Source of the DNA: an uncultured Saprospiraceae bacterium
Lineage (GTDB): Bacteria; Bacteroidota; Bacteroidia; Chitinophagales; Saprospiraceae
DNA length: 35,595 nucleotides
NCBI GenBank assembly: GCA_905480605.1
Contig: CAJQRD010000018.1
Coordinates: 1-35,595, forward strand
Reading direction: 5' to 3'
Below are positions 1-35,595 of this stretch, piece after piece. The position numbers were made by a program, and so were the translations under genes. Position 1 is the stretch's first letter. Each line of letters begins with the position of its first letter. Under the pieces are notes generated by a model, which worked only from the letters and a program-made list of their open reading frames with translations, was not told where the DNA came from and did no database searches.

Positions 1-117
1 AATTATACAATCAGAGCAATCTTATTGATAGTCTATATCGTCATTGTTTATTTTATACTCAAAAGATATAAGAAATCACTGTTTCCAAATTCGAAACTAA
101 AAATGCTTGCAGTATAA
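1..117 (+). CDS. C-terminal end of an unidentified membrane protein (cut by window edge)
   Basis: Frame 1 is open from the first base to a TAA at 115-117 and gives 38 residues. A run of about 15 hydrophobic residues (AILLIVYIVIVYFIL) is followed by a basic stretch (KRYKK), as in a final transmembrane helix with a cytoplasmic positive tail. The family cannot be named from so little sequence. The start lies outside the window. It converges with the minus-strand operon that ends near 138-425. Confidence 0.45.
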   Translation, partial: NYTIRAILLIVYIVIVYFILKRYKKSLFPNSKLKMLAV

Positions 118-137
118 AACAAAACATCCTTGTTGAC

Positions 138-434
138 TTATTTGCTTTCCAAACTCAACAAGTATCTTTCAATTTTTACTTTCGAGTAATTTCTAGCATA
201 ATCTAGAACGGTCTTACCATCGTTTTCTAAAGTAAGATCAGAGCATTTTTCTGCCAATATTTTCAGCATTTGAAAGTTACTATATTTCACGGCATATATG
301 ACTGATGTATTTGCAGAGTAAATAGATATTTCATTTACTTTGATTTAGTATTATCGCAAACGACTATCGAAAGCAATAGACATCAATGCTAAAAATGCAA
401 ATATTACGAGTACAAAAACTGTATCTAATCCCAT
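138..434 (-). pseudogene. Small membrane-anchored ankyrin-repeat protein, broken by two in-frame TAA codons
   Basis: One reading frame of 99 codons starts at ATG 434 and ends at TAA 138-140. It is interrupted by TAA at 351-353 and TAA at 345-347. The first 27 codons encode MGLDTVFVLVIFAFLALMSI and a short tail, a single transmembrane anchor. After the two stops the same frame reads NTSVIYAVKYSNFQMLKILA and then KTVLDYARNYSKVK, the pattern of ankyrin repeats (xTxLxxAxxxxxxxxxxxLL, then GxTALDYA). The start codon overlaps the stop of the upstream gene (ATGGGATTAG), so it was the last gene of the ABC transporter operon. The 27-residue N-terminal piece could still be translated as a mini membrane protein. 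A sequencing error is less likely because two separate stops lie close together. Confidence 0.6.
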
Positions 435-1192
435 GATTCTATTTTATGTTTTGATTTATCATAAAATTTCAATGATGAGATATCACATTCATCTACTGTT
501 GAGAAAACAGAATAATCTTCCAATTCACCAACAATATATTTTGCATTTTTCACTCTCAGCGAAGATCTTTCAGATAATGTAATATCCAGATTTTCAAACT
601 CTATTTTCATTGCATCAATAAAGCCCGTATATTCAACTTCGAACTTGCCTGTTTTATAGCTACCATCAAAATCAAGAGTTGATCCATTTTTTGAAACAAC
701 AATTAAATTCTCACCATCATTGTCAATTATAAAAGATGAATTATTATTTGCGTTTATTGTTAAATTTTCAATATTAAGCTTTTCGCTAGACCAAACAGAA
801 GCTTTATCTTTTGCTATAATAACTAAGTTTGACTTTCCTTTTACACCTATTGTATAAGTGATTGGAAGCTCATGATCTGAAATATAATCGTGATTAAAAT
901 AAGGATATAATCCTCTGTACATTTTTACTCCAAAAGCAGGCAATACTTCTTTATCGCCTTCAACCATTACTGAAGTGGAATTAGGATCTAATTTATATTC
1001 ATTATAATGCCTCAAGTATAAAGTATCTGTATCATAATTCTCTAACAATATCGTTTGGCCCTTGACTCCTTTTCCAATCAAGTAGTTTGTATCTTTTTTC
1101 ACAATAAATTTACGTGCATACAGATTGCAAACCAAAAATAATAATACCACAAAAAGTGCTCCGCTAAGCAATAATTTATTTGATGTTTTCAT
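425..1192 (-). CDS. Membrane-anchored protein with a repetitive beta-rich ectodomain, unknown function
   Basis: The 255-residue protein has a short basic N-terminus, a hydrophobic segment at about residues 8-26 (LLLSGALFVVLLFLVCNLYA), and then a polar domain. From about residue 120 this domain is a ladder of short beta-strand-like units (SNLVIIAKDKAS, LNIENLTINANN, ENLIVVSKNGST), as in the DUF2807 or GIN-type beta-solenoid proteins of Bacteroidota. I infer this from the pattern only. It lies 17 nt downstream of the GntR regulator gene in an ABC transporter operon, and its stop overlaps the start of the ankyrin pseudogene. It probably sits in the inner membrane facing the periplasm. No catalytic motif is visible. 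Confidence 0.7.
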   Translation of the reverse strand: MKTSNKLLLSGALFVVLLFLVCNLYARKFIVKKDTNYLIGKGVKGQTILLENYDTDTLYLRHYNEYKLDPNSTSVMVEGDKEVLPAFGVKMYRGLYPYFNHDYISDHELPITYTIGVKGKSNLVIIAKDKASVWSSEKLNIENLTINANNNSSFIIDNDGENLIVVSKNGSTLDFDGSYKTGKFEVEYTGFIDAMKIEFENLDITLSERSSLRVKNAKYIVGELEDYSVFSTVDECDISSLKFYDKSKHKIESWD

Positions 1193-1209
1193 TTTAAATT
1201 ATTTTAATA

Positions 1210-1596
1210 TTAATCGTTTGTTAAACCGCTAGATGATTGTAAAATTGATTTTTTGTATAAGGATTTTAACTCGTCAAAATCAATTTTCAAAAGCTGCATT
1301 TTCTTGAATAATTCAGGTAGGACTGTATTTATAAAATCTTGTTTTTGCATCGCTTTAATTTTTTGAGAAGCTCCTTCTTCAACGAAGAACCCGATACCTC
1401 TTTTGTTAAATATAATTCCTTCATCTTGCAAGTAACTGTAAGTCCTCATGACGGTATTTGGATTAACTTCAATTTGAGAGGCAAACTCTCTAACAGAAGC
1501 AATCTTATCTCCTTCAGGCCACTTATTCACCATGATGTTTTCACAAATAAAATCTGCAATCTGCATATATATGGTTTGATTCTTTTTAAACTCCAT
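1210..1596 (-). CDS. GntR-family transcriptional regulator, YtrA subfamily
   Basis: The 128-residue protein has an N-terminal winged helix-turn-helix of GntR type at residues 8-72 (IYMQIADFICENI, then KIASVREFASQIEVNPNTVM and RTYSYLQDEGIIF, RGIGFFV). A short helical tail of about 50 residues follows in place of a large effector domain, which is the mark of the YtrA subfamily. These proteins usually repress an ABC transporter operon that includes their own gene. Its start overlaps the stop of the permease gene by one base (TAATG), which implies translational coupling. The palindrome at 3208-3229 is the likely operator. The gene is third in the operon here, whereas ytrA-type regulators are often first. 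Confidence 0.92.
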   Translation of the reverse strand: MEFKKNQTIYMQIADFICENIMVNKWPEGDKIASVREFASQIEVNPNTVMRTYSYLQDEGIIFNKRGIGFFVEEGASQKIKAMQKQDFINTVLPELFKKMQLLKIDFDELKSLYKKSILQSSSGLTND

Positions 1597-2354
1597 TATA
1601 CTTGTTTTTCTTTCATTTTAAAATAAGCAACTGTATAAAAGAAACCTGGAATTATTATCCAGAGAATAAATTTTATAAGTGTTAAACAACTCTCTCCTAT
1701 CATTTCAAAATCCTTCTGGTTTTCCATTTTCATCTCAAAATTTCTGTTCATAGAAAATCCTTCAAATAGTTCGTGCATTGTCAACCTGAAAATGAGAAAG
1801 AAAATAAATAAGAAAACAAAATATATTATGATAGCAATAATCACAGTTTTTGGTACTACGTATTTATTTATAGCTATGCTAAAAACCAATATCAATGACA
1901 CTGCACACAAGTAACCACCTATTACAAATGGCAAGGCTTCCCAAAACGTATTGTGCAATAATTCAGAGTTTCCTCCAGCTTTGGCAAAGTTATATGCGAC
2001 AAAAAACATGAAGGATAAAAAAATTGGATATATAAAATGTGGATATATAGATCTGCTTGTCAATTTTTCTAAATTATTGGCAGGCAAGCTTAAAAATTGA
2101 ATCCTGCCTGCAGGCGTTTTAAATTCCCAAAATAGAATTGAGGCTAATAAAAGACCACCAATAAATAAAAATGAAAAATACCATCCTGCCCAGAACCCCG
2201 TGTCATAATTATTAAAATTTTGTTCGGTTGTCGGCAACCAAAATATAAATAAAGATGCAAAAACTACCAAAAATAAACTGTACAAAACAGGTTTTCGGTA
2301 TAAAATCCAATCTCTATAAACAAGTCGTTTTATTCTTGAAAGTGAAAATTGCAT
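1596..2354 (-). CDS. ABC transporter permease subunit
   Basis: The 252-residue protein has about six hydrophobic segments (for example VLYSLFLVVFASLFIFW, FIGGLLLASILFW, IYPIFLSFMFFVAYNF, VIGGYLCAVSLILVFSI, IIIYFVFLFIFFLIF, LWIIIPGFFYTVAYF). It has no ATPase motifs, as expected for an ABC-2-like permease. It starts one base after the ATPase gene ends and overlaps the regulator gene by one base. With the ATPase it should form a small exporter-like ABC complex in the inner membrane. The substrate is unknown; YtrA-controlled transporters respond to cell-envelope stress in some Bacillota, but that should not be transferred here without evidence. Confidence 0.85.
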   Translation of the reverse strand: MQFSLSRIKRLVYRDWILYRKPVLYSLFLVVFASLFIFWLPTTEQNFNNYDTGFWAGWYFSFLFIGGLLLASILFWEFKTPAGRIQFLSLPANNLEKLTSRSIYPHFIYPIFLSFMFFVAYNFAKAGGNSELLHNTFWEALPFVIGGYLCAVSLILVFSIAINKYVVPKTVIIAIIIYFVFLFIFFLIFRLTMHELFEGFSMNRNFEMKMENQKDFEMIGESCLTLIKFILWIIIPGFFYTVAYFKMKEKQV

Positions 2355-2355
2355 A

Positions 2356-3195
2356 TTAGTTGTTTTGTAATAGTTGATTAATAGAATTGCTGTCCTTTAT
2401 AACTGCATTGAAAAGCACTTCCAATTCGACTTCTGATATAGTACCTTCTTTGTTGGGAGAAATATGAACGTATCCACCAGGCATCAGTTCTGAATATAAC
2501 GTATCGTTACTATCTGTTTCAGAAATAGATTTATGAAATGTTAGTTTTTCTTCAAGGCTGTTCACATCTTGATTTAATATTATCTTACCTTCTTCAATAA
2601 TTATTACCGATTCTATTAATTGATTCAGGTCTCTGATTTGATGTGTAGATATAATTACAATTTGATCTTCACGAAATCCAGAAAGCAATACTTTTCTAAA
2701 TTGACTTTTAGATGGAATATCCAAACCATTGGTTGGCTCATCCATAAACAAGTACTTTGCATTCGTTGCTACCCCAAAAGAAATTAATACCTTCTTCTTT
2801 TGTCCGTATGACAGCTTTGATAATATGGCTGTTTCATCAACCTCAAAAATTTGCAACAATTCATCAAACTTCGAATGGTCAAATTTATCATACAAAGGAG
2901 CGTTAGCTTTTACATATGACATAATACTAATAGCAGGCAGTTCATAATCTTCAGATAAAAAAAATACATTTTGAAGAAAATCAGGGTGCCTATTTATAGA
3001 ATTGAATTGATCAATGGTTATTTCTCCTTTCTTAGGGAAAAGTACACCAGTTATCAATTTTAGCAGACTGGATTTACCAGTACCATTTTTGCCGAGCAAA
3101 CCATAAATCTTCCCTTCATTTAACTGCAAATTCATCTCGTCAAACAACGACTTACCTTTAGAGTAAGAAAAGTGCATGTTTTGAATGTTTATCAT
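2356..3195 (-). CDS. ABC transporter ATP-binding protein
   Basis: The 279-residue protein has all the motifs of an ABC ATPase. The Walker A is GLLGKNGTGKSS at residues 33-44, the signature is LSYGQKKKV, the Walker B is YLFMDEPTNGLD, and the switch histidine follows in IIISTHQI. The length fits a single nucleotide-binding domain plus a C-terminal extension of about 70 residues. It is the first gene of the operon, followed by permease, GntR regulator and the membrane-anchored protein. Its start at 3195 lies 12 nt from a 22-bp palindrome and 34 nt from a promoter -7 element, so it is the promoter-proximal gene of a self-regulated unit. Confidence 0.95.
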   Translation of the reverse strand: MINIQNMHFSYSKGKSLFDEMNLQLNEGKIYGLLGKNGTGKSSLLKLITGVLFPKKGEITIDQFNSINRHPDFLQNVFFLSEDYELPAISIMSYVKANAPLYDKFDHSKFDELLQIFEVDETAILSKLSYGQKKKVLISFGVATNAKYLFMDEPTNGLDIPSKSQFRKVLLSGFREDQIVIISTHQIRDLNQLIESVIIIEEGKIILNQDVNSLEEKLTFHKSISETDSNDTLYSELMPGGYVHISPNKEGTISEVELEVLFNAVIKDSNSINQLLQNN

Positions 3196-3207
3196 AGAAA
3201 CCGTTTT

Positions 3208-3229
3208 GTGTATTAGTATAATAGTACAC
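3208..3229. promoter_or_regulatory. Probable operator of the YtrA-type GntR regulator
   Basis: These 22 bp form an imperfect palindrome with 18 of 22 symmetric positions. The outer arms are GTGTA and TACAC with TA-rich spacing between. It lies directly downstream of the -7 element at 3230-3237 and upstream of the ATPase start, so a bound repressor would cover the transcription start. GTGTA..TACAC arms resemble YtrA-type operators. The only GntR protein in the window is encoded by the same operon. Confidence 0.6.
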
Positions 3230-3260
3230 CAAAGCTATGACACATTATCCATTTAAGCAA
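3230..3260 (-). promoter_or_regulatory. Promoter of the ABC transporter operon (Bacteroidota type)
   Basis: On the minus strand TTG (3260-3258) and TAGCTTTG (3237-3230) are separated by 20 nt. TAGCTTTG matches the Bacteroidota -7 consensus TAnnTTTG exactly. The spacing fits, and the predicted transcription start falls inside the operator at 3208-3229. Confidence 0.55.
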
Positions 3261-3273
3261 GTATTTGCTTAAA
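3252..3273. repeat. Perfect inverted repeat, 9-bp arms and 4-nt loop
   Basis: TTTAAGCAA and TTGCTTAAA flank a GTAT loop. The repeat overlaps the -33 element of the ABC operon promoter, so it may be a second regulatory site. It could also be a hairpin tied to the neighbouring transposase gene. Its role is not clear. Confidence 0.4.
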
Positions 3274-3289
3274 AAAGTGACTTTATAAT

Positions 3290-3311
3290 AAAAAAAACCA
3301 ATGAAACATTG
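3290..3311 (-). terminator. Intrinsic terminator of the transposase gene
   Basis: Read on the minus strand, CAATG-TTT-CATTG is followed by a G and a run of eight T. It lies about 33 nt after the transposase stop. The stem is short (5 bp), so termination may be partial. On the plus strand the same hairpin is followed by six T after three bases. Confidence 0.5.
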
Positions 3312-3343
3312 AGCTTTTTTGATGCATCTTTATATTACTGAAG

Positions 3344-3973
3344 TTAGAATTCAAGAGTTTGAAGATGAAAATTTTCATAAGATATCTTGTTACCGAACCA
3401 ATTAAAGAGATAATCTCTAGCCAAAAATGATTCAGAATCAAGCAAAATATGACTGTAGCTGGTGTGCGGATAATCTAGGAAATTATCAACTAAGCCATGT
3501 TTTCTTGCATTATGATGAATATAATACTGATTCCAAGTAAATTTCTCAGCGGTATTCAAGATTGGATTCTTAAATCTCTTCTGAAAGAGACTACCTTTTC
3601 GGTTATAGTGTTTATTTATTGACTTGGCATAACTTATAAAAAACCGTCTAAACTGTCCCGAAATCAAATCGTGAATAAATTCACCTTTGTTTTCTTTAAA
3701 GCGGTATTTTGACATAGGTACTGTGCAATATGCAACTTTGATTTTAGATAAAACCTCAGAAATCTCCTCCACAGATTTAACAGAAATAGAAAAATGAAAA
3801 TGGTTTGTCAAAAGGGCATAAGAGTACGTATGCACAAACGGCTCAAGATATCTCCGGTAAAGGTGAATGAAATAAGGAAAATTGTCTTCATCCTTAAAAA
3901 GAGCTTCTTTATTATTTGTACGATTATAGACATGATAAAAAGTATCATGCATAAATGGTTCAATATTCTTCAT
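3344..3973 (-). CDS. REP-associated tyrosine transposase (Y1/HUH family)
   Basis: The 209-residue protein has the single-strand transposase fold of the Y1_Tnp (IS200-like, TnpA_REP) group. It begins with FMHDTFYHVYNRTNNKEALF (strand 1) and has the metal-binding HUH-type motif NHFHFSISV at about residue 57-65. The likely catalytic tyrosine lies in FISYAKSINKHYNRKGSLFQ at about 113-132, followed by KRFKNPIL. The length is usual for RAYT proteins, which act on palindromic REP sequences as single copies and lack classical terminal inverted repeats. A 23-bp perfect hairpin lies about 90 bp upstream of its start (4066-4114). The gene appears intact and has its own terminator. Confidence 0.88.
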   Translation of the reverse strand: MKNIEPFMHDTFYHVYNRTNNKEALFKDEDNFPYFIHLYRRYLEPFVHTYSYALLTNHFHFSISVKSVEEISEVLSKIKVAYCTVPMSKYRFKENKGEFIHDLISGQFRRFFISYAKSINKHYNRKGSLFQKRFKNPILNTAEKFTWNQYYIHHNARKHGLVDNFLDYPHTSYSHILLDSESFLARDYLFNWFGNKISYENFHLQTLEF

Positions 3974-4065
3974 GGAAAGTTGTTTGATTAAAAAAACTGT
4001 TGTTACAAGTAAAAATGGACGCCATGATTGGCTGGCGAGTTAGAAATATAGGGATTTTTGATGAA

Positions 4066-4114
4066 TTTAAAAAGGACATGGCATGTCTAAAAGACATGCC
4101 ATGTCCTTTTTAAA
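4066..4114. repeat. Very strong hairpin: 23-bp perfect arms, 3-nt loop
   Basis: Positions 4066-4088 are the exact reverse complement of 4092-4114, with AAA between. The core is GGACATGGCATGTC, with A/T runs outside, so each strand ends in a T tract like an intrinsic terminator. It lies 93 bp upstream of the transposase gene, so a REP-like substrate of that enzyme is plausible. A bidirectional terminator is the alternative. Confidence 0.75.
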
Positions 4115-4169
4115 CGTTTACAAACGCTTATATCGAGACCATTTCAAACACTCCTAGGTTATTCTCAGG

Positions 4170-4233
4170 TATATTCTTAGGTATACTTCACAATGTATAT
4201 TCTTAGGTATACTTCATAATGTATATTCTTAGG
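4170..4233. repeat. Tandem repeat, 26-bp unit, about 2.5 copies
   Basis: Units start at 4170, 4196 and 4222 and read TATATTCTTAGGTATACTTC followed by ACAATG or ATAATG. The first two copies differ by one base and the third stops after 12 bases. An imperfect partial copy (TATTCTCAGG) precedes the array. There is no open frame through it. Confidence 0.8.
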
Positions 4234-4359
4234 ACAATTATTTATCTTTCTTTGACATAGGGGTAAGAGGTAAAATAAATGTCTTATTGGTATAGGTCAT
4301 GAAATATGGCCTGAAAAGATAGAATGTTTATACAAAGTTAAAGTCAATTTAAAGGTGAT

Positions 4360-4390
4360 AAAGTCAGTGTAAAAACTGACTTTTTCTCTT
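4360..4390 (+). terminator. Terminator-like hairpin with no recognised gene before it
   Basis: AAAGTCAGT (4360-4368) pairs with ACTGACTTT (4375-4383) across a 6-nt loop. The T-rich tail TTTTTCTCTTTTT follows. The nearest upstream gene on the plus strand is far away, so it may end a small non-coding transcript in 4115-4360. I see no protein gene between 3974 and 4622. Confidence 0.45.
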
Positions 4391-4583
4391 TTTAAGGCTA
4401 TCCCTCTATCCTTAAATTCTTCTTAAAAGATTGTTACAATACACGATTAAGTATCAGATTTGCCGTTATTACATTAGTATAATGACAGATATATAACTTT
4501 TATATTGACATCCAATTATTTATCGTGTTGATTATCAGTATTTTACACCAATCTATACAATCATTTAAAAAACAAAGACTTTA

Positions 4584-4614
4584 TTGTTAATGAAGTTAAA
4601 ATCAACTACTTTTG
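4584..4614 (+). promoter_or_regulatory. Promoter of the bamD-rpoZ-coaBC operon, very close to the start codon
   Basis: TTG at 4584-4586 and TACTTTTG at 4607-4614 are separated by 20 nt and match the Bacteroidota -33/-7 consensus. The bamD ATG at 4623 is only 8 nt beyond the -7 element, so the mRNA should have almost no leader. The element also rules out an upstream start at 4584. Confidence 0.65.
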
Positions 4615-4622
4615 CAATCTTT

Positions 4623-5426
4623 ATGGAAATTAAGCAAACTATACTACTCCTTGGCATTGCCATGTTTTTGGGATCATGCAAATCAACGTATGAGCAGGTA
4701 AGAACATCTAATGATCCGGTTAAAATCATGGAAGAGGCCAATAAACTTTATCAAGATGAAGACTATTATAAAGCACAAGCTTTATATGAATTGGTAATCC
4801 CATTTTTTAGAGGTAAAAAAGAAGCTCAGGATCTATTCTACAATTACGCATACACATATTATTATTCTGAACAGTACATTCTTGCTGCTCATTATTTTAA
4901 TAATTTCACAAAAACATTTTATAACAGTCCTAAAAAAGAGGAAATGGCATATATGTCAGCTTACTCCAACTATGAAATGTCACCTACTTATAAATTAGAC
5001 CAGATACCTACCATTACTGCAATTGAAGAATTACAAACGTTTATAAATACATATCCAAACAGCCCAAGAGTTGATGAATGCAATGTGCTCATTGATGAAA
5101 TGAGGCTTAAGTTGGAAAAGAAAAGTTTTGAAACAGGTAAATTATACTATCAGATTGGTGAATATCAATCAGCAATGGTTTCATTTGAAAATGTAATTAA
5201 GGATTTTCCAGAATCTGGTAAAAAGGAGGAGGTACGGTATTTGATTGTAAAATCAAGTCATTTGTTGGCTAAAAATAGTATTTACGAGAAACAACAAGAA
5301 AGGCTGGAAGACTCCGTAAAACATGGAGAGAAGTATATTGCGAAATATCCTAAGTCTAAAAATAAGCAAGAGGTTAACTCTATTATAAATTATTGCAAAA
5401 ACGAACTCAAAAGATTTGTACAATGA
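4623..5426 (+). CDS. bamD: Outer membrane protein assembly factor BamD
   Basis: The protein is a 267-residue outer-membrane lipoprotein of the BAM complex, which folds beta-barrel proteins. Its N-terminus is a lipoprotein signal peptide (KQTILLLGIAMFLGSCKST, lipobox LGSC with the lipidated Cys at residue 18). Tetratricopeptide-like helix pairs follow: ANKLYQDEDYYKAQALYELV, then YYYSEQYILAAHYFNNFTKT, and later KLYYQIGEYQSAMVSFENVI and DFPESGKKEEVRYLIVK. I chose ATG 4623 because the promoter occupies 4584-4614 and because this start puts the signal peptide at the true N-terminus. The rpoZ start overlaps its stop (ATGA), so the genes are co-translated in one operon. Confidence 0.93.
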   Translation: MEIKQTILLLGIAMFLGSCKSTYEQVRTSNDPVKIMEEANKLYQDEDYYKAQALYELVIPFFRGKKEAQDLFYNYAYTYYYSEQYILAAHYFNNFTKTFYNSPKKEEMAYMSAYSNYEMSPTYKLDQIPTITAIEELQTFINTYPNSPRVDECNVLIDEMRLKLEKKSFETGKLYYQIGEYQSAMVSFENVIKDFPESGKKEEVRYLIVKSSHLLAKNSIYEKQQERLEDSVKHGEKYIAKYPKSKNKQEVNSIINYCKNELKRFVQ

Positions 5427-5758
5427 CAGATATTAAAAATCAAGTTCAAAATATCAATCCTAACGCTAGAGCTAGAAATATAAAACAGTTCACTGAAAAT
5501 ACAGAGAACATTTATAAATCATTGGCTATAATTTCAAGTAGAGCCAGACAATTGGCTGTTGATATTAAATTAGAATTGCACGGCAAGTTAGAAGAGTTTG
5601 CAGTAACTTCTGAAACGATTGAAGAAATTCAAGAAAATAAGGAGCAAATTGAAATCTCTAAGTTCTATGAAAAACTTCCAAATCCAACAATAATTGCAAC
5701 TGAAGAGTTTTTCGCTGGTAAATTGGACTACAGAAGTAGAGACACTAAAGAAGACTAA
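5423..5758 (+). CDS. rpoZ: DNA-directed RNA polymerase subunit omega
   Basis: The 111-residue protein carries the omega signature in ENIYKSLAIISSRARQLAVD at about residues 24-43, which packs against the beta' C-terminus during polymerase assembly. Bacteroidota omega proteins are short and diverged, and usually lie between bamD and coaBC as here. The ATG at 5423 overlaps the bamD stop codon by four bases (ATGA). An upstream in-frame start at 5393 would sit inside bamD and is unlikely. The C-terminal half is charged and poorly conserved. Confidence 0.88.
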   Translation: MTDIKNQVQNINPNARARNIKQFTENTENIYKSLAIISSRARQLAVDIKLELHGKLEEFAVTSETIEEIQENKEQIEISKFYEKLPNPTIIATEEFFAGKLDYRSRDTKED

Positions 5759-5768
5759 AAGTCTAACT

Positions 5769-6971
5769 TTGAAAGGCAAGAAAGTCATAATCGCCATAAG
5801 TGGAAGTATTGCCGCATATAAGTCTGCTTATCTTATCAGAAGTCTTATAAAAAAGGGCGCTGAGGTCAGAGTACTGATGACACCGGCAGCTACTGAATTT
5901 ATAAGCGCTTTGACTTTATCTACCTTGTCGAAACATACTGTTCATACCCACGTCATTGATGGGGACTCCTGGGACAATCATGTTGAGCTTGGATTATGGG
6001 CCGATCTTATGTTGATTGCCCCCGCTACTGCAAATACAATCGCTAAAATGGCACACGGGATATGTGACAACATCATTTCTGCAGTTTATTTATCTGCCAA
6101 ATGTCCAGTGTTTTTTGCTCCAGCAATGGACAGAGATATGTGGATTCATCCAAGCACACAAAACAATATTTCTCTATTAAAATCTTACGGGAATACACTC
6201 ATCGATGTAGAAGATGGTGAATTGGCAAGTGGCCTAATAGGTAAGGGAAGAATGGCAGAACCTGAGATCATCGTTGAGCAGTTGGAAAAATACTTTAATC
6301 AGACTCAAGATCTGAAAGGTAAAAAAGTAATGATAACGGCAGGTCCAACTTATGAATCCATTGATCCTATTCGATTCATCGGCAACCATAGTACTGGCAA
6401 AATGGGTTTGGCAATTGCGGAAGAATGTATAAGTCGAGGTGCAGAAGTTCACCTAATCTTAGGACCTAGTGCACTAAAAGTTGATAATTCAAATATAATT
6501 ATCAGCAGAGTAAAATCTGGAGAAGAAATGTTTCAAGCTTGTGCATTAATTCATAAAAATATGGATGTCTGCGTATTTGCTGCAGCAGTAGCTGACTACA
6601 AACCACAATCTGTTTCTGAACAGAAAATCAAGAAGGACGGCAATACATTAGAATTGACTCTTGAAAAAACAAGGGATATTGCATATACTCTAGGGAAAGA
6701 AAAGAGCAACCATCAAATTCATATTGGTTTTGCATTGGAGACTACCAATGAAGAGTTCTTTGCCAAAAAGAAATTAATGAACAAAAACTTTGATGTAATC
6801 GTCTTAAATTCTTTAAATGATACAGGCGCAGGTTTTAAACATAATACCAATAAGGTTACACTCTACACAAAGGATGACGACAAATTATCTTTTGAATTAA
6901 AATTAAAAACAGAAGTTGCACATGATATAGTCAATACTTTGGTTAATAAGTACGTTATATCTAAAGCATAA
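5769..6971 (+). CDS. coaBC: Bifunctional phosphopantothenoylcysteine decarboxylase / phosphopantothenate-cysteine ligase
   Basis: CoaBC makes 4'-phosphopantetheine for coenzyme A: CoaB joins cysteine to phosphopantothenate and CoaC decarboxylates the product with FMN. Of 400 residues, about 1-175 are the flavodoxin-like CoaC part (GSIAAYKSA near 12-20, catalytic His71 in DNHVELG, PAMDRDMW at 118-125). The rest is CoaB (AGPTYESIDPIRF at 191-203, NHSTGKMG, KIKKDG). The PxMNxxMW motif of model CoaC has Asp for Asn here, which I believe is common in this phylum. The start is taken as TTG 5769, because the frame is open upstream only inside rpoZ and there is no ATG between the rpoZ stop and the first strand. 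Confidence 0.93.
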   Translation: MKGKKVIIAISGSIAAYKSAYLIRSLIKKGAEVRVLMTPAATEFISALTLSTLSKHTVHTHVIDGDSWDNHVELGLWADLMLIAPATANTIAKMAHGICDNIISAVYLSAKCPVFFAPAMDRDMWIHPSTQNNISLLKSYGNTLIDVEDGELASGLIGKGRMAEPEIIVEQLEKYFNQTQDLKGKKVMITAGPTYESIDPIRFIGNHSTGKMGLAIAEECISRGAEVHLILGPSALKVDNSNIIISRVKSGEEMFQACALIHKNMDVCVFAAAVADYKPQSVSEQKIKKDGNTLELTLEKTRDIAYTLGKEKSNHQIHIGFALETTNEEFFAKKKLMNKNFDVIVLNSLNDTGAGFKHNTNKVTLYTKDDDKLSFELKLKTEVAHDIVNTLVNKYVISKA

Positions 6972-6982
6972 ATTTATATAAG

Positions 6983-7879
6983 ATGAAAAAGAATTTTCTA
7001 TTTGTTATTTTACTTCTTTCTTCAATAGCTCTAAAGGCACAAGAATTAAATATAAACGTCAAAGTAAGTGCTCCTAGATTAAATCTTGTTGATCCAAAAG
7101 TATTTCAAACACTGGAAAAGCAAATATCAGAATTCATAAACAACACAAAGTGGACTGATGATGAATTCGAACCAAAAGAAAAGATAGAAGGTAATTTAAA
7201 CATTACAATTACATCAGAAAACTCTGCAACCAACTTTTCTGCTGATATATATGTTCAGACAATTCGTCCCGTATTTAATAGCAGCTACAAATCTCAAGTT
7301 TTAAACTTTGTAGATAAAGTAAGTTTTGATTATCAAGAATTTCAACCTATCGAAAACAGTTCTAATAGTTATTATGACCCACTATCATCTCTTTTAACAT
7401 ATTATCCTTACATGATGTTGGGAGCTGATTATGACACTTACTCTTTGCTGGGGGGAGATAAACATTATCAAACGGCTCAAAAAATAGTACAAAGTATTCC
7501 CAGTAATCTTACATCTATGAAAATTGAATGGATGAGTGATGGAAATAATAGAAATAAGTACTGGATGATGGAAAACATGATGAATCCAAGAGTTCGTCCT
7601 CTAAGACAAGCTATATATGAATACTATATCAATAGTATGGATAGAATGAATGAGGACCCAAGTCGATCAAGAGCGGTTATGTTAAGTGCATTGACAACAA
7701 TAAACTCTGTTCACCGATCATATCCAAACAGTGTGGTTATCCCATTGTTTGTCGATAGTAAAAGAAATGAAATCATCGAGATCTTTAAAGGTGGTGGTCG
7801 AGGAGAACAATCAAAAGTTTATGGCATTATGGTCAATTTAGACCCAGCACAAGCCTCTCAATACAACAGTATTCGATAG
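6983..7879 (+). CDS. DUF4835 family protein, PorD-type (linked to type IX secretion)
   Basis: The protein has 298 residues with a cleavable signal peptide (NFLFVILLLSSIALKAQELN), so it is periplasmic or outer-membrane associated. It then reads LNINVKVSAPRLNLVDPKVF, a typical DUF4835 beginning, and DPLSSLLTYYPYMMLGADYD in the middle. DUF4835 genes sit directly after coaBC in many Bacteroidota. Current databases name the family PorD and link it to the type IX secretion system; I recall this name from annotation, not from an experiment. It lies 11 nt after coaBC and shares a base with the purN start. No enzyme motif is visible. Confidence 0.85.
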   Translation: MKKNFLFVILLLSSIALKAQELNINVKVSAPRLNLVDPKVFQTLEKQISEFINNTKWTDDEFEPKEKIEGNLNITITSENSATNFSADIYVQTIRPVFNSSYKSQVLNFVDKVSFDYQEFQPIENSSNSYYDPLSSLLTYYPYMMLGADYDTYSLLGGDKHYQTAQKIVQSIPSNLTSMKIEWMSDGNNRNKYWMMENMMNPRVRPLRQAIYEYYINSMDRMNEDPSRSRAVMLSALTTINSVHRSYPNSVVIPLFVDSKRNEIIEIFKGGGRGEQSKVYGIMVNLDPAQASQYNSIR

Positions 7880-8451
7880 TGAAGAAGATTGCAATCTTTG
7901 CTTCTGGAGGTGGCTCAAACGCTGAATCTATCATCAATTATTTCAAAGGACATTCTTCTATTGATGTTTCTCTTATTGTCAGCAATAAAGAAAAAGCATT
8001 CGTCTTAAAACGGGCAAAAAAACACAATATTCCCAGTGTCTATATATCCAATAAAGATTTTAAATCTGGTGAGTTGGTTTTGGAAAAATTAATCGAACAC
8101 GATATTGAATATATTATTTTGGCTGGCTTTCTTTTGCTGATTCCAAGAACACTAACTCAAAAATTTCCAAATAGAATTTTAAATATCCACCCAGCGCTTT
8201 TACCTAATTATGGTGGAAAAGGTATGTATGGTCAACATGTGCATCAAGCAGTTTTTAATAATTTTGAGAAGGAATCTGGCATGACCATCCATCTTGTCAA
8301 TGAAAAATATGATGAAGGTAAAATTCTCTTTCAAGTTAAGGTTGATTTGAAGGTGACAGATACCCCAGATGTGATTGCAGCAAAAGTCTTGAAATTAGAA
8401 CACAAGCATTATCCCGAAGTAATTAACGACTATCTTAAAAGTCAATCTTAA
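7879..8451 (+). CDS. purN: Phosphoribosylglycinamide formyltransferase
   Basis: PurN transfers a formyl group from 10-formyl-tetrahydrofolate to GAR, the third step of purine synthesis. The 190-residue protein has the GAR-binding loop ASGGGSNAE at residues 8-16 and the catalytic residues Asn102 and His104 in LNIHPALLP. Asp145 lies in NEKYDEGKIL, and GMTIHLV precedes it. The start is GTG 7879, which shares one base with the TAG stop of the previous gene. This gene ends the bamD operon; in many relatives recN occupies the place after the DUF4835 gene. A repeat of TTTACGG words follows at once. Confidence 0.94.
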   Translation: MKKIAIFASGGGSNAESIINYFKGHSSIDVSLIVSNKEKAFVLKRAKKHNIPSVYISNKDFKSGELVLEKLIEHDIEYIILAGFLLLIPRTLTQKFPNRILNIHPALLPNYGGKGMYGQHVHQAVFNNFEKESGMTIHLVNEKYDEGKILFQVKVDLKVTDTPDVIAAKVLKLEHKHYPEVINDYLKSQS

Positions 8452-8494
8452 TACGGTTTACGGTTTTACGGTTTTACGGTTTACGGTTTTACGG
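8452..8494. repeat. Simple tandem repeat of TTTACGG / TTTTACGG words
   Basis: About six copies of a 7- or 8-base unit with 7-mers and 8-mers mixed follow directly after the purN stop. There is no reading frame. Such low-complexity arrays are common between genes in Bacteroidota. It may lie in the 3' untranslated part of the operon. Confidence 0.8.
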
Positions 8495-8569
8495 AAAACC
8501 AATAGAGAGAAATAAAATTTCACATACAGTACTTATAACGAAAATATCGTTTTATTTCAAAGTCTGCAA

Positions 8570-9433
8570 ATGCAATCTTTCACAAAATATTTATTCATTG
8601 TCATTTTTTACTTTTTTACGTCCAATGCTTTTGGACAAGAACTGCATGTAGCCCCATTTGATGGGACTGTTTATAAATTGCAAAACGGAAGAAAGTATTG
8701 GAAATTTCAAGAGACATACACAGATTTACCAATTATCAATACTATTAAATGGGATAAAATAAATGTGCCATCACGTGATGTCGAAAATGGCTTTCCCGAT
8801 GTTGCCCGCAATGGATCATTTGCTATAATGTTTAAGACTACCTTTCGGGCCACAGAAACAGCTATGTATAAATTTACATTGACTTCAGATGATGGAACAA
8901 TATTATGGATTGATGGTAAAGAAATAGTCAACAATGATACAGAAGGTGCTATGCATATGAAAACAGATACAGTTGCATTAACCGAAGGTCTGCATGATAT
9001 GCAGATTTGGTATATGCAAGCATTTCCAACCAAGTATGGGATCATATTCGATTATGAATATGTTGATGTACCTCTCAAGTATGACAAAGAAGAGATTCTA
9101 CTTGACAGTGATATTTTATTTGATGTAAATAGTTATACTTTAAATGAAGCTGGTCTAATAGACATTAACAAGCTAATTGATAAGATCAAAAACAGGAAAG
9201 GATTCCTGATAAGAATTATAGGTCATACTGACAATATAGGAAGCTCTCGTTATAATTTATCCTTGTCTGAAAAACGCGCCAACAGTCTTAAATATTATGT
9301 CATGTCCAATCTGCAAGGCAATAGAATTTCATTTGCGACTTCTGGAAAAGGTGAGACTATGCCTATAGCTGATAATTCTACTAAAGAAGGTCGCTCCAAA
9401 AATCGTCGGGTAACAATTGAGTTAGAGTATTGA
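8570..9433 (+). CDS. PA14-OmpA family outer membrane protein
   Basis: The 287-residue protein has a signal peptide (YLFIVIFYFFTSNAFGQELH, cleavage after FG). A PA14-like beta domain follows at about residues 75-165 (MYKFTLTSDDGTILWIDGKE, then EGLHDMQIWYMQ). A C-terminal OmpA domain covers about 170-287, with LDSDILFDVNSYTLNEAG, IIGHTDNIGSSRYNLSLSEK and GRSKNRRVTIELEY. OmpA domains bind peptidoglycan and PA14 domains often bind carbohydrate, so the protein may link the outer membrane or a surface glycan to the wall. It stands alone and converges with the sigma-factor pair. Confidence 0.88.
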   Translation: MQSFTKYLFIVIFYFFTSNAFGQELHVAPFDGTVYKLQNGRKYWKFQETYTDLPIINTIKWDKINVPSRDVENGFPDVARNGSFAIMFKTTFRATETAMYKFTLTSDDGTILWIDGKEIVNNDTEGAMHMKTDTVALTEGLHDMQIWYMQAFPTKYGIIFDYEYVDVPLKYDKEEILLDSDILFDVNSYTLNEAGLIDINKLIDKIKNRKGFLIRIIGHTDNIGSSRYNLSLSEKRANSLKYYVMSNLQGNRISFATSGKGETMPIADNSTKEGRSKNRRVTIELEY

Positions 9434-9702
9434 GCATAATTAATCAGATTTAAACAACATTAAAAAAGAACACAAATCATAAGAGAGGTCGAGAAGTTTC
9501 GTAAGGGTGAAGTAAAAATTTATCTAGATTTTTAATCTCGAGTAAAACTCTATACTCAAAAAAAGAAACAATTATGTTATAAATAACATCACTGCACAAA
9601 TAAAAAGATATTGTCCCAAACCTAGTTGAAATTTCTTCGAAGTAGATTGATCTGTAAACAAAAATACGTTTTGAAAATCAAGCTTAGATATATGGATATT
9701 TT

Positions 9703-9987
9703 TCAATTTAGAAAAACAAAGTAAACAATACACATCAAGAAAATAATAAGCAGAATAATTTTCAAATACTTCCACTTATCAACCAAGCCCAAAGTGTGTC
9801 CGACTTCCTTAACTTCACCTAGAAGTTCTATCTCTAACAACCCTTCTGAAACATTAGATATTTGTTGATAGTTGTCAACCAAAAGTTGTAATTCTTTATC
9901 ATGGCTTAAGACTGAATCAAAAGTCAATTTATCTGTATCTGACAAGCGCCCCTTTGTATAATCTCCTATGTGTTCATATGCATCCAT
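9703..9987 (-). CDS. Short single-pass membrane protein, possible anti-sigma factor
   Basis: The 94-residue protein has a soluble N-terminal region that begins MDAYEHIGDYTKGRLSDTDK and is helical, as in anti-sigma domains (EYI.GRLs..e...FE). The C-terminus is one transmembrane helix (YLKIILLIIFLMCIVYFVFL). Its start overlaps the stop of the ECF sigma gene by one base (TAATG), the usual arrangement for a sigma/anti-sigma pair. It lacks a zinc-binding HxxxCxxC motif, and no periplasmic domain follows the helix, so how it would sense a signal is unclear. The function is inferred from position and topology. Confidence 0.6.
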   Translation of the reverse strand: MDAYEHIGDYTKGRLSDTDKLTFDSVLSHDKELQLLVDNYQQISNVSEGLLEIELLGEVKEVGHTLGLVDKWKYLKIILLIIFLMCIVYFVFLN

Positions 9988-10565
9988 TATGACAATTCTT
10001 TTTTAATATCTGGATTATCATTTATAAATATAGCCAATGCTTTCATGCAAGAATGCTTTTTTTTCTGTGCCACACCTTCATTGGCATACCCCAAGATCTT
10101 TGCTGTCTCCCGCATACTGAATCCAGCTGCCCAATACAGCAATACTTCTTTGCATTTTACACCTAGTTTCTTTAATACGCGATGCAAAGTAATCCTTCGT
10201 TCTGTATTGATAATTTGAAGATCTATTGTCACTTCATCACTTATCATTTCAAACTCCTCATGGACAGTCGAAAATGTTTTGTTTTGCTCACGCAGTTTTG
10301 CCAAACACAAATATCTAGAGACTCCAAAAAGATAGCTATTTAAATTTGTATCAATTTCAAAATCTGAATTTGTCAAAACATTCTTCATAAACTGCACCAG
10401 AGTCAAATTGAAAATATCTTCTAAATATTCATTTGATCCTATAATATTTTTAACAACTCGACCAATACCGTTTTTTAGCTTCTGATCATCATACATAGAT
10501 CTGATAGCCGCCTCCCTACCTTGCTTTCCGCTTCTAATACTATCAACAATATTTTCAACTGTCAT
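9987..10565 (-). CDS. RNA polymerase sigma factor, ECF (sigma-70) family
   Basis: The 192-residue protein has a region-2-like part at about residues 20-95 (NEYLEDIFNLTLVQFMKNVL, NSYLFGVSRYLCLAKLREQN). Region 4, with its helix-turn-helix, covers about 120-180 (HRVLKKLGVKCKEVLLYWAA, then GFSMRETAKILGYANEGVAQ, KKKHSCMKAL). The length is that of a minimal ECF sigma factor. It directs polymerase to a small regulon. The next gene, coupled by a TAATG overlap, may be its anti-sigma factor. It is divergent from the yfcC-like gene at 10739. Confidence 0.85.
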   Translation of the reverse strand: MTVENIVDSIRSGKQGREAAIRSMYDDQKLKNGIGRVVKNIIGSNEYLEDIFNLTLVQFMKNVLTNSDFEIDTNLNSYLFGVSRYLCLAKLREQNKTFSTVHEEFEMISDEVTIDLQIINTERRITLHRVLKKLGVKCKEVLLYWAAGFSMRETAKILGYANEGVAQKKKHSCMKALAIFINDNPDIKKELS

Positions 10566-10738
10566 TTTATCAAATAATGAAGTGATTTAAAATATTCAAA
10601 TCATTTTAACCTTCGTTATTAAATTACTTCACTATTATGTGTCCTAACGAGATTAATATGTTACTTTAATTCATAAATTTAACATATACAACAGAAAAAG
10701 TAGTGTTTTGATTTAGATATTCCCTGAAAGTTAAATAA

Positions 10739-12127
10739 ATGCAGAAAAAATCTTGGTTTGAAAGAATTCCGCATGCCGTCGTCATGCTCTTCATTATAAT
10801 TGTTTTTGTAACTGCATTGACATATATTATGCCTGCAGGAAGCTATGAGCGCGAGTTAATTAATGGCAGAAAAAGTGTAATACCTGGATCATTTAAAAAC
10901 ATCGCCTCTACCCCTGTTTCCTTTTTACAAATGTTTAAAGCAATTCCTCTAGGATTTAAGGCTGCAGTAGATATTGTATTTATTGTACTTGCAGGTGGTA
11001 TCATGTTTGGCATCATGGAAAAATCAACAGCCATAGAAAACGCAATCGGTACCTTGGTAAAAAAAATGGGACTTAAGAGAAAATATCTGATAGTAATAAT
11101 AATGACTTACGTCTATGGATTACTCGGTGTTGCTGTTGGTTATGAAAACAATATTGCAATGGTTCCAATTGCAGCTGTTCTCAGTTTAGCTATAGGAGGT
11201 GATTTGATTTTAGCTGCAGGTATATCCGTTGGAGCCATGACAGTTGGCTTTGGTCTTTCACCTATAAATCCATATACCGTTGGGACTGGCCACAACCTGG
11301 CTGAACTTCCATTGTTCTCAGGTGCAGGGTTGCGCACAGCACTTTGCTTCATCGGCTTATCATTGATGGCCTTATACAATATTAGGTACTTTAAAAAAAT
11401 AACTGCCGACCCAAATAAAAGCCTAGGCAAAGGTCTTAATAGCAGTGGGATGTCATTGAGTAAACCGTTAGGTGAATATCATATGACTTCTAACAATTGG
11501 CTTGTAATCTCAATTTTCAGTATAGGAATGGCCATTATACTCTATGGTGTTTTTAATTTTAATTGGTACATACAAGAATTGTCTGCTGTGTTTTTAATGA
11601 TAGCTTTAGCATGTGGTATCGTCTCAAGAATGAATGGAGATACTATAAGCAAATCCATATTGGAATCCGTTTCATTTGCTGCGCCAGGTGCTTTCATGGT
11701 TGGTTTTGCAACCTCAATCAAGGTCTTGATGGAAATGGGAAATATAGGAGATACAATCTCACATCAATTGGCGACGATGTTAGAAGGCCTACCTCTTTAC
11801 CTAGCAGCCATTGGCATGTCAGGTTCACAATGTATCATCAATTTCTTTATTCCATCAGGAAGTGGTCAGGCATTGGCCACATTGCCTGTGATGATACCGT
11901 TAGGAGAAGTACTGGGACTTACAAGGCAGACCACTATATTAGCGTTTCAAATAGGAGATGGTATCACAAACTTATTTAATCCGACATTAGGTGGACTTAT
12001 TGCAATGCTTGCCGTTTGCCGTGTTCCCATAGATCGGTGGTTAAAATTTATAATGCCGCTAACTGCATTCTTGTTAATTATAGCCTGGGTGTTTTTAGTT
12101 ATTGCGGTGGCTATTGGGTATAGTTGA
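10739..12127 (+). CDS. YfcC-family membrane carrier (C4-dicarboxylate / amino-acid carrier group)
   Basis: The 462-residue protein has about 11-12 transmembrane segments. It begins WFERIPHAVVMLFIIIVFVT, then ALTYIMPAGSYER, which is typical of the DcuC/YfcC superfamily (PF03606). The conserved loop GLSPINPYTVGTGHNLAELP lies at about 175-194, and the second half repeats the fold (GSQCIINFFIPSGSGQALA at about 360-378). E. coli YfcC and its relatives are linked with arginine or ornithine and short-chain acid transport, without a firm substrate. Next on the same strand is an ArgE-type deacetylase, so import of an acylated amino acid is possible. A 340-bp repeat-rich gap separates them, so co-transcription is uncertain. 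Confidence 0.85.
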   Translation: MQKKSWFERIPHAVVMLFIIIVFVTALTYIMPAGSYERELINGRKSVIPGSFKNIASTPVSFLQMFKAIPLGFKAAVDIVFIVLAGGIMFGIMEKSTAIENAIGTLVKKMGLKRKYLIVIIMTYVYGLLGVAVGYENNIAMVPIAAVLSLAIGGDLILAAGISVGAMTVGFGLSPINPYTVGTGHNLAELPLFSGAGLRTALCFIGLSLMALYNIRYFKKITADPNKSLGKGLNSSGMSLSKPLGEYHMTSNNWLVISIFSIGMAIILYGVFNFNWYIQELSAVFLMIALACGIVSRMNGDTISKSILESVSFAAPGAFMVGFATSIKVLMEMGNIGDTISHQLATMLEGLPLYLAAIGMSGSQCIINFFIPSGSGQALATLPVMIPLGEVLGLTRQTTILAFQIGDGITNLFNPTLGGLIAMLAVCRVPIDRWLKFIMPLTAFLLIIAWVFLVIAVAIGYS

Positions 12128-12181
12128 CAGAAATAATTAATGATGAATAGTTAATAATGAATGATTGGGGAAAATGTGTGA

Positions 12182-12260
12182 GGATTATGAATTATGAATT
12201 ATGGATTATGAATTATGGATTATGAATTATGAATTATGAATTATAAATTATAAATTAAAA
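12182..12260. repeat. Low-complexity tandem repeat of GAATTATG / GGATTATG words
   Basis: About ten 7- or 8-base units such as ATTATGAATT and ATTATGGATT follow the yfcC-like gene. There is no coding potential. The gap 12128-12466 contains only this array, the GCATT array at 12311 and two stretches with GTTGACATT words; I see no promoter consensus for argE in it. Confidence 0.75.
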
Positions 12261-12310
12261 GAATAAAAATCAAAGTTCAGTGTTGTGGATTATAAAAACA
12301 TTGTTGACAT

Positions 12311-12346
12311 TGAAGCATTGAAGCATTAGAGCATTAGAGCATTAAG
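12311..12346. repeat. Tandem repeat of AGCATTGA / AGCATTAG, 8-bp unit, four copies
   Basis: Four copies of an 8-bp unit follow each other with single-base changes. TTGTTGACATT flanks the array, and the same word recurs at about 12380 and in the repeats at 15751-16186. It is non-coding. Confidence 0.7.
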
Positions 12347-12466
12347 GGTTATGGATTATGGATTAAAAAATATTGAATACATTGTTGACATTATTGACAT
12401 TTACCTAGGTGTAAAACTTCGGTAAATAAAGTTAGAGCAATATTAAAAAAAACGAAGAGAGTTAAG

Positions 12467-13618
12467 ATGAATGTTGAAGAGATATTAAAAAAATTGGTTG
12501 CTTTTCCGGTGTTAGGAGGAGAAAGTAACATGACTATAATTCATTGGATAAAAGAATATATTGAATCCTTTGGAGTTACTACACGATTGGTGACAAATGA
12601 AGAGGGTAACAAAGCTTCTTTACACTGTCGTATAGGCCCTGCGGTTGATGGAGGATTCATATTGTCAGGGCATACCGATGTTGTACCGGTAGCAGGTCAA
12701 GACTGGCATACAGATCCATTTGAATTGACAGACAAGAGCGATGGAAATTTATACAGTCGTGGTTCATGTGACATGAAAGGTTTTCTAGCTTGTTGCTTGG
12801 CAGCTCTTCCAAAAATGGTTGAAGCCAAATTGAAAACACCAATCTATTTCGCTTTTTCATATGATGAAGAGATTGGTTGTTTAGCAGCTCCAGATTTGAT
12901 TGCAGATATAAATAATCATTATTCTGAAAAACCAAAATATGCTATCGTTGGAGAACCTTCAATGATGCAACCCGTCATAGGACAAAAAGGAATTTGTGTT
13001 ATGAAAACTCATGTCAATGGATCAGCTGGTCACTCTAGTCGGATCAAGCAAGAAGTGAGTGCCATTAACGAAGCAGCACGCTTGGTGCTTTGGCTAGAAG
13101 ACAAGATGAATCAGCTTGTAAATGATGGTCAAATTGATGAAAGATTTACACCTCCTCACACCTCAATTCATGTTGGTAAATTTAATGGAGGCATAGCACC
13201 GAATGTTATTTGCGATGATGCTACATTTTTATGGGACATTCGTATCATACCAAAGGATAGTGTTTATGATATAATAAATGAATTTAAGGCTCACTGTGAT
13301 AAGCGTGCTGAAGAATTAAAATCTGTGTTCCCTAAATTTAACATCAGAAGTTCAGAGATTCATGCACCTGTACCTCCACTAGATACAGCTATCAATGATT
13401 CAATAGTTGGAATAGTCAAAGAATTGACAGGAAACGATAGATGGGAGACTGTGGCTTATGCGGCAGAAGCTGGGCAGTTTTCTGAAGGTGGTTTCGAAAG
13501 TATTATATGTGGACCGGGTTCAATTGCGCAAGCACATAGAGCCAATGAGTTTATTGCTAAGGATCAATTGGTCAAGGGCGTTGAAATGATTGAGAGGTTG
13601 GTTGAACGGTTGAGTTGA
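12467..13618 (+). CDS. argE: Acetylornithine deacetylase (M20 family metallohydrolase)
   Basis: The 383-residue protein has the M20 dinuclear zinc motifs: His69 and Asp71 in LSGHTDVVPV, Asp102 in SRGSCDMKG, the catalytic pair Glu134-Glu135 in YDEEIGC and Glu163 in VGEPSM. A late His lies in GPGSIAQAHRANEF. AGHSSR starts the dimerisation domain. The sequence is of ArgE type (AAEAGQFSEGGFESIICGPG), so it should remove acetyl from N2-acetylornithine to give ornithine. Related acyl amino acids are possible substrates. No other arg biosynthesis gene is nearby. Ornithine and arginine metabolism would feed the polyamine genes at 19986-24043. Confidence 0.85.
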   Translation: MNVEEILKKLVAFPVLGGESNMTIIHWIKEYIESFGVTTRLVTNEEGNKASLHCRIGPAVDGGFILSGHTDVVPVAGQDWHTDPFELTDKSDGNLYSRGSCDMKGFLACCLAALPKMVEAKLKTPIYFAFSYDEEIGCLAAPDLIADINNHYSEKPKYAIVGEPSMMQPVIGQKGICVMKTHVNGSAGHSSRIKQEVSAINEAARLVLWLEDKMNQLVNDGQIDERFTPPHTSIHVGKFNGGIAPNVICDDATFLWDIRIIPKDSVYDIINEFKAHCDKRAEELKSVFPKFNIRSSEIHAPVPPLDTAINDSIVGIVKELTGNDRWETVAYAAEAGQFSEGGFESIICGPGSIAQAHRANEFIAKDQLVKGVEMIERLVERLS

Positions 13619-14074
13619 AACACAGTTGATGATCGGGGATTAAAAATTGGATGTTTGACTTTAGATATTAGAGACCAGAGATCAGGGGCCAGGGGCCAGA
13701 CGACTGAGATTATGCTTTTTATACCATATCCATTTTTCATCTAGTCAACATCAAATTTCAATTGTTTTCTTGAAATACTTATCCATACATTGTTATCTTC
13801 TGCAGTTCTTTATCAGCCCGTTTGTGTAACTCCAAACATTTGACATAATCAAGCAGTTCATCTGAAATTTTTCAAAAAAATGAACAATAAAAACTAACAT
13901 TTCGCCATAACGTCGCTTTGGCTAACTATCACAATATCACTACTTTCAATATAATCAGTATTTATATCACCCTTCCTTAAAAAAATAAAGATAAATTTGT
14001 ACTTGATTCAAATAATCGTGGTTTTCTTAAACTTTCAAAACTACAATTTGTCGTACTGTATAAATAGATAGAAA
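13619..14074. other. Intergenic region of 456 bp without a clear gene
   Basis: It begins with an imperfect short repeat (about 13670-13700, ACCAGAGATCAGGGGCCAGG). A minus-strand open stretch at 13779-13871 reads SDELLDYVKCLELHKRADKE and ends at TAA, but it has no start codon and may be a gene scrap. At 13992-13999 TAAATTTG matches the -7 consensus on the plus strand, about 75 nt before the flavin reductase gene. No matching -33 element is visible. Confidence 0.4.
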
Positions 14075-14545
14075 TTGCATTCGAAAAAATTAAGAGAAGT
14101 TGCCGGAAAATTTACTACAGGAATTACTGTAGTTACTATCAAAAATAAAGAGAATGAAACGGTAGGTATGACAGCCAACTCTTTTGTATCAATCTCACTT
14201 AATCCCGCTTTAGTTGGATTCTTCGTTATGTCTGATGCTGTATTATTAGAAGACTTAAAAATAAATTCTTCAATTGCAATCTCTATACTCTCTTCTAAGC
14301 AAGAAGATATCAGCAATCAATTTGCAGGATTAAATAAGGAAGACATAGACATAGAATATGAAAAGGACTCTGAATATTCTATCATAAAAGATGCATTGGC
14401 ATGGTACAAAACAAAAATTCAATCTATCGAACAAATTGGCGATCATCATATGATTGTATGCTCAGTAAAAGAACTCCACAAAGACGATGAGAAACAACCA
14501 TTACTTTATTATTCAGGGTATAAACTCATTAGCAACAACTTATAA
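14075..14545 (+). CDS. Flavin reductase domain protein (FMN-binding split barrel)
   Basis: The 156-residue protein fits the flavin_reduct family (HpaC/NtaB-like). It shows KLREVAGKFTTGITVVTIKN, then GMTANSFVSISLNPALVGFF, ISILSSKQEDISNQFAG and the late GDHHMIVCSVKEL with YYSGYKL. Such enzymes reduce FMN or FAD with NAD(P)H for a partner monooxygenase, or keep flavin as a cofactor. The start is TTG 14075, because a TAG lies two codons upstream and there is no ATG. The next gene begins 3 nt after its stop, so the two are co-transcribed. No monooxygenase is nearby. Confidence 0.85.
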   Translation: MHSKKLREVAGKFTTGITVVTIKNKENETVGMTANSFVSISLNPALVGFFVMSDAVLLEDLKINSSIAISILSSKQEDISNQFAGLNKEDIDIEYEKDSEYSIIKDALAWYKTKIQSIEQIGDHHMIVCSVKELHKDDEKQPLLYYSGYKLISNNL

Positions 14546-14548
14546 ACT

Positions 14549-15115
14549 TTGAAATTTAGCATTTTCATATTTATTTCTTTTTTTGTTATTTCATGCAAGG
14601 AAAAAAAACTAAGTGAAATCAGTGTTGATGATTTTCAACAATTCGTGTCTGATACAGGTTACAAAACTGATGCAGAAATATACGATTGGTCAATCGTTCA
14701 AGAAGATGTTTTTAATTATGTCGTCTTAGGAGGCGTCAATTGGAAATGCCCTAACGGTCAACAAAAAGCGATTGGAAATGACCCTGTTACTCAAGTGAGC
14801 TACAATGATGCCCTAGCATATTGTAAATGGTCTCAAACAAGACTACCTACCTATAAAGAATACTGGACATTAGCTGAAAAGTCTATTTTACCTATCAATC
14901 AAAATAGTACTGAAATTTTTCCAGTTGGAATGAGTAATATAATTGGGAATGTTTGGGAATTAACAGAGGCAGACTTATTGGGTAGGGTCAGACTTGCTGG
15001 TGGGTCCTATTTGTGCTCTCCAAATTCTTGTGATGGTACTTCACCAGATAGGGTTTTATATGTTGATCAAATCACCGGAAATTCGCATATTGGGTTTGCT
15101 GTTCTAGAGCGGTAG
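14549..15115 (+). CDS. Short FGE-sulfatase-domain lipoprotein (formylglycine-generating-enzyme-like)
   Basis: The 188-residue protein has a lipoprotein signal (FSIFIFISFFVISCKEKK, lipidated Cys at residue 16) and the end pieces of the SUMF1/EgtB/PvdO fold. It reads DPVTQVSYNDALAYCKWSQT, RLPTYKEYWTLAE, then SNIIGNVWELT and AGGSYLCSPNSCDG. The last motif keeps two Cys five residues apart, like the copper-binding catalytic pair of true FGE (GGSxLCxxxxC). It is roughly 100 residues shorter than a usual FGE, and the central region is missing. The start is TTG 14549, 3 nt after the flavin reductase stop. It may be a shrunken enzyme or a binding domain. No sulfatase is in the window. Confidence 0.75.
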   Translation: MKFSIFIFISFFVISCKEKKLSEISVDDFQQFVSDTGYKTDAEIYDWSIVQEDVFNYVVLGGVNWKCPNGQQKAIGNDPVTQVSYNDALAYCKWSQTRLPTYKEYWTLAEKSILPINQNSTEIFPVGMSNIIGNVWELTEADLLGRVRLAGGSYLCSPNSCDGTSPDRVLYVDQITGNSHIGFAVLER

Positions 15116-15192
15116 CATAAACCCAAGAGGCAATATATCTTTGCTTTGTCTAACCGCAAGAGGTGGGACACCTTTGCTAGGTAAAGGATTTA

Positions 15193-15738
15193 TTAATGTA
15201 GGTACTTTTGGCATTTTTCTGCCATTCTTTTTATTGATCCGAATTCTTTATTGTTTGTTATCTCCTTTAGAGTCATCCATTTTATGTCGTTAACTTCTCT
15301 TGAATCTGCATTGAATGAATCATTACTTGTTTTGAAAATAAATCGGAAGTCATAGTGATAATGCTCAGGGATTCCCTTTCGTTCTGGTATCATGTGAACA
15401 TCCAAGTCGAAGAGATTTGGGCTTAGTAATTCTACATCTTTTAGTCCAGTTTCCTCAATGGCTTCTCTTTGTGCTGTATCAATGATTGTACGATCTTCAG
15501 CGTCTACGTGCCCTCCGGGCTGGAACCATAATCCTAGTTTCTTGTGGTGAATAAGCAAGGCTTTATCTTCATTCTTATTCAATATCCAAGCTGATCCTGT
15601 TATTTGTCCTGATAGGTTGTCTCTGCCAAATAGGTTTTCGTTATTGGATACGAAGGTTTGGGTCTTCTCAATGTGGGTGTCTTGATACTCTTTAGAGTAA
15701 ACTTCAAGTAGATTTTGTATGCTTGCTTTTGTTATCAT
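15193..15738 (-). CDS. NUDIX hydrolase
   Basis: The 181-residue protein has the Nudix box at about residues 75-98: WFQPGGHVDAED, then REAIEETGL. The REAxEExG part that binds the metal is intact. The spacing before it is one residue longer than the standard box, with Asp in place of Glu, as in a known subgroup with GGHxD. The substrate, a nucleoside diphosphate derivative, cannot be told. It stands alone, converges with the FGE-like gene, and its 5' end lies next to the 91-bp repeats. Confidence 0.88.
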   Translation of the reverse strand: MITKASIQNLLEVYSKEYQDTHIEKTQTFVSNNENLFGRDNLSGQITGSAWILNKNEDKALLIHHKKLGLWFQPGGHVDAEDRTIIDTAQREAIEETGLKDVELLSPNLFDLDVHMIPERKGIPEHYHYDFRFIFKTSNDSFNADSREVNDIKWMTLKEITNNKEFGSIKRMAEKCQKYLH

Positions 15739-15750
15739 ATATGGGCATTT

Positions 15751-16186
15751 CGTTTTCTCTCACAGAGTTCTCAGAGGGAACACACGGAGTTTCACAAAGA
15801 TAGTACTCTAATGTTGAACCACTTGTTAATCGTTGACATTGTTAACATTTTTGACATTTCTTTTATCTCACAAAGTTCTCAGAGGGAACGCACAGAGTTT
15901 CACAAAGGGAGTAATCTAATGTTGAACCACTTGTTAATTGTTGACATTTCGTTTTCTCTCACAGAGTTCTCAGAGGGAACACACGGAGTTTCACAAAGAT
16001 AGTACTCTAATGTTGAACCACTTGTTAATTGTTGACATTTCGTTTTCTCTCACAGAGTTCGCAGAGGGAACACACGGAGTTTCACAAAGGGAGTACTCTA
16101 ATGTTGAAACACTTGTTAATTGTTGACATTTCCTTTTCTCTCAAAGAGTTCGCAGAGGGAACGCACAGAGTTTCACAGAGAATGAA
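15751..16186. repeat. Five tandem copies of a ~91-bp repeat
   Basis: Copies start at about 15751, 15860, 15950, 16041 and 16132. Each has a core (CACAGAGTTCTCAGAGGGAA, then CACACGGAGTTTCACAAAG) and a tail with CTAATGTTGAACCACTTGTT and GTTGACATTT. Copy 1 has an 18-nt longer tail and copy 5 is partial. Cores differ at few positions (TCTCAG or TCGCAG, ACACGG or GCACAG). The core resembles CTCTGTG-rich repeats often dispersed between genes in Bacteroidota. The units are too long and too similar throughout to be a CRISPR array. Confidence 0.85.
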
Positions 16187-16193
16187 GTCATCA

Positions 16194-19112
16194 TTACAAC
16201 AGTAAATCTGCTAGGTCTTCTCTTGTTAAATTAGCAAATTCTTCTGCTTCTAAAAGATCAGCTGACAACATTGTTTTTCTTGCTTGTAATTTAATTATTT
16301 TTTCCTCTAATGTATCTTTTGAAATGAATCGCATTACTGTAACTGGATTATCCTGCCCAATTCTGTGTGCTCTGGCAATGGCTTGTTCCTCTATAAATGG
16401 ATTCCACCACGGGTCTAAAATAAAAACGTAATCCGCTTCGGTCAAGTTTAGGCCTACCCCACCAGCTTTTAGAGAAATTAAAAATACACCACAGTCACTA
16501 GATGTTTGAAATTGCTTAACGGCTTGCTCTCTTTTTTTGGCTGTTGTTTGTCCTGTGATCTTTGCGAATTCTACTTTAGTGTCAACCAAGTAATCTTCAA
16601 CCAATTTTAGGTGAGAAGTAAATGCTGAAAAAATCAATACTTTATTATTTGATTTCAAAACGCCTTCCAACTTATCTTTCACAGCATTAAATTTCCCAGA
16701 GTCACTGCTGTAATCCTCTTGAAATAATTTAGGGTGATTTGCTATTTGTCTCAGATGCAAAAGTGACTTTAAAACATGCATGTTGTAATCACTAGCGTTT
16801 TCGTCCATATCTAAGAGGTAATTGCGAATTGCATTTTTCTCTTTTTTATAAACCTCTTCTTGATCATCAGACATTGTTACATATTCGATGTGCTTTGTCA
16901 GAGGAGGAAGGTCCTTAGCGACATCTTTTTTTCTACGTCGCAGAATAAACGGCTGAATCATCGTTTTTACATCTTGCAAAACAGCTTCATCTTTGTGTTT
17001 CTCTATGGGTGTTTTGTAATACTTCTTGAAAAAATTAAAATCACCCAGAATATTGGGATTTACGAATTCCATTTGACTCCACAAATCTGATAATGAGTTT
17101 TCGATTGGTGTCCCTGTCAATGTTAGCTTGTTTTCAGATTGCAAACTTGACAAAGCTTTAAAGGATTGAGAATCTTTGTTTTTAATCATATGACTCTCAT
17201 CCAGAATTATGTAATTCCAATATATCTTATTTAATTTTTCAACTTCAATTCGGGCTACACCATAAGTTGTCAATACAATATCAAACTTATCTAATTTGGA
17301 ATAAAAATCTTTACGACTAGTTCCTGTAAATCGAATTGTTTGCAGCCTAGGACTAAACTTTTGTATTTCATTGTACCAATTGAAAACAAGTGAAGAAGGT
17401 AAGACAATCAATGTCTTTAACGGTCCGACAATTTCTTCTATGGGTGCACCAAACAGGTCCAATTGTCCTTGCCCAGAATCATTACCAGATGGTTCTTCTT
17501 CAACTTTTAAATTGTCTTTGGTATAATTCAACAATGCTAAAGTTTGCAAAGTCTTTCCCAATCCCATATCGTCAGCTAAGCAAGCTCCCATCTTATTCAG
17601 CTGGTGTTTGATCAACCACTTCACTCCTTCTACTTGATACGGTCTTAAGGTTGCTTTTAAATGCTGGCTTGGTTTGTAGTCAAATTCCAGTTCGTCGACA
17701 ATATACACGTCTGGTGAAAGGCCTTCGTCTTTCAGCTCATCAAGAATCATAAAGTTGCTTCGCTGAATTTTAAATCCTGCCTTTGTCTTTTCAGCAAAAT
17801 TAGCAAGTTTGCTGTATTTAGCCATCCAAGTTTGGGGGATAATAAAATATGTCCCGTCAGGCAATAAGAAAAATCTATCCTCTGCTCTTATATTGTTTAG
17901 CAAATCCAAGAAAGGAATTTCGAAATCACCAAGAATAACAAATCCTCTCAACTCAAACCAATCAATTTTTTCTTCAGATTGCAAGGCGATTGATGCATCT
18001 TCAAGTGAAACCAACTTATCTCTCAGCTTAGGCATTTGAATTTCGAATCCTGCCTTTTGAAGTATATCAAAATTTTTAGCAATCCAATAAATTATTTCAA
18101 ATGAATCTTCAGCTTCTTCAACCAATTCAAAATAATTGGCCGATGTCAATTGCAATCCTAATTTAAGAAGTTTATCGACATACAATTGTTCATCTTCTGA
18201 CCTTTCAATTTTTACAATATCAATCTCATCATTCTCACCAAAACGCAACTTTGATTTTTGTCTGGCTGGATGTTGAAAAGAAAATACAGCATCATCGTAA
18301 TAAAATGTCAGTTCAATAATATGGTAATCATTCACAAAGTCTTTATTGACTTTAATTTCGACTTTAAGAATATGATTGGAAACATTGACATCAAAACCAC
18401 GGGTGTTGATTTCAAGCTTTGTTGCCATTTGTAAAATGAACTTCTCAAAATAAACTTTAGTAGAACGCGCTGGAATTAACACAGCATCCTTTTTAAGAAA
18501 TGGTTTCAACTTAGCAGTGTTGATATGCGATACTGCAAATAAGTTGTAATCCATAATTATCCAAGCAGGATCATTGGTACAAAGGTGGGTGTCATGATTA
18601 AAGCAAGCCATAGTTTTGTCACCATGTCTCAACCTCAATTGATAATCAATACCAGCTCCCAATTTACTGAAGTTTAATATTGGCTCTAGTGGTTTGTGCA
18701 TGGTTGTTATTCTTATAGTTTCCAATTCCACTTTCCTTACCACTTCCAAACACAAAGGCAAATCATAATTCCTAATGATTGTCAACAGTTCATCAATATT
18801 TCGATCTATGTATTTATTGACAAGAGAGGCCTTGTCCTTCTCCTTATAAAGGTCTTTGATTTTCTTTTTACGCTTCCCTTTTCCACTATATTTACTCTCT
18901 AAGGATTCGATTGACAACAATTCAATCAAGTCGAGTGCATTTTGGTGATGATTATCACAAACTACAGAGCTATAACTTTCAACTGTTACAGCAGTAGCCT
19001 TGGCTTTCATGTAGCCCAAGCCTTTGGGAGTGAGCTCTCCAAGATATGCATTTGGCAGATACCGTTGAATATCCTCGATGTAGGTTAAGTTAAAAACAAT
19101 CGTATACTTCAT
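16194..19112 (-). CDS. SNF2-family DEAD/DEAH-box helicase
   Basis: The 972-residue Snf2/Rad54-type ATPase has Walker A ADDMGLGKTLQTLALL near residue 512 and the DEAH-type box DESHMIKN near 637. TLTGTPIENSLSDLWSQ (motif III) comes next, and the C-terminal helicase domain has AGGVGLNLTEADYVFILDPW and IARAHRIGQ near 885-910. Snf2 proteins move along double-stranded DNA and displace bound proteins; bacterial ones help RNA polymerase recycling or DNA repair. The N-terminal 480 residues resemble the SWIM-less long bacterial Snf2 group and have no named domain that I recognise. It is a single gene with a promoter 7 nt before its ATG, and the 91-bp repeats lie just beyond its stop. Confidence 0.95.
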   Translation of the reverse strand: MKYTIVFNLTYIEDIQRYLPNAYLGELTPKGLGYMKAKATAVTVESYSSVVCDNHHQNALDLIELLSIESLESKYSGKGKRKKKIKDLYKEKDKASLVNKYIDRNIDELLTIIRNYDLPLCLEVVRKVELETIRITTMHKPLEPILNFSKLGAGIDYQLRLRHGDKTMACFNHDTHLCTNDPAWIIMDYNLFAVSHINTAKLKPFLKKDAVLIPARSTKVYFEKFILQMATKLEINTRGFDVNVSNHILKVEIKVNKDFVNDYHIIELTFYYDDAVFSFQHPARQKSKLRFGENDEIDIVKIERSEDEQLYVDKLLKLGLQLTSANYFELVEEAEDSFEIIYWIAKNFDILQKAGFEIQMPKLRDKLVSLEDASIALQSEEKIDWFELRGFVILGDFEIPFLDLLNNIRAEDRFFLLPDGTYFIIPQTWMAKYSKLANFAEKTKAGFKIQRSNFMILDELKDEGLSPDVYIVDELEFDYKPSQHLKATLRPYQVEGVKWLIKHQLNKMGACLADDMGLGKTLQTLALLNYTKDNLKVEEEPSGNDSGQGQLDLFGAPIEEIVGPLKTLIVLPSSLVFNWYNEIQKFSPRLQTIRFTGTSRKDFYSKLDKFDIVLTTYGVARIEVEKLNKIYWNYIILDESHMIKNKDSQSFKALSSLQSENKLTLTGTPIENSLSDLWSQMEFVNPNILGDFNFFKKYYKTPIEKHKDEAVLQDVKTMIQPFILRRRKKDVAKDLPPLTKHIEYVTMSDDQEEVYKKEKNAIRNYLLDMDENASDYNMHVLKSLLHLRQIANHPKLFQEDYSSDSGKFNAVKDKLEGVLKSNNKVLIFSAFTSHLKLVEDYLVDTKVEFAKITGQTTAKKREQAVKQFQTSSDCGVFLISLKAGGVGLNLTEADYVFILDPWWNPFIEEQAIARAHRIGQDNPVTVMRFISKDTLEEKIIKLQARKTMLSADLLEAEEFANLTREDLADLLL

Positions 19113-19119
19113 GGGACGG

Positions 19120-19127
19120 CAAAAGTA
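19120..19127 (-). promoter_or_regulatory. -7 element of the SNF2 helicase promoter
   Basis: TACTTTTG on the minus strand matches TAnnTTTG exactly and ends 7 nt before the ATG at 19112. The same octamer stands 8 nt before the bamD ATG. No good -33 TTG is seen at the expected distance. The transcript would be almost leaderless. Confidence 0.5.
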
Positions 19128-19224
19128 AGAAAAAGGGCAATTAAGTTCTTATCATCATTATTATATAATGATGTTATTATTTATAATTAATGCAAATTGC
19201 ATTGTTTAAATGAAAAATTAAATA

Positions 19225-19430
19225 CAACTTATTTATATCTTGCCTCGCCGGCACTGCTTTCATTTTTGTCATTGCCACAAAAACGAAACAAAAAAGTCTA
19301 GGCTGTCTGTATTTCTTAACGGCCGAAAACATTTAAAATCCTAAACAACGGCAAACTCGCTTTCTGCTCAAACATGCCTTTGTTTTTTAACGGATTTAAA
19401 ACTTTTTCAACCTAAAATTCAGAATGCCAT
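19225..19430. other. Intergenic sequence that looks like a dispersed Bacteroidota element
   Basis: This part of the 410-bp gap 19113-19522 is less AT-rich and carries runs such as CTTGCCTCGCCGGCACTGCT and a short hairpin (TTTTTGT, 7-nt loop, ACAAAAA). AACGAAACAAAAAAGTCTAG and repeated AACGG words follow. I see no valid gene on either strand. Similar text is familiar to me from intergenic regions of other Bacteroidota, but this was not searched. Confidence 0.35.
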
Positions 19431-19522
19431 TTCACTATCTCGTAATAATCCTCATTTTAATTAGAATCTTTATGTTCAGTACAAAATACGATATTCAACT
19501 ATCTTCAATATTTACATCAACG

Positions 19523-19560
19523 CAAAAAAAAGCAGCTTCAAAATTGAAACTGCTTTTTTA
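19523..19560 (-). terminator. Bidirectional intrinsic terminator after tRNA-Thr
   Basis: AAAAAAGCAG and CTGCTTTTTT, extended by TTTC/GAAG pairing, form the stem, with a T run on each strand. It begins 2 nt past the tRNA 3' end on the minus strand, so it ends the tRNA transcript. Confidence 0.75.
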
Positions 19561-19561
19561 G

Positions 19562-19635
19562 AGCCGATGAAAGGATTCGAACCTCCGACCCGCTGATTAC
19601 AAATCAGCTGCTCTGGCCAACTGAGCTACATCGGC
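19562..19635 (-). tRNA. tRNA-Thr (anticodon UGU)
   Basis: The 74-nt minus-strand sequence folds as a tRNA. The acceptor stem is GCCGATG/CATCGGC, the D arm is GCTCAGTTGGCCAGAGC, and the anticodon stem GCTGA/TCAGC holds the loop TTTGTAA. The T arm is GGAGGTTCGAATCC-like. The anticodon TGT reads ACA (Thr). CCA is not encoded, and the discriminator base is T. Confidence 0.95.
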
Positions 19636-19985
19636 TTAAACTATATTGGGATGGTCATTTAAATAGATATTAAAATTCCTATGAACTCTATATCGATTTT
19701 CATCCCTATTAGAGCGCAATAATATAAATAACTTTTTTTATTGCCTAGTGTTCTGAGAAAAATAATTGGCAAAATCATGACTATTTTTGAGAAGGATTCT
19801 ATAAATTGAATTGGATATTTTTTTGATTATTTGTACAAGACTCAATATCAATCTGTTGGAGGACTGGCTGATCCAAATCTTTAAATAAAGCAACAATCAC
19901 CAAACATGAAAAAAATCTCATGCAATCCCTTTTAGCACCACATATAATTACATTGTAGTTTTATTGATATGTAATTACCAATAAG
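19636..19985. other. 350-bp gap with an AT-rich hairpin after the polyamine operon
   Basis: TAATTACAT (19945-19953) pairs with ATGTAATTA (19969-19977), just after the stop of the deoxyhypusine-synthase-like gene. It may serve as a weak 3' end of the long operon, but it has no clear T run. The rest is upstream sequence of the tRNA gene, and I see no gene in it. Confidence 0.4.
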
Positions 19986-20960
19986 CTACCACCCTAATAT
20001 CCAAGCAAAAACCAAAGGTGCCACTATTGTAGCATCACTCTCAATAATAAATTTTGGTGTTTCTATTTCGAGCTTGCCCCATGTGATTTTTTCATTAGGT
20101 ACTGCGCCTGAATAAGATCCGTAACTCGTTGTACTATCGCTAATTTGACAAAAGTATGACCAGCAAGGGATATTATCCATACCAAGATCTTGATGTAACA
20201 TTGGAACCACACAGATTGGGAAGTCTCCAGCAATTCCTCCACCTATTTGAAAAAAGCCCACACCATTTAATCCTCCATTTGATTGATACCATTTTGAAAG
20301 CTCCATCATATACTCAATTCCACTTTTCATTGTAAGTGAATTTAATTTTCTTTCGATACAATAACTAGCGAAAAAATTACCACATGTACTGTCTTCCCAA
20401 CCTGGAACTATAATAGGAATATTCTTTTGGGCTGCTGCAAGTAACCAACTGTTTTTAGGGTCAATTTGATACTTATCTGCTAGCTCTCCGCTTAGCAAAA
20501 TCTTATAGAAAAATTCATGAGGCAAAAACCTTTCTCCTTTATTTTCAGCATCCTTCCAAGCATCAAACAAGTGTACTTCAATTCTCCTCATCGCTTCCTC
20601 TTCTGGAATGCACGTATCAGTCACTCGATTAAAATGTTGATCAAGTAACGTTTGTTCTTCTTGAGGTGACAAATCACGATAATTTGGAATCCTCTTATAA
20701 TGATCATGGGCAACCAAGTTGAAAACATCTTCCTCAAGATTCGCTCCTGTACAAGTAATAATATGTACTTTATCTTGGCGGATCATCTCTGCAAGAGACA
20801 AACCCAATTCAGCTGTACTCATTGCTCCAGCTAGAGTGATCATCATTTTATTGCCCTTCTTCAACTGCTCTTCATAAGCTTTTGCCGCATCAACCAACGC
20901 AGCAGCATTAAAATGACGGTAATGATGTTCTATGAATTTAGATACTGGCCCTCTGTCCAT
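19986..20960 (-). CDS. Deoxyhypusine-synthase-like protein (NAD-dependent aminobutyltransferase)
   Basis: The 324-residue protein has the NAD-binding fold of deoxyhypusine synthase: ITLAGAMSTAELG at 41-53, TCTGANLEEDVF at 69-80, IPIIVPGWEDSTCGN, GGGIAGDFPI and a conserved Lys296 in ITWGKLEIE. That Lys matches the residue that forms the enzyme-imine intermediate (AVSWGKI in eukaryotes). Eukaryotic DHS moves the aminobutyl part of spermidine to eIF5A. Bacteria have no eIF5A, and several bacterial homologues make homospermidine or related polyamines. It is the last gene of an operon with arginine decarboxylase and agmatinase, which supports polyamine synthesis. The true acceptor is unknown. Confidence 0.88.
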   Translation of the reverse strand: MDRGPVSKFIEHHYRHFNAAALVDAAKAYEEQLKKGNKMMITLAGAMSTAELGLSLAEMIRQDKVHIITCTGANLEEDVFNLVAHDHYKRIPNYRDLSPQEEQTLLDQHFNRVTDTCIPEEEAMRRIEVHLFDAWKDAENKGERFLPHEFFYKILLSGELADKYQIDPKNSWLLAAAQKNIPIIVPGWEDSTCGNFFASYCIERKLNSLTMKSGIEYMMELSKWYQSNGGLNGVGFFQIGGGIAGDFPICVVPMLHQDLGMDNIPCWSYFCQISDSTTSYGSYSGAVPNEKITWGKLEIETPKFIIESDATIVAPLVFAWILGW

Positions 20961-20980
20961 ATTTTTTATTTTATTTAATT

Positions 20981-21766
20981 CTAAAATATTTGATCGATTA
21001 TTACATGGATTACTTCAAACAATATTAACCAGATAATAATCCACTCCAAGTTACTGCTATGCTGATGCATATTCATATCTTTAAAAAGATCAAGATTTTC
21101 GTGAATAATATTTAACTGCTCTTTTATTGCATTATATCTATACTTAATCTCAAGGTCGTCATTGAGATGTGCATCAATCAAATTAATACTTTCGTTTTCA
21201 TAAGCCATCATAGGTGTATTAAAAACAAATAGATTTTCACTTATTTTATTTTTTATGTTAAGTGTTGAACCAATATACTGCATAAGCTTTTTCCTTTTTA
21301 AGGATACTTTACCTTTTAATTCAAGCTCATTGGTATACTTTTTAGTATTTTCTAATAAGGCATCAGATAGAGATTGATAATGAAACAATGCCGCAGATTG
21401 TGCCAAGTTGAGACAAATAATATGTACAACCTCAATATTTAGATTTTCTACGACAAGTTCATCATATCCTTCCACTTTTAAATTGGAATCAACTATAATA
21501 GAAATTTCATCTGAAGCTGGCGACAATTCTATACCCAAAATTTCATTTAGCTTAATAAGTGTTTCATTTTTGGTATCAGCATTGAAGCCAAAAAAAGTTA
21601 TTCCTCCATAATCCTTCAAATAAAGATAAACATCAATGCCCAATTGATACAATAAAAAACTCTTTTCCCGTTTTACCAGTTTACCAAAATCATTTCGAGC
21701 TACGATCTTGCTTAAAAAAAGTCTGGATGTACTGAATCTAGCTTCAGCTTTATATCTGCTTCCCAT
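20981..21766 (-). CDS. RMD1/DUF155 family membrane protein
   Basis: The 261-residue protein fits the RMD1/YagE (DUF155) family. It ends in one C-terminal membrane helix with the family pattern (HSSNLEWIIIWLILFEVIHV, residues 237-256), preceded by helices with a KYRYNAIKEQLNIIHENLDL segment. The middle has a strand-rich part (YGGITFFGFNADTK). Homologues occur in yeast and human (RMND1, needed for mitochondrial translation) and in many bacteria; no biochemical activity is established. It sits between agmatinase (1-nt overlap) and the deoxyhypusine-synthase-like gene (20-nt gap), so it is co-expressed with polyamine enzymes. I infer a link with polyamines only from that. Confidence 0.75.
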   Translation of the reverse strand: MGSRYKAEARFSTSRLFLSKIVARNDFGKLVKREKSFLLYQLGIDVYLYLKDYGGITFFGFNADTKNETLIKLNEILGIELSPASDEISIIVDSNLKVEGYDELVVENLNIEVVHIICLNLAQSAALFHYQSLSDALLENTKKYTNELELKGKVSLKRKKLMQYIGSTLNIKNKISENLFVFNTPMMAYENESINLIDAHLNDDLEIKYRYNAIKEQLNIIHENLDLFKDMNMHQHSSNLEWIIIWLILFEVIHVIIDQIF

Positions 21767-22620
21767 TATTCAAAAAATTTATAGGAAAGCATTTTATAAT
21801 ACAACTTGGCTGCTAGAAATTGAGAAGCCTTATGTCCTGTAATTGGTGCCAATTCAACAATATCAAAACCGACCACATTTCTTTCTGCAAACACACGCTT
21901 AAGAAAATTAATCACCAAGTACCAATCTAAACCTCCTGGCTCTGGTGTTCCAGTTGCAGGTAGAATTGATGGGTCAAAAGCATCAAGGTCTAAGGTGATA
22001 TATACATTGTCGGTGATAACATTCATTGCCTCATCTCGCCACCTTTCATTCTGTTTTAATTTATCTGCAAAAAACACCTTGTTATAATCCATGTGTTCTT
22101 TTTCGGAAATATCCATACTGCGGATTCCGACTTGCACCAGGTTGCAATTTTTACTTGCATCATATACTGCACATGCATGATTGTAAGCTGTACCATCATA
22201 ACTGTGTCTCAGATCAGCATGGGCGTCTATTTGCAATACTGTTAAATCTTCAAAATGTTCGTAATGTGCTTTGATTGGGCCAATACTTATACTGTGCTCT
22301 CCCCCAAAAAATGTTAAAAATTTGTTTTCCTTTAGTAGGGCTTTTGTTTTATGATACGTGTAGGCAAACATCTCTTCTGGGGAGTTAAATTTAGGAGCCT
22401 CTGGTAAAATATGAATTCCTTTTAAGTAAACTTCTGAATTTGTTTCTATATCATAAAGCTCCATATTTTCAGCCGCATCCATAAACGCTTCAAATCCTTT
22501 GTCTGCTCCTTTTCCCCAAGTACTCGTGCCATCATAAGGAATAGATTGCAAATAAATCGCTGAATTTTCCTTGACGGCAAATTGATCCTCAATACCTGCA
22601 AATGTTTTCATTAATCTCAA
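21766..22620 (-). CDS. speB: Agmatinase (ureohydrolase family)
   Basis: The 284-residue protein has the manganese motifs of the arginase/agmatinase fold: FGGEHSISIGP at about 105-115, IDAHADLRHSYDG at about 131-143 and LDLDAFDPSILPATGTPEPG at about 209-228. It should hydrolyse agmatine to putrescine and urea. It follows arginine decarboxylase by 16 nt, which supports agmatine rather than arginine as substrate. A second ATG three codons in (22611) is an equally good start. Its stop overlaps the RMD1-type gene by one base. Confidence 0.9.
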   Translation of the reverse strand: MRLMKTFAGIEDQFAVKENSAIYLQSIPYDGTSTWGKGADKGFEAFMDAAENMELYDIETNSEVYLKGIHILPEAPKFNSPEEMFAYTYHKTKALLKENKFLTFFGGEHSISIGPIKAHYEHFEDLTVLQIDAHADLRHSYDGTAYNHACAVYDASKNCNLVQVGIRSMDISEKEHMDYNKVFFADKLKQNERWRDEAMNVITDNVYITLDLDAFDPSILPATGTPEPGGLDWYLVINFLKRVFAERNVVGFDIVELAPITGHKASQFLAAKLYYKMLSYKFFE

Positions 22621-22636
22621 TATTTATTCTAAATAA

Positions 22637-24043
22637 TTAATACCCCAAGATATCAAGCATTTCATCAACCGTTTGTTCATTTCGATATACATAGTCAACA
22701 TAGTTACCTGTTTCATCTCTGTCAATTACTATCATTTTCGGTGAAGGAATAAGACAGTGTTTAATACCGCCATATCCACTTATTGAATCTTGATAAGCAC
22801 CTGTATGAAAAAAGCCTATGTACAAGGGTTCTTTATCTTCTGATGAATATTTTGGCAAGAAGAGTTTTTGATTCATATCCTCTGAATTATAATAATCGGA
22901 ATGATCACAACTGATACCTCCAATATTAACTCTTGTATATTCGTTGTCCCATTTATTAATAGGAAGCATAATGAATTTTTCGTTTATGGACCAAGCATCA
23001 GGAATCGTATTCATCAAGCTATTGTCAACCATGTACCATGTTTCAGCATCATTTTGAGCCTTTTGCTCAAGTACTGAAAAAATAGTAGCTCCACTTTCCC
23101 CGACGGTATACTTTCCAAATTCAGTAAAAATATCTGGTTCTTCAATATTGGCTTCTCGACAAACTGAAGCAATATTCCCTACTAACTCGTTGATGATATA
23201 TTCATAATCGTAATCAAATCCAAGGTTATTTCTAATTGGGAATCCACCTCCCAAATCTATAGCTTTCATTTCTGGGCATTCTATCTTTAGATCTACAAAC
23301 AATTTCATTGCTTTTTGAAATTCGCCCCAATAATACATATTGTCCTTTATTCCAGAATCGATAAAAAAGTGTAGCATTTTCAAACTAATAGTTTCATCGC
23401 CTCTAATCTCATCTTTGTAAAAGTCAATAATTTCATTGGCCCGGATACCCAATCGAGAAGTATAATATGCTGTTTGTGGTTCTTCATCGATTGCCATTCT
23501 CACCCCAATTTTAAGAGGCTTTTCAAGACCCTTAGCATATCTCTTAACACGTTTCAATTCTGACTTAGAATCTAGGATTAATATAGAATTGTAAAAACCA
23601 TCTTTATTTAGTCTGGCAATCTTTTCAAGATAATCTTCAGTCTTATATCCATTATGAATTATAATTATCTTTTTGTTAATTTTATTTTCTTGGTGAAGCT
23701 TATAAATCAAGTCTATATCAAAAGATGAAGAGGTTTCCAATTGTATGCCTTCCTTCACTGCCGCTTTTACAACATGTGAAAAGTGGCAGCACTTGGTACA
23801 ATAAGCATAATGGTATTGCCCCTTATATTTATTTTTTTTAATAGCCCGACGAAAAAGATTCTTAGCCTTCTTTATCTGTTCCCCTATTCTAGGTAGATAC
23901 ATAAGCTTAAAAGGTGTCCCATACTTCTCCACAAGATGCTTGAGTGATACTCCATGAAAAGTCAGGTATCCATCCTTTAGATCAAAACCTTCTTGAGGGA
24001 AATAATAACTTTGATCTATCAGATCGAAATAAGTGTTTTTCAT
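22637..24043 (-). CDS. speA: Biosynthetic arginine decarboxylase, short Bacteroidota type
   Basis: The 468-residue PLP enzyme has the alanine-racemase barrel fold. Probable PLP Lys84 is in AYCTKCCHFSH, the glycine-rich loop is DLGGGFP at 263-269, and TEFGKYTVGESGA stands for the phosphate-binding EPGR region. The second catalytic element is ISCDHSDYYN (Cys379, Asp380), and GAYQDSISGYG closes the site. It is shorter than E. coli SpeA (about 660 aa), as usual in this phylum. It converts arginine to agmatine, and agmatinase is next in the operon. A related decarboxylase specificity (for example ornithine) is possible, but the agmatinase neighbour argues for arginine. Confidence 0.88.
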   Translation of the reverse strand: MKNTYFDLIDQSYYFPQEGFDLKDGYLTFHGVSLKHLVEKYGTPFKLMYLPRIGEQIKKAKNLFRRAIKKNKYKGQYHYAYCTKCCHFSHVVKAAVKEGIQLETSSSFDIDLIYKLHQENKINKKIIIIHNGYKTEDYLEKIARLNKDGFYNSILILDSKSELKRVKRYAKGLEKPLKIGVRMAIDEEPQTAYYTSRLGIRANEIIDFYKDEIRGDETISLKMLHFFIDSGIKDNMYYWGEFQKAMKLFVDLKIECPEMKAIDLGGGFPIRNNLGFDYDYEYIINELVGNIASVCREANIEEPDIFTEFGKYTVGESGATIFSVLEQKAQNDAETWYMVDNSLMNTIPDAWSINEKFIMLPINKWDNEYTRVNIGGISCDHSDYYNSEDMNQKLFLPKYSSEDKEPLYIGFFHTGAYQDSISGYGGIKHCLIPSPKMIVIDRDETGNYVDYVYRNEQTVDEMLDILGY

Positions 24044-24047
24044 TTGG

Positions 24048-24275
24048 CTAATCTAATTTCTTTTTCTTCTTTATTTTAATCGGAACTATTTCATCCATAT
24101 CATCTTCTAACCAATGATTTTTATGCTTATACTTCACCTTTTGATCAGCATTTTTTCCTCGATTACCTAAGTCCCATTCTTTGTCTTTTGGCTTAGGTGA
24201 TAATTCTTTTTTATGATTCTTTTGATGTTTCATTATACAATTTTGTAAAGCAATTATAAAATTATTATTTTTCAT
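24048..24275 (-). CDS. Small Lys-rich protein, unknown function
   Basis: The frame gives 75 residues; an internal ATG at residue 15 (24233) would give 61. About a third of the residues are Lys (KNADQKVKYKHKNHWLEDDM, then VPIKIKKKKKLD at the end). It has no signal peptide and no membrane helix. It ends 4 nt before speA, so it belongs to the polyamine operon. A palindrome at 24286-24299 lies just before the longer start. It is not a family I recognise. Its company with a deoxyhypusine-synthase-like enzyme raises the question whether one of its lysines is modified, but nothing in the sequence shows that. Confidence 0.6.
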   Translation of the reverse strand: MKNNNFIIALQNCIMKHQKNHKKELSPKPKDKEWDLGNRGKNADQKVKYKHKNHWLEDDMDEIVPIKIKKKKKLD

Positions 24276-24285
24276 AAAGAGTTCT

Positions 24286-24304
24286 CCAAATTAATTTGGT
24301 CACA
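24286..24304. promoter_or_regulatory. Palindrome CCAAATTAATTTGG joined to a TGTGACCAAA motif
   Basis: CCAAATTAATTTGG (24286-24299) is a perfect 14-bp palindrome overlapping TTTGGTCACA (24295-24304). It lies in the 58-bp gap before the Lys-rich gene, the only long gap in the nine-gene block. It may be an internal regulatory site or an mRNA stem. GGTCAC words recur at several other gene borders in the window. Confidence 0.4.
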
Positions 24305-24333
24305 AAAATTAAAATTCTTTATATCTAAATAAG

Positions 24334-24753
24334 CTATTTGTAATCTTCGTTTATACTTGACTCATCAACAACATCTTCATTTAAATCATCTATACTTATA
24401 TCACCATTATTTCCTAAATCATTATCTTCATTGTCATTGTATTCATCTAGGAAATCCTCATCATCATATTTAACAGCTAATTTCGATTGAACTTTTGGTT
24501 TAAGATTGCCATTATCATCATAATCATCATCTTCAGCAATCACGAATATTGCTTCTTCAACTGTCATACGAATAAGATAATACTTTTCTTCTGTTTCAAA
24601 AGGCAGACCTTTTCGCTTTTCACCACCTTTCCCTGTGAAGGTAATAAGGTGTTCACGGAATCCTTTAGGGTAAACAAGTTTGATTTGCTCTAAGGTTTCT
24701 TCATTGAGTTTGTCATAGTCCTTAATGACTTTGGGTTTGTTTTTAGTTGACAT
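24334..24753 (-). CDS. Acidic-tailed hypothetical protein, conserved-looking N-terminal half
   Basis: The 139-residue protein has a folded-looking N-terminus (VIKDYDKLNEETLEQIKLVY, then PKGFREHLITF and KGLPFETEEKYYLIRMTVEE) and a C-terminal tail after about residue 75 rich in Asp and Glu (DDDYDDNGN, EYNDNEDND). I have seen this kind of N-terminus in short Bacteroidota proteins without a role. It lies 16 nt after the AstE-like gene and 58 nt before the Lys-rich gene. The acidic tail and the basic neighbour could bind each other, but this is a guess from charge. Cytoplasmic, no signal. Confidence 0.7.
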   Translation of the reverse strand: MSTKNKPKVIKDYDKLNEETLEQIKLVYPKGFREHLITFTGKGGEKRKGLPFETEEKYYLIRMTVEEAIFVIAEDDDYDDNGNLKPKVQSKLAVKYDDEDFLDEYNDNEDNDLGNNGDISIDDLNEDVVDESSINEDYK

Positions 24754-24769
24754 TTTTATAAAATTAGAG

Positions 24770-25744
24770 TTATTTTAATATTCCTAGATGAAGGATTCTG
24801 CCACCTGTTTGATTAACAGGACTGATACTTTTACCAATGACAATTCCATCATGAGGAGAAAAATATTCTTTTACTTTCTTACCAAATATATCTCTTAACA
24901 CAGCGATGAGCTCACCTTTTTTAACCATTTGTCTTAATTCAACTGGTATAGTTAAAATTCCTCCAGCGTCCGTATAAATCCAAAGGCTTCTTTTACATAA
25001 GACAGTTTCATTTTCAGTGGTCATTATTTCATCTTGGATCATGTTTAAATCACATAAAACATTATGTATACCATGTATACCACTTCTTATAAGTTTCTTT
25101 TGAAAGGTACTGGGATTACCTACCTCGAGAGTTATCGCAGGAATATCTAAGTCATCAGCAGCCCCTCTCAATGTTCCATCAGAAGGAGGATTATGTACTA
25201 TGATATCAGCGTTTTGAAGTTTTGCCATTCTCTTTACTTTTGGCAAATCCATATCAGCTCTTATATAATAGCTATTGATCCTTCCAGTACTGGCTGTATG
25301 CAGATCTAAAAGGAAGTCAATATGCTTGACAAATCTATTGACAAATCGGTAAGCATAGACTTGACTTAAGTTTCCATCTTCTTTACCAGGCATAATATGG
25401 TTGATATCTACCCCATCATTAAACCTTCTTTTCTTTCTCACAAATGCAGGTACATTTACAACAGGAACTCCAACTATCGTACCTGACAACTCATCAACCG
25501 ATACTTCATTGAAAAGTCTTTGAATAACCGAAATCCCATTTAGCTCATTCCCATGGACAGCAGCGGTAACTCCTAAGACTGGTCCATCTTTCATTCCACG
25601 CATAACCATTACTGGAATACAAATTGGATTTGAGAATCCATCTGAAATCAACTCTAACCAATAATGCCTTTGTGTTCCTCTTGGAGTATCTTCTAAATTG
25701 AAGTTCTCTATGATTGGAATGTCGTTATTTGTATTCATCTGCAT
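24770..25744 (-). CDS. Succinylglutamate desuccinylase / aspartoacylase family amidohydrolase
   Basis: AstE/AspA enzymes are zinc carboxypeptidase-like hydrolases that free an amino acid from an N-acyl group. The metal ligands are visible: AAVHGNELNG (His and Glu) and DLHTASTG (His). The catalytic Glu is in AITLEVGNP. The C-terminal beta domain ends with DGIVIGKSISPVNQTGGRI. ATG 25744 or 25738 are likely starts; the frame is open to ATG 25762. All three overlap the preceding ligase gene, which ends at 25725. In Bacteroidota and Proteobacteria this family is often found beside ATP-grasp ligases, where it may trim the product. The substrate here is unknown. Confidence 0.85.
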   Translation of the reverse strand: MQMNTNNDIPIIENFNLEDTPRGTQRHYWLELISDGFSNPICIPVMVMRGMKDGPVLGVTAAVHGNELNGISVIQRLFNEVSVDELSGTIVGVPVVNVPAFVRKKRRFNDGVDINHIMPGKEDGNLSQVYAYRFVNRFVKHIDFLLDLHTASTGRINSYYIRADMDLPKVKRMAKLQNADIIVHNPPSDGTLRGAADDLDIPAITLEVGNPSTFQKKLIRSGIHGIHNVLCDLNMIQDEIMTTENETVLCKRSLWIYTDAGGILTIPVELRQMVKKGELIAVLRDIFGKKVKEYFSPHDGIVIGKSISPVNQTGGRILHLGILK

Positions 25745-26726
25745 ATTCAAATATTTTATCAATTGTCATTTTAATAATAGGTTTTCCCGATTGCTCCTGG
25801 GCTTGTGAGAACCCTCCAACACTTAGTGTATTTACTTCTGACAGGATTCTCTTTCCGTAATCATCTTCAAGAGTATCTGCCCCAAAAATCAAAACACCTT
25901 CTTTTATTAATTCGGGCGTTAAACCCTTTACTATTTTTATTTCTTCATTAGTAACATCTGCCTTTACAGACTTACCGCCTTGTGCCACATTGCATAACCA
26001 AGAACCTTCAGCTGGAAGTCTTAAAGAACTTGCCATGATCTGGCCTCCAACCACCAATATGCGCTTATCCCCTTGACTTACATTTTTAAGATACTTCATA
26101 GCCAAGAAACCATCAGTTGTGAGTTCTTCATTTACACTTTCTAAATAAATTTCTAAATCAATTTCCCTATCACCAATATCAACAGTCTTATCTACTATTC
26201 TGACAATTCCCTTTCCACCATATTCTTTTAATGGCTTCAATACAATTGGGTATTTTTTACTCATTTTCAACACATCTTCCTTGGAATTGCACAGCTGTAT
26301 ATCAGGACACAAGTCTGGAAAATTAAGAAGATATTTTTTATTACTTGTCTTAATAATACCATGTGGATTATTGATGAATACTTTATCTTTTGCAACTTCA
26401 CCCAACCACTCTAACCAATCATCACCAATAGGTCTTGGCAGTCTCATGAAAACAATATCATAATCTTCTAAATGTAAATTTGAAAGACCACTTTTATAAT
26501 AAGAACCATCTTGAGAATATTTAAATGCTTGATCAATACTATTTCCAAAAATGTTAGAAGCATCCCGATTCTCGAAAAATGCTTTATTCTCTATAATACC
26601 TCTAGACGCTATATCGATTCCCTCACACTTCTCGTGTCCTAGCATTTCATTCAAAATAGCATAGATTGAATTTTGAGCACTATGACCATTATGATCAGTT
26701 AAAACAAGAATTTTATATTTTATCAT
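25725..26726 (-). CDS. ATP-grasp ligase, glutathione-synthetase (GshB/RimK)-like
   Basis: The 333-residue protein has a preATP-grasp domain (ILVLTDHNGHSAQNSIYAIL) and an ATP-grasp core. The core has PIVLKPLKEYGGKGIVRI at about 160-177, RILVVGGQIMASSLR at 222-236, WLCNVAQGG at 243-251 and the metal-binding SEVNTLSVGGF at 296-306. Such enzymes make amide bonds through an acyl-phosphate, for example glutathione synthetase. No gamma-glutamylcysteine ligase (GshA) is present, so glutathione is not assured as the product. Its start overlaps the previous gene by four bases (ATGA) and its end overlaps the AstE-like gene. Confidence 0.85.
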   Translation of the reverse strand: MIKYKILVLTDHNGHSAQNSIYAILNEMLGHEKCEGIDIASRGIIENKAFFENRDASNIFGNSIDQAFKYSQDGSYYKSGLSNLHLEDYDIVFMRLPRPIGDDWLEWLGEVAKDKVFINNPHGIIKTSNKKYLLNFPDLCPDIQLCNSKEDVLKMSKKYPIVLKPLKEYGGKGIVRIVDKTVDIGDREIDLEIYLESVNEELTTDGFLAMKYLKNVSQGDKRILVVGGQIMASSLRLPAEGSWLCNVAQGGKSVKADVTNEEIKIVKGLTPELIKEGVLIFGADTLEDDYGKRILSEVNTLSVGGFSQAQEQSGKPIIKMTIDKIFEYADEYK

Positions 26727-28174
26727 TGACTAATTAAGATTTCATCCAATAAAGTCGGATCGTTGTTTAGTGACTTGAAAAGCTTCATTCTGAATTTACC
26801 TTTGCTATTATAAAGAGTCTTGCACATTTTGTCGATTGCAATTGTTGATAGAACTGTCTGGATAAATCCTTCTATCAAGTCATCTAGTCCAAGTCCAAGT
26901 TTGTTAAAATCTCTTCTATCTGTCAACATCAATCTATTCGTATCAGAACTCCATAGATTATCACCTTCTTTAACTGAAAGGTTTGTTCCTAGCATGCTCC
27001 AACTATCAGAACCAGACTGCAAGGTATCCGCCAATGGTTTTTCTGCTCTACGTGAATAAACGCAAAGAGGTTTGATTCCATCTTTTGTTGAACTCAACAT
27101 AAGCCGAAGATCCGTAACATATGTTTCTCCTTTGCCATTAGGGATAGTTCCTACATGATAGAATTTACCAGTAGAACTGACAGATGACCAATTGTAGTTT
27201 CCAATAAGGCTTTGTACAATAAATCGTTCATACTCAATATCCATTTCCATGAATGTCTCGAGTTCCTTTTCATTGGTAATTGTAAAAACACCCTGTCCAG
27301 CATTGCTGTATGGAATTTTCACAACAGCTTGTCCACCCATCTTCATAACCCAAAGTGGGATTTCATTTTTACTTACATCCCAAATAGTCTCGGGCGTATT
27401 TATTTTAAGCCCATAACCTTCCAACTCAGTATTGTAAATGTCATAGGCTTTAGCAGCAACCATTTTATTTCTTCCCCCAGCAATACAGGCAATAATTGGA
27501 TTAAGTACTTTGGTCTTTGTATGCAGGGGAATTCGATTCCAAGGTTTTTGAGTCACATACCTAAATACTGCTCTTATTGGGTGCCAAATATCTTCAACTT
27601 TTACATGAATAAGATCATTTTCCACCTTGACATGGCTGTTTTCATCGCCATTATAATATGGAACCAATAAAACTTCTTCATTCATCACATCTGCAATTAC
27701 AGCAGCATATCCAGAAGTTTCCATATAGTTCTTATCATAAAGTACTACCAACCTGCCGGTTATAGATGGTACACCTTTTCTAGGACCAAGCAAAGGTTTA
27801 AAAGTTCGTTCTATTAGCAACCTATAACTGCCATCCTCTTTGTTATCGTCAACCAAAGGCATGGATTTTTGTCCTGAAGGACATGAATTATTTTCGAGAA
27901 CCACCATATTCCTTTTACCTCCAGCTGAAGTGGAATTGATAAGATCGGCACCACCCCATAGAAAGTGCTTGCATTGATAAGATAATATCTCCTCCAATTT
28001 TGCTTTATTAACCATTGGGTGTAAGTGACAATATCTTGTTATTATTCTTTCCTTAGAGAGATTCAAGAAAAAACTAACCATAGGATGTATTGTAGCATTA
28101 AGTGCTTTTGGGTACCAGTGGTTATCACTAACAAAAGAACCTGGTTTCACTTTTTCAATATTTTTAATCATCAT
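26723..28174 (-). CDS. ATP-grasp-like protein of unknown function, first gene of the nine-gene operon
   Basis: The 483-residue protein has a large N-terminal region with conserved-looking segments (NMVVLENNSCPSGQKSMPLV, then PSITGRLVVLYDKNYM) and an ATP-grasp-like part from about residue 230. This part has AGGRNKMVAAKAYDIYN, then QAVVKIPYSNAGQGVFTI with Lys286, ERFIVQSLIGNYNW and TDLRLMLSS. It resembles ligases often coupled with a RimK/GshB-like enzyme. The later motif that would supply metal ligands is less clear, so activity is uncertain. Both ATG codons at 28174 and 28171 can start it. It is coupled to the next ligase by an ATGA overlap. Confidence 0.7.
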   Translation of the reverse strand: MMIKNIEKVKPGSFVSDNHWYPKALNATIHPMVSFFLNLSKERIITRYCHLHPMVNKAKLEEILSYQCKHFLWGGADLINSTSAGGKRNMVVLENNSCPSGQKSMPLVDDNKEDGSYRLLIERTFKPLLGPRKGVPSITGRLVVLYDKNYMETSGYAAVIADVMNEEVLLVPYYNGDENSHVKVENDLIHVKVEDIWHPIRAVFRYVTQKPWNRIPLHTKTKVLNPIIACIAGGRNKMVAAKAYDIYNTELEGYGLKINTPETIWDVSKNEIPLWVMKMGGQAVVKIPYSNAGQGVFTITNEKELETFMEMDIEYERFIVQSLIGNYNWSSVSSTGKFYHVGTIPNGKGETYVTDLRLMLSSTKDGIKPLCVYSRRAEKPLADTLQSGSDSWSMLGTNLSVKEGDNLWSSDTNRLMLTDRRDFNKLGLGLDDLIEGFIQTVLSTIAIDKMCKTLYNSKGKFRMKLFKSLNNDPTLLDEILISQ

Positions 28175-28182
28175 TTATAAAT

Positions 28183-28216
28183 TAAATATAAACTCTCTTG
28201 GTTATATTAAGGCAAA
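28183..28216 (-). promoter_or_regulatory. Candidate promoter of the nine-gene operon
   Basis: On the minus strand TTTG (28216-28213) and TATATTTA (28190-28183) are separated by 22 nt. The -7 element misses the last base of TAnnTTTG. It stands 8 nt before the ATG at 28174, the same short distance as in bamD and the SNF2 gene. It is weaker than the others. Confidence 0.35.
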
Positions 28217-28727
28217 GAGAAGAGTTACTAAAACTGGTCACAACTTATTTCAATTATTTTATAAAACCTTAACCCTATTTATCTAAGAATAATTCAAAAT
28301 TTATAATATTAATATCAATTTTATTTAACCAGTCTTTGCAATTCCAATACTTTTAAATCAATTTAAAAACCTATTGATATGAGAATCAAGCAGATACAAA
28401 TCATTTCAAGCTTTATCTTTATGTTGCAACACTATTTCAAATTATTAATTTCTACATAAGGCATAAGAATTAGGGTAAATAAAAAATTCAGATTTTATAA
28501 AAAAAACTGAAATTCATGTGACCAAATCGTACTTATATGCTCTATATATGAACTTGTAAGCCAGAACACTTAAAATGAATTGATTTTAAGACTAAGTAAA
28601 TTATAAAGGAATATTTATGAGTACCTTACTCCAATGCAAATTTTATATGCATTAATACCTGTCCCAATATATATTTTTGTAATAGTCGAGTGAATATGGG
28701 CGTTTTAACAAGAAGCAATTAACATTA
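28217..28727. other. Divergent intergenic region between the nine-gene operon and rimB
   Basis: The 511 bp hold no gene that I can support. Two inverse copies of a GGTCAC word lie here: CTGGTCACA at 28234-28242 and TGTGACCAAAT at 28517-28527. TATTTTTG at 28672-28679 is a perfect -7 match on the plus strand for rimB, without a clear -33 partner. Confidence 0.4.
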
Positions 28728-29201
28728 TTGAAATTGAAGAAAAAAATAACAATTGGAAGAAAGGATAAAGCCAATTTTCCTGAATTTGGCCTTAAGAATC
28801 TTGACATAAAAGTTGATACCGGAGCTTATACATCTTCTATTCACTGCCACAAAATTGAAAAACAGGAAAAAAATGGAAAGGTATACTTGGTATTTACACT
28901 GCTAGATCCCTCCCACCCTCAATATAAAGATCAAGAAATATCAATGGAAAAATATAAGGAAAAGAGTATCAAAAGCTCTTTTGGTAGTTTAGAAAAACGC
29001 TTTATAATTGAAACAGAAATATTACTCTTTGGGCAAAAACATAAGATAGATTTATCCTTAAGTGAACGTGGGGAAATGAAATTCCCCATTTTAATTGGTC
29101 GAAGATTTCTCAAGGGAAAGTTTATTGTAGATACTTCCAAGAGTAATCTTTCTTATAAAAGAATAAAAAGAAAATTAGGTACTAAATTAAAAAATAAATA
29201 A
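28728..29201 (+). CDS. RimB-type retropepsin-like protein (ATP-dependent zinc protease family)
   Basis: The 157-residue protein has the single-domain aspartic-protease fold of RimB (PF05618). The catalytic Asp-Thr-Gly is in IKVDTGAYTSSIHCH at about 28-42. TLLDPSHPQYK, SSFGSLEKRFII, SLSERGEMKFPILIGRRFL and KFIVDTSKSNLSYK follow, all typical. RimB family members accompany RimK, the ligase that adds glutamates to ribosomal protein S6. The start is TTG (28728, or 28734). Two bases after its stop a rimK gene begins, but that gene is destroyed, so this protein may now serve the ligases of the divergent operon or have no partner. Confidence 0.85.
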   Translation: MKLKKKITIGRKDKANFPEFGLKNLDIKVDTGAYTSSIHCHKIEKQEKNGKVYLVFTLLDPSHPQYKDQEISMEKYKEKSIKSSFGSLEKRFIIETEILLFGQKHKIDLSLSERGEMKFPILIGRRFLKGKFIVDTSKSNLSYKRIKRKLGTKLKNK

Positions 29202-29203
29202 AC

Positions 29204-30158
29204 ATGAAAATAGTCATTTTATCACGGTAAACAGCTTTGTACTCAACAAGAAGGTTGATAGAAGCAGTACCGAAAATCGGTCACAAAATGCACGTGGTTG
29301 ATCATTTAAAATGTAACATAGAAATTGAAAAAAAGAATCTTAAAATCTATTACAATGGACATTACCTAGAAAATGTAGATGCGATCATCCCACCTACAGG
29401 TGCCTCGGTTACTTTCTATGGAACGGCAGTATTGTCCCAATTTGAAATGATGAATATATTTAGTGCTTTAGAATCACAAGCCTTGGTGAGATCAAGAGAT
29501 AAACTTAGAAGTCTTCAATTGCTTGAATGTACTTGATCGGATTTACCAAAAACAATGTTCACTATTTTTTTTCATAAACGTAGAACACGTAATTGACTCT
29601 GTTTTCGGAGCTCCTGTGGTTCTAAAACTATTAGAAGGAACTCAAGATTTAGGAGTGACATATGCAGATACTCAAAATGCAGCGGGGTCTGTTATGCAAA
29701 CTTTTAATGGGCTTGAAGCTAGAATAATTGTACAAGAATTTATAGAAGAAGAAGAAGTTGGAGAAGTTGGAGACATCAGAGCATTCATTGTTGATAGAGA
29801 AATTATAGGTGCTATGAAACGTTAAGGAAAATAAGGCAAATTCAGATCTAACTTACACCGTAGAGGAAGTGCTAATATCATTGAACTCTCAGATAAAAAA
29901 AGTGAAACTGCCCTAATTGCTGCAAAGGCTATGCGACTAGGTGTAGCGGGAGTAGATATGTTGCAATCTTCATCAGGTCCTTTGATCTTAGAAGTTAACT
30001 CTTCTCCTGGTCTTGAGGGAATTGAGATAGCGAGAAGGACAGATATAGGAAAAAAATTATCAAATACTTTGAGCGAAACAAATAAAAAAAATATGACTTT
30101 ACTTGGTATAAAAATCAAGCCTTGTGGTCGTGCTTGCTTACAATTTACAAACACATGA
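29204..30158 (+). pseudogene. rimK: rimK pseudogene (S6 glutamate ligase type), four stops and one frameshift
   Basis: The remains align along the whole of RimK: MKIVILSR, ALYSTRRLIEAVPKIGH, SRDKLRSLQLL, LPKTMFT, VEHVIDSVFGAPVVLKLLEG, ARIIVQEFIEEEE, DIRAFIVDREIIGAMKR, KFRSNLHRRGSA and AGVDMLQSSSGPLILEVNSS. TAA 29228-29230 replaces codon 9, and TGA 29534-29536 replaces a codon near 111. An extra base in the T8 run at 29565-29572 shifts the frame, and TAA at 29823-29825 and 29832-29834 follow. Removing one T restores the expected spacing before VEHVID. It was surely a complete ligase gene. All three kinds of change make expression of an active product very unlikely. Confidence 0.92.
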
Positions 30159-30277
30159 TTACATCATACACTTGGCCAGCTATATTGTTAGCCTTGCTCC
30201 AAAAATACATAGAGTCACTTTACTTAGTTTGGTCACTCCACATTCAAAAAAATATTTTATCAATCTAAATAATCGCT

Positions 30278-31543
30278 TTACAATTCTGGAGCTTTCCATT
30301 TGATATCACCGACAGGAACACCATTGGCTTTACCAATTGATTTACCAGCACGTTTTTTATCAGAAATCATAGCCCATGTCATAATCAGGCTGGTACCAAT
30401 GATAATAAATAAAATAATTCCTTCAGAGAATCCACTTATTTGTGCTTCTGCTGGAATTGCGTAAAAAAGTAAAACGGTAATTAAACCTCTAGGAGCAATA
30501 AACAATTGAGGCAAGATATCAGTACCTATCGACACTCTTAATATAATAAATCTAATAACGTAAATAACTGCTAAACAAAGTGCCGACACTCCAATAACTT
30601 GCCAGCTTGCTAAAGATGAAAAAACAATGGTAATACCAAATATGACAAAGAAAAAGGTCCGTACTACAAAAGCTGTTTCTAAGGTCACAACATGCAGTCC
30701 GTGATAAATATCTTCTGCTTTATCTTTATTTAACCACTTCTTTAGAGGCCCTTGAAAGAACAAATCCATGTTGGCAATCACTAAACCAAAAATTAGGATG
30801 ATAATCAATGATGACAAGTGCATTAGTTTACCCAAACTATAAAGCAATAGCAATACAGAAAGCAATAAAAATTGCTTTGCATCACTTTTTACTTTTTGGA
30901 AAATAAGAATCACCACATAGCTAAAAAACAGTGACAATACTATTGTCAACAAGGTGGTCAACCCAAAAGCAATAAAACCACCACCATCTACAGATCCATC
31001 AGCACTTGGATGTTTACTTAAAATAAAATAGAAGACCATAATTCCTAAAATATCAGAAAATGTACTTTCGTAAATATGGAATTCCTTTTTATCTCCTCTC
31101 AAATGAACTACACTTGGAATAATAATCGCACTTGATAAGATAGACAATGGTGTAGCGTACAACCAAGCATGCAAACTATCCATACCCTCAATAAAATATT
31201 GCAGGATAAGAGAAGTAATCCAAATACTGGCTATCAACCCGATAAAAGCAATGGTAAATGAAATAGTTATGGGTGCTACTTTGTCCCTTGTGAGTTTAAG
31301 TTCTAATGCTGCTTCCAGTACTATCATTATCAACCCAACAATTCCTAAAATTTCCAATATTGGAAAAAAGTCAATATTTGGAGCACCAACGGCACCAAGT
31401 CCCATATTGATTAATACTCCAGAAATGATAAGCATAAGTACAGAGGGCACACTTGTTTTCTTTGATATTTCACCAAAGAAAAACGAAAGTATCAGGACTA
31501 TAGATGCGCCAATTAGTATGGCATATGGTGAAGTTAAATCCAT
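30278..31543 (-). CDS. Cation:proton antiporter (CPA family)
   Basis: The 421-residue protein has about 11-12 transmembrane helices. It begins AILIGASIVLILSFFFGEIS and SVPSVLMLIISGVLINMGLG, typical of Na+/H+ exchangers. The region that carries the ion-binding pair reads ESTFSDILGIMVFYF at about 158-172, so Ser-Asp stands where CPA proteins often have Asn-Asp or Asp-Asp. The helix before it reads LSILSSAIIIPSVV in place of a TD motif. The cytoplasmic tail is only about 35 residues. It starts 7 nt after a small membrane protein gene and ends a three-gene unit led by a P-loop ATPase. Confidence 0.85.
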   Translation of the reverse strand: MDLTSPYAILIGASIVLILSFFFGEISKKTSVPSVLMLIISGVLINMGLGAVGAPNIDFFPILEILGIVGLIMIVLEAALELKLTRDKVAPITISFTIAFIGLIASIWITSLILQYFIEGMDSLHAWLYATPLSILSSAIIIPSVVHLRGDKKEFHIYESTFSDILGIMVFYFILSKHPSADGSVDGGGFIAFGLTTLLTIVLSLFFSYVVILIFQKVKSDAKQFLLLSVLLLLYSLGKLMHLSSLIIILIFGLVIANMDLFFQGPLKKWLNKDKAEDIYHGLHVVTLETAFVVRTFFFVIFGITIVFSSLASWQVIGVSALCLAVIYVIRFIILRVSIGTDILPQLFIAPRGLITVLLFYAIPAEAQISGFSEGIILFIIIGTSLIMTWAMISDKKRAGKSIGKANGVPVGDIKWKAPEL

Positions 31544-31550
31544 TTCTGTT

Positions 31551-32075
31551 TTATTTATTTATTAAGTTAATTTTAAATCCAGAATGAGACAAAAATTGTG
31601 TCAAACTTGAGATATAACGGTCAGAAAAAAGTACTAGATCAACTGTATATTCTGAGCTATTAAAAAAAATATTTGGCTCAACACTCTGATCAATATATGG
31701 GCTGCTATACAAGCACCTTTGTAAATTTTCGCGAGAAGACAACATTTCATTGTTTTCATCTACTGGCTTACAAATTATTTTACATTTAAACGTTTTAGAA
31801 CTGGCATTTTGATTACTTAATATTGAATTCTCTTTTGTTGAAAAAAGTAAACCACTTGATAATGTCCAATAAGACACCAAACCAGCCGCAGCTATTATGG
31901 CATGTGCTGCAGGATTGGCAATTACAAAAGCTAAAATTGCAATCATCCAAACAGCCTTACGTACTAAGTCTTCTTTCCATGGGCTGTACCTTCTCAATAG
32001 ATATTGTCCTGAATTCGTACTAAAGATATACCAACTTACAACCGCGAGTAATATCCAGATATAAATAAAACTCAT
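31551..32075 (-). CDS. Two- to three-helix membrane protein with a soluble C-terminal domain, unknown
   Basis: The 174-residue protein has hydrophobic stretches at about 3-18 (FIYIWILLAVVSWYIF) and at about 42-70 (VWMIAILAFVIANPAAHAII, then AAAGLVSYW). A polar domain of about 95 residues follows, with three Cys (FKCKIICK and LQRCLYSS) and an end that reads YTVDLVLFSDRYISSLTQFL. I do not recognise the family. It lies between the ATPase (4-nt gap) and the antiporter (7-nt gap). It may connect the cytosolic ATPase to the membrane transporter; that is inferred from position. Confidence 0.65.
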   Translation of the reverse strand: MSFIYIWILLAVVSWYIFSTNSGQYLLRRYSPWKEDLVRKAVWMIAILAFVIANPAAHAIIAAAGLVSYWTLSSGLLFSTKENSILSNQNASSKTFKCKIICKPVDENNEMLSSRENLQRCLYSSPYIDQSVEPNIFFNSSEYTVDLVLFSDRYISSLTQFLSHSGFKINLINK

Positions 32076-32079
32076 ATTA

Positions 32080-34353
32080 TTAAATAGATTTTGATTGAGA
32101 TAAAATTTGATGAATCTGCGCTCTTAGATATGGTTGAACCTGAAGATTCCCTTCGTTCTTTCGCAATAATATTTTTTGCTGACAAAGGTGTTCTATCTCC
32201 GCCCTTATTTTTTTAAATTCAACCTCATCAAAAAACACCTTGAGTCTGCTCATATTGATTAGTTCAAAAGAAAGCAAATATTCTAACAAGAATCTATTCG
32301 CTAATACTTTGTCCTTAAATCCAAGTACTGAGGTTTTCATTTGTAATTCACTATCATAAGAACACCAACGCTGCATAGCCAATCCTATATTACCTTGACT
32401 TAGACTTGCGACTTTCTTTGCCTTTTGTCTAAGTTTATCTGAATTGAAGGTTGCCTCATCAAGATCGGCAACAGCAAGAGCTCTAACATGAAGTGCATCC
32501 TCAATTAGACTTGATGATACACCATCAGCATTTACAATTTCAGAAAAAACATTTTCTAAATTGAAGTATGAATTCAATCGATGATATTGCCCTTCTTCTA
32601 TCGCAATAGCAAAATATATTTTTTGCGAATATTTTATAATTAAGAATTGAAGAGCATTGAAAAAATCATACATACCATTGGCATCACAAGCATAATGCTC
32701 TAAATTATCAATTGTAATTATACACTTATCATCTTCTATGTGTTTTACAATTTCTTTTAGTGCTTTTATTAAATCTGTATCAATATTGATTTTGTGCCCA
32801 TTTATATCTACAGATTGATTCAGTGCAATATTATAGTTTCTAAACTCCGGTTGCTGTAATGGAATCAATTCCAATAAACTTGACTTACCACTATAATGGC
32901 TTCCTGTTATCAACAAGGAGCCACCAAATCCAGATTGCCATAAATCAAAATGTTTTTTTATCGCGTTCTCCTTTATTGGCCTTTCAATATTAAAAGTGGA
33001 TCCAAGAAATCCTTTGCGCATAAAAAGTGCATTTTCATCACTTCCGGGATTAAAATTTAATATACTATCAATATATGAGGCAGCCGTTGGTTTTTCCTTA
33101 ATTTTTTCCTTTGTAAAAATACCATTTGACCAATTATGAAAGCCAGCAATAATCTTACTGAGGTTATACCTTTTTTGAATTGTATCACTGAATGTCAATC
33201 CAGAAGACAGTTGACTAATTTTAGATACTGGCAGGAATAGATAATTCTCATCGAATAACTTAGTCACCTTTATTAAGTTGCCTAACTTATTTCCCAGACT
33301 TTCTATTTCATCATGCACTTCAGGTACAATAATCTTTATATAATCCTCATCAAGATTTTGTAATTGCTTAGAAATTTCACTTGAGTCAAAAGTTAAATCT
33401 TCACTATTGTTTACATCAACCTTTGCTTTCAATCTATTTGACAATTGCAAAAGTGCAACAGCTATTCTTTCTTTGTAATTTGACAACCTCTTATCAATAT
33501 CACGAAGAGGTCCAGATAGATTAAATGTGGTCCATGAACTTACTTCTGAAAGAATATCAATTTGCTTATGCATTAGTCTACCTCCATCACTTGATACTGC
33601 AAACGATAATTTGTCAATATAATCTAGCCCAATGGAATCATAACTGGACATATTGGGCTGATTTTCTAACGTTAAAATTTGACTATCAATAAGTGTGGCC
33701 AATTTGCGTAAAGTCTCAACTGTTGTCAGTTTAGGAATTGCGTTTATAGATTCAATTAATTTGCCTAAGATATGATGAAGTTCTATCGACCTCTGGTTTC
33801 GTATCTCCATATATTCTCCATAGCTCTTTTTAAAAGCAGCAAATGATACAGCAATATTATCGATCTTATGCTGACTTCGGTTAATTTTCTTTATTTGATC
33901 AGCTATTGTGTTCAGTTGTTCTACTATAACGTCGGTTGGGTTTATTTCATGTATCCATTTTGCATCTTCTGAAAGGCCACCAGATATAATTTTCTTGTAC
34001 TTTTGATCCAGATCTTTGCTGGCCTCCAGTATAATTTGTGCAACTTTTGATCTATAATTTTCAGCCTCCAGAGCTGATTTCAATCCATCTTCTTCAAAAT
34101 ATTTAAGACGCAAAAGATTCAGCATACAATCTCTAATAAGAATTGATACATCTTTAGCTTCATGAGACCATACATAAGAGACAATTTTTGCTTTATCATC
34201 AGTAGCAGCCTCTACAGCACAGGATACTAAAGTCTCGGATAGCTTGCGTATATAAGATTGAGCTTGAATGTTAAAAACGGATATAGCAAATTCTCTTGGA
34301 TTAAGCTCAAAAACGAATGATAAATTTGACTCCACTTGATGTATCTTTTCCAT
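32080..34353 (-). CDS. Large P-loop ATPase with long helical N-terminal region, unknown function
   Basis: In this 757-residue protein residues 1-430 are mostly predicted helix with coiled-coil-like segments (LHHILGKLIESINAIPK, LSNYKERIAVALLQLSNRLK). A P-loop ATPase domain follows: Walker A ITGSHYSGKSS with Lys490, Walker B CIITIDNLEHY with Asp549, and a sensor-like strand IYFAIAIEEG. The last 100 residues look like a winged-helix end (SFELINMSRLKVFFDEVEFK). The NTPase part resembles STAND/AAA-type regulators in outline; Asn replaces the usual second acidic residue of Walker B. No nuclease, TIR or membrane domain is visible. It starts a unit with a small membrane protein and a cation:proton antiporter. 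Confidence 0.75.
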   Translation of the reverse strand: MEKIHQVESNLSFVFELNPREFAISVFNIQAQSYIRKLSETLVSCAVEAATDDKAKIVSYVWSHEAKDVSILIRDCMLNLLRLKYFEEDGLKSALEAENYRSKVAQIILEASKDLDQKYKKIISGGLSEDAKWIHEINPTDVIVEQLNTIADQIKKINRSQHKIDNIAVSFAAFKKSYGEYMEIRNQRSIELHHILGKLIESINAIPKLTTVETLRKLATLIDSQILTLENQPNMSSYDSIGLDYIDKLSFAVSSDGGRLMHKQIDILSEVSSWTTFNLSGPLRDIDKRLSNYKERIAVALLQLSNRLKAKVDVNNSEDLTFDSSEISKQLQNLDEDYIKIIVPEVHDEIESLGNKLGNLIKVTKLFDENYLFLPVSKISQLSSGLTFSDTIQKRYNLSKIIAGFHNWSNGIFTKEKIKEKPTAASYIDSILNFNPGSDENALFMRKGFLGSTFNIERPIKENAIKKHFDLWQSGFGGSLLITGSHYSGKSSLLELIPLQQPEFRNYNIALNQSVDINGHKINIDTDLIKALKEIVKHIEDDKCIITIDNLEHYACDANGMYDFFNALQFLIIKYSQKIYFAIAIEEGQYHRLNSYFNLENVFSEIVNADGVSSSLIEDALHVRALAVADLDEATFNSDKLRQKAKKVASLSQGNIGLAMQRWCSYDSELQMKTSVLGFKDKVLANRFLLEYLLSFELINMSRLKVFFDEVEFKKIRAEIEHLCQQKILLRKNEGNLQVQPYLRAQIHQILSQSKSI

Positions 34354-34437
34354 GGGTTATATAGATAATACTCTAATACAATATACCAATATAGATAATT
34401 TGATTGAGTATTTATAATGAGAGTCATTATTTAGATA

Positions 34438-34558
34438 TGGTCACAGCAAAACGAAAATACAAACCTTTAAAAATCATGATTTTTGGCTGTTTTTCCACCT
34501 TTAATATTAAAAATACACTGCGCTTTTAAACGAAAATTCATCAATTAGTCTGTGACCA
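34438..34558. repeat. Inverted repeat TGGTCACAG ... CTGTGACCA before the ATPase operon
   Basis: TGGTCACAG (34438-34446) and CTGTGACCA (34550-34558) are exact 9-bp inverted copies 103 bp apart, upstream of the ATPase gene. They may be two sites for one regulator. The rest of 34354-34708 has a small hairpin (GCTGT, loop, ACAGC at about 34593) and no gene that I can support. Confidence 0.45.
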
Positions 34559-34708
34559 ATTTACTAAAATTGACTAAAGTAGTATTTAACATGCTGTGTT
34601 TAACAGCAAAAAGATCAATGTCACTTCATTTGTGAAGGCGTAAAGCAATAGAGATTATACTGCTGAGTAAGTGGTGTAATATAAAGAAAGTGACATGCAA
34701 AAATCGAT

Positions 34709-35065
34709 ATGGTTTTTGTGAGTCACCTTTTTTTAAAAGATAAGTATGTTGATAAGAACATAGCTTATTCAACAGGAGACTCAAACTTAAGCAAGTTATA
34801 TACAATGAGTACTGAAAAATTTGATGCTGAACAAGCAGCTAAATGGGGAGAGTTTGATTTACAAGACATCAATGTAGCTCTTTCGCCTGATTCAAGAACT
34901 GCTGTACTAACATTTTACGCTAAAAGATATTATACAGTAGGAAAAGGAGATAAAGTCGATTATAGCACAAGAGCCTCTTCGGTTTAGATTTCAACAGAAA
35001 GTGGGTGGAAAATAATGCATTCAAGCTGGGCTCCTTTTGGAGGAGGGAACGGAATACCTAAATAA
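34709..35065 (+). pseudogene. NTF2-like (DUF4440/SnoaL-type) protein, broken by TAG at a Trp codon
   Basis: The frame reads KLYTMSTEKFDAEQAAKWGE, INVALSPDSRTAVLTFYAKR and YSTRASSV. It then meets TAG at 34985-34987 and continues in the same frame with ISTESGWKIMHSSWAPFGGG and NGIPK before TAA at 35063. Family members have VW before the last strand, so the TAG replaces a TGG. The NTF2-like fold is a small cone-shaped domain used in many secreted and cytosolic proteins. The N-terminus also looks damaged, since no signal peptide or helical start is visible. A strong terminator at 35112 fits its former transcript. Confidence 0.7.
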
Positions 35066-35111
35066 TAAGCCCAAATTATTAAATATTGAAGGCTATAACT
35101 TTCAATTAAAT

Positions 35112-35141
35112 AAAGGAATTACATTGATGTAGTTCCTTTTT
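35112..35141 (+). terminator. Intrinsic terminator after the NTF2-like pseudogene
   Basis: AAAGGAATTACAT and ATGTAGTTCCTTT form a 13-bp stem with one G-T pair and a 2-nt loop, followed by further T. The tight loop and the T run make a strong terminator on the plus strand. Confidence 0.7.
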
Positions 35142-35200
35142 CTATTTATCAATATATCATTTAGTTTTTACTTAAACTGTTTGAAGAAGATAGCTATGAT

Positions 35201-35329
35201 TTAGTTAACCCCAAGTTTTTTATGTATTTCTTGCATCTGTTTACCAAATTCTATTTTATCCTTTGCTTTATTAGCCCTGTAAATACCCCTCACCAACATA
35301 GCCCAACCGAAACTGATATTTAGGTTCTC
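35201..35329 (-). pseudogene. Short coding scrap, 42 codons without a proper start
   Basis: A minus-strand frame reads ISFGWAMLVRGIYRANKAKD and KIEFGKQMQEIHKKLGVN before TAA at 35201. It is preceded at once by TGA, so the N-terminal part is gone or out of frame. The composition looks protein-like, but I do not recognise the family. It may be translated from the internal ATG as a 32-residue peptide. Confidence 0.3.
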
Positions 35330-35365
35330 TCATTTTAAAGGTCGATTTACGACTTTTAATCACAA

Positions 35366-35584
35366 CTAAAGTCGTGATTTTAAGTTTTTTAATTTGCGTT
35401 CGCGACACATAGATTCCGATCTTGTTTCAAAACTCATATGCCAAACAAGCTCCTAGGGCACATAAGCCTTTGTGGATCTTACTTCTCTATTATTATGTTT
35501 ACTTATTCTCTGTCCTAGATTATTGGTTTGACCTATATAAAATCTGGCAAACTCAATGCTGTATAATACATAAGTGTGGTACAT
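35366..35584 (-). pseudogene. GIY-YIG endonuclease-domain protein (UPF0213-like), broken by TAG at a Trp codon
   Basis: The frame from ATG 35584 reads YHTYVLYS, then FYIGQTNNLGQRISKHN and EVRSTKAYVP, the GIY-YIG core with its conserved Arg. TAG at 35455-35453 stands where relatives have Trp (P-W-E-L-V). The frame continues ELVWHMSFETRSESMCRERK and ends at TAG 35366-35368, so 73 codons in all, near the usual 80-90. These stand-alone GIY-YIG proteins have uncertain roles. Only one base change would repair it. Confidence 0.8.
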
Positions 35585-35595
35585 AATGGAAGTTT

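Follow-up and report, generated by a model that had tools for sequence, protein, structure and literature searches.

Polyamine genes beside two likely ligases and an AstE-like hydrolase suggest a polyamine conjugate in certain Bacteroidota

To our knowledge, amides that join a peptide to a polyamine come from few systems, namely glutathionylspermidine, trypanothione, the products of YgiC and YjfC, and E-64. The glutathionylspermidine synthetase/amidase GspSA is bifunctional, with a cysteine amidase domain, and SpeA–SpeB–SpeY constitute a three-gene homospermidine pathway. Ligases of the LysX type (acting on LysW) and the RimK type (acting on S6) are protein modifiers, and LysW bears a conserved C-terminal acidic motif that ends in Glu. 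In E. coli, YgiC and YjfC are peptide–spermidine ligases (Pederick 2023, via PMC12568646). The available text of PMC12568646 also presents Cp1B as an ATP-grasp enzyme of the fungal E-64 pathway, which joins a polyamine such as agmatine or putrescine; Cp1B couples an acid to an amino acid, while attachment of the amine falls to Cp1D, a synthetase of another kind. SpeY is a homospermidine-forming enzyme (PMC9992855), and RimK, which modifies protein S6, forms with RimB the ribosomal S6 glutamylation system, to be considered here along with the Rlo operon (PMC12239564).

The locus considered here lies in a 35,595-nucleotide stretch of contig CAJQRD010000018.1 (assembly GCA_905480605.1) from an uncultured Saprospiraceae bacterium, the whole of which we call the window. 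The nine-gene minus-strand block with small overlaps and gaps that the original prediction described is borne out by the list of open reading frames, which places every one of the nine consecutive frames as claimed, at spacings of -38 to +58 bp, the -38 overlap hinging on the TTG start assigned to the AstE gene in that list:

26723..28174, minus strand: G1, 483 aa, orphan ATP-grasp-like protein, candidate amide (peptide–polyamine) ligase
25725..26726, minus strand: Gs, 333 aa, GshB/RimK-like ATP-grasp ligase (PF02955, 98.9 bits, cut-off 23)
24770..25762, minus strand: AstE/AspA-like metallohydrolase (PF24827, 117.9 bits, cut-off 25), with H122 replacing the motif Arg
24334..24753, minus strand: ACID, small protein with a conserved domain of ~80 aa and a variable acidic tail
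24048..24275, minus strand: Lys-rich protein, 75 aa
22637..24043, minus strand: SpeA-type arginine decarboxylase, 468 aa, short form
21766..22620, minus strand: SpeB agmatinase (TIGR01230, 209.7 bits, cut-off 174.3)
20981..21766, minus strand: RMD1/DUF155 protein (PF02582, 76.8 bits, cut-off 27)
19986..20960, minus strand: DHS-like protein (PF01916, 143.8 bits, cut-off 27)

The Bacteroidota promoter form TTG-17..23-TANNTTTG was absent from the coding strand between 19900 and 28800 (0.79 expected from shuffles), its short half TANNTTTG occurring 4 times in the promoter scan of the block versus 5.9 in shuffles. A sigma-70 scan of both strands over 19000-29500 returned 62 sites versus 49.2 expected (sd 8.0), and a terminator scan flagged two weak sites on the minus strand within the block, one in the final stretch of SpeA and one in that of the DHS-like gene. 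Gs is distantly RimK-like, and just upstream of the block the window holds a gene for RimB along with a stretch resembling RimK, as in the RimK–RimB and Rlo systems; RimB/RimK matches, however, occur at only 2 of 80 G1 loci (the closest 80 of at least 513), and we reject the pair as members of a conserved unit. A defence system was also set aside, the Lys-rich protein alone among the nine having a PADLOC match (Cas12c, E 7e-4), which we take to reflect composition. No description of the nine-gene set was found in the literature searched, including the available portions of PMC9992855, PMC12568646, PMC11237479, PMC12239564 and PMC8939145; Iyer et al. 2009, on amidoligases, may mention the trio of G1, Gs and AstE.

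We tentatively propose that Gs and G1 make, and AstE cuts, a peptide– or amino-acid–polyamine amide in a split parallel of glutathionylspermidine synthetase/amidase, a reading that we hold to be quite possible, if short of probable. By homology to known enzymes, SpeA would convert arginine to agmatine and SpeB agmatine to putrescine, and the DHS-like enzyme would probably produce homospermidine. Gs would assemble a small peptide or an amide of an amino acid, the carboxylate of the Gs product would be coupled by G1 to an amine of the pathway, and AstE would hydrolyse the amide made by G1, so that conjugation would be reversible. G1 and AstE would then resemble the bifunctional synthetase/amidase split in two, and Gs would play the part of glutathione synthetase. 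We infer the substrates, direction and product of these steps, as well as homospermidine as the amine in the window; at loci with SpeA and without the DHS-like gene, agmatine or putrescine would be the fitting amine.

The first gene of the block had been called ATP-grasp-like, a label that now rests on weak profile matches, motifs and a predicted fold, since a Pfam search with G1 was without any match, even at E 1; in the libraries searched, neither G1 nor ACID matched a family above cut-off. The weak matches are to two NCBIfam ATP-grasp models (MptN/RimK; E 1.9e-4 and 7.5e-4), residues 71-102 of G1 corresponding to positions 244-272 of 291 in MptN and residues 250-325 to positions 94-171 of 276 in RimK, and a distant relative, L045, matches PF02955 at E 0.035. 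Invariant over 55 aligned rows are E94 N95 N96 S97, K286, N291-G295, D355 and R357, among which we take E94 N95 N96 to be the metal-binding E-x-N, K286 the ATP-binding Lys and N291-G295 the glycine-rich loop; on this assignment G1 possesses the motifs of the ATP-grasp superfamily. In a circularly permuted ATP-grasp the C-terminal metal motif would precede the ATP-binding core, which is the order of the MptN and RimK matches in G1; rotated G1 sequences scored no higher, however, and no significant match emerged when the G1 and Gs profiles were compared. The predicted model of G1 (pLDDT 81.7, pTM 0.87) bears a loose likeness to structures in the first six Foldseek rows (E 1.7e-8 to 1.6e-6), among them 3n6x (a putative glutathionylspermidine synthase), 9cjn (Cp1B), yeast glutathione synthase, of the eukaryotic glutathione synthetase type, and YgiC, and this likeness speaks for the proposed conjugate. 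TM-scores normalised by G1 length are at most 0.42 among the matches listed, which counts against the proposed conjugate, and searching PDB sequences with a profile of G1 returned two rows, at E 0.2 and 0.32.

Like GspSA and trypanothione synthetase–amidase, the trio would pair an ATP-grasp peptide–polyamine ligase with a hydrolase, and the first PDB fold match of the predicted G1 model is 3n6x (E 1.7e-8, TM 0.41/0.43), itself a putative glutathionylspermidine synthase. Unlike GspSA, G1 has no profile match to the glutathionylspermidine synthase family PF03738 at E<=1, the ligase and hydrolase are encoded by separate genes, and the hydrolase is AstE/AspA-like rather than a cysteine amidase. 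That a PF03738 synthase was not found in the window's own genome speaks for the proposed conjugate; conversely, six of eight relatives with such a synthase also carry G1, which counts against it and makes G1 no simple replacement of the PF03738 enzyme, and the distant G1 subfamily (L045, L157) has no AstE nearby, a further point against. YgiC, whose solved structure 7uk8 is among the nearest folds to the G1 model (E 1.6e-6), differs from G1 with 12% identity and TM 0.38/0.45. Cp1B, matched by the same model through 9cjn at TM 0.39, bonds an acid to an amino acid, whereas G1 is proposed to bond an amine.

Gs lies below the cut-off of the NCBIfam glutathione synthase equivalog (131.8 bits, cut-off 272), and the window's own genome holds one weak partial match (28.1 bits) to a GshA-like GCS2 protein. 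When matches below E 1e-60 are counted as Gs and weaker ones dropped, the gene is found in 21 of 24 genomes with G1 versus 1 of 36 others. In AstE, H70, E73, H155 and E213 are kept in 68 of 68 rows; we take H70 and E73 (H-x-x-E) with H155 to be Zn ligands and E213 to be the general base. The Arg of the N-R motif, presumably the binder of the substrate carboxylate in the AstE/AspA family, is present in the aligned structures 3na6, 6twl and 3cdx and replaced by His in 60 of the 68 rows, the window included. With rows of <=280 aa dropped beforehand, residue 122 is His in all 60 rows at loci bearing Gs and Arg in all 8 at loci lacking it. The same pattern is seen at further loci after removal of duplicates: His122 stands at 10 of 10 readable loci with Gs (L046, unreadable at this residue, was left out), versus 0 of 4 AstE that adjoin G1 where Gs is lacking (R, R, R, A). 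The best tree requires 4 changes of this residue (bootstraps, 2-4), but the His/Arg difference may have a single origin, a point against the proposed conjugate. His122 also occurs in AstE far from both G1 and Gs (L146, L147), again a point against, though the genomes concerned carry Gs on another contig. Given this coupling of residue 122 to the presence of Gs, the hydrolase and the second ligase probably share a product.

The best solved relatives of SpeA are the arginine decarboxylases 3nzp, 3nzq and 3n2o, although its scores stay below the NCBIfam cut-offs (PRK05354, 175.6 of 369 bits; TIGR01273, 164.6 of 624.1). The window has the same three enzyme kinds as the SpeA–SpeB–SpeY pathway, and its DHS-like protein, judged from sequence, is a probable SpeY-type homospermidine-forming enzyme: Lys296 in the W-x-K motif, the catalytic Lys, is invariant in 17 of 17 rows and lines up with the W-x-K of solved DHS structures. 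Unlike SpeY, it remains far under the NCBIfam homospermidine cut-off (NF001980, 110.5 of 450 bits).

Across relatives, at least 513 G1 loci are available, of which we compared the 80 most similar to the window, a sample in which distant relatives are under-represented. AstE is present at 74 of these, Gs at 71, SpeA at 36, SpeB at 28, the DHS-like gene at 25 and ACID at 25; among the 26 of the closest 80 with at least 9 kb on either side (full-flank loci), the counts are 26, 21, 12, 9, 9 and 10, respectively. By chance, SpeA would be expected near G1 at ~0.3 locus in 1.18 Mb (an estimate from one copy per ~4.5 Mb). The Lys-rich protein occurs at 7 of the closest 80, namely the window's nearest relatives, and RMD1 (DUF155) at 2 of the 80 and at L158. 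Gene orders include G1-Gs-AstE-ACID-SpeA-SpeB-DHS, G1-SpeA-SpeB-DHS-ACID-Gs-AstE, SpeA-DHS-ACID-G1-Gs-AstE and a divergent SpeA-SpeB-DHS // G1-Gs-AstE. Two cultured relatives, Lewinella cohaerens and Neolewinella lacunae, have G1-Gs-AstE together with SpeA and lack the DHS-like gene. G1 and AstE are also linked with polyamine genes at three loci from two other families of Bacteroidota, L156 and L159 as SpeA-SpeB-DHS-ACID-VOC-G1-AstE, and L158 as ACID-G1-AstE-...-VOC-SpeA-SpeB-RMD1, where the contig ends. The proposed neighbourhood of trio and polyamine genes is thus recurrent, in reshuffled orders and beyond the family, but partial, with SpeA and the DHS-like gene at only 12 and 9 of the 26 full-flank loci (closest 80 of at least 513).

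Among non-core neighbours, genes for MscS-type channels are the most frequent (13 of the closest 80 of at least 513 under stricter clustering, which took in the 80 alone), with ~1.4 expected in 1.18 Mb from a base rate of 84 in ~69.7 Mb (20 relatives), and at 8 loci such a gene is the same-strand neighbour of a core gene. Ten of L025-L046 and L155 repeat genomes of L047-L126, so that 'near' counts of adjacency are not of independent genomes; the 8 loci with adjacent MscS lie outside those repeats. CorA, Usp, PPK2 and CBS genes also occur near G1 loci.

Such neighbours are what one alternative draws on, in which the trio makes a polyamine-free amide or peptide, for example an osmolyte or stress peptide, and shares an operon with the polyamine genes through common induction by osmotic or ionic stress; we consider this a real possibility, if a rather doubtful one. 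It gains from MscS-type genes so far above base rate, from the CorA, Usp, PPK2 and CBS genes and from the 14 of 26 full-flank loci (closest 80 of at least 513) that have the trio without SpeA in the flank, a count that also weighs against the proposed conjugate. Presence of G1 and of the DHS-like gene is, moreover, uncorrelated in 60 genomes (14/24 vs 18/36, P = 0.60), and three Tenacibaculum genomes have SpeA close to the DHS-like gene but both distant from G1, in two of them on a separate contig and in the third either on a separate contig or more than 200 kb off, again against the conjugate. A polyamine-free product fits poorly, however, with SpeA near G1 well beyond chance, in several orders and three families, and with SpeA in 23 of 24 G1 genomes versus 27 of 36 others (P = 0.04, too small a value given the kinship of the genomes).

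The protein first described simply as acidic is so in its variable tail, the ~80-residue part being a conserved domain; its predicted model (pLDDT 75) has no PDB fold match at E<=0.001. By HMM, ACID is found at 35 of 98 distinct G1 loci, always on the G1 strand, and directly before G1 (<=31 bp) at six, and it is a recurrent partner in G1 loci, in other families too. This raises the alternative that ACID is a substrate or carrier to which G1 (and Gs) would attach an amine or amino acid, as LysX- and RimK-type ligases do, and from which AstE would remove the group. We judge it unlikely: 16 of the 26 full-flank loci (closest 80 of at least 513) have no ACID in their flanks, paralogues of ACID are found by themselves in genomes that lack G1, and L134 has ACID with SpeA-SpeB-DHS but no G1. 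ACID C-termini also differ in length, sequence and last residue (26 rows), unlike LysW, and we set aside a LysW-like carrier. That the DHS-like enzyme modifies a lysine of ACID or another protein in a bacterial deoxyhypusine-type reaction, the ligases being unrelated, seems very improbable despite the retained catalytic Lys and a TGKGGEKRKG stretch in the window's ACID that we take to recall the eIF5A loop, for a like stretch is confined to the nearest relatives (L047-L053) and a hypusine-like loop was accordingly set aside.

Returning to the proposed polyamine conjugate, one elaboration, in our view a long shot, is a new reversible capping cycle in which Gs and G1 would attach an amine of the pathway to ACID, or to a peptide bound to ACID, and AstE, in its His variant, would strip it. 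If true, a main polyamine would toggle between free and capped forms upon osmotic change, served by a dedicated ligase, an eraser and an acidic carrier.

If the operon makes a peptide–polyamine amide, the short list of such systems would grow by a lineage of Bacteroidota, with an ATP-grasp-like family that has no Pfam match and a metallohydrolase serving as the amidase, and the coupling of one AstE residue to the second ligase offers a direct, testable handle on the substrate. The adjoining osmotic and stress genes suggest that the conjugate would be used in osmotic or ionic stress. Polyamine genes beside those of two enzymes that likely form bonds and one that likely cleaves them suggest that certain Bacteroidota synthesise and degrade a polyamine conjugate not described so far.

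Our analysis of the orphan ATP-grasp-like protein G1 and its neighbours links a ligase and hydrolase trio to polyamine genes in Saprospiraceae and beyond. The original prediction of nine tightly packed minus-strand genes is borne out by nine of nine ORFs, with spacings of -4, -38, 16, 58, 4, 16, -1 and 20 bp, and a single transcript is plausible from these sequence data. No Bacteroidota-type promoter, in the consensus form that we presume to apply, was found on the coding strand inside the block; sigma-70 sites around it occur at about chance level, and two weak terminator-like sites within it both lie inside 3′ parts of coding regions. Two other features of the window were observed, together with intact RimB–RimK pairs at loci L049 and L095 of other genomes:

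28728-30150, plus strand: RimB gene (28728-29201), divergent from the block, then a RimK-like stretch whose stops and frame change make it look like a decayed gene
15746-16181: tandem repeat outside long genes, a 91-bp unit x3.7 overlapped by a 108-bp unit x1.9

A search of 84,980 genomes gave at least 513 confirmed G1 relatives, of which the best 80 loci, picked by G1 irrespective of neighbours and nearest to the window, were retained; the closest named relatives among them are Saprospiraceae or Saprospirales MAGs (G1 identity 85-88%). At these 80 of at least 513 loci, G1 is accompanied by the AstE/AspA-like metallohydrolase AstE at 74, the GshB/RimK-like ligase Gs at 71, SpeA at 36, SpeB at 28, and the deoxyhypusine-synthase-like (DHS-like) gene and the small acidic-tailed protein ACID at 25 each (74, 72, 36, 30, 27 and 25 under looser thresholds). 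The expectation that the trio and the polyamine genes are neighbours in relatives held in part: the linkage recurs in other families, with a gene order that varies from locus to locus, but SpeA is present at 12 of the 26 loci with at least 9 kb on each side (AstE 26, Gs 21, SpeB 9, DHS-like 9, ACID 10). A phylum sample matched G1 in 10 of 392 genomes, counting the window's own and one match at only E 1e-4; two of these, of the same class but another family, read SpeA-SpeB-DHS-ACID-VOC-G1-AstE, and one of a further family reads ACID-G1-AstE-...-VOC-SpeA-SpeB-RMD1 up to a contig edge. In both of these families a glyoxalase-like gene, labelled VOC by eye, separates the polyamine genes from G1-AstE. 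Members of a distant G1 subfamily (46-49% identity) have no AstE nearby; their neighbours, identified by eye, include a response regulator and a gene of TauE/SafE-like type:

L156:8200-8613, VOC gene
L159:8263-8676, VOC gene
L158:9501-9920, VOC gene
L045:3983-5356, distant G1
L157:6572-7963, distant G1

Across 60 relatives' genomes, whose relatedness makes the P values too small, Gs (matches below E 1e-60 only) occurs in 21 of the 24 with G1 versus 1 of 36 without (P = 5e-12), SpeA in 23/24 versus 27/36 (P = 0.04) and ACID in 15/24 versus 7/36 (P = 0.001; P = 0.31 inside the family, 37 genomes), while the DHS-like gene shows no association (14/24 versus 18/36, P = 0.60). G1 and SpeA lie a few kb apart on one contig in 12 of the 23 genomes holding both; in one other (G007) they are on separate contigs, SpeA at a contig end. 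All eight named strains with G1 have SpeA, three (Tenacibaculum) have a DHS-like gene far from G1, and in Aureispira the trio adjoins SpeA and the DHS-like gene is absent.

Residue 122 of the AstE motif differs between loci with and without Gs. Once AstE rows of at most 280 aa had been set aside, the alignment comprised the window and 67 further loci; in it the residue is His in 60/60 rows with a neighbouring Gs and Arg in 8/8 rows without, one of the latter being a distant RimK-linked paralogue (L095); three aligned solved relatives read x-x-N-R, the Arg of which we take to contact the substrate carboxylate. Outside this set, with 11 duplicates taken out and one cut locus (L046) unreadable, His122 occurs in 10/10 readable AstE with Gs, and AstE beside G1 without Gs has Arg in three cases and Ala in one. 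Where AstE adjoins neither gene, four of six have Arg and two His, and both genomes with the latter carry Gs on other contigs. The best tree has four changes at this residue (bootstraps 2-4), and a single origin of the switch is possible. Because residue 122 tracks Gs, we infer that the product whose chemistry Gs alters is probably the substrate of AstE.

Pfam and NCBIfam place Gs in PF02955, AstE in PF24827, SpeA in PF02784, SpeB in PF00491 (agmatinase TIGR01230 above cut-off), RMD1 in PF02582 and the DHS-like protein in PF01916; G1, ACID and the Lys-rich protein had no Pfam match at E 0.01. The closest solved structures are arginine decarboxylases for SpeA, glutathione synthetase and then RimK-type ligases for Gs, and the desuccinylase/aspartoacylase 3na6 and N-acetyl-diaminobutyrate deacetylase for AstE. 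For G1, an AlphaFold model from a 55-row alignment (pLDDT 81.7, pTM 0.87) returned as its first six Foldseek PDB rows (E 1.7e-8 to 1.6e-6) 3n6x, a putative glutathionylspermidine synthase; the E-64 pathway enzyme Cp1B (9cjn); three entries for the yeast glutathione synthase; and YgiC. Potato and human glutathione synthetases come next, with RimK-type structures from E 1.5e-5. Across the first six, TM-scores of 0.34-0.45 and rmsd of 11-14 Å make this likeness one of domains rather than of the whole protein. Since the motif E94-N95-N96-S97 precedes the ATP-binding core and two weak NCBIfam matches come in permuted order, the sequence suggests circular permutation; rotating it gave no stronger profile support.

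We tentatively propose, at somewhat less than even confidence, that Gs and G1 would assemble a peptide- or amino-acid-polyamine amide that AstE would cleave, much as glutathionylspermidine synthetase/amidase and the YgiC/YjfC ligases work. Profile search did not place G1 in PF03738; a PF03738 synthase occurs in 8/60 genomes, six of them with G1, and none was found in the window's own. A literature search whose sources were partial and did not include the 2009 amidoligase survey found no description of the nine-gene set. The catalytic Lys motif of the DHS-like protein is conserved in 17/17 aligned rows, and its score against the NCBIfam homospermidine model is under cut-off. Homospermidine is its likely triamine, because the bacterial homologue SpeY makes it, according to PMC9992855. 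With the DHS-like gene missing in Aureispira and far from G1 in the Tenacibaculum strains, homospermidine cannot everywhere be the obligatory substrate, and agmatine or putrescine may serve instead.

Of 98 distinct G1 loci, 35 carry ACID according to an HMM built from 26 rows; it shares the strand of G1 at all 35 and lies immediately upstream (gap of at most 31 bp) at six. Its model (pLDDT 75) matched no PDB fold at E<=0.001. Many genomes of the genus hold an additional copy elsewhere, and G1-less genomes also have copies; those outside the operon include:

L128:7378-7683, paralogue, no G1, SpeA or DHS-like match in the host genome
L131:7507-8064, paralogue, host genome likewise
L127:7960-8295, paralogue in the window's own genome, a basic tail replacing the acidic one

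The main rival, which we rate as slightly less likely, is a polyamine-free amide whose genes share one stress operon with the polyamine genes, and its chief support is the osmotic and ionic stress genes around G1 loci. MscS-type genes are the top non-core neighbour, at 13 of the best 80 of at least 513 loci versus about 1.4 by base rate, the loci being related; one is a same-strand neighbour of a core gene at L042, L066, L073, L074, L081, L087, L095 and L111, Pfam having been applied to that of L095. Extra block genes were seen in two close relatives, L047 with a SET-domain gene, both with a GNAT and carbon-nitrogen hydrolase fusion gene, and L049 with PPK2 and CorA genes downstream of the DHS-like gene:

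L047:10797-11402, extra block gene
L047:12266-13792, extra block gene
L049:16450-17985, extra block gene
L049:18951-20821, extra block gene or genes

Also found near G1 loci are genes for CorA, Usp, PPK2, CBS and GNAT-nitrilase proteins. As MscS-type, CorA, Usp and similar genes neighbour G1, a role of the operon in osmotic or ionic stress is favoured.
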